From Allolobophora icterica (Eukaryota > Annelida > Clitellata > Crassiclitellata > Lumbricidae): a stretch of 64,000 nt of DNA. Numbering within the stretch: the first letter of the stretch is position 1; every line of letters starts with the position of its first letter. The notes beneath the pieces are model-generated. The model was not told where the DNA came from and made no database searches. It worked only from the letters and a program-made list of their open reading frames with translations. Below, in pieces: positions 1 through 64,000 of this stretch. Both the position numbers and the translations under genes were made by a program. The stretch spans positions 28,123,028 through 28,187,027 of the forward strand of contig OY744608.1 in assembly GCA_963556255.1 (NCBI GenBank), read 5' to 3'.

Positions 1-920
1 TCTTCTGTCCAATTAAACCTCGATGAAGTGATGTTAACCCGTTAAGACTCATTTTGTTCGTTTGAAAACCATTTTCTTTGATCGCGGTTTGTGTCTTCAA
101 GTCACCAGCGCCTTTGATTATACTCTGTTAAAGTGTTGTATAAAATGTGTGATTAAAATTGGAAATGACCTATGTACTACACGATTGCGGCCCACCCCTC
201 CGGATGGAGATACGCAATGGGCGGTGTGAGATCGACTTCCTCAGACCCTGCAGGAAACTCCCATTAATATCGTCTAGGCCTACTTTTTTCCTAAGAAACA
301 CTTGGCGATGACTGACGAAAAAAATTACTCACTTACGCCTACTTCCGCAGTTATCTGCACTTATCCAGTCATCACAAACGAATATTGACATTTGATGGCA
401 TATGCATAGATATAATACATTATATGTGGCTTTGTAGTGTTTTTAACGAAATGCTCGATTTAAGCGACTAATGTGTAAAATAGCTTTAGAGTGGTATTAT
501 AAGATTCGCATCAGTCTATTGGCAGATTTAGTCTGTATACGGTCTAAGCGGAGTAAATTAATTACAACTTCGGAGACCATTAGCCTACTTAGTCCATAAT
601 TGAAGAGAACCTGTAGGCCTAGACCTAAATAAAACTATTGTCAATTAATCACGGTAAACGCATTTTATATTTACATAATTACTGTGCACAATTCAAAGGA
701 AAACATATTTGATACAAATGATCGTTTCGGTTGCTCTTTTGTTGTCCCTTTGTTCTCGATCGTGGCACTGATTTCATTAAATTTAAATTATTGTATTTTG
801 AGTCGGCGTTTGTCTTTCTAGTGCTCAGAAATTATTTAATTGGTATTGATATTCCTCAGTGTGAGACAAAATGTGTAGGCACATTAGACGTTAATGAAAG
901 GTTCTTGGTGTCCTTTCATA
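1..920. other. Intergenic, no gene seen
   Basis: No open frame here looks like protein and no element ends were recognised. The stretch is AT-rich with scattered copies of the palindromic word TAGGCCTA that recurs through the left half of the window. Confidence 0.6.
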
Positions 921-923
921 TGT

Positions 924-1169
924 GGGGCGTGGTGGCTCAGTGGTAAGTTCGGCGCCTTGTGACCGGAGGGTTGCAGGTTCGAATCCCACTCTATAGCCGC
1001 TGCGTACGGACCTTGGGCAAGTCCTTCACTCGCAATTGCTCGTGGCGCTTCGGCGTGAAACTTCCGGCACAGTATCAAATGCTGTAGTCGGGAGCGCCTC
1101 TGAGTAGTAGTAGACTTCGAGAGGCGCTATAGACATATCCGGAATAAATAAAATAAATAAAAAATAAAA
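924..1169 (+). repeat. tRNA-derived SINE (family 1)
   Basis: A Pol III-type head is visible: an A-box-like TGGCTCAGTGG near 932 and a B box GGTTCGAATCC at 976-986. It is followed by a central GACCTTGGGCAAGTC motif resembling the core of MIR/CORE-type SINEs, then a tail GGGAGCGCCTCTGAGTAG...GAGGCGCTATA and an A-rich end with AATAAA repeats. The tail matches the 3' end of the LINE at 37.5 kb, which suggests that LINE machinery mobilises the SINE. A minus-strand relative lies at 33.46-33.65 kb. It is not a functional tRNA gene, because the body does not fold as a complete tRNA. Confidence 0.8.
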
Positions 1170-1398
1170 TATGCATTGTAGCATGAGACTGGCGTTGTCA
1201 TAAGCGTAAACTTCTGCATGTGTTAGGCTTGTGCCCAAATATTTTAAAGTGCTATTGTTGAGCTGAACCGCTTAATTGTTTCTTTGCAGTAACTGAAATA
1301 TTTAGTGGCTATTCACAAGACTTGCAGCCCATAGATAGCCTACTTTAGCTCTTACCAACAGTAGAACCTCTCTGTCTCTGTCTCTGTTTCTGTCTCTG

Positions 1399-1408
<10 letters not shown>

Positions 1409-1469
<61 letters not shown>
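1409..1469. repeat. (CA)n microsatellite
   Basis: A pure AC/CA dinucleotide run, preceded by a TCTCTG-rich stretch at about 1370-1408. The cysteine/valine open frame across it on the minus strand is an artefact of the repeat. Confidence 0.95.
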
Positions 1470-1472
<3 letters not shown>

Positions 1473-1474
1473 GT

Positions 1475-2900
1475 ATATATATGCCATTTCATTGTAAAGC
1501 TAATTAGTTTATTGGTTGCATTTGGCAGATCAGATAAGTTAAATAAGTTGTGCATTACTGTGCCAACATTTACATATAGGTGAAAACCATAAGTTGACCT
1601 GAAGCAGCATTGCTATAGGACCGCCATACATCCACTGACTATCAGACAGTCCTGACTCATCGAACTGTTGGATTACATCATTACAAATGTCATCGCCTAC
1701 GATAAACCTTCTGGTCAATTAACAGAGCATAAAACAAAATAACGCTGACGATTACGACAACAACGAACGTACACTCTAGTCTACCTAAGACTAAGAGGAC
1801 AGCATTAATGTCTGCTCAGCTGTTTCCAGAAAGTAATCCGAAAGAGATCCGAGTCCGGTTTCCAGAAGACCAAATCAAATCAAAGGGGATTTTATGCGTC
1901 ATGACTTCTAACTTTGTTCCTTTCTTGTGCCTCATATCAAACTGCCAGGTTTCAGTATGTTCACCTGTAGAGACTGAAGAAACTATCGAAACTCCGTTTA
2001 ACACTTTAACGACGGGCTGCATTGGTTTCCCAGCCACTCTTAGTACATGCTCGTCGTTAAAGTGCTACTCGCCGATAGCGTTATTGTCAGGTGCGAAACT
2101 GTAGCGACTGTCACAGTGGACGCTGACGTAGCATGTATACAGTCTTTGTCTGCAGGCATCAATAGGGCCTATTGTTTCGCAGTTAAGCTATAAAGTAGTC
2201 CTACATCTGATCAATTGCCTTTAATCCAATCAACAGCTAATCTACAGTTCCTTTTCCAGGAGAGCTTCAAGCTGTTTATTTGACGAAATGTCTCTCCCGC
2301 CAGCGAAAGCGTGTGACACAATGGTTTGCCTCCGAATAATCTCCCGGGCAAGTTACGTACGTGTTCACGTCATCAAAGGAAGTCGCCTGAATCATCGAAT
2401 TGGCTACGACTCCGGAATGATGAACGTGACGTACTATGCTTTTTGGCTCCATCTTATTACTTAATTGTATTCGTAATTGCTTATGACCGAAGGGTTCACT
2501 TTTGTTGTCGAATCGATTTTGAACAATCGGAGGCAAATAAAAATAAATAAAAATATAGCCCGACTTCTAATAATTAAGCCGATGGCAATATTATGTAGGG
2601 GCCTATGATGATTATCCCCAGTCCACAATTATAGTAAGGGCCTACAATTAGAGCAAAATTTATTGGTAGGCCAGAGCAAGTCACTTGGTGCAGTGAGACG
2701 ACCAAGTAAAACAGCACAAAAATTTACATTTAACGTTGAATTTATTCCGAGACATTCTGTGTGTGACGTCACTGAGATATTCTCCGATGATCTTTGTTAC
2801 TCGCTGCGCATCACTCTGGTTCCACTGTCGCTTAATTACTGTGGTAGTCACACTGCATAAAGCCTCTAGATCTAACGCAAAGCCAAGGTAGCGTCATCCG
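1475..2900. other. Intergenic, no gene seen
   Basis: Only short open frames with no recognisable motif. I could not support coding sequence, a repeat family or element ends here. Confidence 0.5.
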
Positions 2901-2906
2901 CCTCTC

Positions 2907-3105
2907 TTATTCTACCACTCGAAAATTATTGGAGTAAGCGTTGCTTCTGTACACAAGATCCATTTCTGCTATAAATTGGTCTATATCCTGAGGAAGCAAT
3001 CTTTTCCTCAATATTCGAATGTAACTGACCAACTTCCTCTGTATGTAGGGCATTTTCACGTCTTCCCACAAGTAAACAACCGAACAATACAGAAAGTCCA
3101 ATATG
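2907..3105 (-). CDS. Possible terminal exon, unknown protein
   Basis: On the minus strand a 60-70 residue frame has a protein-like composition unlike the surrounding spurious frames: mixed charged and hydrophobic residues (YIRILRKRLLPQDIDQF, EMDLVYRSNAY) ending in a stop. A possible splice acceptor (TACATACAG) lies upstream of the Arg-Lys-Leu-Val segment. I do not recognise the family. It could be a last exon, an exon of a decayed gene, or chance. Confidence 0.25.
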
Positions 3106-3129
3106 CTCGAGGCTCCTCGAGTCGACACC

Positions 3130-4740
3130 TCAGGAGCCCGAAGCCGGAGAGACGCCTAGCCCACAAGCGTTCGCGTCCAAGCCTAATGGGTTATACTTAG
3201 CCAAAAGCAACGTTTTTCCTGACTGCATTAAACCTACCTTTATGTATAGGCTTAAACTTGTATCTAACATAGCGATCACTGTTCGGACATAACTTCGCCG
3301 GGTGGGTGTGATGCCAACCCAGTTCGATCTACGCCTGGAGTTACCAAATACTTCCCCTTCTACTTTAGAGTTAAATGGCCGTTCCACAATACCTCTACCC
3401 ATAGTAACCGTTCCCTCTAAGAAAGGTTCAAGATTGGCCGCTTCGTTAAGAGAAGCAACACTTTAAAACCCTATCTCAGGATCTGCCTCTTTCGCGGGTG
3501 GGCAACATCCTGAGGGTGGACTTTTCTCAGTACAGCGTCCATTCCTTTACCAGTAACAGCCGTTTTCCTTTAAGCTCCTCTTAAGGAAGTCCTATACGCA
3601 CTCTTTCTCGAACACCATTCTACACCTCCTAATCCCAGAACTATTGTCATAAGTAGTCCCTGTCCAAGTCCTCTGAGTTCCTGGGACAGGGAAGACTTAC
3701 TCCAAGTTTCTGCGTCCTTATACCCTATAGTCACTTGTATGTTGCGCGAACGTACCCTCAAACATATTCTATCTCGTTTCATTACCGTGTGTAGGATTTC
3801 CGGCCTCACATGTACATTGGTCAAGCAACACTACTTATGGAACAAGTTGTCTTACCCGGTCTCTGTGTTGGCACTTCTCGACCAATGCACGGTGAAAAAA
3901 TTCTCTTTATAACATTGATTAATTGCACACAGACCTTCGTCCCGATATTACGCACGAGGGGACCCGACCAACCCTTCAGTCTGTTCTCTGAGTTGTGTGT
4001 TGTAACAAGCATATACACGTATGGAATCGCTATTTCTACCCTGTCCCTCCTTCTACTGTAATCCGGTCTGGACTTTGATTTATTGATTATTCTCTTCGTC
4101 TGTCTGTCTTAATCTCTTAGGTCGTCGAGTTTGAGGTGCGAACTCTCGTGGTCCTCTGCTCAGGACACAATTCGATCGTCCGAGATCAGACAAGGTATAC
4201 GTGGCAAGCGTGTCTTTCCCAGAGTTTCATGGAACCTCTTCTCGTTATCTGGCATCAGTCGGTCTCGTGACCTAGCCACATGGTGGACCCAGGTCTTGAA
4301 ATTGTGTCCGTTTAGCCGGTTTCTGAATCGGACATTGAACGTTATGGTTGTAACAATACCGGTATAGTTGTGTCTCTGTGTACTTAAACTCGTTTCCTCT
4401 ATAACGGCACCAGTGGGGTTAATTTCCGTAGCGCTACCTCATTGTTTCACGCACACTTGTGTATTATATTCGTTTCCGATTACAGACCTCGAGACTCAGA
4501 CCATCTTGCCGATTACACATCCAGCTGACGAATTGACTGTATTTATCTCTTATTACATCGCTTATATTTTCGTTTATATGCAGAACGCTCGCTTCGCTGC
4601 TCTGCGTTAAGTGCAACGCCCGCGCACGACAACCTTTAGTCAACCCATGGTGCAGCTAGGACGGCGTTTATTACCTTTCGCACTATAGATGCGTCGTGCT
4701 GATATCGTGCGAAGCAACATGATCGACGATCGCTCGGTCG
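3130..4740. other. Unassigned stretch, no gene seen
   Basis: Moderately GC-rich sequence with several short open frames on both strands, none with a recognisable motif or splice context. It could be an old transposon interior. No element ends were found. Confidence 0.45.
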
Positions 4741-4748
4741 TTGGGAAG

Positions 4749-5175
4749 CAGGGACGTCATTGGGGGGGGGGGGGCAGGAGGGCATTTGCCCCTCTGATTT
4801 TTCTGGAGGAAAAAAGATGGAACAGGAAATGGAGGAAGAAGAAAGGGGTAAAAGAGAAAAAATGATACTCAAATTCATGGACGTAATTTGAAGGGTGTAG
4901 GCCTGCACTGCAGGGACTAGCTTATGGGCATATATATATATATATATATAGGTACACAGTGCTGGGTTTACCATGAGGCAAATGGGGCAAGTTGGCCAAG
5001 TTCAGAAGAAACAGCCGGAAAAGGTGAACAATTTTTCGCCTCTTTTTGACCAGATCATTTCAAGTGTCCCGTGTCCCCCCCCCCCAACCTGTCAAACAAG
5101 ATCGCCGCCAGTGCCCCGGAAAAATACTCAAATGACGTCCCTGCTCCCCTGGAAAAAGTTGAAATGGCGTCCCTG
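4749..5175. mobile_element. hAT-type MITE, CAGGGACGTCATT ends
   Basis: The left end CAGGGACGTCATT and the right end AAATGGCGTCCCTG are inverted repeats. They are flanked by TTGGGAAG (4741-4748) and TAGGGAAG (5176-5183), a 7-of-8 target duplication typical of hAT elements. A second inverted copy of the end (AATGACGTCCCTG) sits 32 bp inside the right border. The interior holds a short TA microsatellite and a fragment of the GGCGGCGATC MITE family (GATCGCCGCCAGTG near 5100). It has no coding capacity. Confidence 0.7.
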
Positions 5176-5190
5176 TAGGGAAGCCCTTTA

Positions 5191-5191
<1 letters not shown>

Positions 5192-5242
<51 letters not shown>
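5192..5242. repeat. (TA)n microsatellite
   Basis: About 25 uninterrupted TA units just outside the MITE ending at 5175. Confidence 0.95.
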
Positions 5243-5245
<3 letters not shown>

Positions 5246-5249
5246 CTGC

Positions 5250-6450
5250 TTATAATTAATAAGGAAGCCCTAAACTAACGTGTAGGCTATTTGCCTAAAA
5301 CGACTGCCAGTCTCTCTATGATTGCGTTTCGGCAATTAATTTAGGGAAAAAAGGCGGAGGGCTTGCATAGAAACTTGGACTTGTTAGTTTTAAGTTTAAT
5401 TAACACGATAGATCGTTTAACTATAAAGCACGAAATAGAACATTGAACTATTAAATTTGAAACTATTAGGCCTACGCGATTCTTATGTTATTTAAGTAAA
5501 ATAAAAATTATTAATAGTAAGACCGTCAACAAACAAGCCTTTCCCATCAGACTAAATTGCATTTAATACCTGAGCCGGAGGCGTTTGTCCATCGTTTTGA
5601 TACACACGACACGTGCTTTTCTATTTCATATTCTAAACTCAAACCGCCCATCAGTCGTCGCACGTGCTGAACATGTTCTATGTAAACTACAGCGTTCTGC
5701 CCTTTGTATTTGAAATAAACGAATATATATACTGTAGCGAAAAATTATCTTCTTCCTCTGTCCCCACTTTCTGGGACCAATGTAGCGAAAAACTACTATG
5801 TTCGTCTTCCAACCCCACTTATGGGATCAATGTTGCGAACAAGCGCTTCGTACACTGCTGGCTCCACTCCTTGAAATACTTCCGTGCGTCTAAAACTACC
5901 AGGGCCGAGTGGCACGGCAGGAACTGTTTCGCCAGGTGGAGTGATGATAATGATCTTTTATGTCTGCGGGGCAAGGCCTTCGTGGTATTCGGAGGACTTT
6001 CTTAGGGCATTGACCGACACAAATAAACAAGATGGCGGCGGCGACGAAGAAACAACTCAGCCTTGTTCGAATATTCTATTGGAAAGTTCCTTCTTAACAA
6101 GGTTCAAATGCACAGTTCAACTACATCACTGTCTGAGGCCGTAGGGAAAACTACCAACACCATTTAAGCCCTACTTGTGCCCAATTAACCAGCCAACGAT
6201 TACAGAGAACCAATGGTGAAATTCACCAACCTTGCGACATAACGTGCAATCGTAGATCAAAGTCACGTCCGTTCAATCGCAACAGAAAACACTCCGTAAG
6301 TTCACCAGGCAACGCCAAAATCTAATGATTAACTCACGCCTAAATGCTACGTATAAGTTCACACACCAGCGAGAGTTTCTCTAGCATTCAAATCGCAAGA
6401 AGACTTTTGCGTGTTCCCCAGGTCCTCTTTATATAGGCCTCGGAACCCCC
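5250..6450. other. Intergenic, no gene seen
   Basis: Contains only short frames. A locally duplicated phrase (TGTAGCGAAAAA...CCCCACTT...GGGA...CAATGT) appears twice around 5730-5830, suggesting a small tandem duplication. No gene can be supported. Confidence 0.5.
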
Positions 6451-6460
6451 AGGTACCTGT

Positions 6461-6528
6461 GCGGTACCCTAGGACCTGTCCGGTACCCTAGGACCTGTGC
6501 GGTCCCCTAGGACCTGTGCGGTACCCCC
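6461..6528. repeat. 19-bp minisatellite
   Basis: Roughly 3.5 copies of a 19-bp unit of the form CGGTACCCTAGGACCTGTG, with single-base variants between copies. Confidence 0.85.
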
Positions 6529-6529
6529 C

Positions 6530-7110
6530 AGCCACGCGCGCTTACGTCGCGGGCAATAACCCAAATATATTTATGCACTATAGATAGTATATACACATCT
6601 AGATATATACGTGCGTAGTTCCTCTGCTTACAAGTTCAACCAGTGCACTAACAGAAAAGGGGAAAGTCCCAACTGATTTACGCTATATCCCTCAGCACTC
6701 AATAACCCGTAAAGCTTCACAATACACACACATGCTCAGTCTAGTCAGTTTTGAAAGAACAACAAAAATACAGGAGCGAAGCCTCAAAGTTCGCGACAAT
6801 ACATACATTTTTCTATTTAAACTGCCTTTGTGAGATCTGCTTCATTAATTGGCGTTACGAACTCTACAAGGGGATTATGCTCCTCGGTCGCTTCATTAAA
6901 ATCTTTAACGTAAGATGCCTAGGCCTAATTAACAAGTACGAAAGGATTTCCGTCAGCAACTATAGGATTTATAGGGCCTACGATGACTTTGTTACTCCAT
7001 TGCATGAATACGAATGTGCACTCATCGACGCAGGGTTGGGTATTGACCAAAGGACGTGAAGCTGCCTGGTATTTAGAGACCGATATAACATCATTCCATT
7101 ATTTCTTCGT
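6530..7110. other. Intergenic, no gene seen
   Basis: An open frame at 6751-7059 has no motif, splice context or composition that persuades me it is coding. Confidence 0.5.
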
Positions 7111-7120
7111 GGATATAGAG

Positions 7121-7628
7121 CATAGGCGTAATTTGTGGGGGGAGGGGTACGAGGGGTACCCGTACCCCCACTTTTTGGACTGAGGGGTACTGTACCCCCC
7201 CCCCCACTTTTTCAACAATGTCAATCAATATTTTTGTTATTGTGCCTTCCCAGAGAATGCAGTCTCCGCCTAAGTGCGAAAGTACTTAGATACACAGGTA
7301 CACCGAGAGCCAAAATTAATGAGAATACTGACAGGGAGTATGTTCAAAATGGCCACCATGCGAAAAACGAAAGTGGAGAAGAAATTGGTACCCCCCCCCC
7401 CACTTTTTAGACCAAATTATAATTGGTACCCCCACTTTTTAGACTAAAGTTACGCCTCTGCCCGTATACCCCCCACTTTTTGGACTGGGGTAACATACCT
7501 CCCACTTTTTGAACAATGCCAATGAATATTTTATTATTGTGCCTTCCCAGAGATCGCAGTCTCACCCTTCCTTCGTGTATGTAAGAAATTGGTACCCCCT
7601 CACTTTTTGGACAAAAGTTACGCCTCTG
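7121..7628. mobile_element. hAT-type MITE, CA(T/G)AGGCGTAA ends
   Basis: It begins CATAGGCGTAATTT and ends AAAGTTACGCCTCTG. The two borders carry an exact 8-bp duplication, ATATAGAG (7113-7120 and 7629-7636). The interior is rich in GGTACCCCC and CACTTTTTGGAC motifs and repeats the phrase TTGTGCCTTCCCAGAGA twice, so this copy is internally duplicated. A shorter relative is at 51426-51641. Non-coding. Confidence 0.88.
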
Positions 7629-7639
7629 ATATAGAGCCA

Positions 7640-8925
7640 ACTAATTTAATAAGCCTACACCGGAAATGATAATTTTTCAAAGCCTACATTCATGCTAGCA
7701 TGAATAGGGTCTATGTAACATGTCAGTTTACTATACATTTCGTTCGACTTCTTACGTCAGTATAGTCTATAATGATTATAGATCTATTTGTTTGGTTAAA
7801 GAAGACCTAGGAGTATAAGCTTATATAATTTCAACTATGGTAGTTTAAGGTGAAATTACATCATAGGCCAACATGTTCACAATGCGCTGCGCCGTTCTCT
7901 CTGTTGGTTGTTTACGATATTACGAGCAGCGTGGACAAAATGTTTATAAGCCAAACGCCATACATTCTTTGTCGATAAATCATAGTCACTGATAGCTTGA
8001 ACCAGACACAAAAAATGCTCGAAGCCTAGTAGCCTACTGCACCAGAGAGTCAATGAGAGTCGAGTGATATGCTCACTACACTTCTGAGTCAGATCCAGGT
8101 AGGCTAAGCTAGGAAGAACTTACGAAAGTTGAGTGGCTCGAAATGCGATTAACTGTAACTTTAGGACAGCTTTTCGACTAAATCTCCGTTCTAACTTAAT
8201 CTGAGATGATTATGGAAAGTAAAGTTCAGCAAGACTAAAATTACATTCAAAATACTTACATGTAAGTCTATAAAAGAGGCCGCTTTCGGCAGTTTATTTC
8301 TTAATTCTTATGATTTAAAAAGCTGGCAGTTTTTCTTTAATAATATACGCTTTATTCAGTGAAGTATCATGTAACACTCTCAAATACACGTACAGGCCGA
8401 TGTAGCTTTAGATGTAGTGACATTTCTCGTTGAAGAAAATAATCTCGTTGATACATGGTTTAATAAGCTACGGCCTAATATTTTGGTCGAGATCTTAAAT
8501 TATTTTACACTCTTCATAGTTAGAAAACGCACCGACGTTTGCAGTAGAAAACAGCAAACATTAAAGTAAGAACTTTACAGTTTAAAGGCGGATGACGAGC
8601 ATAAGGTTTGGTAATCTTTGTGCTTGATAACAGGCCATAGGTGTCACTTTGCCTTGTGGTTCAGTGAACACTGGTAACTTCGGTTTTCCTTAATAATTCA
8701 TGTGTTATAACATGCGATGTACTGTGATATATGATGTGCAATTATATACTTTGTGCTGATGTAATGTAATGATGCAAACTACAACGTCACAATTATCGGT
8801 GTTGGTGTCGTATGATTATGATTACTGAAGCGTGCAGTCTTCTGAAACGGCGCCTTGAACGCACAACAAGATCACTACAGCGTGCTGTCATACTGCGTCA
8901 TTTATGGACGACCCAGCATTGACTC
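7640..8925. other. GPCR 3' flank, no other gene
   Basis: Downstream of the minus-strand receptor. Minus-strand AATAAA hexamers fall at 8351-8356 and 8293-8298 and could end its transcript. Nothing else can be supported. Confidence 0.5.
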
Positions 8926-8928
8926 GGG

Positions 8929-10020
8929 TCAGTTCGCCGTGCGTAGTGTCGACGTTAATGTATGTTCGGTTCTGGGAATTGTGAAGGAAATTGGTTCCTC
9001 AGTCTGCTGCGATCGGCCCACACAACAACAGTCGCGCAGACGCTTCTTGACGGCGTTATGCTTCACTGCGTAGATGAACGGATTGAGACAGACGTTGAGA
9101 AAGATGAGGAGCAACGATGCGTAGTAGACCGTATCGCTGTTCTGGATGTTGTAGTTGATGAGCGTCAGGAAGTACCAGACCACGTTGGGAAACCAACAGA
9201 CGACAAAGGCGACTGAGATGATTAGCATCGTCGTAATGACGTTCATCTGGCTGCGATGGGCGCCTGTCTGCAGACTGGCTGCCATGTCCTGGTTGGTGTA
9301 GTTCTCCGCGTGGACCTGGCTTCTTCGTCGGACGACGAGCAAGATCCGACTGTAGCAGTAGACGAAGAAGCCAAGAGGAACGACGAACTCCCAGATGTTG
9401 ATGAACAGACCGTATGCGAGCGACGACTGATCGCCCGACCAGGTGTAGTAGGCGTAACACTGGCCGTCGATTACTGCCGTCGTCCAGATCAGCTCCATGT
9501 TGACGAAGATGCCGCTGGCCCAGGCGAACCCGATCCCAACGAAGGCCATCCACTTGCGGAAGTGGGTCCGGTGGAATATCATGTGAACGATCTTCAGGTA
9601 CCTCTCGACGGCGATCAGCACCAGGTTGACGATGGACCCGGCCTGGAAGGCGAAGACGCTGCTATCGCTCGTCAGGACGAGACAGAGGAGGAACCCCCAG
9701 CGCCCGTCGAGGTAGAGCGTCGGGATCTTGACCGCGTAGCAGGCGATCAAGGAGGCGCTCGACATCAGGTCGAGAAGGACCTGGTTGATGATGAGGAAGT
9801 TGGACGGTTGGGAACGCAGTCGCTTCGACATGAGTACCCTCAACACGAATCCGTTCATCAGACATCCGATGAAACCGATCACGACAACGAAACAGCGAAA
9901 AATCATCATCTCCTGACCGTCTCCGATAGAGGGAGAGTCGTTCGACCCTGTTGTTGATTCCGCCGTCAGTGCATGATTTTCACCATCTGTCGAGAAACTC
10001 GTCGATTGGTCTGACGCCAT
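8929..10020 (-). CDS. Rhodopsin-class orphan GPCR
   Basis: A complete 363-residue seven-transmembrane receptor on one exon. It should sit in the plasma membrane and signal through G proteins; the ligand cannot be read from the sequence. Visible class A marks: Asn in TM1 (GCLMNG), Asp in TM2 (LLDLMS), a Cys before TM3, ERY at the end of TM3, Trp in TM4, a Cys in extracellular loop 2 (GQCYAY), Pro in TM5, CWFP in TM6, NPFIY in TM7, then a short helix 8 and a CCC cluster for likely palmitoylation. The N terminus is Ser/Thr-rich with no signal peptide. The phrase IINQVLLDLM resembles expanded echinoderm/lancelet orphan receptors (recollection, not a search). A splice-acceptor-like TTGTCTTTTAGTTCAG ends one base before the ATG, so a 5' UTR intron is likely. 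GC content is higher than the flanks, consistent with a functional gene. Confidence 0.92.
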   Translation of the reverse strand: MASDQSTSFSTDGENHALTAESTTGSNDSPSIGDGQEMMIFRCFVVVIGFIGCLMNGFVLRVLMSKRLRSQPSNFLIINQVLLDLMSSASLIACYAVKIPTLYLDGRWGFLLCLVLTSDSSVFAFQAGSIVNLVLIAVERYLKIVHMIFHRTHFRKWMAFVGIGFAWASGIFVNMELIWTTAVIDGQCYAYYTWSGDQSSLAYGLFINIWEFVVPLGFFVYCYSRILLVVRRRSQVHAENYTNQDMAASLQTGAHRSQMNVITTMLIISVAFVVCWFPNVVWYFLTLINYNIQNSDTVYYASLLLIFLNVCLNPFIYAVKHNAVKKRLRDCCCVGRSQQTEEPISFTIPRTEHTLTSTLRTAN

Positions 10021-10024
10021 TCTG
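10007..10024 (-). promoter_or_regulatory. Candidate 5' UTR splice acceptor of GPCR
   Basis: On the minus strand a pyrimidine-rich TTGTCTTTTAGTTCAG lies immediately before the receptor ATG and fits a 3' splice site. The promoter and a non-coding first exon would then lie further right. Confidence 0.45.
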
Positions 10025-10029
10025 AACTA

Positions 10030-10795
10030 AAAGACAATAAATACTTTTATTTTTAAGCCTGTCGTATACGCCCGCTTCTACACAGGTTTTTTGTCTGTTG
10101 TGCTGCGTTTCGAAAATTCGAAATATGAAAATCTTAAAATTATTTCTCAAATTGGATGCACACAGAAAGGAGTAGCCTACTTGAGGTCTGACAATCACAC
10201 ATTATTCGTGAACAGAGGTGTTCCAGCGGGGTGACATGGAACACAGCGCAACCCAAGAGGAGGGCGCAGATTTTGAGACAGAATGGTTTAATTATTAAAC
10301 TAATTACTTTATCTTGAAATATAATATCCATTGAAAATGAAATAAATTTAATAAAATTAAGTAACAACGAATAAAAGTGTGTGTATATATAATATTAGTG
10401 TATATATATATATATACACTGTAATATTAGTGTATAGGCCTTTATGAGATTAAACAGATCTGGCTTATTTAAAAAGCGTCGTGTGAACATATTTATAGTA
10501 ACAATTATAGTCGAGATAACAAATTTGGTCGTTATTGGTAAGTTGGTCTTGGTGGGGGGGGGGGCGCTATATTTAAGCTTGGCACAGAACGCAATTCTAG
10601 CTTGCTACGTTCCTGTTCGTGAACAACTCTTACAACCATATGACAGGCCCAATGAACTCTAAAACTGCAACAGTGAACCATCGCAGTTTTAATTAAACAA
10701 CGCGCTTCGTAAACCTGTGTAACAATTGAAGGAGACCACCAAGTTTCTAAAAGCATCTAAAAGTTAGTCGTGTTTAAATCATTTAATAGCGCAAC
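10030..10795. other. Receptor upstream region, no gene seen
   Basis: AT-rich with a TA run near 10400 and a poly-G run near 10553. It may hold a non-coding 5' exon of the receptor, but no splice donor could be chosen with confidence. Confidence 0.4.
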
Positions 10796-10803
10796 CGTAT
10801 ATA

Positions 10804-12012
10804 TATGTTACAGGCAATTCGTAAAACCAGGGATTTTGTAAAATGCCTGAAATTTTTAGGCAATTTGTAAAATCCCTGATTCACTCAGGCACTTTACAAA
10901 ATCCCTGAAAAAACCAGGGATTTTGTAAAATCCCTGAAATCAGACGATGAAAATTTGACAGATTGCCTGAAAGGAAAATGACGAACATAATCGAAGTTTA
11001 TTATGCAAACAAACCCTATTTTCAAAGGATTAATTTTTTATATGGTATTTTATTTAAAGTTCAGTTTTCAAGTTGTAAAACCAGGGATTTTGTAAAATGC
11101 CTGAAAGTTTATTTTGCAAACAAGCCCTATTTTCATAGGATTAACATTTCTAGATGGTATTTTATTTTAAGTTCAGTTCTCGAAAGCCACAGCAGTTTTT
11201 CTGTTTTCACACGACATAGCCTACTCGAATGACATCGACTGTTGCACTTGACTTATTATTATTAATTGACAGATTAATTTTATAAACTAGCCTAACAAAG
11301 GAAAACCAGAAATGAAATAGTGCTTGCTGGGTTTTGATTTATGTCTGACCACAGTTAATCTCAGCCAATCGGTAGAAATTTCGGTCAACTTCTAATTGCT
11401 GCGACGGCACGTCAAAGAATTATAAGGAACTAGACAATCAAAGTTCACTGGGTGCTGCAAGACAAATAGGTGCACATTTTTCACAGGGAAAGTGAAGTTG
11501 TCGAGCGGTATTGTTAATTAATTTGTGATATATCAACAACTTAAATTATCCTGCAACTTCAAAGTTCGCTGGGCGCTCCAAGACAATAAGGTGCAAAAGG
11601 GAAAGCCGGATTGTTAATCCGGCTCGAAAACTTCATTTTCCCTTTGAAAAATTAATCTGTCAATTAATAATTAATAAGTCAAGTGCAACAGTCGATGTCA
11701 TTCGAATATGTCGTGTGAAAACAGAAAAACTGCTGTAGCTGAGAACTGAACTTAAAATATTTGGTGATACCATGTACAAATGTTAATCCTTTGAAAATAA
11801 GGTTTGTGTGCATAATAAACTTCGATTATGTTCGTCATTTTCATTTCAGGCAATCTGTCAAATTTTCGTCATCAGATTTCAGGGATTTTACAAAATTCCT
11901 GGTTTTTTCAGGGATTTTGTAAAGTGCCTGAGTGAATCAGGGATTTTACAAATTGCCTAAAAATTTCAGGCATTGTACAAAATCCCTGGTTTTACGAATT
12001 GCCTGTAACATA
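10804..12012. mobile_element. 1.2-kb fold-back DNA transposon
   Basis: Two very long inverted arms, about 10807-11284 and 11648-12009, share the outer sequence GTTACAGGCAATTCGTAAA and remain similar for some 360 bp. The arms contain repeated sub-palindromes CAGGGATTTTGTAAAATCCC. The left arm carries an extra internal duplication of about 110 bp. The central 360 bp holds a direct repeat (AAAGTTC(A/G)CTGGG at about 11440 and 11560). No transposase is present, so it is non-autonomous. The borders lie in TATA-rich sequence, so the target duplication (TA or similar) and superfamily are not resolved. Confidence 0.8.
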
Positions 12013-12014
12013 TA

Positions 12015-12812
12015 CGCTGGGGTTCATGACAGTAACAGGTACCGCACAATACCGTAATGTAAGCTTAATTATCAGCTATTATAGTGATGTATACTTTGTA
12101 TGTATAGAACTAAGCTGCCATATAGACCTATAAAATGCAGTTAACAAAACACAGCCCCGCAGCATTTAAATGTAGACATACGTTGGCTGTAACATATTAG
12201 ACCTGCGCCAAACTCCTATTCATATGGTCTCTATACTGAACTGCAAGTTGAAATAGTTTAATATAGCATACCTGATTGTTACGAAACGATTATTGAAATT
12301 ATATATATTGCTCCACTCGATTTTAAAAAAAAACCTAGAAAATGAAAAGTATTCGCTTGAACGAAACCTTTCTACTCATTAACTTTTCTCCGTTCAATAT
12401 CTCTAATGTTTGTATATGATCAGACCAATTAAAATCACTAGCTTCCGCTAATTCTTTAGATAAGTCGGACGATTCCTGTTAGGTCTACCTCTGACTGCTA
12501 ACAGCGTTCTCGGAATATCTCAGAGAGACACTGCAAATATTGAGTGTCAGTTGAAGACTCTCTGAAACCCAGAAACTGAAGCTGCCTGAAGTCTGCGACA
12601 TTAATAGTTTAACATCTGCATAGTCACGACGCGTGAAGAGGCCTTATATAGGCCTAGGCCTACGACCGACAGATGCAGCTCAGATTCAAAGCTAGCCGAC
12701 GACCGCTGCACATGTGGCAAGGCTGTTGAGTGCATTCGCAGTCTGCCTCACTTGCATCATCATCCAAACACGTTTATTAATCCAATCGCATTTGCACACC
12801 GTTCACTCCAAA
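12015..12812. other. Intergenic, no gene seen
   Basis: No convincing frame or repeat was recognised between the fold-back element and the palindrome. Confidence 0.5.
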
Positions 12813-12817
12813 AGCTT

Positions 12818-13045
12818 ACCTTTACATAGAGGCAAAAATCATGCATCATCCACCATCCTTGGGTCTCAGGTAGTTAGTTCACTCTTGCTGTTCACTGAAT
12901 ATGCAAGGCGCCGTATGCATGCACGAGTATTGATCAATGCTCGTACATGCGGCGCCTTGCATATTCACAGAACAGCAAGAGTGAACTAGCTACCTGAGAC
13001 CCGAGGATGGTGGATGATGCATGAATTTTGCCTCTACGTAAAGGT
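12818..13045. repeat. 228-bp near-perfect palindrome
   Basis: Two arms of about 110 bp, starting ACCTTTACATAGAGGC and ending with its near complement, fold around a central ATTGATCAAT. A few mismatches separate the arms. It could be a fold-back MITE or a hairpin-forming element. No flanking duplication was recognised. Confidence 0.85.
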
Positions 13046-13049
13046 GTAG

Positions 13050-13438
13050 AGACAGAAGTAGACCTACATGAATCACAAGTTAAGATTTGGTGTATGCATG
13101 TATTAGATATGGTTGCCCTTACAAGTTAAAGTTGGAAATTTAACTCCTCACCTACCCAATTTGCTCCATTTCAAAATTCCACTTTTCAAAGCAGCTTTCG
13201 TTTGTACAATAGGGTTATATACAGGTGGTTCAATATGGGGTCCAATTCCTTGGTGCTATGTTAAGGGGGTCTGATTATAATGTAAAAGTGGTGTAACTAA
13301 CTTTGGCAAATTTTACTGTATGATTACGGCTATTACCATCAAGCCAGAACATCAAAATCTATAATCTATTCTGTGTTTTGATAAACGTTGGTGATGATTA
13401 TTTAGTGTACGACTAAATTCTGTTAAATGTCAAACTTT
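13050..13438. other. Intergenic, no gene seen
   Basis: Nothing recognisable between the palindrome and the hAT element. Confidence 0.5.
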
Positions 13439-13440
13439 GA

Positions 13441-14361
13441 CAGTCTTGTTGTCCTCGAGACCAAGGTCTTGGTCTTGGTCTTGAGACCAAAAGTCTTGGT
13501 TTTGGTCTTGGTCTTGAGGTTCAAGGTCTTGGTCTTGAGGTTTAAAGTCTTGGTCTTTGTTTTGCAAGACCAAGACCAAGACTTTTGACAATGTGAACAG
13601 TCATCTAACAAAACGCAAGAATTTAAAAAATTTATCCAACAATTACTAATACAATTGCTTTAGCATTTACACGGCGTGAATGACGCTTAACTGTTGTTTT
13701 GAACAATTATCTTGATTTCAGGTTATTTACCATGGAATGATTTCAAAACAGATTCACGATTTGTACATTTGCATCAAGTGCTTGAAAAACTGCTCTGTGT
13801 GCCAGTGATTTCAGCACCTGTAGAACGTATTTTTCACATGGCAGAATTTTTATGAGGCCCCACAGTGATGTCTTGGTCAGAAACTTCTGAGCGAATTTTT
13901 TTATAAAATGCAACAGGCATTTGGAATAACCTTTCGCATGAAGGACTTTTGTAAATACGAATTCGGAATTTTCTGCAGTCTGCATTTTGAGTTTTTTTTT
14001 AAATAAAAGACTCATGTTTTAATTAAAATAGCGAGTAGTCCGACTTGACAATTTTTTTAGTAAGTAATAGAAGTCTGCATATGGTTGTGATTTTTGGGTC
14101 TTGTTCTCGGTGTTGGTCTTAAGTTTCAAAGTCTTGGTCTTGGTCTTGGTCTTGAGGTTCAAGGTCTTGGTCTTCGTCTTGGTCTCGAGGTTCAAAGTTT
14201 TGGTCTTGGTCTTGGTCTTGAGGTTCAAAGTCTTGGTCTTGGTCTTGGTCTTGAGGTTCAAGGGCTTGGTCTTGGTCTTGGTCTCGAGGTTCAAAGTCTT
14301 GGTCTTGAGGTTCAAGGTCTTGGTCTTGGTCTTGGTGTTTATGGTCTTGACAACAAGACTG
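13441..14361 (+). mobile_element. hAT remnant with minisatellite arms, copy 1
   Basis: It starts CAGTCTTGTTGTC and ends GACAACAAGACTG, a 13-bp perfect terminal inverted repeat. Both sub-terminal arms are arrays of TCTTGG/CCAAGA units with a roughly 27-bp higher-order period (GGTCTTGAGGTTCAAAG). Between the arms, about 13650-14090, the plus strand encodes a stop-riddled fragment like the hAT C-terminal dimerisation region (PVISAPVERIFHMAEF). It is a deletion derivative. No matching 8-bp duplication is seen at this copy, while the inverted copy at 19388-20298 has a perfect one. Confidence 0.85.
13770..13950 (+). pseudogene. hAT transposase C-terminal fragment
   Basis: The plus-strand translation VLEKLLCVPVISAPVERIF matches the general hAT dimerisation pattern (S-A-x-V-E-R-x-F followed by a downstream R/P-rich strand). 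In-frame stops follow MAEFL and IFL, so it cannot make protein. The same segment recurs inverted at about 19700-19880. Confidence 0.65.
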
Positions 14362-14364
14362 GCT

Positions 14365-14935
14365 GAAACGCTGCACAAAGATTTTGTAGAGTCATTTTGT
14401 CATTTTGGTGTCACCCCGCCTAAAGGTGTCACCGTGTCACCCTGTGCGGCCCTAAACCAGTCGCTATATCGAATGCTAGCGATTTCGTTCACGTAATATT
14501 TTACTTGTTTAATCGTGGTTTCCGAGTTTCGATTTGACGAAGACATCGAAGACGTCAACTACAGGAACTTTTGTTGAAAACAGTAAAATTTATATATAGT
14601 ATATATAATTTAGGCTTTCATGAACTGTAGGCCTAAGAACTAGAGACATTAGACGCCCGTCTAGATATTGAAGTAACCGATATTGCACTGCAGTGCTGAC
14701 ATTGCAAAAGTTTACCAAATAACTGCGATTTAACTTTTCTCCGAAAACTTGAACAAACACTCGGAACATCGTAAAACATAAATGTTTTGATCATGAGAAA
14801 TGAAATAATTAATGCGCTAATTACTAGTAGTTCAATCTGAAATACAGTTCATCAAGTTTATCATATTGACATGTCGCCATGACTTTTTATACCAACAAAG
14901 TTTACTAAACTGTTCGATGAACTTTGCCCAAGTAG
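14365..14935. other. Intergenic, no gene seen
   Basis: No recognisable features apart from short AT runs. Confidence 0.5.
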
Positions 14936-14944
14936 AATCAAATA

Positions 14945-15706
<762 letters not shown>

Positions 15707-15719
15707 ACACCATCTCGAC

Positions 15720-16036
15720 GACAGAGAGCCCGTAATCTTCATCACGAATCTTCAGTCAGCCACAGGTAGGCTACCTGTAGAAACACGGCACATACAATAC
15801 AATACAATTAAACATTTATAGTGCGCTTTAACAAAACCTCCTTTAAATAAATCCTCCTTAAAATCTCACCTTATACTCTCACAATAACCACAACTGTATA
15901 CCTCCCTATTACAGACACAAGCCATATACTCCCGCGTACTACTTAACCTACTGTAGCCTCTCACTGGGGATATTGAGGTTTTTTATGGCTCCCATGATCT
16001 TATATCTCCGTGTTCACCGACTTAGCGTTACTTGAT
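15720..16036. other. Short LINE-tail fragment and unassigned DNA
   Basis: The phrase ACAATACAATTAAACATTTATAGTGCGCTTTAACAA at about 15795-15830 matches the 3' end of the CR1/L2-like LINE fragment at 44.77 kb. The rest is unassigned. Confidence 0.45.
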
Positions 16037-16240
16037 ACCCAGCTAACACACCCACACGGGACCCAGACGGGTCCCATACGGGTTGCCATACGGGACCCGT
16101 ACGGGATACCCGGCGGGATCCCGCCGGTTTTTGTCCGCGGTTTCCGTACGGGACCCATACGGGATATCCCGCCGGGCATCCCAGTTCATTCCCAGTTCAT
16201 TCCCAGATGACTAAAAAGTGATACCCAGTTTAGCACAGTT

Positions 16241-16611
16241 AATGGGCGGCGATCCCGGGGTCGAGGGGGACAAGACCCCTTTTAACAGTGGGGAGGACAC
16301 ACCATACATCTGCCCCCCTCCCCAATTTTGAAGAAACACCAAAAAAGTCAACCCAGTTTCTTAATCTCTTTTTGAGCAGATCAGTTCAAAACTCTTTTTG
16401 ACCAGATCAGTTCAAAAGGGACAAGACTCCCTTGAACAGTAGGGGCACACACCATACATCTGCCCCCCACCCCCAAATTTTTAGGAAACAGCAAAAAAGT
16501 CACCCCAGTTTTTTTATACCTCTTTTGAGCAGATCAGTTCAAAACTCTTTTTTTGACCTGATCAGTTCAAAAACGTCGCCCCCCACCTGTCAAACAAGAA
16601 CTCTGCCAGTG
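16241..16611. mobile_element. hAT-type MITE, GGCGGCGATC family
   Basis: An exact 8-bp duplication GCACAGTT flanks it (16233-16240 and 16612-16619). It starts AATGGGCGGCGATCCCGGGG and ends CTCTGCCAGTG. The interior is a tandem duplication of about 180 bp (GGGGACAAGACCCC...CAGTTCAAAAC). Relatives lie at 30133, 30694 and 58005. Confidence 0.85.
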
Positions 16612-16765
16612 GCACAGTTTACAGTATAGTATGCAAACTGTACTGTAAACTGTGCTATATTAGTTAAAGCAATAAATAATCAACAAAAGCGTTAAATGAC
16701 ACATCAATTTAATAAAGTCAATTTAATAAAGTAAAGTAATCATGCAGTCGATCTGCTCTGTAATT

Positions 16766-16980
16766 TCATTTAACAATAATGTCATCAGCAGTATTGGTGA
16801 ACTCCTGATCAACACTGATCGACTCTGACTCGGTCTCTTTGAATGGCGCCGATTTCAATAGTTGGCGGCCTCCAGTGCCATGATCCCTAGCATTACCAAA
16901 CCAAATGGCCAACTCGTCTTCAACCATTTTCCTCGTGCTGTCCTTGGTAGCAATATTATATTTTACCGAACCTGAAATTT
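16766..16980 (-). CDS. Possible last exon, unknown protein
   Basis: A minus-strand frame of about 70 residues begins right after a good acceptor (TTGAAATTTCAG) with GSVKYN and ends DDIIVK plus a stop. It includes a Trp/Arg-rich core (LAIWFGNARDHGTGG). It lies inside the 16.0-18.6 kb element, so it may be the tail of a transposon-encoded protein. The family is not recognised. Confidence 0.35.
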
Positions 16981-16989
16981 CAAACATGC

Positions 16990-17990
16990 AACATTTAGAT
17001 TAAAAATAACAAGTTACAAAGAACAAGAATTAAGAATTTGATGTGCTCTGATTTGTATTGTAAAATGGTATTATTCCAATAACTCTTTCTGTTATTAAAT
17101 GACGATATTTAGAGACACTGCCTGCACAATGTTGACTAATGTAACATAATAAAACAAAATGTAATCATTACACCCGTCAATCACACAGGCTGTTACCAAG
17201 CTACTAAGAACTAGTGAATGCAAAGCTTAAGAGTGAATCATTCATATAAAAGTAACTAAGAAACCATTTCATTCTACAGAATCATGGCCTTTTTAATATG
17301 TTTGTTCAACACGTACTCCCGTTTAAAATATTCTAATTGCACCTTGTTTTCGATCAGTTCATTAAGGATTGCAGAGATATTATAACTACATCACAAAGAC
17401 AATTAAATGGTTGTGTACTTTAAAATTTCTCAGACTAGTCTTCAACGTTGTCGACTCTTGTTGCATGAAGCCCTGCAATATCGTCATTCTCATCTTCACA
17501 GAGTGCAGTACTTATTGATCTCGACAACTATCCAGTTTTGATGGTCACGGCAGCTGCAATGTTTAATTCAGCAGCAATTACGCTAGTTTTCAAGTTTATT
17601 GTAAACGTTCAACAATGTATAAGCTAAATTTAAAGGATACTATGTTCAAATGAAACTTTAAGCTAAATTTATAGGAAGTTTAAGCTAAACGTTCAAGTAT
17701 AATCTATGAAACTTTAAGCTACATTTATTGGATAAATGTTCAAAATGTTTAAATGAAACTTTAATGCGACTTAACTGAGAGATGTCAACATCTAACACGG
17801 ATAAACTTGAAAACTAGCGTCATTGCTGCTGAATATTTGTCGATGTGCTTTCATTTAAATAGCCTTATTGGTGTCTGGGCGCTAACTAGTGTTAAGGTGC
17901 GACCTCTTGTCACACAGTAATACATAGCCCCTTGAATTTGGGTCGGACCATAACATTAAGACCCTCATAGCGCAAGTTTACCGTACAGTC
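16990..17990. other. Element interior, no gene seen
   Basis: AT-rich. The phrase TTTAAGCTAAATTTA(T/A)AGGA recurs several times between 17600 and 17770, a small degenerate tandem repeat. No coding sequence is supported. Confidence 0.5.
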
Positions 17991-18003
17991 CATAACCCTA
18001 ACC

Positions 18004-18223
18004 AGGGCTGTAGTCGAGGGTATACGCGGGTATACACTATACAGTGTGTACTCACCTCTAGAGACCGTATAGGCCTACTCACCTCCCAAATAGTTATATT
18101 TATTTATATTAAAATACTGTAGCGTATACTCACAAAATACCGTAGCGTAGACTCACCTCTAATTTGTTTCGGAAAACTAACCCGTAGCGTGTACTCACCT
18201 CTAATTTTACCACTACAGCCCTG
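18004..18223. mobile_element. hAT-type MITE, CAGGGCTGTAGT ends
   Basis: Ends CAGGGCTGTAGTCGAG and CCACTACAGCCCTG are flanked by an exact 8-bp duplication ACCCTAAC (17996-18003 and 18224-18231). The interior repeats a motif like CGTAGCGTATACTCACCTCT about four times. Confidence 0.88.
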
Positions 18224-18583
18224 ACCCTAACCCACTGCAATCTCCGTTTCGTCTATCCCGACCACAATTAAATAGGCCTACAGCATTTACATAAACTGTT
18301 AATATACGCAGATATAGGTTCATTAGTAGGCCTATAATAAATATAACGTAATCTTACTTTTCACAGAAACACATCGCGATCTGTCAAATATGTGTACATT
18401 CGAAACGGCAGGCACACAAAATGGCGGACCGGCGGTAGAAATACGAATACCGGTAGGAGGCGCCACCGACGCGGGCTGGACCGTAAGGGTCCCTTACGCA
18501 AACCGTGGTCAAAAACCGCGAGAATCCCGTACCGTCAAACCGGATGAAACCCACAAGGGACCCGTGCGGGTGTGTTTGCTGGG

Positions 18584-18900
18584 ATATATAATTATAAGCA
18601 TAATTTAGCTGGCACAAATACAACTTGCAGTGACAACCCATATCTACTTTCCTGCTCTTTTAAACTACTCATAACCACTTTCTATTGCGTTACACGTTTT
18701 TTCTGATTCTCTCATTCTGGTATAGTTTTTGAATATTCGTGTTCTTAGTTAAGTCGTAGTATAAGTCCTAACACACTGTGCGATATATAAATGAAACCCG
18801 TTCTGCCTGTGATTCTTGGGGTGCCCCAATTAGCGGGACCCTCCCTTAGGGGCATCCCATTAAAACACTGTATTATATTTCCGTACGTATGTTATTATCT
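18584..18900. other. Intergenic, no gene seen
   Basis: Nothing recognisable. Confidence 0.5.
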
Positions 18901-18904
18901 TATT

Positions 18905-20430
18905 GTGTTGTGTTTTAATAAAAAAAACTTGAACTTGAACTTGAACTTGAACTTGAAAACAAGTCTTGCACGAGAGCGCATTGCGCTACATTCCAAGTCA
19001 TAGAACTTTGTAAATAGACGAGTCCTTAATTTTGATTTAAACCGAGCTTGACGGACTGTAGTTGGAAGACTGTTCCATTCTTTGGGTCCTGATACCGAGA
19101 AGGCACGACTACCAAACTTCCGGTTGGTGCGAACTGCGAAGTATGGTGTAATCGCCTCGTGCAGCCGATCAGAGTCCTCCGGTATTTGTAGCAGAACACG
19201 GTTTGACCATGGATGTCATGTACGTAGGAGAGGTTCCAGAGAGGATATGGTACATGAGGAGGCAGATTTTGAAGGCGATACGGGCACGGATGGGAAGCCA
19301 GTGAAGTTGTTGCAGGGATCGTGTGATGTGATCTCTAGGACCAAGACTTTTTATAAGACGAGCGGCCGTGTGAAGAACAGATGATAGCAGTCTTGTTGTC
19401 AAGACCTTAAACCTCAAGACCAAGACCAAGACCAAGACCTTGAACCTCAAGACCAAGACCAAGACCTTGAACCTCGAGACCAAGACCAAGACCAAGACCT
19501 TGAACCTCGAGACCAAGACCAAGACCTTGAACCTCAAGACCAAGACCGAGACCAAGACCCAAAAAAATCACAGTCATATCCAGACTTCTATTCCTTACTA
19601 AAAATTGTCAAGTCGAAAACTCGCTATTTTAATGAAAACATGAGTTTTTCTTTTATTGAAGCAAAACAACTCTAAATGGAGACTGCAGAGAATTCCGATT
19701 TCGTATTTACAAAAGTCCTTCATGCGAAATGTTATTCCAAATGCCTGTTGAATTTTATAAAAACCAATTTGCTCAGAATTTTCTGACCAAGACGTGACCT
19801 GTGGGGCCTCATAAAAATTCTGCCATATGAAAAAACACGGTCTACAAGTGCTGAAATCGCGAGCACATAAAGCAGCTTTTCAAGAACCGGATGTTAATGT
19901 ACAAATCAATCGTGAGTCTGTTTTGAAATCATTCCATGGTAAATAACCGGAAGTCAAAACAATTGTCCAAAACAACAGTGAAGCCTCATTCACACCGTGT
20001 AAATACTAAAGCAATAACTGTAGGCCCTATGAGTAATTATTGGATAAATTTTTTAAATTCTTGCCGTTTGTTAAAATTAATGACTGTTCATATTGGTCAA
20101 AGTCTTGGTCTTGGTCTTGCTAAACCAAGACCAAGACTTTGAACCTCAAGACCAAGAACAAGACCAAGACCTTGAACCTCAAGACCAAGACCAAGACCAA
20201 GACCTTTGGTCTCAAGACCAAGACCAAGACCAAGACTTTTGAAAACGAACTCGAGTGCACTCGAGACCAAGACCTTGGTCTCGAGGACAACAAGACTGGA
20301 TGATAGAGATTGTAGTGTCGATGAGGAAAGACCGGACAGCAGGGCTTATTGTAACGTGCAGCTGGACACAAAGTGTGTAGTTGGGAAAGAAATGTGTGCA
20401 GTTAAAATTCAGATTTTGTGCAGTTACTTT
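18905..20430 (-). mobile_element. CR1/L2-like LINE fragment split by a hAT
   Basis: Minus-strand 3' fragment of a non-LTR retrotransposon in two pieces, 18905-19387 and about 20299-20430. The C-terminal RT-domain signature HWLPIRARIAFKICLL is readable, preceded by VLHTAARLI. It ends in a CTTGAA-type tail (five TTGAAC units near 18930) and a TTTATAAAGCGC-like 3' region. The hAT element at 19388-20298 is inserted in it with target duplication GATGATAG. Only the 3' end survives. Confidence 0.75.
19388..20298 (-). mobile_element. hAT remnant with minisatellite arms, copy 2
   Basis: Inverted relative of the element at 13441-14361, 911 bp. The terminal repeat CAGTCTTGTTGTC...GACAACAAGACTG is flanked by an exact 8-bp duplication GATGATAG (19380-19387 and 20299-20306), which fixes the borders and the hAT assignment. 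The arms are TCTTGG/CCAAGA arrays (19405-19560 and about 20100-20285). The centre (19570-20090) carries the same decayed transposase tail on the minus strand. It inserted into an existing LINE fragment, so it is younger than that LINE. Confidence 0.93.
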
Positions 20431-20439
20431 TAGTAGACC

Positions 20440-20663
20440 TAATTGTAGGCCTATAAACCAACGAAAGTAGCTATCAATTAAGCTAATGGTAAAAATATGA
20501 GACACGTTTAAGTGGGGTGAATTAACTTTTAAGCTTCTTTTGCATGTTTAGGCTGCTGGCAAAGATACAAAATACAGATAAAGAGTTTAAAGACATAGAA
20601 TATAGAAACCAAGCTGCTGGCTCGCCGAGTCCGAAATAAGCCAAGTAACGATTAGTCAAACGA
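20440..20663. other. Intergenic, no gene seen
   Basis: A short gap between two hAT insertions with no recognisable content. Confidence 0.5.
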
Positions 20664-21525
20664 GATTAAACCAGGGTCCGATTTGCCGGGGGGGTCGGGG
20701 GGGTTGGACCCCCCTGCTTCTTTTTTTGACCCCCCTGCTTCAAGCCTTTGGCCGACCCCCGGGGGGGTCGGCTTGACCCCCTCAAATTCATTACCCTGAG
20801 TCCTACACCAAACGACTCCAGTATGACCTACCGCAAGCAGTGCAGCCTTGTCACCTTTGGGTAATTATTTATTATCCAGTCGGTACCCTGATTTTGAAAT
20901 ATCGCGTTAATATTGTTCACGAGTAGCGCTTGAAGCTTGGCATATTCAGCTGTTGAGGGATTATGTTACTTTTAACTCAAGCTGAGGTCGTCGGCAGAGG
21001 CAGTGTCAGAAATATTTCGCAGGGAATGACCAAACATAGGCTACAGAAGACAACAAACGGACCACAGTCCCTGCACAAGCCAGCGCCCTCAGGCGCCTTC
21101 ATGCCCGGAGTCCTCGCCTTGAGCACATCGGCTCCAACGCCACGAGCATCCAGTTGCGGGGTAAAGGTCAAGTAGACAGTGGTATTCTGTCCAGCGTTCG
21201 CTGCGCTTTTGACCTCGATTGACCTAGACTAGAGTGCACATCTGTATCAGTGCACAGCTATGCTGTCATTTTTGTGACATGAACCGAATTGGAGATCGGC
21301 ATTCGGCATAAGGTGGTCAAAATGCAGGCTCATCTGTGCCTATATAAAGTGCATATATAAAGTCACTGGTGATGCTGCAGTTGTTGTCATACAACCGCCA
21401 GTCCAACAACGTTCCCGCTCTGCCGAGTCTGACTCTGTTGTGGAACGGCAGAATATGTTCAAACAAGAACACGTCATCAAAACGTACGTCTCCTACCACT
21501 GGATTATGGTGGAACCCCAGAAGCT

Positions 21526-21822
21526 GTGCACTCTGCTTCAGAGAAGTTTCGGATTGACAATTTTCTGCCCATCGTTGATCAATTCACAACCGAGTTGACA
21601 AGAAGGCTTGCATCATACGAACTACTCTGCTCAAGGTTTGGTTTTCTATCGAGGCTTGAATCTTGTAGTGATGAAGAAATACACAACTCAGAGAAAAACC
21701 TTGTAGCAATATACGGCGATGACCTCGATGCAAGCATTGGCAATGAGCTGATAATTTTATGCAGTGTTCTTATTTTGTCAAAATGTTTAAACACGAGACA
21801 GGTAGGGCAGGCCTCAACATAA
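21526..21822 (+). pseudogene. hAT transposase, central fragment
   Basis: Encodes a hydrophobic helix-rich segment (FLPIVDQFTTELTRRLASYE) typical of the ZMYM1/KIAA1586-like hAT transposase group. No zinc finger or complete catalytic core can be assembled in frame. It lies within the 20672-23049 element. Confidence 0.6.
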
Positions 21823-22363
21823 GTCATGAGTAGTTCATGTACCAATACATGGCAAAGGTGTTGAAAGTTCATTTCAAGTATGACACATGAGAGACCTAGC
21901 CACCCTGCAGCGTTGAGCATAGAGAGTGATATTCTACGTCAACTGAATTTTAATCAGTTTATTGATGACTTTGCCAATGGAAAAGTGCGCAAAGTCCTAA
22001 TGGGCCTATTCAAATTTACACTCAACTGTAGGCTTAACTGAGCTAATTAACTGACTCGATCTATCTGTTTTTAGTTTGGAGGTCCCGCCTATCACCCTTT
22101 TTAATTTCTTCTTTGTCTGCATCAACAATTTCTATTAAAAACTGGATAAGAATCTTAAAGCTTATCCTTTTGTGTTGTACTTGAACCTCTTAATATAATA
22201 GAAGACACTTTATTTATAAGTAAAATGATCTTCCCAATTTATTTTCATATTTAAAAAAATTAATTAACAATAAGTCACAATTCCCAGATTGTGATCGAGT
22301 ACTCTATACATACAAACAAGGCCAACATGGGGGGGGTCTGATCTCGCAACACTTGAGCACACT

Positions 22364-22702
22364 TTGAAGATTCTGCTCATTTCGTCTGCAGCGTGCGAGC
22401 GTGGCTTTAGCCAGATGAACTTGCAACATAGGCCTACAGTGCGCAACCTGCTGGGTGTTGGCCCCATCAGCTACCTGCTGATGATCAGCTTTAACGGGCC
22501 ATCTCTAACATCTTGGAATGCCAGGATATACGTTATTTCCTGGCTGAAATCTGGGTGCCATGATGCCTTAGATAAGCCAATTGGCAAGGCGACTATTGTG
22601 CACAAACAAAAGAAATATGCACAGCTTTTTATAGTGGGTATACTAGTGTACTTGGCGCACTGGTTCATTGGGTTTGCTAGTATTTCCAATGACAGTACTT
22701 GA
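22364..22702 (+). pseudogene. hAT transposase, C-terminal fragment
   Basis: ILLISSAACERGFSQMNL then LLMISFNGPSL and YVISWLKSGCHDALD match the conserved end of the hAT dimerisation domain, where C-E-R-x-F-S is diagnostic. It is in a different frame from the central fragment, so the gene is broken. Confidence 0.75.
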
Positions 22703-23299
22703 TGCATTGGTTTGATAGCTTTGGTTGTGTACTTGTATTTTCATCTTTCAGTGCAATTTAGTCACGTCTAACGCTTCTGTGTGGGCCTACAATTTGTTGT
22801 TCCTATTAGTATATTTCAGCTAAAACTGCTGCTGAAAGCTCCTTTTAATTTTGAATATAATTTTTTTTCGATGTCATATGTTTGCATCGTAGTTGACTGT
22901 TGGTCATTGCAGAATCTTGACATACTATGGAAGTTCATTAACCTCATTTACAAAATAACGAGTAAAAAATTTAATTATGGCTTAATAAATTTTTATTATT
23001 TGTATAGATTTCCGACCCCCCTGCTTCTTTTTTGACAAATCGGACCCTGGATTAAACGCAAGCAGTAATTGCAAGTGCCAGCTTGTAGCGTAAAACAAGC
23101 TAAAAACGAAACAGTTACGAGTAAGTCGGACCATATATGGCTTCCTTGCCTTTGTGGCTGCAATTTGGCAATGCATATCCAAGAAATATCGCAAATACGT
23201 AGAACGTCTCCCAACTTCCCAAGCTATTCCACACTTAGGCGGGCATGATTAACTCCAGATATCGAAATGCTTTGGTTCTGCAACAGTGGCGGCGTTATC

Positions 23300-23584
23300 T
23301 TAACCAAAAGAGTCGTCGCATTCTGCCCGTTCGCTTCCAGAAACTGTAAACATCCCCTTTAACCATCTTTGTTTTGTTGTTTTTGGTGTGTCTTTCGTTC
23401 TATGCGCTCGCTTTAGCAGCCACACAAGCACCGAAGCCCTAGGTCGATTAATGGCGGCATACAAGTATTCATCTTCTAAATCCACCGACCTACTGTTTCT
23501 GCCGATAGATTTTAAAGCCAAGATTGTACTGATAAGACGCTCAGCGTCAGCGCTCGGAAGCTTAGCAGCCAGAAAAAGGGCCAA
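23300..23584 (-). pseudogene. Possible hAT C-terminal remnant
   Basis: The minus-strand frame contains LPSADAERLISTILALKSI and RNSR, which resembles the hAT pattern hSxADxERxFS...hKxxxRN. No terminal repeats or flanking duplication were found around it, so it may be a relic or a host gene exon derived from a transposase. The frame is open for 94 residues. Confidence 0.42.
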
Positions 23585-23599
23585 AGACCGTTAATTGTC

Positions 23600-24390
23600 A
23601 GATTTTTTTATGCATGATGAGATGATTCGAGAAAGCCTGTCATTTGTGTAAGAGTTTCATTATTGTCCATTTCAAGTAGGCCTATCTCCCCAAACTCGGA
23701 CAAACCATGAATTCGCTCCAATTTGCCGAAGTTTGTAGAGTGGCATGCAGCAAGCTATCATAATGAAGTTCAACGATGTACAATAAATCCAAAGGGTGAC
23801 GTCTTGCTATAAATAGAACGAAGTATGATAAAGAAATTCCTTATTTATTACGTAGTAATATTTAATAGAAATATTATGGCCTCCTCTGGTCGGCCATCTT
23901 CGAGGCGGCAGTCCTGCGGGGCGTTCTTGTTTAAGTTAAAGTTAGGGTTATAATACTTTAATTTTACGTGTTATATTATTATTTTATACAGACAATTAAA
24001 TCCACTTGCAGTCGTCGCCTGCCACCTTCTTTCCAGGTTTGGCGAATGCAAATATGTAAAATTTAACCTCAGTGAAATAAATATGTGACAGTTATAGGTA
24101 TGCCAGGTTCCTTACGTATTTCTTATGGTTTAGGCCAACCTGACCAACATTCTGTTTTATGAATCGTCTTTGAACAGAATTAATTAATTATGTCCACCCG
24201 GTAGCCATAAAATTGAAATATTAATATTCATTAATGCATTGCTAATAAATGAGGCGAATTCATTGTTTGAATTTTCAGCTTCAGGGGCGACGAACCTCTG
24301 ACCCCTGCACCCCAGAACCTATAATTCCTCCCTCATGTGCAGTTGAGAAACTTCCTTAGAATAAGCCCTGCCGGACAGGACCGGAGATCA
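23600..24390. other. Intergenic, no gene seen
   Basis: AT-rich, with no convincing coding frame. Confidence 0.5.
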
Positions 24391-24394
24391 TCAG

Positions 24395-24934
24395 TAGGGA
24401 CAGTAGAAAATCACGGTAAAAAAATGCCAAAAACACGGCATACTTTAAAAAAAATCGCGAAAAACACGGCAAAAACACGGCATCAAAATTTCACAGTTTT
24501 CTTGTAACACATTATATGTTTATCTTTCATATTCATTGTTCATTGACAAATTGACAAATTGACAATTGTCAACCATTTGTCAGTCATTGGTTCCTTGCTG
24601 TAACAGTTTAGCTGCGAGTATTGAATACCATCACAACATGAAGCGCTAAATTGTCATCTGTCAAATTTTGACGCTGAGGTGCATTCACCAGTGTGTATTG
24701 ACTAACGCTCCGTTCTGCCTCAACAGAATTGCCAGGAACTGACAGATATCGACTAGCAAGCTCAAATACTTTCGACTGTGCAAAACTTTAAACTGCCACA
24801 ACCAAAAAAAATTGCAACAAACACGGCATTTTTTACGAAAACACGGCAAATATAAAAAATCACGGAAAACACGGCAAATGCCGAAAAACACGGCTTCCGT
24901 GTTTGCCGTGTTTTCGTGATTTTCTACTGTCCCT
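24395..24934. mobile_element. Non-autonomous element, TAGGGACAGTAG ends
   Basis: TAGGGACAGTAGAAAATCACG at the left is the inverted match of CGTGATTTTCTACTGTCCCTA at the right. Sub-terminal ACACGGCA motifs are repeated inward from both ends. The flanks ATCATCAG and GTCATGAC match at only 5 of 8 positions, so the hAT assignment is tentative. No transposase frame was recognised. Confidence 0.7.
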
Positions 24935-24939
24935 AGTCA

Positions 24940-25495
24940 TGACGTACTAAACAATATGAGCGTGTTTATTTGTATTGCGCTTTGGTTATTATCAACTAAG
25001 GCTTAGTGATATTAAGTTAAGAAAAAACGAAAACACAAAGAACATTAACGAATATGTTTGGTAATTTGCGCAATGTACACCTAAAGCGTGGAAATATTGC
25101 TGCACATTCATCATGACAAATCTGTTGACGCTGAAGTTGTGCTACAGAAAGTTGACAGTACTAGTGGCCGTAATCGCAATGCGTTAGCATTTCCGCGTGA
25201 TCAGCAGAGACAATATGATTCAAATGGCATGATGACAGTTTCACATAATATTATGCCCGCATGATACTGCGTTGTCAGCGTTGACACTGAGTGTAAATGT
25301 TTAAGACTTTGTGTTTTCGTCTATGTAGTGGTAGGCCAATGTATTGTTCATTTATGCTTCATTATCACATGAATAATGATTATCGCTGATTGACCAAAAC
25401 GACTTGCAATGTTTCGTGTCTTAAATTTATATGTTTGCGATTTTGCGTCCACTTTTTGGGGGTCTGTATATATAATATTATTTAAATATGTATGC
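24940..25495. other. Intergenic, no gene seen
   Basis: A GTTTATTTGTATTGCGCTTTGG phrase at about 24962 resembles LINE 3' tails elsewhere in the window. Otherwise nothing was recognised. Confidence 0.45.
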
Positions 25496-25499
25496 CAGG

Positions 25500-25660
25500 A
25501 TCCAGAGGCCTCTATCCCCCTAAGTCATTGGAGCAACTTCCCATTTCCCCCTTTTCTTCCACCTCCCCTTCCTCCCCCCCCCCCCCCAAATGGTGGCACA
25601 CACACTGACAGATCTCCCCCATTTCTTGGATGGAGCATTTGCTCCATGGTTTCTATAAGT
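25500..25660 (-). mobile_element. MITE fragment, 52.8-kb family
   Basis: Matches the 52783-52959 MITE in opposite orientation (CTATCCCCCTAAGTCATTGGAGCAAC ... TGGAGCATTTGCTCCATGGTTTCTAT). The outer right end is missing and abuts the GTAA tail of a LINE fragment. Confidence 0.65.
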
Positions 25661-26290
25661 AAGTAAGTAAGTATGTTCTTTATTGAACCGCTTGCAGACG
25701 CACCGCGGCTTACAAAACACAAGCATGCGAAACGAGGCGCAATACACAGAATAAGAAAAACCAATATAATAAGTTAAATGATGATAAGTTCGTGAAGATG
25801 AAATTAGGTTAGATTTAACTAATAAAGTTTGGATAAGGTATATAGCATTCTTATGATGAAAATCCAATAGATAATTTAAATGATGATAAGTTGGTGAAGA
25901 TGAAATTAGGTTAGATTTAACTAATAAAGTTTGGATTAGGTATATAGCATTCTTATTATGAAACCCCTGCGGGTCATCATATCGGCTCTAGGGATTTCGC
26001 GGTCGTACGGGCGCGGGCGGAGGTCATAAGTGCGCGTCCTCACAGGGGGGAGCAGAGCATGGAGAACGTGACCTGGGTTACTCAGAACGGCAGAGAATAA
26101 GGCATTATCAGCCTTTTGACAAAGGACATCGTAGAGGCCAATATCGGAGGGCAGGTACCCCAACCGGATCAGCTTTCTAGTGAGCGCACTCAGACGAGAG
26201 CGCTGCTCAGCGTTCGTAACCCCACCAGGCAGGGGAGGCGTATAGGAGGCGGGCGAGCGTGGTAGCACGAACAACGTCATGTAGTCTACT
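25661..26290 (-). mobile_element. Non-LTR retrotransposon 3' fragment
   Basis: The minus-strand frame at 25936-26280 has the C-terminal motif set of a non-LTR polyprotein (RLGYLPSDIGLYDVL ... ALLPPVRTRTYDLRPR ... FIIRMLY). Its 3' side shows a GTAA tandem tail at 25661-25676. A block of about 100 bp (25765-25855 and 25875-25960) is tandemly duplicated. It is 5'-truncated. Confidence 0.65.
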
Positions 26291-26299
26291 CCCGGAGAG

Positions 26300-26660
26300 C
26301 CCGTGTGCTATTAAGCAACGAATTGCGTATAGTGACTGGCTCGCCTTGATGCATATTTGTTGGACATGGTGTAGACGCCCCTGCCAGGATTTATGTCTAA
26401 TAACTGTGGACGTTATGAAAATTTGCGTAAGAATAACGTGGAGTAGAAGCTCCTTTCCTCAAGCAACCCAATGTTGCCATCGACTTCTTTCTGTAAATTT
26501 TAAAACACCAGTGCAATCTGTAGGCCTATTCGTGTATCTCTCAAAGGGGGCATATAAATATAACGGGTCGAAGTGCGATTCAGCCGTTTACGGATCTCGC
26601 CCAAGTTTAAGACTTCGATGTTCTGTCAAAGACTATAGTCATTCGAGAGGTTTCTAAAAG
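26300..26660. other. Intergenic, no gene seen
   Basis: Short open frames only. Confidence 0.5.
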
Positions 26661-26668
26661 TCGCTGTA

Positions 26669-26840
26669 CGCAGGGCGTCTATACCCCCCTTTGAAATCAT
26701 TGGAGCAACTTCCCCTCCCTCCTCTTTCCCCTTCCCCTTCCTACCCCTCCCCAATAATGATGGCACATACACTGACAGAACTTCCCGCCCGCCCCTCTAT
26801 TTTGGGATGGAGCATTTGCATTTGCTCAAAGGTTTCTATT
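26669..26840 (-). mobile_element. MITE copy, 52.8-kb family
   Basis: It starts CAGGGCGTCTATACCCCC and shares ATCATTGGAGCAACTTCCCC and TGGAGCATTTGC with the other copies. The right border near GGTTTCTATTGAG is unclear and no duplication was identified. Confidence 0.6.
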
Positions 26841-26849
26841 GAGTAGCCT

Positions 26850-27545
26850 AGTAGCTGTACGAGTGTTTTTGCTCTAGAGATATGTGTGCGTGTAAATAGG
26901 ATGTAATGTAATCATTTAATGTAATGTAAATCTCCGAAATTTCTCAGCGCCACACAAAAGCCACGTCAGGGAGACCAGCTTAAACACCGGCGCTATATCA
27001 AATCAAGTCCGCAATAGCCATGTCCGCCTTGTCCGTTCCGGTGCCAGGTCAGAGTCCGCCGGTACGTAAATCTCAACTGTTGGCCTTGAATAGGCTAATA
27101 GGTAGCCTAAACTGGTAAAGTAAGGTAAAGTGGAAAGCTGCTCCAGGCGTTGAGTTTGGGTCTGAATATAATTATCGTCGCAGAGCAGAGACTTTGACCG
27201 ACTGGGTGGTATTTAAAAGGACGAGAGAATCACATGATCTAGGAATTACATTGCTTTACAAGATGTTTGTGTTGCGTCGCTGATCAGCTGCAAGCGTGAC
27301 TTAATTAGTAATTTTCTTGCTTTTTTTTACTTATATCTCTCTGCCTGTGTGGCTATACTTGAACGTCTGTTTGATCAATGATTGGATTCATCAGCACTCG
27401 ATAATGACGTCATCGTATTTGTACCGCCTCCGCCGTGAGAATCTTATAATTTATGGCGTAATTTATAAACGATAAACTTTATTCTTATACTGCAACAATA
27501 ATTACAACAACAATAATTGTTGTGACGATATAAATAAACACTTAA
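26850..27545. other. Possible old LINE 3' scrap, otherwise unassigned
   Basis: A TAATG-rich tail near 26900 followed by CTCAGCGCCACACAAAAG looks like a LINE 3' end. The sequence to about 27240 reads only as broken frames. No gene is supported. Confidence 0.3.
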
Positions 27546-27548
27546 ATA

Positions 27549-27631
<83 letters not shown>

Positions 27632-27662
27632 TATAATAATAGGGCCTAATAATAATAATAAT
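27549..27662. repeat. (AAT)n microsatellite
   Basis: AATAAT trinucleotide run with one interruption (AGGGCCT) near 27642. The poly-Ile minus-strand frame is an artefact. Confidence 0.95.
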
Positions 27663-28107
27663 TTTATACGAGGCAGAAAATATTTATGCGAATCCCCTCC
27701 GCCGGATCTTACCTTACAATTTTTCAAAATTATATAGCTCTGTCACAGCCGATAGCGGCTCTCAACCTGTAGTCCGCGCGGCCATCTGTCTGCAATGGTG
27801 GTCCGCGAGCAAGGCCTACAATTTATATTTTTTTACAATTAAAAGCATGCAGAAAAATTTTGTCAATTTTTTTTAAATTTTTGTTTTATTTCAATCGCTA
27901 GAATTGGCTAGAGGGCAGCATGAAACTAATAATACGTCAATTTATTGCAAAACTTTTTGCATTAATTTGCTTTTGGCACAATTTGTAGGCCTTGTGGTGG
28001 TCCGCGACCGAGACACAAATTTATAAGTGGTCCTTGAGTCTCGATCAAAAGGTTTAGAACCGCTGCCTCATACAATTCATTCACACACTGTGACACAACT
28101 GCTTTTG

Positions 28108-28283
<176 letters not shown>

Positions 28284-28893
28284 GTGCCAAACCAGATCAC
28301 TGAGATCAGTTGGGTCTTAGAAGAGTTAGGCCTATGGTTAAGTCGATTTCACGACATCCAAGAGTGCATGGAGATCATGTAACAGCTATAGGGAATCAAT
28401 GGATCCAACGAGGGAGATCTGCTCAGAGGAGGAGCCCTAGACAAAGATCTGAACGTCATCTAAATAAAGGTAGCCAGAGGTATACACTATACAGCTTTTA
28501 GTAAACATAGAAGCAGGGCCGGCGCCAGAGTATATGGCGCCCTAGGCGAACTTGTCGCACTGCTCCCCCGGTGCGTGCGATAACTAATTATATAATAAAT
28601 TAACTATGTTAATACAACCTTCACACAGGAATGAAGCCGTCTTTAATTTAGTATCGTAGTTCAATATAATCATCTACGAATCATTATTACTTCTAAATAA
28701 AACAAAAATGTGGCAATTCGGCTTCATAACTTTAATATTTACAAGTTAGCCACAATTAAAGTAGGGCCTAATAGTCTGGAAACTGCCTGTGCTGTACATG
28801 TATAGTGTAACACGTTTAATGTGAATTTAAAATGTAGGCCCATAAATATTAAATAATGAGACAATGCACATTTTCATTTGAACATTTTGTAAC

Positions 28894-29144
28894 CATGGGC
28901 TTCCGGAGGGGGAGAAAGGGGGCACTCGCCCCTGGATTTTGAAAATATTTTACAAAAATAAAATCTTTTTATTATAATGATTATTCCAACAGTCCCGATG
29001 CTAAAAACACTTAATAACTTAGGTAAGTCAGCTATTCTATGCAAAAAACATCATTTTGCTCCCCTACAAAAATTTTTCCCCGCCCTAGAAAATTTTGCCC
29101 CCTAGAAATTTCCCCCATCAGAAAAATTCCTGCCGACGCCCATG
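28894..29144. mobile_element. MITE nested in a hAT, CATGGGC ends
   Basis: It begins CATGGGCTTCCGG and ends GCCGACGCCCATG. Flanks TTTGTAAC (28886-28893) and TTTGTGAC (29145-29152) match at 7 of 8. It contains GGGGGCACTCGCCCCTGGATTTT and repeated TTTTGCCCC/TTTCCCCC motifs. It is younger than the hAT that hosts it. Confidence 0.8.
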
Positions 29145-29182
29145 TTTGTGACTCCTACGGCTACGTGTACTAAGCCCTAGTC

Positions 29183-29467
29183 CTACCTACGTACGAAGTC
29201 TATACAAATATAATGTAATTTCACAATATTATATTTAGCAAATGTAGAAACGAGTTCCATCAGTTCAATGTCTCCGGCAATATCTTGTTCAGTTGATAAC
29301 TCAGCTAAGTCTTTCGGCAGTATGGAGGTTAGCAGGTATGTTTTTTTTATCAACTTGAGCTTCGAGAAGCTTCTCTTACCACTAGCCACAGAAACTGGAA
29401 GTGTCAAGAAGATTCGCAGAGCAATATTAACAGTGTTTGGGACACTATCTGTTAGTTTATTTTTCAA
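29183..29467 (-). pseudogene. hAT transposase C-terminal domain
   Basis: 94-residue frame with the dimerisation motif LPVSVASGKRSFSKLKLIK followed by LLTSILPKDLAELSTEQDI. The usual Glu of G-E-R-S-F-S is Lys here. It is open, but the rest of the transposase is missing from the element. Confidence 0.8.
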
Positions 29468-29839
29468 TATAAAGTTTAGTACATCCTGTGGCGATGTAAA
29501 CCTTGCAACTCATCTTGAAATGGCTTGCAGTTCACAACTGCAGATCAACTCCATCGATATCTTTGGAGTCTCCATGTTGCAAAGCTTTCTCGAGGTTCAA
29601 TCAATTTCCATAATTTCCTGTCTTGGAACTAACGTCATATAGGACATAGCAACAATTGACATGCAATATTGCCATTTCTTATTTTCTTATATAATTCATT
29701 TCTTAATAAATGGTGGCAAAACGGCGGCAAATGTTTAAAAACATATTTCTTTATGTAGCTTTTTCTGCCGCCCCAGAAATGTGCCGGCCTAGGCGACCGC
29801 CTAGTTCGCCTAGTGGTTAAACCGGCCCTGCATAGAAGG

Positions 29840-30124
29840 AATGTCAGCCGTGTAGAGCATGTATAGGCCTACAGAATTTGGCCAAAGACAGGAGTAGCAC
29901 GGTATGAACACGAGGACCATTAATGGCTTGGCGATCCCACTACGGAGCTGCATGTAAGAACTTCAGAGCTCTACAGGGCCGGGCCACCTTGATATATTTT
30001 TCGATTTTTAAGATGTTTTACAGTAAGCCTATATATCTTTCTACATATAGGCCTAGCATTGATTAGTGGGATGACTCCGGATGAGACAGTTAAATTTTGA
30101 AGTTACATTTTTGCTGTGATGATA
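29840..30124. other. Intergenic, no gene seen
   Basis: No coding or repeat signal recognised. Confidence 0.5.
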
Positions 30125-30132
30125 AGTGTCAC

Positions 30133-30419
30133 CAGTGGCGGCGATCTTGTTTGACAGGTGGGGGGACACTTTAGAAATGATCTGGCAAAAAAGAGTTTTG
30201 ACCTTAACTGGTCAAAAAAGGTCAAAAAATTTATTCGCGCTCACGCGCGATAAAATTCATTATAACAAATTTTTTTCGCGCCCGCGCACGATAAAATTTG
30301 CTGACCTTTTTTCGGTGTTTCTTCTAAATTTGGGGGGGCCAAATGTAATATATGGTGTGTCCCCCCACTCTAAAAGGTGGGGGTCTTGTCCCCTCGACCC
30401 CCCGGGATCGCCGCCCATG
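30133..30419. mobile_element. hAT-type MITE, GGCGGCGATC family
   Basis: CAGTGGCGGCGATCTTGTTT at the left, GGGATCGCCGCCCATG at the right, flanks AGTGTCAC (30125-30132) and AGTGTGAC (30420-30427), 7 of 8. The interior shares GACAGGTGGGGGGACAC with the copies at 16241 and 58005. Confidence 0.85.
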
Positions 30420-30599
30420 AGTGTGACCCTATAGTAGATAGGGCCTATAATATAGCTGGCCATGGACACTAACACAGTATCTGCGCATCTACTTCAGCAT
30501 GTGACTTCAGTGGCTTCATTGTCTAAACGGAGTTGGCTTCTGGTTGGGTATACCAACTAACAGTTTAACGACATCTTTTCTCTACATTTCCGTGGACAT

Positions 30600-30690
30600 T
30601 ATCTATAGATAGGACCCATGTGGGTTCTATACGGGTCGCATATATATGGGAATAGGCTATGGGTCCTACGTCTGCTCCACGTGGGCATGC
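30600..30690. repeat. GGACCCATGTGGG-type motif cluster
   Basis: TAGGACCCATGTGGGTTCTATACGGGTCG resembles the CGGGACCC-rich ends of the 16.0-18.6 kb element and may be a solo end of a related element. Confidence 0.4.
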
Positions 30691-30693
30691 TAG

Positions 30694-30907
30694 CAGCGGC
30701 GGCGATCTTGTTTAATAGTTGAGGGGACGCAGGACACTTTTGAACTGACCTGGTCAAAAAAGAGGTGACAAAATGAGCGCGAAACAAATTTTTGAACTTT
30801 TTAGCGTCTTTCAAAATGTGGCGGATAACTGTTTACTATGCCCCCACCCCCACCCCCTAAAGGTGGGCTTGTCCTCCTCGACCCCCCCCCCGGGATCGCC
30901 GTCTATG
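30694..30907. mobile_element. hAT-type MITE, GGCGGCGATC family
   Basis: It begins CAGCGGCGGCGATCTTGTTT and ends GGGATCGCCGTCTATG. Flanks CATGCTAG (30686-30693) and CATGCTGG (30908-30915) match at 7 of 8. Confidence 0.8.
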
Positions 30908-30919
30908 CATGCTGGCAGG

Positions 30920-32195
30920 GCTGGCATCCAAGGCCATTGGTGTCGATGGGTAAAATTGTTTTTAAGTTCTCACCGCGCGTGTGGCATAATTCATCTGCTT
31001 GCTCCTATGCAGACATGCTTAACAATGCATGAACCTATGGTCATTTCCGCTCATTGTTGTAATCATTAATGGGATCCAAGAAAGGAACCTTAATCTGGAC
31101 AATTTAAGGTACAAAGGATTCGCTAAGAGGCAGACATGTTGAGACGGTGACGACAGGAAGGTCTTTGATCTTTGTGTTAATATATATAGGCTAGTGATTA
31201 ATTAATAATAATGTTCATTAATTCAAACTGACAAGTACGCAGTAAGATTACATTGAAACATGACAGTACAATCAAGATCATAATTAGACACACGGTTTGG
31301 CAGCCATGCAAGGTGCCGCCCTAGAGATACCCTACGGGTATCAAACCGCGATCTAATGCTCTCCTGGCCATGAGAGTTACCATTACTCTATCCCCCTCCC
31401 CATAACAACTTAGTCATCTAAGTGACACGCTTATTAACTGACTAAAGTCGCGTAGACTTATAGACTGACTTACGGACTTCACTTCTATAGACTTCTCAGG
31501 TAATCAAGTGTGTCCAACTCCAAGATGACAGACGAACCTGGACGCAGACCATTATTTTATGTGCCTAATTTACATTACTTTAATTTACGGATAACAGAAC
31601 TGAATGAGACATTATGGCCTACTAGATGAGTACTATATACAGCTATACGAATATGATACACAAAATACGCTGTACACAAAAGCTCCCGAGGTTGACCGCG
31701 CATTGCTCGATCAATTTTCAAACCACCTACTATTTTCAGATGGGAAGCTCTGCATCTATTGTAGCACCTTCTTAAGTACCTCACAATACCGCTGTATATA
31801 CTAGCTTGAAAGGTGTCAAAGTTAATTAAGAACGGAAAGATTTCAGGTAACTAGAAAAGTGACCACACAGTGGGCTCCCACACACACACACACACGCACG
31901 CGTACACACACACACACACACACTCACACACAGCGAAACCAACAAATTCCTATCCAGCGTTGACAATTGATATGATGTTCCAAATCAAGGACTGTGTGCT
32001 GCACAAGGACAAGGAATAACAGTAGGGATGAATTCTGCAGCACCCATATATATCACTGCTGAGCAATCACTTGCAGAAGGAAAAAGATGCATATGTAGAA
32101 CAGGCGCTTCATAAGTAATTTGCCAGATGGTTCAACTTTTGAGACATTGTAATACTACATAAAAAGAACACAGCAGATATGAATTTTAATAATAT
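30920..32195. other. Intergenic, no gene seen
   Basis: Contains an impure CA run at about 31880-31932. Otherwise nothing is supported downstream of the doublecortin gene. Confidence 0.5.
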
Positions 32196-32202
32196 ATCAT
32201 GC

Positions 32203-32208
32203 TTTATT
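32203..32208 (-). terminator. Candidate poly(A) signal of DCLK-like gene
   Basis: AATAAA on the minus strand about 330 bp downstream of the stop codon. A second AATAAA at 32432-32437 lies closer. Either could end the transcript. Confidence 0.4.
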
Positions 32209-32536
32209 TAGGATTGAATTAATTTGATAATAAGGTTCATTTCCCTAGGTAAGCTTAGTGAACAGAAGCAACTATTAGCAAATGAATTTAGAGGAAATTT
32301 TGAAGCATTGCTTACATTGCACACAAGATAATGAAAAGTTCCGTATTATAAAACGTTTAGATTTGTTCACAAAATGTTATAATAGTATTGCACATGTAAA
32401 CACATTATAATAACAAAATAGTTACAATGAATTTATTTTTATCATGAATTTCTTTTAAACGTTAAAAAGATGGTGGTGAGAAGACTTTGATTTGCTTTCA
32501 GTTACAGGTAGAGACAACAGTTGCCGTCTGGAATGG

Positions 32537-32701
32537 TTAACTGTTGACAACAGGAACTGCGAGTGGAGATTTTGTTGCAGAGTCCACGTGAGGGGATGAA
32601 GCAGTCAATGCTGCTGCTGGGTACATTGGGACGTCATCGGAAGCTGGATCATCATGCACCTCAAAATTATGCTGACCATTAGTTCCCTCCAGGTTCCCCA
32701 T
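32537..32701 (-). CDS. DCLK-like: DCLK-like exon 14: last coding exon
   Basis: Acceptor TGATTCAG|ATGGGG. Encodes a 54-residue acidic/Ser-Pro tail (VHDDPASDDVPMYPAAAL ... SPLAVPVVNS) ending in TAA. Phase fits exon 13. No domain recognised. Confidence 0.8.
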   Translation of the reverse strand: MGNLEGTNGQHNFEVHDDPASDDVPMYPAAALTASSPHVDSATKSPLAVPVVNS

Positions 32702-35700
32702 CTGAATCAACAAAACAAAGATCACATATAGTTGCTCTTAAAATTTATGAAACATGATCAACACCATCATCACTATCTCTCTCTTCCTCCTACACATCCT
32801 CATCTCATACCCTCCTTTTTCTCTCAGGATATCAGAAGCATATTTGTCACTTGCCACATACCGTATATTTTTTAATTTCAACCCGTCATTGCATATGACC
32901 CAACAGCTTGGCTACTGTGCATTTGCTCTTCTAAATCGGTGGTGATTAAGCTGATTTCCCAAAGGCAGCTTTTGTGTGGTGTTGAGAAATGCTGGCAATA
33001 ATGCAAAGCTAAAGTTACAGTAGACATAAACTTTATTATTATTATTATTATTATGATCACCAAATTTATGGCATGATGTCAGAACATCAACTAGCCATCT
33101 GAGCTAACTGTATCTCTGTATCTACATTTGTGAGGGCAGCAGAGATTGCACATGTCCTAAGCGAAGACACACTAACCAACTGGGTTGCGTCAGTGTCTAT
33201 ACCCTATTGCTATTGGCTATAAGCCCCTCACACTTTAGTAAGGGTGTTGAGCCTGCCAAATAAAAATTGATCTAACATCTTATTTCTCAAAAGCAGTCTG
33301 GGAAAACTAGCAATGGTTGACAAGCTAAACGAAGGTATGGATCAAAGCTCATCTAGTCCTCTGGAAGAACCTCCTGGAAACTGGAAAAAAGTGAATAGTA
33401 GCTTCCATGTACAACTGCTGAAACTTGAAATGTGGTTGTGGTAAGCATAATCATAATCTCCAAACATCTAAGGCACCAATCGAAGGCCAAGCACATGACA
33501 CCAGCCTATTCACAAGTGCTGGACAATTGTGAGTAAGGAACTTGTCCAAGGTCACTACACAGTGGCTTGAAGTAGATTCGAACCTGCAACCCTCCGCTTA
33601 CAAGACACAGAACATTCCGCTACACCACAGCGTCACCTGGCGAATAAGCTGGTCTTCCAAAGTAGTCAGGTGTGGTAGACTTGTAAGGCCCTTGTGCTAA
33701 AACTCTGCAGGATATTTATCAACTAGGAAATTTAAATTGTTCAAGGTTGGCAATGCAGGGCGACTCTTGTCGTAAAGAATGTGGGCAGTTGCTTGTATAT
33801 AACCAGGTGGCTCTTGTTTGCAAAGAAGAATTTGAATGGCTGCTTACATATTGCCATCTGCCGACTTGGATGTGACACTAGTATAAGTTATCTGAATGTC
33901 CAGATAGGGTCTGATCTCAGTAGCGTGATTAAATTTGTCAGGTTGTGCATGTGACCTGCTGCCTTTTTTGAGGTAGAATAACTTGTGGCATAACATTTAA
34001 CAATCCACTCTTGATATTGTTTTTAATATTATTATACTATTCATTATATTATAATACAATATAGAGTGAGATTATTATATTACTATTATTATTTATTATT
34101 TTTTATTATTGTTATCATTGCTAGTATAGTATAGTAAATGAATAAAATAGTGTAGTAAATGAATAAAATGCCAAACAAGACACTGGCTGCGGTTAATAAA
34201 GAAAAGCCGTGGTTGGCCCTCATTTTAAAATTCAGAAAATTCTGCCAACTTACACCGATGATTGCTGCAAAGATGCGTCTGCATTTGTCCATTGGTCCAG
34301 TCAGCTTAAGAATATTAGACGCAACGGTCGGCTGAAGGTTAAAATTGTTCTGTTCGTTCTCCTAAATGATAAACAAACAAGTTATATGCCTTTCGAATAA
34401 CAATGGAAGTTAACCACTACATGATACATAATACAGATGTATATGCATTTTAGGAAAGACATGAAAAACTAAACATATTGTCTCATGCAGCCATGACTTT
34501 GGGCTAAGGGTTTATCTCAACACACAGACCACTACAACTGGTCTTCTAAGCCTGCTGAAACATCACAAACATAAACTCCAGTCTAATATCAACTGCTGCC
34601 TTTCGATGAAAGGTTCTTATAAGATAGATTATTGAACAGAGTTTATGGATTGGGGTTGCTCAACAGTGTAGTGGATGGTGTGCTGAACTGTCAATCTAGA
34701 GGTCAGAGGTTCAAATCCCTGCCCGGGCAGAAATTTGGTTCAAGATTTCTGCTCCATCTGTACCCCCTAGCCAACTCAGCTATAATGAGTATGCTGTCAG
34801 TGGGAAGATGAGATGGCCAGGGAGAGGACTGGCCACCCGCCCTCACATGCTGAGGCTAAGAAAATGAAGTTGCCATACTTCCAGTGGCGTAGCTAGGGGG
34901 GACAGGGGGGGACATGTGTCCCCGGGCGCCAAGGGAAGGGGGCGCCAAAATGAGGGTTAAGATAAATAATTTTACTCTTACTTTTGATGCAGTTTTAACT
35001 AATTTATCACAAATGAATGTATAAGATTTAATTTTAGCGCCCCAAATATATCCAATTATGTCCTCATTACTTACAAATAAGTTCTTAGGTATGATTTTGG
35101 CGCCCCATTGAGCACTAAGGGGAAACATGCATGTACTGTCTGTATTTTTCATATTTTATTTCATTAAAAAACTTAAAATTTCCATTCGATTATGTGGAAA
35201 ATGTGAAATAGTAAAACGGGGGGGGGGAAGGGGGCGCCAAATTCATAGTTCGTCCCCGGGCGCAAAATATCCTAGCTACGCCACTGCATACTTCATACCC
35301 TAGCCTCTCAGTCTAGCTTACGAGACTGCTCTTCTTATATGGATTAATAGTATTTATAATAGTACTTCCAATGTTCCTACTATATATTTAAGCTAACACA
35401 CCTCATTCCATACTCTAAAATTTATCCCCAAACAAGAATATTCATAACTGAATTCTTGCATACATTAATTCTGAGAAAACTCACAGACAGCCACGGGTGA
35501 TCCAGGACATCAGTAGCAGTGCTACGAATGGTGACGTCTTCTTCCAACATGAAAGCAATAAGATCCTAAAAGCAGTAACTGACATACATGAGGTTTAGAA
35601 ACAATGATGATTAGCAGACCTTGACAATCAAATTGTATGAGAAAATCTCTAGAAATTTGAACAGCATTTTGCTGGGTGAGGTCACATAGCAGCCGAGTGT

Positions 35701-38700
35701 TTATACTGGAACCCACAATCACTTTGTTTCGAGTTTGTGGCAACAACTGATATTGGCAGTTGACTATTTATACCTAAACAGCCATACAGTTTTCCAAATG
35801 CTTCGACATCCTGTTTTCAGTCAAAAACAACTCATACAAATTTTACATTTTTAAACTATAACTAAGTTCATTTTACTTCAAACTATTTAGATTTTGCCAT
35901 TATTAGTGAATTTCTTGATTTCTTAATTTTGTCTGCAGCAACTGAGTTCCGAACATAAATTTCTTGTATTTAATAAATTCATTACCTTTGCTGAATCAGA
36001 AATGCCATCCCATGCTGGGCTTGGGAAGTCCAGAGGTCCTGACTTGATTCTGATAAGAAGTTCTTCTTCGGTTGACCTGCGGATATTTTACAACATGACT
36101 TACTATTATTGGTAAATATGAAACATCTCCTTCAAAATAAAGATGTAGTGCAAAAATGCAACCTCCAAACTGTTTGTAAAATATTCTAACTATTCAATTA
36201 CATCCAGTCTGAAACAGTGTGACATTGTGGTCTATCAGTTTTTGGCATCAATGAGCAAAAGCAATATCAGACTTCATGAAATGATGCTTTATACTACGAG
36301 TTATGGCCTGTTCTCATTAGACATTGGATATACTTTCAATCATACAGCAACAACCATACGCTCACAAGAATCAAATTATACACCTGACCACCCTAGGGAT
36401 TCCTATTTGAGCCAGATATTACTTTTATATAATAACAATAACAATAGTGTTTATTGACAAGCTCAATGACAACCACAGTAACATTTAAACATATGATAGT
36501 AAAGTTATTAAGATCCTATAGAACACACGTCTTGGCAGCCTGTTGGACGCCCACTCATTTTACACCTGCCTCCTAGGGAGTGGAAGGCTGAGTTTACCTA
36601 TAGGAGCTCATGGGTATTCAACCGTGTCTTTCAAGATTTTGTGTTTTTTGAGCAAGAGTTTTACTATTCTTCTATCCCCCTCCCAAACAGCTAGCCTAAA
36701 AAAGCAAGCAACTATCAACAGAGGTAGAAGGTAAAAAGCTATTTATGTCCTGAGCACTGATTAATTTTGCTACAACTGTTTAGCATAGCCATAATGCTCA
36801 CACCACTTGAATATCAGTAACTGAAGTGGTCTTGCAGATGAAATAGTAATTTAATTTGATTTCCACTTTTGATTTCTGGACTGACCTTGTCCTACTTTAT
36901 TGTGAGTGGCCTGGAAATTTGACCTGAGTACATCCCTGACTTCCAGCATTGCCCGAGTGCTGACTGACTGCATAAAGCTCAATATTCTGGGCTTCTGGCC
37001 AATCACTTTTGTTTCAGTCCAGCTCTCATTTGGCCAAAAATTGCTTGATTTTGATGTATTACCTCGGACAATGACAGTAATTCTTGAGAAACTATTTATA
37101 AGTGCTGGCTTAGATTCTAAACCTCTGTTTCTCATGAAACAGTTAGGCCATGCAGTTTAATGCAGATTCTATAATTGAATGCACTTGGAAAATAAAATCA
37201 GATTAGTTAACTCAAATAAATATCTTTTTAGACTTGTTTTTATATCAAAGGGTTGTTATATTTGTGGCCATGCATCACATCAAACAGATGCCTCATATGT
37301 AACAAGGCATTGCATAGAACTGACCAAGCCAGGTCTTCGCCAGATGTAGAAAGTAGTAAGAGACATACCCGGTGTATGGCAGATATCCACAGAGCATGAT
37401 GTAGCCCACAACACCAGCGGACCAAACATCCACCTTTGTACTATACCTAGAACACATTCAGAATGAGGCTTTAACCTAACCATTCAATCAATCAATCAAT
37501 CATAAAATTTATATAGCGCCTCTTCAAGAGTTCTACTCAGAGGCGCTCCCGAGCCAGGCCTGATCATAGAGAAAAGTCTTCAATAGGGTGTAGAAGGAAG
37601 ACGAGGGTGTACGAGGAGATAGGCGAAGGAAAGATGGCAAGTCATTCCACACTGTTGGACCAACAACAGAAAATGCTCGACGCTGCATTGTAGCAGTGCG
37701 GGCAAATGGAACCAGAAAGTCACCCCGAGTAGAGGAACGAAGAGCTGAGCGACCCGTAAAGGAGGAAGAGAGAGTAAAGATGGAGCATAAGTAGCGAGGA
37801 GCTGTGCCCAAGACGCTTTGCCAGACAAGAGAGCAGAGCCGATACAGGATACGCTGCCGAAGAGGGAGCCAGTGTAGAGTATGATACATGTAGGAGGATA
37901 CGCTACCATAGCGAGGAATGGAACCAACAAGGCGAGCCGCAGACCGTAAGACCCTCTCAAGAGTGGACAACCGGACTTGAGGAAGACCAATGTAAAGGGA
38001 AGAACAGTAGTCTAGACGAGAGCAAACGAAGGCGTGGATAAGAGTAGAAGCAGCAGATGTTGAGAGAGAGCGAGCAACGACCCTAAGCTGACGGAGATGG
38101 TAAAAGCAGGAGCGAGACAAGGAGGAAAGGTGCTTAGTAAACGTTAATTCCTGATCAATGATGACACCGAGGTCTCGAACGGAGGTAGAGAATGACATTA
38201 GAGGGAATTCAGCTGCGAAAGAGTTCAGATCAAGTTTTGCCAGCTGTTGGCGGGTACCCAGCCATATGAACTGGGTCTTAAGAGGATTAAGTCTCAGGCG
38301 ATTGGAAGAAAGCCAGGCAGACAGAGTGTCAGTTGCGCGAGACATCACGCGAACAGCACTCAGAGCATCCCTTGCAGAGCAATGCAAGTAAGATTGGAGA
38401 TCATCAGCGTAAGAGTGGCTAGACAGAGCAATAGCAGCAAGAACAGATTCAAGGTCAGCAGTAAAGAGGATATAAAGAAGAGGGCCAAGCACGGAACCCT
38501 GGGGGAGGCCAACAGGTACAGGAATCCAAGGGGAACGCGAGGAGTGGAAGACAGTAGACGAAGAGCGGTCAGATAGGTATGAGGAAAGCCACTGTAGAGG
38601 TAAGTTGGAGATACCAAAGGAGGTAGAAAGGCGACGCAGTAGAAGATCATGATCTACCGTGTCGAAGGCTGCACTTACATCGTAAAGTGCAAGAAGAGTA

Positions 38701-41700
38701 AGTTGAGAGCGATCAATGGCACTGTAAACATCATTAAGCAGACTAAGTAGAAGGGTCTCAGTAGAGTGTCCCTTACGGAATCCCGACTGACGGCAGGGTA
38801 GAAGGTTATTAGAGTCTAGGTAACTCAATAACTGAGAAGCTACAAGTTTCTCAATTAGTTTAGAAATAAAACTGACATTAGATATTGGCCTATAATTCGA
38901 GGGGCTAGAGGGATCCAGACCCATCTGTTTCAGAGTAGGCATGATGATAGAACATTTCTGTGAAGCCGGTAAGATGCCATCACGTAGAGAAGAATTACAG
39001 AGGATCGTCAGGAACGGAAGGAGGGTTTCGATTTGCTCCTGGACGAGAAATGTCGGGAGAGGATCCAATTCCGACGACTTGGCAGGCGAGGCGAGGATGA
39101 GGCGACGCAGCTCAGCCTCAGTGACCGGAGCAAGGGTGGAGAAAGAGAGCTTCAGTTCAATACTTGTCGATCTATAAATTTAATGCATTATAAGTCTAAG
39201 ATAGATTACACTGATAGCTTCGCTACTGAGCAAGGCCGCAGGAAAATACACTACAATTAAGATTTTTTTCTAGCATATTCAGTCATGTAGAAATTATAAA
39301 ATGCTAATAACCGTGATTAAGCATACAAAACCTAATTTGCTGTGGCTCATGAGTATGAATACTAGAAACTGGAGCCAACAATTGTACAGATACATGTATA
39401 TTTCATCTTCAGTACTACAACTATAGTTACTATACAGCACTGATTCTAACTCAATTGTACTCCATATAGATCAGAATTTTATTATAACAGAAACACTTTC
39501 TCGATAAGGTAGGCTATCCATGTTGTTGGTTTTGGCTTGGTTTGGTTTAGACTCTGCCCCAACAGCAACAAATGAAACCCATATGAAAATATCATCATCT
39601 GGGCTTAAGCTATTTCACAAATGATGCTGGTGGTGATTACCAACATCATATTCATCATAAAGAACAAGGCTCACCGTTTTTCTGAAAGCATCTCTGGTGC
39701 CATGTAGCTGAGTTCTCCACAAGGAGTACTTAAAGGTGCCACGATCTCAACGGCCATACTAAAGTCACTCAACTTCAAATGTTTACGACCACTTGATTCC
39801 AAAGAAACCTACAGTTTGATGCATTCATACATATTTAAAATATTAATAACAATAAAATATCAATATGTAAAAGGTTCAAAATCAATATGCAAAAAACTTA
39901 ACAATACATTTAAGAGATTCAGTCAGTTGGCATCAGTCAGCCAAGTTGGTCAGTCAACTTTTGTCTGTCAATCACGTGCAGTGACCAATCCACGTTAGAC
40001 TCTTTACTTTCCAATTCCTATAGCAGATATTCTGTGTTTTTGCACCTAATATACCACTTTTATCATTTGTGTAACACTTTAACAAGCGTGTACTAAAAGT
40101 GACCACTTGATTCCACTGTGCATTTCACTAGCTTTACTCAGTGTTTAAAAGTGACTGGGAAAGCTCATCATTAACGTGTTAAAGCTTTACATAGCTGTTT
40201 GTACATCAATAACTTGGCTATCAAGCAAATCCTAGAAACAGTTCAACATGATATTGACTCTACCAGAATGCTCTCAGGTCTGATGTTGCGGTGGACAATG
40301 TTCATGGAATGAAGAAAGTTGATGGCAAAGCATAGCTGGAAGAGAAGATGACTTGCATCAACCTCCGAATAATCAGCATAGGATACAATTGACTCGAGCA
40401 GGTCTCTGCCCTAAGATCAAACACTTGAAATTTAGTAAAACTAACACAAATAGTTTACTGACAAAACTAATAACACTATTCATCGAGAATGCATTAGTGA
40501 TAAATGACATACGATTACCAAAGTTATAGATATCATCTGATAATATTTTAATGTTTCATAATTTAGAATTTTCATGAATTCTAGTTCAGTTTTATTTCCA
40601 GGTGGTAGTGTCAGTATTAAAGAATTACAAATGTAACAGGTTTTGAATGTAAGTAATAAATGCTGTAAAATGAAAGTGACTCCCTAAAATTATTTAATTA
40701 ACTCATACAGATTAATTTTGATAAAACTGATTAAACAGAAGTCTGGCCGAATTATTATAAATCACATATTTAGTCACAAATCATTTTCAAAGTGTCCTCA
40801 TCTGGCATATAAATGATGGTCTGGTGGCATGGTATTAGAATTATGACCATTCATTATTATAAACATTACCTATTGTTAGCCATCGTCTATTGCTATATTA
40901 AAGCCTCTAAATTAAAATTTATACTTACTTTATAGTTAATAAGTTATCTGAATTATTTTAATATAATTCTACAGCATCTTTTTTGGGTTAAACAGTAGAT
41001 CACTATTCAAGTAAGAAACAACAGTCTCCACCTTAGGCAGTTCCAAGACCATGAACAACGAAGTAGGTGTGTCCAAATCATCAAGAAGGTGAATTATATT
41101 CTGGTGTTTCATGCGCTTCATCAAGGTGAGTTCTGAGTAGGCTAGGCACTCTTTCTCTTTACTCATTTTGGTCTTGTTGTAAACCTTGAATGCCACGGAA
41201 CTCTGGTTCTTTCTGATAACACACATGCATTGAGCAGCTCTCAATAGTTTTAAGCTTTAAGCATGAGATAATTAAAGGCAGCATATCATACTGTAAATTC
41301 TATATGTTATACTGTAGACCAGTATAATGCACCAGATCTTAAATTGTAAATCTCATACTATGTGGACATCAACAGCGACCCAGAAAACCACATTTAACAG
41401 TTAGCCCACACTGTGCCATTCGTGGCAACAGCTATGGGTCGAATGAATGTGGCCGTCAACAGCAGAACAGACATGGCAGAAAACCTCTTTATGCATGCAC
41501 AGAACACTTACTTTGTACCTGAACTTTGATCACCTGAACTTCCCATTCAGAAAAAGATGCTGTGCATTTCACTAGCTTTACTCAGTGTTTATGCACTCAA
41601 TGTATTTTTCAAAAACAAAGAAAAGAGACAATCTTCTGTTAATAATATGTGAAGCAATTCGAAAAAATACGAACATTTTAAAATGAAAGGGGTTTATACT

Positions 41701-44700
41701 GGAAAATTACTACATCAACACACAACAACAACATATAGCATGGCCAATTGTGAAGTGCCTTAGGAGCTGGTAAATTGACTGAGCTTCATTCATTCACTGA
41801 TTTTCAAACATATCATCCTTATCGAACCACATCATCACAGATTTCAGTGGTCAAACAAGACAGTAAATAGTTTTGGCCAAAGTTGGTGTGGACCATCTAG
41901 ACATCATAACTCATGTAACCTGCCCAATCTTTGGATCTTCAATTTGGAACCATTTCTGACTTACCGGGTACCTGCCTATCGATTTTGTTTTGATTCAGTG
42001 CCTGTGAATAAGAAGCTGGTTCCTTCAAATTCGTTTTTGGGTGCTGTAGAAATCTTGAGATTACGATAACAGCGTTTATGATACGTTGTGATTTGACACT
42101 CAACCACCACATCTAGAACTCTGATGTCGAAATTCATAAGCAGACCAAGTGAAGCACAAGACTGACATTTGCTGGACAGGATGCAAGACAGTCTAGTGTT
42201 TAGTGTGCTAGACTGTCAGTCAGAACGTCAAGAATTCAAATTCCCACACGAGGACAGAAAACTGTTTCAAGCTTTCAGCTCCACTTGTGCCCCGAAGCAA
42301 ACTCAGCTAGAATGAGTACAGTCACTGTACACTGTCGGTGTGGATGGTCAGATGGCAAGAGAGAGGGCTGGCCATCTGCCCTCATATGCCCAGCTATCCA
42401 CCCTCATATGCCCAGCCGTCCACCCTCATATGCCCAGGCTAAGAAAACTGAGGTCACTAACACTTCATACCCATGCCTGCCTCTCAGATGTCTCAAGTGT
42501 CTGTTCTTATTGATTTTCTCATTTGTTACTGTGGAGTGTAAAATCCATGCTAGGACAGAAAGATATATCACGGTTGCTGTTCTGCTATCACCTCAGCTAT
42601 AACAAGAGTATAAAGACTGTAAGTGTGAAGATTGGAAGGAAAAGGAGAAGGCTTGCCACTCACTCACGAGGCTAAGAAAACAAATTCACTAATATTTCAT
42701 ACACATGGCAGCTTCTTTGTGCTAACTTAAGAAGCCACTTTTCTTCTTTGTCTTTCATGTGCTTTTTGGAACCAAATGACTCCTTACTGTTGCTAAGATT
42801 AGAATATGCTACACAACGTTAAACAATTCACAGAATTCTGCCTCAAAGTCTTCATTTTCAAGAATTAATGCTACTCACATGTCAACACCAGTATGCAGAC
42901 TAACATAGCCGCAACGACCAACAGCCTTCCCAACATGGTACTTGGTTAGCAAAACTAGTGGAATTCTTTGGTCATTATCTAAAAGCAAAACAAATAAAGC
43001 AAAATGCCTTAACTTAATTTTACTACGGTACGTTATAATTGACTGGACCTATACTACACTAATTAGTAATTATCACATCAAACAGCTTTGATGTGACTAA
43101 TGATGGATCATCAGCCAGTGGGTGTTAGGCACTCAATGGTGATGTAAAATCAATACAGAGAGTGAATAATGTATATGGAATGGCTCAAACTTGGCAGACT
43201 CCAGCAGAGAAATATTACTATAAAAGGTTCTTATTGAACAATATTGTTCAATAATGCCCCAAGGGTGGGACAAAAAATTAGAGGTTTTTAACCTGATATG
43301 GCTTATCTTTCCTATATTAGACTATTATTAATTATGGAAAGGTAGAAGTAGTAATAGAAGCAGCAGTAGTTGCAGTCAGGCCCGCATTAAGGGGGTGCTA
43401 AGGGTGCTGCAGACCCAGGCCCGCAGTTTTGAGGGGCCCGCGTTTTCGAAAGTACATTAAAACTTTCATTGTACTTGTAATTCGTCCCCGTGCTGATGGC
43501 TATATATAGGTAATCACAGCACCCAGGCATGCACTAGCCTTAATGTGGCCCTGGTAGCAGTGATAGTAGCAGTAGCAGTAGAGTGTAGCTAACATTAAAA
43601 GTTGAATAATGAATATCCATTCTGCAACAACATTGTTTGTTTGGCATTTACACTATATACTCAAGACCTCCATCACTGCCAATGCTATATCTCTAACATG
43701 GTTTTTTACATTCATCTGTTCATTACAGGTAATAATACTCACTCTTGTCAATGCGTGTTCCAGATGGGACAGTCTGAAAAGTCACAAAACATCAAATGCA
43801 GTTTATATTTTCAGAATTCAGTTTTCAAAGATCACAAAAGATGTCAAGTATAAACCAATGAATACAATTTAGCAAACATTTGACCAACAATGCATCTAAA
43901 TACTCAACATCTGCATTCACTTGATGTGATCCCCACCTGACCATATCACTTCTTCCATACACAAACTGACCTTTGAGTTCTTCTCTGAGGAGACTTTGCC
44001 AGCTTGAGTGTCCTGGTTGGCAGCAGGCAGCGTTTCTAAACCCTTGGCTGAAGATGAGAAGTCTGGTTCTTCATGAACTGGGGCAGGGGATGGTGGCTTT
44101 GACTGATCTATGATTCTGCGTATCACTGGACGCTGGACAGAATGGATCTTCTGCTGCAGTTCAGCGGAAGTGGAAGCAGGAGCAACCGAAGAAGAGGAAG
44201 CAGGAGCAACCGAAGAAGAGGAAGCAGGAGCAACCAAAGAAGAGGAAGCAGGAGCAACCGAAGAAGAGTAAGCAGGAGCAACCGAAGAAGAGTAAGCAGG
44301 AGCAACCGAAGAAGAGGAAGCAGGAGCAACCGAAGAAGAGGAAGCAGGAGCAACCGAAGAAAAGGAAGCAGGAGCAACCGAAGAAAAGGAAGCAGGAGCA
44401 ACTGAAGAAGAGGAAGCAGGAGCAACCGAAGAAGAGGAATTCTGCCAGTGTTCACCTGTTCCTTTTCCCATGCTGTTCGTCTGCGAGTTTAGACCTACAT
44501 CAACAGCAAAGTAATACAAGTCATTAAAGTCAAAGAAAGTAGAATTTCTGGAAAAACTGTGAAAATTCAGTTGTGAACAATTACAGGCATATTCCAAAAG
44601 GCTTGCCGCACATTCCTCCCGTCCTTGATATCATTCTGATATACATGTAGCTGCATCCAGAAGACAGTGCAGTCAGCTTGGATGATGTTGGTGATGCTCC

Positions 44701-47700
44701 CATATTATCTTCTCATCTCAAATTCAGATGCCAGTGTTGTTAACTTCATAAACTTGTCTAATCCACAATACAATACAATACAATACAACTAAAAATTTAT
44801 AGCGCGCTTCAACAAGACAAGTCTTGCACAGAAGCGTGTTGCGCTACACTTCTAGTCATAGTACAATGTGAATAGGTGAGTTTTTAATTTAGATTTGAAT
44901 TGTGCTACAGATGCACATTGACTTGTTTTGTATTGTCTCTGAAAGCAGTTGCTATGGCAGGCAGTTAAAAGATTCTGCAACACTTACACAGATGCAATAC
45001 ACTGCCATGCTCTTCAATGCACTCCTCCCTTGCTGATCCGTTCTTAGGTTTTCAATATGTTTACTAAAACTACTGAGCTGTTGCCTGTTAAACACTTCCA
45101 ACATATCCAGAAATCCTAAAGAGCAATGTTTAGCTACAGCAATTTATCTGCATATTTAAGTCACCCATAATAACAATTTCAGAACAAGAGGCAATCAAAT
45201 ATTCAAGTAACCTAGTGACTGAAATTCACACAGAAATTCAGTCAGCGATAAGGATGGTGCTATACTTGCGTGTTGATAGAAATGAGTATAGCCCAGGATC
45301 TAAAATGACTTATCTGCTGGAATACTAATTCATTGGGAACTAGGGCAATAACTCCCTGGGCAATAATCCCTTGCCAATAATCACCCAGCCAAAAGCCCTT
45401 CCAACCAATAAGCCCTAGAAATATAACTCATTGTAACAGTCACTAATACAGTATGGATTCTTACAATATTTTACGTAATTGAAAGTTAAAATTTCTTTGA
45501 GTTGGTCTACCAGTATATGTAATTTTGAAGGCTAATTTCATTTCTCTTAGTTACAGCTATCAAAAAGAGCCAAATCGTGTTTGGTGAATAGCTTAATGAT
45601 AAAAGAAAGCAGCCTTGAAGCTATGAACCTGTGATATGTAATAACAGTAATTGTAAAAAATTTTAATTAGCAACTTGCAGACATCAGTAACAGAACTGAG
45701 TAATACTACAAATATATTAATAAGAACTCACGCATTTACTAAAATCAATGTCAAACCAATTAGGGCCTACAATTTCATAACACAAAGTTCATTATCAACT
45801 ACAACATAATTGTATTCACGAGATTGCTAATTTCACATTAGTATAACGTGCTGTACACAGTCCAGCTTCACAAACAGGTAACCCTCAAACTTCCATATAC
45901 CAGCTAACCTAGAATAATTTTGCTTAATTGATATAACTTGCAACATCAATACCAAGATCAAAATATAACTAGCAAGATCTGCACACAATCTAATACCAAT
46001 ATGGGACCAATGCCAAGTGGTAATTAAGTCAACCTGTGGGTTAATCATATGCTAATTAAGCTTCTTGAACATATTCAGTTTAACTAACATATTTACAGCT
46101 TCAAAGAATCTCGTAGAATGATGGCTAGATTCTTACTTGAAGCGCTAGGCAATATCTTCGACAGACAACCATCAGGAGAGCGAGACTGAGACTTTGACTT
46201 CCCTCTTCTCACCTGCGATGTAGTTCTAACAGTAGCTGAGCGCGCGTTTCGCTGGGAAGATCCACTCGCAAACTTGGTTTCTACATTACACAACAGATAT
46301 TTCATATAAAACTATCAAGAAAGGTTCATTAAGCAGGCAGCAACTGCTTTGGCAATGAAAGGAATTTGTTGTGTTTTCAATTGATTTCATAAAAATAAGA
46401 ACTCTGACACAATGAACCAATAATTACAGTTCGTTAATCGCCTATATAAGTTGGTTCTATTAATGTAAAGCCACATTACATAACCAAAATTTCATATTAA
46501 ACTATCAATAAAGGTTAATTAAGCACAGCAAGTTCTTTGCTCCATAATGTTGAAAAACAGAAATATGTTGCATTATCAGTTGATTTCATGAAAATAAGTT
46601 AAAGTTAAAGTTCTTTAATCGCCTACAGAAGTGTTGATGGTGAGGAGACCACGTGGTAGTGGAAACTTTTCACTTGCATCTGCCCATTGTTTAATCATGC
46701 AATATCGTGGTATCCGCGTAGCATATGCATATCTGCTAGAGCTGTGTAAGGGCCAACTGCTGACTATAAGAATATGCCTGTAAGGAAGAGTATTGATTGC
46801 CAGGATCAAAACAAGTGGACCACTATTACATATTTAGAAGATAAAGTGGTTATGGTAATAGTAAACTTATAAAAGAATCAGCAACCTACTGAAGACTAAT
46901 TCAACTGAGGTTACTCAAATAATAAATTACTGCTATAGCAGTGCAGAGAGCAAGCATCAAAGCATCGCAAGACGCTTGATCAAGGAAATAAATTATTAAC
47001 AGGACTACCTACCAACATCATTCAGTTTCAGTTCTGACAGGGAGAATTTCTCCGAACCAAACGCCACAAAAATCGAATCATCTTGGAAGAAGTCTCTTAG
47101 AGAAAGGACCTAAAGCAGCGAAATATAGGTTTTAAGCAGTGAGAAAGATAATAAATAATAAAAGACTATACGCATGAATAGACATTAAGTCAAAACTGCA
47201 TTAACTAGTTTGAAGCTATTACCAGTAAAGCTATTCTGGATGTGTCACATATACTTCAAAGTAACAGGCAAGTAATAAACTTGTATATGGATTACTGCAA
47301 CGCATGTCTCATCGATAAATTGCTAAAAGAGACTTACACAAAGTATACATATAGTTAAAAATTCTGAGCATTTCAGCAATTCAGACCCAGAGTAGTAATG
47401 GAAAGCCCAAGCGCCTGCATATTGTTCCAATGGTAATTGTAATCTGACATTTATAAAGCACCACTTACAGAATTTCATCAGTGGCACTTTCGACCCGAAC
47501 CAGTGAAGCCAATCATGTACTGATTATACTGGTTACCTATCTAGCAACAAATTCAGTTTCAAATCTGTTTTACAGTTCACAAGACATTGCATTTAAATCA
47601 GCCGACATATCTCCACTCCTGCTATAACCCTTATTCCACTAACTATTATGATCGATCATTGGACATATTTTGACCCTTTATGTATCGAGCACCTGTGCAG

Positions 47701-48949
47701 TGGTGGGCTTTTAGTGGCTGGATCAAGGCTTTTGGATACACCGAGTTCTGTTGCCTCTCTCGTGCCATTCAGAACTACGCTCAACACTCACGTGTTTTAA
47801 TTTCCTTACCCACTGTAGCATACATCTGGTTCTCTGACATATTGGTTCTCTAGTGGATTATGACATTGACTGCTGTTCACTTGAAGTGACCATCGATTGA
47901 TTTTGTTTACATTATGATAATGATACATTACATTCATATATGGTAACGGATATGTAGTTTGACTGAAGAGCCTTTAATAGTAAGAGTATGAATTACCAGC
48001 CAGGAACTAGGTTTTTGTAGATATGCAAAAGTACAGAAGTTGAAGGTGCATATAACGCATGTCACAGATGGAAGAATAGCTAGTTGCCTCCAACACACTC
48101 TGTTTTTTATCTTTCAGCGAAGCAAAGAAAAATCAGAAAGAGACATCTTAACGGATGACTTAGTTAAGTAATAGTTAGTGGTAATATTTGGAGAAGCAGT
48201 CTTACAGGGCTATATAGTTAAGTAATAGTTAGTGGTAACATTTGCTAATACTGAACCTGTTTTCCAGTGATAGTGTAAAGTTGTCGAATGGTTCCAGTTT
48301 CCATGTTCACCGACTCAGCTAGATCGGTCATCACCTGGTCAAATGATCGAGCTGTGCGCTTGTTCAGCAACATTCTAGCCATGTTTCTTGGTCTTGGACC
48401 AGCTCGGATGGTGTAAATCATCCTAGGCTCAATGTAGTTTCGATCAATGTCATTGAAGTCACCAAATGACTTTGCAATTCCTGTCTTGCTCTCGTCCCCA
48501 TTTCGGAAGTTCATTTTCCAGTTCATTGGCTTCGTTATCTTAGAATAATCCATCCGGCGAAACACAGGCGTCGAGGCACAGACATAGGCATACCCATCTT
48601 GCAGCTGGTCGAGGGATCGCACTTGTTCTCCTTTCAAAGTAAATATGTAGCGAACACCCTTATGCAGAACTGAGGGGTCACAGAGGGTTGTCTTGTTCAG
48701 CTCAGCCAGAAGTGAGTCAAATGTTCGAAAGCGTTCAACTGTAATGGCAAGCATGATGCCTTTGAAGAAGGGGTCACCGTTACGAAACAGGCGAACCTTG
48801 CTTGCCTTCATTTGGGCTGCGGCTGTCATCACACTTGGACGGCTTCCCGATGAACTTCGACTGAGCACATGGCTGGCTGCCATTGGTGAAATGGGAGGTG
48901 AAGAGATAACAGACACTGGAGCTGAGTTTTCCAACTCTGTCAATTGCAT
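32537..48949 (-). CDS. DCLK-like: Doublecortin-like pseudokinase gene (14 coding exons)
   Basis: Fourteen minus-strand exons join without breaking phase into 2574 nt (857 residues). Order: N-terminal Ser-rich segment; DCX1 (about 51-132); DCX2 (about 176-258); long Ser/Arg and Ser-Val-Ala-Pro linker (about 263-496); kinase-like domain (about 508-755); short tail. The DCX domains should bind microtubules as in DCX/DCLK/ZYG-8. The kinase part is CAMK-like (HPW end motif, ENEQ tail as in DCLK) but key residues are altered. The Gly loop reads VGRCGYV, HRD is HRN (N632), the metal-binding Asn is S637, and DFG is DFS (654-656). VAFK Lys539, helix-C Glu557 and the DFS Asp654 remain. I infer a catalytically dead or weak pseudokinase with a scaffold role. 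The start is the first Met of exon 1; upstream non-coding exons are likely but not identified. Confidence 0.9.
33455..33650 (-). repeat. tRNA-derived SINE (family 1) in intron 13
   Basis: Reverse-strand relative of the SINE at 924: A-box-like GTGGTGTAGCGGAATG, B box GGTTCGAATC (33574-33584 on the plus strand), then GACCTTGGACAAGTTCCTTACTCACAATTG, parallel to GACCTTGGGCAAGTCCTTCACTCGCAATTG in the first copy. Confidence 0.75.
34254..34361 (-). CDS. DCLK-like: DCLK-like exon 13: C-terminal extension
   Basis: Acceptor CATTTAG|GAGAA, donor CGGT|GTAAGT. Encodes ENEQNNFNLQPTVASNILKL and on to MDKCRRIFAAIIG. It begins with ENE as in the DCLK autoinhibitory tail. Phase 0 both sides. Confidence 0.85.
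34655..35340 (+). repeat. tRNA-derived SINE (family 2) interrupted by a MITE
   Basis: Head with B box GGTTCAAATCC (34709-34719), then CAACTCAGCTATAATGAGTA and GGCCACCCGCCCTCACATGC, continuing after the MITE at 35295 with ATACCCTAGCCTCTCAG. A relative at 42185-42480 reads through uninterrupted (ACTTCATACCCATGCCTGCCTCTCAG), which shows where the MITE landed. Confidence 0.7.
34882..35286. mobile_element. hAT-type MITE, CAGTGGCGTAGCTAGG ends
   Basis: Terminal repeats CAGTGGCGTAGCTAGG and CCTAGCTACGCCACTG are perfect, with an exact duplication CATACTTC (34874-34881 and 35287-35294). The interior has GGGGGCGCCAA motifs at both ends. It lies in intron 12 of the doublecortin gene, inside an older SINE. 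Confidence 0.95.
35485..35565 (-). CDS. DCLK-like: DCLK-like exon 12: end of kinase domain
   Basis: Acceptor TTTTAG|GATCT, donor TGTCT|GTGAGT. Encodes DLIAFMLEEDVTIRSTATDV then LDHPWLS, including the HPW motif that closes CAMK kinase domains. The subdomain XI Arg is present (TIRSTA). Confidence 0.9.
35986..36076 (-). CDS. DCLK-like: DCLK-like exon 11: C-lobe
   Basis: Acceptor CCGCAG|GTCAA, donor AAAG|GTAATG. Encodes STEEELLIRIKSGPLDFPSP then AWDGISDSAK, matching the DCLK pattern VDFPSPYWDNVSDSAK. Confidence 0.9.
37369..37446 (-). CDS. DCLK-like: DCLK-like exon 10: C-lobe
   Basis: Acceptor TTCTAG|GTATA, donor CCGG|GTATGT. Encodes YSTKVDVWSAGVVGYIMLCG, the conserved DxWxxGV segment of the C-lobe. 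A LINE occupies the upstream intron. Confidence 0.9.
37480..39170 (-). mobile_element. CR1/L2-like LINE in intron 9
   Basis: 5'-truncated non-LTR retrotransposon in the same orientation as the host gene. The 511-residue frame at 37533-39068 is the reverse transcriptase: NYRPISNVSFISKLIEKL, AFDTVDHDLLL, GLPQGSVLGPLLY, SYADDLQSY (catalytic YADD), then the C-terminal HTLHWLPLRQRI and WNDLPSFLR. No endonuclease is present. The 3' tail is TGATTGATTGATTG (plus strand 37482-37500). The frame is intact to the truncation, so the copy is fairly young. Its 3' end (GGGAGCGCCTCTGAGTAG) is shared with the family 1 SINE. Confidence 0.92.
39675..39808 (-). CDS. DCLK-like: DCLK-like exon 9: DFS and activation segment
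   Basis: Acceptor CTGTAG|GTTTC, donor AACG|GTGAGC. Encodes HLKLSDFSMAVEI (DFG Gly replaced by Ser) and CGELSYMAPEML, so the APE motif is kept. Confidence 0.9.
40264..40410 (-). CDS. DCLK-like: DCLK-like exon 8: HRN catalytic loop
   Basis: Acceptor TCTTAG|GGCAG, donor TCTG|GTAGAG, 49 codons, phase 0 both sides. Ends NIVHRNIRPESIL where active DCLKs have NIVHRDIKPENLL. The catalytic Asp is Asn (codon at 40285-40287), Lys is Arg and the metal-binding Asn is Ser. Confidence 0.92.
41032..41212 (-). CDS. DCLK-like: DCLK-like exon 7: N-lobe
   Basis: Acceptor TTATCAG|AAAG, donor CTAAG|GTGGAG. Encodes SSVAFKVYNKTKMSKEK with the VAxK lysine (K539), helix-C SELTLMKRMKHQNI (E557) and the hinge FMVLELPK. 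Confidence 0.9.
42185..42480 (+). repeat. tRNA-derived SINE (family 2) in intron 6
   Basis: Same order as the 34.66-kb copy: tRNA-like head, CAAACTCAGCTAGAATGAGTA, GGCTGGCCATCTGCCCTCATATGC, then GGCTAAGAAAACTGAGG. The phrase CCACCCTCATATGCCCAG is repeated three times, a local expansion. A 3' fragment follows at about 42590-42710. Confidence 0.7.
42879..42978 (-). CDS. DCLK-like: DCLK-like exon 6: degenerate glycine loop
   Basis: Acceptor CTTTTAG|ATAAT, donor ACAT|GTGAGT. Encodes LLTKYHVGKAVGRCGYVSLH, aligned to the ITERYKVGRxIGxGxFxVV start of DCLK kinases. The second Gly of GxGxxG is Cys and the spacing is altered. Confidence 0.82.
43377..43553. mobile_element. hAT-type MITE, CAGGCCCGCATTAAGG ends
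   Basis: Ends CAGGCCCGCATTAAGG and CCTTAATGTGGCCCTG. Flanks GTTGCAGT (43369-43376) and GTAGCAGT (43554-43561), 7 of 8. It lies in intron 5 of the doublecortin gene. Confidence 0.8.
43743..43773 (-). CDS. DCLK-like: DCLK-like exon 5: 31-nt microexon
   Basis: Acceptor TTTTCAG|ACTG, donor AAGA|GTGAGT. Encodes TVPSGTRIDK, leading into the kinase domain. Chosen because its phases (0 in, 1 out) link exons 4 and 6; the short length makes it less certain than the others. Confidence 0.7.
43971..44494 (-). CDS. DCLK-like: DCLK-like exon 4: SSSSVAPA repeat linker
   Basis: Acceptor GATGTAG|GTCT, donor AAAG|GTCAGT, 524 nt, phase 1 in and 0 out. Contains 11 tandem 8-residue units of the form SSSSVAPA, followed by STSAELQQKIH and a Pro/Ser segment (SKPPSPAPVHEEPDF) ending SSEKNSK. 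Likely intrinsically disordered. Confidence 0.85.
44167..44437 (-). repeat. 24-bp coding minisatellite
   Basis: Eleven 24-bp units (AGGAGCAACCGAAGAAGAGGAAGC on the plus strand) encode SSSSVAPA with variants SF, Y and L. In-frame repeat number probably varies between individuals (inference). Confidence 0.9.
44765..45000 (-). mobile_element. CR1/L2-like LINE 3' fragment in intron 3
   Basis: ACAATACAATACAATACAAC tail (minus TTGTA units), TTTATAGCGCGCTTCAACAAGACAAG, then GTGTTGCGCTACACTTC, matching the 18.9-kb LINE (ACAAGTCTTGCACGAGAGCGCATTGCGCTACATTCC). 3' end only. Confidence 0.65.
46137..46280 (-). CDS. DCLK-like: DCLK-like exon 3: Ser/Arg linker
   Basis: Acceptor AATGTAG|AAACC, donor CAA|GTAAGA. 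Encodes a basic Ser-rich linker (RRGKSKSQSRSPDG) like the phosphorylated linker of DCLKs. Phases 1 in and 1 out are consistent with both neighbours. Confidence 0.85.
47013..47109 (-). CDS. DCLK-like: DCLK-like exon 2: end of DCX2
   Basis: Acceptor TTTAG|GTCC, donor TTG|GTAGGT. Encodes VLSLRDFFQDDSIFVAFGSE then KFSLSELKLNDV, the DCX2 ending (compare FFGDDDxFIACGPEKF in DCLK). Phase 0 in, phase 1 out. Confidence 0.9.
47440..47830 (+). mobile_element. Old CR1/L2-like LINE remnant in intron 1
   Basis: Broken plus-strand frames carry the C-terminal LINE pattern (YWLP... QIQFQICF early; ASLVPFRTTLNTHVF at the end). It is heavily decayed and in the opposite orientation to the gene. Confidence 0.45.
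48257..48949 (-). CDS. DCLK-like: DCLK-like exon 1: DCX1 and most of DCX2
   Basis: 231 codons from ATG to the donor AAACAG|GTTCAG. DCX1 begins KVRLFRNGDPFFKG and ends YVCAS. DCX2 begins MIYTIRAGPRPRNMAR and is cut after TITGKQ, the usual position in this family. Phase 0 out. A near-identical duplicate of its last part lies at 54721-54965. Confidence 0.92.
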
Positions 48950-49027
48950 GCGAGCAAATGTTGTATGGGCAAGATTCCAGTAGCATACAATTCACATCTA
49001 AACTTGACATAAATACCATTTCACTAG

Positions 49028-50183
49028 TCACCTTGTCACCTTGTCACCTTGTGCTGTCAGCTCGTGAAGCTCTAGCGATCGTCCTGGTGAACACACTCCA
49101 CCGTCTCCTATTCGATGACAAGTCTCTCAATTCCGCCAAATTCATGCCAGTTACATCTTGTATCTCATCCATCCATCTCCTCCTTGGGCGACCCAGTCTT
49201 CTCCTCCCCTCACCGCACGCCAGCATCATTTCCTTCTCCAGACCATCAGATCGCATAACATGTCCAAAGAACCTTAGCTTCATTCTTGTCGCAGTTTGTT
49301 TTAACGACTCTTCATTCTCAACTCCAATCTCCTCTCGTATTGATTCGTTCGTTCTTTTCTCAGTCCAAGATATTCTCAGCATCTTCCTCCATATCCACAT
49401 TTCACAAGCGTTAACCTTATTTTCCATGTTCTTTGTCATTGTCCACGTCTCGCAACCGTACAGTACCGTAGGAAAGATTAGTGCTCTCACGAGCCTTTTT
49501 TTGGTTTCTATGCTCACATGTTTGTCTTTCCATATCTTTTCCAGTCCGGTCATTGCAGCTTTCCCTATAGCAATCCTTCGTTTTATTTCTGGATCACACT
49601 TTCCCTCCTTTCCAACCAGTGATCCTAGGAATGTGAAGCTTTCTACCACCTCTATTTCCTCTCCGTCTATCTCAAAACTATCCCAATCTGCTGTTGTCAT
49701 GACCTTTGTCTTCTTTATGTTGAAGTATAAACCAGCTTTTTCACTTTCTCTCCTGACCCTTCTTATCAGTTCTGCCAGATCCTCTTTTCTTTTTGCCATT
49801 AATGTTGTGTCATCTGCGTATCTAAGGTTATTCAGTGTCTTTCCAGCAATTTTTACTCCCTCAATTGCCCCCTCCAGTTCTGCCTTTCTCATTATTCTTT
49901 CAGCATATAGATTAAACAGGAATGGAGACAAGATGCATCCCTGCCTCACTCCTTTCTTGATTCTGAAATTGTCAGTGTCTCCGTATTCTGTTCTTATCAC
50001 CGCTATCTGGTCTTCATATAAACCCTTTAGTAACATTATCAGGTGTTTCAGAATTCCCATTTCAAGCAGGGTTTTCCACATTAAATCATGGTTAATGCAG
50101 TCGAATGCCTTGCTATAGTCAATGAAACAGATGTGAACCTCCTGTCCATACTCCCTTTGTCTCTCCATTATCCACCTCATGTT
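49028..50183 (-). mobile_element. RTE-clade LINE, copy A (5'-truncated)
   Basis: 378-residue frame (stop at 49044) covering the 3' half of reverse transcriptase and the C terminus: DYSKAFDCINHDLMW, GVRQGCILSPFLFNL, LRYADDTTLMAK, WRKMLRISWTEKRT, RRRWSVFTRTIARA. It ends in an AAGGTGAC tandem tail (minus strand), as RTE elements do. By eye I noticed only four differences from copy C over this length. It starts 79 bp upstream of the doublecortin start codon. Confidence 0.93.
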
Positions 50184-50189
50184 AGAACA

Positions 50190-51415
50190 TTAAAAATTTA
50201 CGTAGCCTAAATATGTCACAAATAAATTTATTTACCAAACGCTGGCAATGGGCCAATAATATATAGCAGTATTTTATTACTTTCATGGATTATACTCAGT
50301 TTGGTATTTGATCAGGAATGAATGTACCTGCGGATTCACAGGTTAACATTTTTATTTTGTTGTCGCATTTCAAAATATCCGTTCTAAAACTGTTGGCGGT
50401 TAGGGCCAAATACTATTAACACGGACCACCTTATAGGGCTACATCTAGGTGAAACTCTTGCTCCAAAAGTTCATATCGGAATGAGGTATCGGTTAAGACA
50501 CAAAGCACCCTTGAAAATAAACAATTGATGTAATTGCAATTTTTAAAAGCAAATGTCTAAAATCATTGGCGCGAAGGGCTTTGCTCCGATGACTCTTAAA
50601 ACTAAGCCTTTGTGATTGAACATCATAAATTTCTACTCCCAAAGTTTACAAATCAAATCATGGCTTCGACACTCGACATCCATTTTCTCCGCTCGATCGT
50701 TACGATAAAAAAAAATGTCCACTTCAGTTTTGCGGCAACCGCGTTTGACATTTTTTGCAAGCAAATAACTCCTCCATCTGCTGGTTCGGATGACCAGTAT
50801 CACTCGTCTTTCAGACAAAGTAATGGTTTTTGCGGATCAATCAAAGTGCTTACCGTATTTCTCGATTGGTTTCAAAACATAAATAAGATTAAAGATTAAC
50901 TGGAAATCCGCTCAACCCGCCCGTGTCTTGAAGCGATTTTAAACCTCACTGAATTTCGGGTAACGACTCAGTTTTCATAGCTGCGTATGACGTCATCTTG
51001 AACACATTACATCATCGAAGAAATAGACCTATATCATTATTAGTAACTTCTATTGTATTGCGCCGACGTCTGATGCACAAAGCCTTAATCGATGGAAGAC
51101 CAAAACAAATTATTAGGCGTAATCAGGTCAATATCCAAATCAGTCCGCGTCATCTAATCTAAGGAGTCAGGACGTCTATAGAACCACTTTCATGATGCTC
51201 AACTTTTTAGGGCATTAGTCGATGGTTCAACGTGGTTGTTAATCAAAATCGTCGTTCAAGTCAAATTCCAGGATGAGTCGGGTCGAAAGCCGAGAAGTAG
51301 GCCTACGTAACAGCTTACGGAGGAGCGAGTCCAGGATAAGATAAGCTTTTAGTTAGAGATAATCCCAATTAACGCGTGGGGAGTAAATTTAAATCCATTG
51401 TCTGTGAAATAATAA
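50190..51415. other. Intergenic, no gene seen
   Basis: Upstream of the doublecortin gene. It may contain promoter or non-coding exons, but no specific site can be supported. Confidence 0.45.
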
Positions 51416-51425
51416 TACCGGTATA

Positions 51426-51641
51426 CATAGGCGTAATTTGTGGGGGGTACGAGGGGTACCCGTACCCCCCCCCCCCACTTTTTGGACTGGGGGTACTGTA
51501 CCCCCCACTTTTTGAACAATTCCAATCAATTTTTTATTATTGTGCCTTCCCAGAGATCGCAGTCTAGCCTAAGCCTTGCGTCGTGCTTGTAAGAAATTGG
51601 TACCCCCCACTTTTCAGACCAAAGTTACGCCGCGGCCTCTG
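51426..51641. mobile_element. hAT-type MITE, CATAGGCGTAA family, copy 2
   Basis: Exact duplication CCGGTATA (51418-51425 and 51642-51649). It starts CATAGGCGTAATTTGTGGGG and ends AAAGTTACGCC...CCTCTG. It is less than half the length of the 7121 copy, lacking the internal duplication. Confidence 0.88.
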
Positions 51642-51654
51642 CCGGTATAGATTA

Positions 51655-52700
51655 GTGTATCAGGGCCTGTGTGAATAAGCACATCGTCTATAATCTATAG
51701 GCCTATAGAATCATAAAATCCTGTAAGTGTGGTACCATCCTTGATTTTAAAAGGATCGAGAGATGAGCCTATTAAATACCTTTTAGCGTAACTGCTGCGG
51801 GAGCAACTTTGGACGATGTAGGCCTAGTCGATTTTACATGTCACACTGCAGATCTGAGTTACAATTTGAGTTAACAATTTGATAAGTTATATGCAGGAAG
51901 CAATTAAGTGCGAATCCAGTGATTAGTTCAAGTAAATTAAGGGCTGCCCACTGAAAGGGCAAAGGAACATTCGGCTATCATCTATTGTTGCAAAAGGATA
52001 TAAAATAGGCTAAGAAAATAGGAAATATGAAACAAATAGGCCTAAATCACGCAAAATGGACAGTGAAAGGGTGTCCAGAAAATGTAGAAGACAGAAAAGG
52101 TCCTCACTGTAAAGTCCTCGGAAGTTCAACAACAAAAACCCCTCTGCCACGAAAAAAAATTGCCCGATAAAAAATTGCCTCCTCTTTCAACTTCGGCCAG
52201 TGACAGGAAGCATCTGAAGAAGGTGAATGTGTAGAGATTGCGATCGAAATAGCCCTTGAAGACCTAATTCTGAATTAAGGATGAGACCATGAGAGGTCAG
52301 GGTTTGCCATAGTTTATTTGCATGTGACAAAATTCACGTGACTGTTAACTATTTTCCATTGTGTGGTGCTACACTGTGTATCTTGACACCCAACTTTCCA
52401 TACCTTACTTTCCATACCTGCCTAGTGCCTACATGTGTACAAGTACCTATCAACCTATCTAAGTATGTACATCCATACATACATTGTATATGGGTAGGAA
52501 TAGAAAAAATATGAGGATGCATGCAAGGTGATGGAGGGAGAGGGATCCAAGGAATTAGCAAGTGTGAATAAAGTCTATATCTTGTGAGGGACTTTACAAC
52601 GATACTGAAATTATCAAATTAGTTCTTCCTATGTCACTTTAACAGGTGCTTTTATTTTACGAAAGACAAATGAAATTTGTTTTATTACAAGCTGAGATTC
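51655..52700. other. Intergenic, no gene seen
   Basis: No supported frame or repeat. Several TAGGCCTA words occur. Confidence 0.5.
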
Positions 52701-52706
52701 TGAGTA

Positions 52707-52768
52707 TTCAGCTGTTGAGGGCATGTAGCCTAGACTGATGCATAGGCTACATGCCCTCAACAGCTGAA
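52707..52768. repeat. 25-bp perfect inverted repeat
   Basis: TTCAGCTGTTGAGGGCATGT... at 52707-52731 is perfectly complementary to 52744-52768, with a 12-base loop. It lies just outside the adjacent MITE. Confidence 0.9.
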
Positions 52769-52782
52769 ATAATAGCTCAGCT

Positions 52783-52959
52783 CAGGGGCGTCTACACTAT
52801 AGAAACCTTGGAGCAAATGCTCCATCCAAGAAATAGGGGGGGGAGATCTGTTAGTGTGTGTGCCACCATTTTAGGGGGAAGGAACGGGAAGGGGGTAGAA
52901 GAGGGGGAAAAGGGACGTTGCTCCAATGACTTAGGGGGGATAGATGGCGGACACCCCTG
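52783..52959. mobile_element. hAT-type MITE, CAGGGGCGTC ends
   Basis: CAGGGGCGTCTACACTATAG at the left and GCGGACACCCCTG at the right. Flanks GCTCAGCT (52775-52782) and TCTCAGCT (52960-52967), 7 of 8. Reference copy for the fragments at 25500 and 26669. Confidence 0.85.
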
Positions 52960-52969
52960 TCTCAGCTTG

Positions 52970-53415
52970 TAATGAAACTATCCAAATTTCAACAATTATT
53001 TTTGCCAGGACAGAATGCATGCATGCATAAATTGCATATAAGCTGCTTAACATGCCTTTGACTTTAGTGAACAGCAGAAGAACTAAATCATTGATTATTA
53101 CAGAGATTACAAGTTTTTGGTTTTAAATTCTCCTGAAACTCCAGTATTTTGTGGATCTGGGGACTTCATCACTATCACATCCAATGTGCCAACTGGCAAG
53201 TCTTTTTTTACACCAGCCAAACCCTGCATCAAGGCCTCATGAAAATGTGTGAAAGAATGTTTAATTACCTGAAGTGCAACAACACTAGATGTCTAGTTTG
53301 ACATTGCATCTGGCACTGCAAAAATGGATTGTTCTAGAAAGTAGTGTTATTTGAACATTTTGAGTTACACACAATGGTTTAGAACTATTGAATGTCATAC
53401 ACAACAATGACAAAA
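52970..53415. other. Intergenic, no gene seen
   Basis: Nothing recognisable. Confidence 0.5.
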
Positions 53416-53416
53416 T

Positions 53417-53995
53417 GTGTTGCATAACTTGTACAAATTGAATGTCCTGGTTTTAGTCTTAATCTCTGCTATTTCCAAGTTTCTCATCATCTTACTATTG
53501 CAACTTGTAGGACTCCCGAAAGTCTGTCTTTCTGCCCTTCAATCGGTACTTAACACGGCTGCTCATCATTCTCGGTTCTCCTCCATCTCTACTTATGAGA
53601 CTAATGTCTTGCATTGGCTTCCTATCCACTTGTAAGTTTCTAAGGCGCAGCAGGGCTTGGCTCCAGCATACCTTTGTGACCTCTCTCTGCTTCTTACCCC
53701 TATACTCTTGAATCGGCTTGATCTGTCTATTCCTCGGGTGAGGTCTGCTCTGGCTCAGACTCGCTCCTTCACTGTAACAGGACCATCCCTATGTAACTTC
53801 CTTCCCTTGATACTGAAAAGAACCCAACTTGCTGGGTTCTGCTCTCTTTGTTGTTCATAGTCTTTTTGTAAAATAGAACTTGTAAGTTGGTCTTTCCTGT
53901 TTCTGTGAGGCTCACACGCTGAGAGCACCTCTGAATAGTTCACACTGTGAGAGGCGCTTTATAAATTTCCAGATACCATACCATACCACACCATC
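53417..53995 (+). mobile_element. CR1/L2-like LINE 3' fragment
   Basis: Plus-strand broken frames read QLVGLPKVCLSALQSVLNTA, then NVLHWLPIHL and RSFTVTGPSLCNFLPL, the C-terminal RT end. The 3' end GAGCACCTCTGAATAG...GAGAGGCGCTTTATAAATTT is the same type as the 37.5-kb LINE, followed by an ATACC tail. Frameshifts and stops show decay. Confidence 0.72.
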
Positions 53996-53999
53996 TTAA

Positions 54000-54615
54000 T
54001 ACTAACAGTTGTTCACTCTCCTCTTGACATACCAAAATGTGTGGTTCTGGTATGCTTGATTACATGAATGACTTGCAAAATACTTTAAAAGTATTCTGAA
54101 TATACAAAATAAACTACTGAGGAAAAATAAACAAAATAAAATAAATAAAATACAAAATAAGATATTTTAGAATTGAAATACTACTCTGAAAATATGTTTT
54201 CAAAGTGCTTTCTATTCTTGCACATAATTTTATTCCGTTGACATATACGTTGGCTTCAGTACTTTAGTGATTAAATAGGCAGTTCACTACGTTTAAGTTT
54301 GTACTGTCTGTTTTGTTTAAGGCTTATTTCAGGACATATCACTATGTCGCCATCTAAGTGAGATTTATGCTGTGATGTATTGACATTTTACTGTTGACAG
54401 TTACAACATACATGTAGACATTTGTACTGTCTAGAAGTAGTTCTGAACTTTGTTTCATTAAGCTGTGTATACCTTGTCATGTATTTTAATAGGTGTATGA
54501 ATTGCTATTTTCTATTCTCTAGTACACTATTTAGTATTACTCAAATTCTGTTACCACAGATCACAGGTTCAAAACTCATGCCACTTGCATCATTTGGAGA
54601 AGCAAAGTCTTACAA
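54000..54615. other. Intergenic, no gene seen
   Basis: AT-rich, no supported feature. Confidence 0.5.
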
Positions 54616-54629
54616 GGTTATTTAGTTAA

Positions 54630-54965
54630 GTAATAGTTAATGGTAACATTTGGAGAACCAAAGTCTTACAGGGCTATATAGTTAAGTAATAGTTAGTGGT
54701 AACATTTGCTAATACTGAACCTGTTTTCCAGTGATAGTGTAAAGTTGTCGAATGGTTCCAGTTTCCATGTTCACCGACTCAGCTAGATCAGTCATCACCT
54801 GGTCAAATGATCGAGCTGTGCGCTTGTTCAGCAACATTCTAGCCATGTTTCTTGGTCTTGGACCAGCTCGGATGGTGTAAATCATCCTAGGCTCAATGTA
54901 GTTTCGATCAATGTCATTGAAGTCACCAAATGACTTTGCAATTCCTGTCTTGCTCTCATCCCCAT
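54630..54965 (-). pseudogene. Duplicated fragment of DCLK-like exon 1 and intron
   Basis: Near-identical to 48165-48501. It contains the DCX2 part of exon 1 (from GDESKTGIAK to the TITGKQ donor at 54721) plus about 90 bp of the adjoining intron. By eye, two base differences occur in the exon part. It breaks off into a CT microsatellite where the exon should continue, so DCX1 and the start codon are missing. It is either a recent segmental duplication or an unmerged haplotype/assembly duplicate. Confidence 0.85.
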
Positions 54966-55113
<148 letters not shown>

Positions 55114-55120
55114 GCTGCAA

Positions 55121-56707
55121 GTCTTTCTATCACCTTGTCACCTTGTGCTGTCAACTCCTGGAGCTCTAGCGATCGTCATGATAAACATTCTCCATTGCTT
55201 CCTATTCGAAGTCAGGTCCCTTAGTTCTTCCAGATTCATGCCAGTTACATCATGAATCTCATCCATCCATTTCTTCCTTGGTCGACCCCGTCTTTTTTTC
55301 CCTCACCACAAGCCAACATCATTTCCTTTTCTAGCCCATCAGATCGCATAACATGACCAAAGAATCCAAGCTTCGATCTTGTCGCCTTTTGTTTTAATGA
55401 CTCTTCATTCTCGACACCAATCTCCACTCGTATTGATTCGTTCGTCCTTTTCTCTGTCCATGATATTCTCAACATCTTTCTCCATATCCACATTTCACAT
55501 GCGTTGACCTTTTTCTCCATGTTCTTTGTCATTGTCCAAGACTCACAACCATACAGAACCGTTGGAAAGACTAGGGCTCTCACGAACCTTTTTTTTGTAT
55601 CTATGCTCACATGCTTGTCCTTCCATATCTTTTCCAGTCCAATCATTGCAGCTTTCCCAAACGCAATCCTTTGTTTTATTTCTGTATCACATTTTCCTTC
55701 TTTTTCAACCAATGATCCCAGGAAAGTGAAGCTTTCTACCACCTCTATTTCTTCTCCGTCAATCTCAAAAGTATCCCATTCTGCTGTTGTCATGACTTTT
55801 GTCTTCTTTATGTTGAAGTATAAGCCATCTTTTTCACTTTCTCTCCTTACCCTTCTTATTAATTCTATCAGCTCATCTTTTCTTTTTGCCATTAGTGTTG
55901 TATCATCCGCATATCTAAGATTGTTCAATGTCCTTCCCGCAATTTTTACTCCCTCTGTTGCCCCTTCCATTTCCGCCATTCTCATTATTCTTTCAGCGTA
56001 TAAGTTAAACAGGAATGGAGACAAAATGCATCCCTGTCTCACCCCTTTCTTGATATTGAATTGATCAGTGTCTCCGTATTCTGTTCTTATCACCGCTATC
56101 TGATCTTCATATAGTCCCCTTAATAGCCATATCAAGTGTTTCGGAATTCCCATCTCAAGTAGGGTTTTCCACATTAAATCGTGGTTAATGCAGTCAAAGA
56201 CCTGGATGGACAACATCAAGGAGGACTTAGGGGAGAAAGGCACCGACTTAGCCGGAATCGGCGAGACAATCAAGAATAGAGAACTTTGGAGAAGTTTCGT
56301 AAAGGCCTCATCGTCAGATCACTGACGGAAGAGAAGAAAGAAGAATGCAGTCAAATGCCTTACTATAATCAATGAAGCAGATGTGCACCTCTTGTCCATA
56401 CTCCCTCTGCCATTCCATTATCCACCTTAGGTTGGCAATATGGTCTCTAGTTCCTCGAGATTTCCTGAAACCAGCCTGGTTTACCGGAAGTTCCCTCTCT
56501 ATTGTGCTTTCCATTCTTTTGTGGATTATTTTCAGTAATATTTTACTAGTGTGTGATATTATTGCTATCGTCCTGTAATTTTCGCATTCCCTCGCGTCGC
56601 CTTTCTTGAATATCGGTATGAAGATTGACTTCTTCCAATCATTCGGCCATTCTCCAGTTGCCCATATTTGATTGCATAATTTTGTTATTGTTTTTATCAT
56701 TGCATCT
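55121..56707 (-). mobile_element. RTE-clade LINE, copy B (older, interrupted)
   Basis: Same family as copies A and C but visibly more diverged. The frame at 55245-56200 has GVRQGCILSPFLFNL and LRYADDTTLMAK. It continues at 56344-56707 with NQIWATGEWPNDWKKSIFIP and VNQAGFRKSRGTRD. A foreign 145-bp insert splits the reverse transcriptase at AFDC. The C terminus is frameshifted (MRFMM). The copy is 5'-truncated near 56707. Confidence 0.9.
56199..56343 (+). mobile_element. LINE 3' scrap nested in RTE copy B
   Basis: 145-bp insert flanked by a 12-bp duplication AATGCAGTCAAA (56187-56198 and 56344-56355; 10-12 bp allowing for the A-rich tail). The plus strand reads MDNIKEDLGEKGTDLAGIGE then WRSFVKASSSDH and a stop, a non-LTR C terminus from a different family, with a GAAGAAGAAA tail. 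Confidence 0.8.
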
Positions 56708-56709
56708 TT

Positions 56710-57990
56710 CTATACCATCCAATTTAGCCACTGTGTCTCTGTCATTCAGTCCATGAGAGCATATAAAAAGGCAGTCAAAATTAATGCAAAGCAGTACAAG
56801 ACTTTCTAATAGCTGCCAATTCTCTCTAAGTAAACAAATAATTAACTATGCACTTCCAAAATAAATTTTTGGTTGTTACAGCTTTAGCACATTTGTCTGA
56901 ACTGTGGTATACCCAAGACTTCAAAGCACGTCCAAATGCATGTTGCAACTGCAGGCATAGAGTTTTATTGTTGCCCATTTCAATAAAACAATAAAATTAG
57001 TAAATAGCAACAATTGCACGAATTACAGTAGGCCTACTTGCAAGTTCCTCATAACTATAACATGTATGCAAGTTCAATTACATCATAAAAGGACTGTTTC
57101 CACAATTCTCATTTTCAGGTAAATAATCACACGAGAAATCATGACGTGAAGATTTATTTGCTATAAACATGATGCTGAAAATGTGTGAATAGGGACAAGG
57201 CATGAACATGCTAGTTCCAAATACACCTGCAAGAGTTTATATGACCTATATATCCAAGAGTCCTCAAAAACTATGGTAGCGGTTCTAAAACTTCACATTC
57301 GTAAAAATCAGTCCTGAAACACAATGCCAGTTACATGAATCCTTGATATATGAAAATGATGATAAGAATTTATGGCCACTTTCTTGAGAAATTACAATTA
57401 TTTTAGGTTCCTGGCTTTGATCAAGATAGGTAAATAGTCATTTTATTACTTTCTTCGAAAATGCAAATTTCCAAAGCGTTGGACACGTGCAAATTACACA
57501 ACTGGTAAATTTCCATGACTTTGATAAAATCAGAAATAGTGAAACATGAAAGTGACCTGTCAATATCATAACTTAATATTCAGACCCAAACATACCAATA
57601 TTGAGCACGTAATTCACACATAATAAATTTTTCGTATATTACGTTTTCTTTACCAAGACGTGCGTCCGACCGACACTGAGCATATTCAGCAGGACAATCG
57701 GTTAAGTATGTATAATTAACAGCAGTCTGAAATTTCAGTAACAACATACCAGTATTCACAACCATTAAAAATGTCAATCAGCCAACAATAGAGATCAAAA
57801 TCAAACTTTTGGCATCACCATGTTCAAACCACAAACCGTATGCATGAACACATGGACTTCGCAAAAAATGAGTTGCATATTTAGGTTTACACTGGCTACA
57901 CTTTATTTAACCTAAGCGAATAACATCTATAGTTCCCCTTGAAGGAATCAGTAGATATGGTTCGTGCTGAGTAAGTGACAGATGAGTTCA
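56710..57990. other. Intergenic, no gene seen
   Basis: AT-rich, no supported frames or repeats. Confidence 0.5.
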
Positions 57991-58004
57991 ATGCATACAG
58001 CAGG

Positions 58005-58064
58005 CATGGGCGGCGATCTAGGGGGACATGTCCCCCCACCTCTCAGATAAGATCGCCGCCACTG
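58005..58064. mobile_element. 60-bp hAT-type MITE
   Basis: CATGGGCGGCGATCTAGGGG ... AAGATCGCCGCCACTG with an exact 8-bp duplication ACAGCAGG (57997-58004 and 58065-58072). Essentially two terminal repeats of the GGCGGCGATC family with a GGGGGACATGTCCCCCC palindrome between them. Confidence 0.92.
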
Positions 58065-58074
58065 ACAGCAGGCA

Positions 58075-58395
58075 TTGGCTGTCGTTATTTTTATGCAATC
58101 AACTCTATTTCATCGACACAGTTTGGCAATCTTTAGTGAATAAACACGTTTGGCTTAAAGTTATCGGTTATCATTTTATCTGATAACCGAAATAATTAAG
58201 CTGAATAATTCTAACTAAAAGAAGTATAATTCTAACTTCCAGAAGTTTGTGACTCGGTTTATACAGGCCAGTGAACATGCAGCATCCCATAAAGTTCACT
58301 GAAAAGTTATTTACAATTTCTAGACTCTGGCAAACAGAGTTTTATACTTGAAATGCAAGTGGGTAGCAGATAGCACCTAACAGATGCCACAGTGT
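58075..58395. other. Intergenic, no gene seen
   Basis: No supported feature. Confidence 0.5.
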
Positions 58396-58396
58396 T

Positions 58397-60927
58397 TACC
58401 TTGTCACCTTGTGCTGTCAGCTCGTGAAGCTCTAGCGATCGTCCTGGTGAACACACTCCACCGTCTCCTATTCGATGACAAGTCTCTCAATTCCGCCAAA
58501 TTCATGCCAGTTACATCTTGTATCTCATCCATCCATCTCCTCCTTGGGCGACCCAGTCTTCTCCTCCCTTCACCGCACGCCAGCATCATTTCCTTCTCCA
58601 GACCATCAGATCGCATAACATGTCCAAAGAACCTTAGCTTCATTCTTGTCGCAGTTTGTTTTAACGACTCTTCATTCTCAACTCCAATCTCCTCTCGTAT
58701 TGATTCGTTCGTTCTTTTCTCAGTCCAAGATATTCTCAGCATCTTCCTCCATATCCACATTTCACAAGCGTTAACCTTATTTTCCATGTTCTTTGTCATT
58801 GTCCACGTCTCGCAACCGTACAGTACCGTAGGAAAGATTAGTGCTCTCACGAGCCTTTTTTTGGTTTCTATGCTCACATGTTTGTCTTTCCATATCTTTT
58901 CCAGTCCGGTCATTGCAGCTTTCCCTATAGCAATCCTTCGTTTTATTTCTGGATCACACTTTCCCTCCTTTCCAACCAGTGATCCTAGGAATGTGAAGCT
59001 TTCTACCACCTCTATTTCCTCTCCGTCTATCTCAAAACTATCCCAATCTGCTGTTGTCATGACCTTTGTCTTCTTTATGTTGAAGTATAAACCAGCTTTT
59101 TCACTTTCTCTCCTGACCCTTCTTATCAGTTCTGCCAGATCCTCTTTTCTTTTTGCCATTAATGTTGTGTCATCCGCGTATCTAAGGTTATTCAGTATCT
59201 TTCCAGCAATTTTTACTCCCTCAATTGCCCCCTCCAGTTCTGCCTTTCTCATTATTCTTTCAGCATATAGATTAAACAGGAATGGAGACAAGATGCATCC
59301 CTGCCTCACTCCTTTCTTGATTCTGAAATTGTCAGTGTCTCCGTATTCTGTTCTTATCACCGCTATCTGGTCTTCATATAAACCCTTTAGTAACATTATC
59401 AGGTGTTTCGGAATTCCCATTTCAAGCAGGGTTTTCCACATTAAATCATGGTTAATGCAGTCGAATGCCTTGCTATAGTCAATGAAACAGATGTGAACCT
59501 CCTGTCCATACTCCCTTTGTCTCTCCATTATCCACCTCATGTTGGCTATATGGTCTCGAGTTCCACGAGATTTCCTAAACCCTGCCTGGTTCACCGGAAG
59601 TTCTCTTTCAATTGTGCCTTCCATTCTTTTGTGAATTATTTTCAGTAATATTTTACTAGTGTGTGATATCATTGCTATCGTCCTATAATTTTCACACTCC
59701 CTCGCATCTCCTTTCTTGAATATAGGTATAAAGATCGACTTCTTCCAGTCCTCCGGCCATTCTCCAGTTGCCCATATTTGATTGCACAATTTTGTTATTG
59801 TTTTTATCATCGCATCATCCCCTGCTTTTATCAGTTCTATAGGTATCCCATCTTGACCGGGTGCCTTATTGTCCTTGAGTTGTCTGATTGCCCATTCTAC
59901 CTCCGCTTCCATGACCTCCGGTTCCTTTTCATACTCTGTTACGTCAATTTGTTCTTTTTTGACTCGTTTGTCTTCCCTATACAACTCCTCCGTGTATTCT
60001 CTCCATCTATGCTTTATCCCTTCTTCATCGCAGATTACATTTCCATCTCCTGCCTTCATTGAGCCCATTCTAGGTGCAAATTTTCCCGTGATTGTCTTTA
60101 CTTTTGAGAACATTTCCTTGGTTCGTCCCTTCCTTCCCTCGTCTTCCATTTCTCTGCATAATTCGTTTAGATGTATTTCTTTATCTTTCCGTGCTTGTTT
60201 TTGGAAGGCACTGTTCAGTGCCCTTACCTTATCCTTTTCTCCTGCCTTCTTTGCAGCCTTCCTATCAACCGCCATGCATATGGCTTCTCTCGATAGCCAT
60301 GTCGTTGTTGTGATTTTCTTCTTCTTTGGAATGTGCTTATCTGCGACTTCGACTATTGTTTTCTTCATCCTCTCCCATAGGTTGTTCGAATCCTCTTCCT
60401 CTTCTATCTCATCTCTCTCTAGTACTTCAAACCGATTCTTTATTTCCATCCTGTATTCCAGTGTGATACCCTTGCAGTCGTATCTGATCAATCGATCTCC
60501 TTTCTTTATCTTTTTCAATTTCGTTCTCAGTGTTGCTACCAATAGCTCATGGTCAGTTCCACAGTCCGCTCCTGGCCTTGTTCTCACATCTCTTATTGTG
60601 CTTTTCCATCTTTTGTTTATCAGTATGTAGTCAATCTGGTTTCTATGCTTCCCATTCGGTGACGTCCATGTGTACAGTCTTCTCTTAGGCTGTTCGAACC
60701 ATGTGTTCATAATTCCTAAGCCATTCCCTTTGCAAAACTCAACAAGTCTTTCTCCTGCTTCATTCTGTTCACCCAGGCCATGACTACCTAATGTGTCTCC
60801 ATCGCCTCCGGTGCATTGACCCACCTTCGCATTGAAGTCACCTATGATCACTAGTACGTCGCCCTTCGGAGTTCTGTCCACTGTACTTTGCAGGCTGGTG
60901 TAAAAACCCTCGTGTTCCTCTTCTAAC
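58397..60927 (-). mobile_element. RTE-clade LINE, copy C (longest)
   Basis: About 2.5 kb, 5'-truncated, ending in an AAGGTGAC-type 3' tail. It carries an uninterrupted frame of over 825 codons, covering the end of the APE endonuclease, full reverse transcriptase and C-terminal region. The flanking AT-rich sequence at 60928 marks the truncation point. No flanking duplication was recognised. Confidence 0.93.
58404..60881 (-). CDS. RTE LINE endonuclease/reverse transcriptase (partial)
   Basis: 825 residues from the first Met. The frame stays open upstream (EEEHEGFYTSLQSTV) to the 5' truncation, so the true start is missing. Endonuclease C-terminal motifs: GDFNAKVG (about 14-21), TSPNGKHRNQIDYIL and DHELLVA. 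Reverse transcriptase: NYRTIAMISHTSKILLK, AFDCINHD (about 470), GVRQGCILSPFLFNL and catalytic YADD (about 567-570). The C terminus ends RRRWSVFTRTIARASRADS. It copies LINE RNA at a nicked target. The N-terminal endonuclease catalytic residues are lost, so this copy cannot move by itself. Confidence 0.93.
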   Translation of the reverse strand: MDRTPKGDVLVIIGDFNAKVGQCTGGDGDTLGSHGLGEQNEAGERLVEFCKGNGLGIMNTWFEQPKRRLYTWTSPNGKHRNQIDYILINKRWKSTIRDVRTRPGADCGTDHELLVATLRTKLKKIKKGDRLIRYDCKGITLEYRMEIKNRFEVLERDEIEEEEDSNNLWERMKKTIVEVADKHIPKKKKITTTTWLSREAICMAVDRKAAKKAGEKDKVRALNSAFQKQARKDKEIHLNELCREMEDEGRKGRTKEMFSKVKTITGKFAPRMGSMKAGDGNVICDEEGIKHRWREYTEELYREDKRVKKEQIDVTEYEKEPEVMEAEVEWAIRQLKDNKAPGQDGIPIELIKAGDDAMIKTITKLCNQIWATGEWPEDWKKSIFIPIFKKGDARECENYRTIAMISHTSKILLKIIHKRMEGTIERELPVNQAGFRKSRGTRDHIANMRWIMERQREYGQEVHICFIDYSKAFDCINHDLMWKTLLEMGIPKHLIMLLKGLYEDQIAVIRTEYGDTDNFRIKKGVRQGCILSPFLFNLYAERIMRKAELEGAIEGVKIAGKILNNLRYADDTTLMAKRKEDLAELIRRVRRESEKAGLYFNIKKTKVMTTADWDSFEIDGEEIEVVESFTFLGSLVGKEGKCDPEIKRRIAIGKAAMTGLEKIWKDKHVSIETKKRLVRALIFPTVLYGCETWTMTKNMENKVNACEMWIWRKMLRISWTEKRTNESIREEIGVENEESLKQTATRMKLRFFGHVMRSDGLEKEMMLACGEGRRRLGRPRRRWMDEIQDVTGMNLAELRDLSSNRRRWSVFTRTIARASRADSTR

Positions 60928-60929
60928 GA

Positions 60930-62050
60930 TATCGATATTTATTTTGTTTACACACAAAATAAATATCAACAGACTTTAAATTTCAGATGACAGGTTCAAG
61001 AAACTTTCTCATTTTTGCACTCTTTATAATGTTATGCCAGATATTTATTTTGTCAAAAATATGCCTTAAAAGTGTGCAACAGGAAGAAAAGTAAATAGTA
61101 AGGAAGCCTTTCAGAGTAGTTTCAAAATGTCAGAACCTTATATACATGATTAAAATCAACATGAAATATATGATAATGCTTAACTGACATTTACAGCCCA
61201 TACTGCAGTCAAACTGAGGTGAAAAACCAAGTGAATTTACCTACATCACAATGAATAAACGGAACAGCATCGTCTAGCAAGACACGACAACAGTTGAGCA
61301 TCTGCACATGTTTTTGCAAACGTTCTACCAACACTCAGAGTATAAATTTTACTTTTTTGGACACATAACCTGAGTGAGAAAACTACTTATACACAATAAC
61401 ATCTTCCAGAAAAGCTGCCATTTGTTGTTATGTGTGATGCAACAAAAACATGATGCACAAATATAAAACGTATGGCCTTCTCGCTTTGCACTAAAACTCC
61501 AGTTCTGGAATCGACTGGAAAATGTTCTCCATGGAATTCAATTTAATAGAAACTGACCAATGCCTGTCCTTCTGAACTTTTAAATCTACTTTGGAATTTT
61601 AATAAGATGTTGCAAAACATGCAGCAGAAGTCATGCCATTTGTTGGTATAACAAATAATTGTGCTCAAAACTGGTCTTGCTTTCATGCCGTATAAATACA
61701 GTGCCTATAACTGTTAACATATACATCTTGCCAAGATGGGCACAGCAGATGACGCGATGAAACCCAATCAGTTCAGCTGAAAACAAACTCTGACTGCTGG
61801 TACACTAAGAATACTGAATAAAGACACATAAGGTTGCAACGGGCATCCCACTGCGTAAGTGGAAAGCCGTGCCACCTACCACAGTCAGTCACAAACACTG
61901 GTAGCAGCAAATGCTGAAGCTTCGTTTGTCCACCTAAACCCAGCTCAACGTATCAATTGTTATTGGCAGATCTGCCCATTCGTGCATTGCAGACGTTGCC
62001 GCATTTGGCCAGACTCTAGGTATTTACTACTCGGCAATGTTCACTTTATC
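60930..62050. other. Intergenic, no gene seen
   Basis: A short inverted repeat (ATTTATTTTG...CAAAATAAAT) at 60937-60965 borders the LINE truncation. No gene is supported. Confidence 0.45.
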
Positions 62051-62118
62051 TCTTTCTCGAGTCTGCACTTGAGTAGACACTAACAAACTGGTCAGTACTT
62101 CCAACAGCCAGTTTCACC
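62045..62118 (-). CDS. Weak candidate terminal exon
   Basis: A strong-looking minus-strand acceptor (GTACTTTTTTCAG) is followed by an open 23-codon frame VKLAVGSTDQFVSVYSSADS RKR and a stop. It could be the last exon of a neighbouring minus-strand gene, a non-coding exon of the doublecortin gene, or chance. Confidence 0.2.
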
Positions 62119-62589
62119 TGAAAAAAGTACAGATTTGTTTTCAATAAATTGCTCAAAACATTGTCAATATTGGCACAGATTAAGTGAATTAAACAGATTA
62201 AAAGTCGTATATAAATACTAATTCTTTATCTTCTGGCAACCCATCAAACCAGTATTTCAGATAATAGGTACAATTTGATGTTCACTCTTTCATACGCATA
62301 ATTATAATAATGTTTTGCTGAGGATGAAAAAGAGAGAATTCATATGCACTGTTTCTACAAAAAACGATGGAATGCACGAAACATGAGTTTGATATTTAAC
62401 CAATATTTTAAGTTTTTTATTTATAAGAACTGAGTTGCTGAACAACAACAACAGAAATAATTGCAAATAGCGAATTGCTGAGGACAGCAAGTGTACAGGA
62501 GGTGTACATGCGATGAGCGAGAGGAAAGAATTTGATGAAGATCGTGCTGCTGGGTTCACAGTTCTAGTGAAGATGTGAACACAGAATAT

Positions 62590-64000
62590 ATGAATCCAGC
62601 TTCGTCACGTCCCTACGAGGATTCCTTCACTAAGGGAAATCCACAGCGTGCTGGAGTTCATGGTTTTCCAATGTCCTTCCCCGAGGGAAATCCACAGCAT
62701 GCTGGAGTCCATGGTTTTCCAATGTCCTTCACTGAGGGAAATCCACAGTGTGCTGGAGTCCATGGTTTTCCAATGTCCTTCAGTGAGGGAAATCCACATC
62801 ATGCTGGAGTCCATGGTTTTCCAATGTCCTTCACTGAAGGAAATCCACAACATGCTGAAGTCTATGGTTTTCCAAAGTCCTTCACTGAGGGAAATCCCCA
62901 GCATGCTGGAGTCCATGGTTTTCCAATGTCCTTCCCCGTGGGAAATCCACAGCGTGCTGGAGTCCATGGTTTTCCAATGTCCGTCACCAAGGGATATCCA
63001 CAGCTTGCGGGAGTCCATGGTTTTCCAATGTCCACTGAGGGAAATCCACAGCGTGCTGGAGTCCATGGTTTTCCAATGTCCTTCCACAAGGGAAATCCAC
63101 AGCATGCTGGAGTCATGGTTTTCCAATGTCCTTCCCCGAGGGAAATCCACAGCGTGCTGGAGTCTATGGTTTTCCAAAGTCCTTCAACGATGGAAATCCA
63201 CAGCATGCTGGAGTCCATGGTTTTCCAATGTCCTTCCCCGAGGGAAATCCACAGAGTGCTGGAGTCTATGGTTTTCCAATGTCCTTCAACGAGGGATATC
63301 CAGAGCTTGCTGGAGTCTATGGTTTTCCGATGTCCTTCACCGAGGGATATCCACAGCGTGCTGGAGTCTATGATTTTCCAATGTCCTTCACCAAGGGGAA
63401 TCCACATCATGCTGGAATCAATGGTTTTCCAATGTCCTTCCCCGAGGGAAATCCACATCATTGTGGAGCTGGTGCATTTCTGATGACACATCCATTACTC
63501 ACACCTAGTAGTGTGGCTTCTCTGCCACATGTTGATGCCGCAGTTTGTTGTCCATCACCCACCCCGGGGTCAGCAGTTGATACATTTCCAGGGATACATA
63601 GGAATATGCGAATGCCAAATCCCAACTCTTACTTTGGGCCTTCATTGATTAAGCAGAGTGAGTTATTTCTGAGACTTCATCTGACTGCTCAAGGAAAGAA
63701 AGATTGCTCTCTACTATCAAACACGGCACACAACTCAGACGCTTCGTCTGAGTTGTGTGCCGTGTTTGATAGTATGTCCTTGGACACATTGGAACCCTTG
63801 AACCTATGTGTCAGAGAACAAAAGGACGAAGGTGCAAAGCTGCTGACCACTGTTGGTGATGCATCTGACTGTGCCACGCCTGCTCACGGAAAGAAAGATT
63901 CCTCTGAGGAAGCTTCTGAGTTGTGTGCTGCACTTGATATTGCGTCCTTGGACACATTGGAACCCTTGAACCTAAGTGTTAGAGAACAAAAGGAGGAAGG
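62590..64000 (+). CDS. Repeat-protein gene, 5' part (runs off window)
   Basis: Unrecognised protein. From ATG at 62590 (MNPASSRPYEDSFTK) it runs into about 16 copies of a 17-residue unit (GNPQHAGVHGFPMSFTE and variants), then a unique region with a second, longer repeat (ELCA..D..SLDTLEPLNL.VREQK.EG, twice before the edge). The frame that continues openly to 64000 is the one used after about 63115. The first part is in the adjacent frame because one C is missing from AGTC(C)ATGG in the tenth unit. I therefore read a one-base deletion (sequencing error, polymorphism or a dead allele). No signal peptide or membrane segment is visible. The first exon may lie upstream. Confidence 0.6.
62632..63470 (+). 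repeat. 51-bp coding minisatellite, ~16 units
   Basis: Units of the form GGAAATCCACAGCATGCTGG...CCATGGTTTTCCAATGTCCTT with point variation. One unit near 63030 lacks three bases in frame; one near 63114 lacks a single base. Both strands and several frames stay open through the array, so long antisense frames here are artefacts. Confidence 0.95.
63712..63774 (+). repeat. 30-bp perfect hairpin in coding sequence
   Basis: 63712-63741 is the exact reverse complement of 63745-63774 with a CTT loop. Compared with the next homologous unit near 63900, the left arm is extra sequence, inverted from the following DNA. The net insertion is 27 bp, keeping the frame. Confidence 0.92.

Follow-up and report, generated by a model that had tools for sequence, protein, structure and literature searches.

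Does a doublecortin-like gene with an altered catalytic loop represent a kinase in decay, or a protein whose kinase fold has been kept for another use? We addressed this question for a gene on the minus strand of the window, the whole 64,000-nucleotide stretch analyzed here, which is part of contig C7 in an assembly of 1.118 Gb. A sequence-only reading had located the motif HRNIRPES in an exon at 40264..40410 (minus strand) and proposed a doublecortin pseudokinase that retains both DCX domains, and our analysis of the sequence bears out both points. The exon is open, is bordered by AG and GT, and has a translation ending in ...NIVHRNIRPESIL, and the codons for N632 (AAC), R634 (AGA), and S637 (AGC) support the altered loop; the following exon reads LSDFSMA, with S656 encoded by AGT. 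We conclude, with a probability of about 0.68, that the gene encodes a conserved, microtubule-binding pseudokinase of the DCLK type, with two DCX domains and a kept kinase fold that has lost phosphate transfer, and that it is one of three such paralogs. The inactivity, microtubule binding, retained fold, and mode of action of the protein are what we infer from sequence.

We predicted a 14-exon DCLK-type gene at 32537-48949 (minus strand), whose spliced model encodes 857 amino acids with consistent phases and no internal stops, and the residue numbers 632, 637, and 656 given by the earlier reading agree with this model. We picked the exon borders as 13 GT donors and 13 AG acceptors. Matches from DCLK relatives (tblastn) cover exons 1, 2, and 7 to 12, and exon 6, without a tblastn match of its own, is covered by PDB and Pfam alignments; exons 3 to 5, 13, and 14 were placed by splice sites, phase, and stop alone. 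The exons, in order of transcription, are as follows.

48257..48949, minus strand: exon 1, with the start codon, DCX1, and the first half of DCX2 (Pfam DCX; orthologous exon in P0158; tblastn with Patella DCLK1)
47013..47109, minus strand: exon 2, the remainder of DCX2 (AG/GT borders; tblastn to DCLK relatives)
46137..46280, minus strand: exon 3, predicted linker (splice sites and phase only)
43971..44494, minus strand: exon 4, Ser/Ala/Pro linker with an in-frame 24-bp minisatellite (splice sites and phase only; Tandem Repeats Finder)
43743..43773, minus strand: exon 5, predicted linker (splice sites and phase only)
42879..42978, minus strand: exon 6, start of the kinase N-lobe with the degenerate Gly loop GRCGYVSL (splice model, PDB match, alignment)
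41032..41212, minus strand: exon 7, beta3 Lys539 (VAFK) and alphaC Glu557, both retained (splice model, alignment, tblastn)
40264..40410, minus strand: exon 8, catalytic loop HRNIRPES with D632N, K634R, and N637S (AG/GT borders, codons, alignment)
39675..39808, minus strand: exon 9, DFS (S656) in place of DFG, and activation segment CGELSYMAPE (splice model, codons, alignment)
37369..37446, minus strand: exon 10, helix F with Asp690 retained (splice model, alignment, tblastn)
35986..36076, minus strand: exon 11, C-lobe (splice model, tblastn)
35485..35565, minus strand: exon 12, C-lobe with HPWL (splice model, tblastn)
34254..34361, minus strand: exon 13, start of the C-tail, lacking the TALDK motif (splice sites and phase)
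32537..32701, minus strand: exon 14, predicted C-tail and stop codon (splice site, phase, and stop only)

An AATAAA lies at 32437, near predicted exon 14. The minisatellite in exon 4 spans 44167-44439 (∼11 copies of 24 bp) and encodes a Ser/Val/Ala/Pro repeat in frame. Mobile and duplicated sequences also occur within and around the gene, with similarity to other retrotransposon copies starting 87 bp before the ATG.

37533..39179, minus strand: non-LTR retrotransposon open reading frame in intron 9 (RVT_1, 99.8 bits)
54622..54965, minus strand: partial duplicate comprising the 3' half of exon 1 and ∼97 bp of intron 1, 98% identical to 48160-48501

The partial duplicate is followed by (CT)71 and shows one base difference in the displayed coding part of the alignment; it may be either a tandem duplication or an assembly artifact. 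Three related non-LTR retrotransposon copies are present on the minus strand (49038-50183, 55130-56195, and 58398-60938), and the first and third are 99.65% identical over 1,146 bp, so recent retrotransposon activity (or assembly duplication) is likely. Elsewhere in the window, we observed an intronless open frame of 365 amino acids with a rhodopsin-type 7tm_1 match (8932-10026, minus strand; 110 bits) and a 51-bp minisatellite of ∼17 copies with long open frames on both strands (62623-63468).

The N-terminal part of the predicted protein contains two DCX stretches (Pfam, 115 bits) and matches doublecortin in the PDB (200 bits). All 8 of the 8 DCX positions that are invariant in 27 intact-motif relatives are kept, consistent with predicted microtubule binding. 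The C-tail motif TALDK, a mark that we drew from the alignment rather than from a published definition, occurs in 6 of 7 aligned intact-motif relatives and is absent from the window protein and from P0108, a database relative discussed below. We place less weight on this absence because conservation of the phosphorylatable C-tail threonine was reported to be limited to DCLK1 and DCLK2 of vertebrates (PMC10602587).

The kinase part matches the Pfam Pkinase profile over positions 1 to 263 of 263 (188 bits), and its best PDB match is human DCLK1 (256 bits), followed by CaMK1G (185). A pseudokinase lacks one or more canonical catalytic residues; the window protein shows D632N, N637S, and G656S, and in place of the HRD...N and DFG of the DCLK family it reads HRN...S and DFS. 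The Gly loop is altered as well (GRCGYVSL versus GDGNFAVV). Alignment shows that the beta3 Lys539, alphaC Glu557, the His and Arg of HRD, Asp654 and the Phe of DFG, the Glu of APE, and helix-F Asp690 are retained; with the DFG Asp, beta3 Lys, and alphaC Glu in place, nucleotide binding and weak activity may remain. Of the 52 kinase positions that do not vary among 29 intact-motif rows, 36 are retained and 16 altered. The gene had been described as otherwise intact, which holds for its reading frame, phases, and lack of stops but not for these 16 positions or the Gly loop.

To place the altered loop among its relatives, we aligned the window protein with 53 DCLK-type proteins, several of which are isoforms or near-duplicates. 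These came from protein searches, including an alignment search in which 120 of 160 matches were listed, and comprise arthropods, nematodes, cnidarians, sturgeon, the mollusks Patella and Physella, and further records. Excluded from the 53 were P0158, which has no kinase, and P0159, a fusion that reads HRDIKPEN and DFG like the others; the catalytic loop falls in a gap in P0139 and P0140, leaving 51 readable rows. Among the matches listed, 50 of these 51 carry D, K, and N at the catalytic loop, and the sole exception is P0108. Homolog searches with the window kinase returned one DCX-kinase (P0001), and those with the DCX part returned one (P0108).

The earlier reading had proposed a search of the same genome for a DCLK with HRD and DFG, and our scan recovered four; the active-type paralog that it had invoked is therefore present. 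It gave 21 DCX and 37 kinase matches, of which we followed 15 and 13, respectively; the DCX matches at C6:8.60, C5:68.45, C8:64.95, C4:65.45, C14:27.84, and C5:56.25 Mb lie outside the count. By our reading, the genome holds at least seven DCX-kinase genes, three dead (the window gene and two others) and four with intact motifs.

C11, 23214149-23229075: two DCX domains, HRDIKPEN, DFG
C6, 56745018-56734534: two DCX domains, HRDIKPEN, DFG
C8, about 11.364-11.374 Mb: DCX-kinase with HRD...N and DFG, from tblastn pieces
C2, about 44.630-44.648 Mb: DCX-kinase with HRD...N and DFG, from tblastn pieces
C4, 69885015-69895652: HRNIRPDK, intact DFG, Gly loop AQGDFVLV
C4b (contig C4), 62426656-62415604: HRNIKPEN, DFG lost (RLVGLASA), Gly loop without glycine

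The catalytic loops at C8 and C2 read HRDVKPEN or HRDLKPEN. All nine exons sought (1, 2, and 6 to 12) were modeled open in C11, C6, C4, and C4b, with phases that agree partly by construction, as the window phases were imposed on the search. In both C4 and C6, exon 6 was placed by hand. The C4 model also requires that exon 6 be followed by a GC-AG intron and exon 7 by a weak donor, which brings in six extra residues. We found the TALDK motif downstream of C6 and C11 and did not find it within 9 kb of C4 exon 12. Two further loci carry related parts. The kinase exons of C4 recur at C3:59119049-59124380 (86 to 100% identity per exon), with no DCX match within the 30 kb taken; this recent partial duplicate possibly encodes a stand-alone pseudokinase. 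At C12:49938323, a diverged two-DCX open frame of 291 amino acids, with no kinase exon in the 30 kb taken, may encode a doublecortin-like protein without a kinase.

The window and C4 kinase domains share only 42.6% identity (115/270). Under a neutral-drift estimate that assumes 0.1 indel per substitution, an open frame permits ∼29 changes since the loss at 95%, equal to 3.7% of kinase sites, or ∼84 with no indels. The observed divergence far exceeds the changes tolerated under neutral drift, suggesting from sequence comparison that the fold of the window kinase may have been kept by selection.

Trees were built with 28 of the 53 relatives, chosen by hand to thin near-duplicates. Under a mixture model on the combined data with 21 catalytic-motif columns removed, the window gene falls into one clade with C4 and C4b (100/99); on DCX columns alone, the three group with P0158 and P0163 (95/91). 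Sequencing error or decay of this single copy, the outcomes that would have undone the earlier proposal, are made unlikely by the presence of C4 and C4b, also HRN, in this one clade, and we rejected them as the main reading. The order of splitting conflicts, as the DCX tree joins the window gene with C4 (92/86) and the combined tree joins it with C4b (96/79). The dead paralogs, Patella, Physella, C6, C11, and P0108 fall together in the DCX tree (98/94). Based on this grouping with Patella and Physella, in a tree set that holds no annelid or other named spiralian, we call the lineage mollusk-like.

P0158 corresponds to window exon 1 in another source (214/231 amino acids identical, 92.6%) and covers the DCX exon only; its end resembles that of the window frame before splicing, and we therefore dropped the idea of a DCX-only isoform in favor of a genomic exon as the more likely origin. 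P0163 is the counterpart of C4 exon 1 in another source (224/232 identical, 96.6%). The window gene and C4 are 51.6% identical over DCX positions. Because P0158 and P0163 are each far closer to their own counterparts, the duplication that separated the window gene from C4 predates divergence from the sources of these sequences.

The three HRN genes and P0108 share Asn at the catalytic Asp and differ at the other motifs: the loop Asn position holds S in the window protein, K in C4, N in C4b, and S in P0108, and the DFG position reads DFS, DFG, lost, and GFH, respectively. With three HRN genes in one clade, loss of the catalytic Asp is most simply older than their split, and the simplest history would be an Asp-to-Asn change first, followed by separate erosion of the remaining motifs in the three paralogs.

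P0108 itself appears to be a further dead DCX-kinase. It is 1,181 amino acids long, with two DCX domains, a Pfam kinase match, and the motifs HCNVNMDS and GFH, and it probably derives from a spliced transcript because it runs uninterrupted across the position of the window gene's intron 1. It resembles the window protein in its two DCX domains, in Asn at the catalytic Asp, and in Ser at the loop Asn, but is far more eroded (HCNVNMDS, GFH, and loss of APE) and has a long linker. Its structure model, built from an alignment that included active DCLKs, has a mean pLDDT of 57.4 and a pTM of 0.43, with 680 of 1,181 residues below 50. A pLDDT of at least 80 is reached by the DCX domains, by the greater part of both kinase lobes, and by most 10-residue blocks between ∼701 and 990, and part of the activation segment falls below 50. 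The first structural match of the model is the DCLK1 kinase, weak evidence given the active DCLKs in the alignment.

The position of P0108 shifts among trees. Its grouping with the window gene, P0158, and P0163 received 100% in a plain LG+F+G4 DCX tree and 83/75 under the mixture model, changing to 88/83 when C4 was added and to 77/82 when C4b was added; two alternative groupings with Patella and Physella stay acceptable (p-AU, 0.235 and 0.17). When the catalytic columns are removed, the combined tree places the window gene and P0108 apart, also after the addition of C4, and forcing the window gene, C4, and P0108 together gives a p-AU of 0.303 (0.31 for kinase columns alone). In both latest trees, P0108 is sister to the three dead paralogs, though not firmly (77/82, DCX; 45/74, combined). 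These trees do not establish a single common Asp loss for the window gene and P0108.

How such a protein might act is suggested by an engineered DCLK1 mutant, D511N, which served to examine what kinase activity does for microtubule binding (PMC8352597, PMC8452690). The DFG Asp of DCLK1 is D533 (PMC10602587), and the HRD and DFG Asp residues are 22 residues apart in both human DCLK1 and the window protein (632 to 654), so D511 is the HRD Asp. D511N was reported to bind microtubules more robustly than the wild type at the lower of the concentrations used (PMC8352597) and to polymerize tubulin, which phosphorylated wild-type DCLK1 does not (PMC8452690). In the DCLK1 C-tail, autophosphorylation keeps the kinase in check and thereby safeguards microtubule binding (PMC8352597). 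The best reading by analogy is that the window gene is a natural counterpart of D511N, with a pseudokinase domain kept as a binding or regulatory module. An ancestor in which HRD had become HRN would have duplicated, and the other catalytic motifs would then have eroded differently in each copy. The window protein would be unable to autophosphorylate its own DCX domains and would escape the self-inhibition by which active DCLK1 comes off microtubules, thus staying bound. Its kinase fold, probably retained for a role other than phosphorylation, could serve as a docking or nucleotide-sensing module.

Instead of standing alone, the window protein could act mainly in trans on the active-type DCLK paralogs as a scaffold or allosteric partner, forming heterodimers with them or competing for substrates or for sites on microtubules. 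Regulation of active relatives is common among pseudokinases, and intact-motif paralogs coexist in this genome. We nevertheless consider this reading unlikely, as purified DCLK1 isoforms were reported to be monomeric (PMC10602587) and wild-type DCLK1 was reported not to trans-phosphorylate D511N (PMC8352597). A duplicate that is turning into a pseudogene would fit the 16 of 52 changed kinase residues, the retrotransposon sequence just upstream of the ATG, and the second element in intron 9, but is very unlikely given the open frame with usable splice sites throughout, the HRN common to three anciently split paralogs, and the conservation of exon 1 in a second source (P0158).

Weak or unconventional catalysis, such as an Asn-tolerant or metal-independent transfer, draws on the retained Lys539, Glu557, and Asp654 and on PSKH2, HER3, and the JAK2 pseudokinase domain, which are described with similar HRD changes (PMC7586955). 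The same review states that HRN usually abolishes catalysis, with exceptions, and cites a paper whose title says that ErbB3 binds ATP and autophosphorylates. We regard this reading as highly improbable because Asn637 and the DFG Gly656 are changed too, the Gly loop is broken, and in DCLK1 the D511N change alone was described as catalytically dead (PMC8452690). A-to-I RNA editing could restore activity in edited tissues, as one change turns AAC into GAC (N to D) and another AGT into GGT (S to G). The DCX tree points to mollusks, which include heavy RNA editors. However, any Asn codon has this property, and S637 (AGC), C519 (TGC), and R634 (AGA) cannot be restored in this way, leaving editing with a negligible chance. 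Deamidation was also set low as an explanation.

Beyond the pseudokinase reading of this one gene, a wider history seems to us about evenly balanced between right and wrong: an ancient, multigene doublecortin pseudokinase family in a mollusk-like lineage, in which the Asp-to-Asn change came first and is the sole motif change shared by the window gene, C4, C4b, and perhaps P0108, the other motifs eroded differently, and the fold was kept as a nonenzymatic switch or tether, freed from DCLK self-inhibition, beside active DCLKs. A D511N-type substitution made by nature in a gene clade, beside intact-motif paralogs in one genome, would make the kinase-independent functions of DCLK and the order of motif loss directly testable. 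The count of at least seven DCX-kinase genes departs from the report of only two DCLK paralogs among the invertebrates sampled in a study of 36 sequences (PMC10602587). We found no description of a DCX pseudokinase in titles and abstracts of the open-access literature (DCLK or doublecortin with pseudokinase), and the main text of one pseudokinase review is without the terms DCLK and doublecortin (PMC7586955).

Among known systems, DCLK1 and ZYG-8 share with the window protein the order of tandem DCX domains, linker, and CAMK-group kinase domain. The likeness to DCLK extends to the best PDB matches (DCLK1 for the kinase, doublecortin and DCLK1 for the DCX part) and to the DCX-tree grouping with Patella and Physella DCLK. 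Unlike DCLK1/2-type proteins, the window protein has lost the HRD Asp, the loop Asn, the DFG Gly, and the second Gly of the Gly loop, and it has no TALDK. PSKH2 is similar in its change from HRD to HRN, its CAMK-group membership, and its close canonical relative, PSKH1. It differs in that it is not known to have DCX domains. Unlike the window protein, PSKH2 also keeps KPEN and DFG (PMC7586955). The DCLK1 D511N mutant has the same Asp-to-Asn change at the same residue, with the DCX domains retained; the change in the window gene differs in being natural, inherited, common to a gene clade, and accompanied by more catalytic losses.
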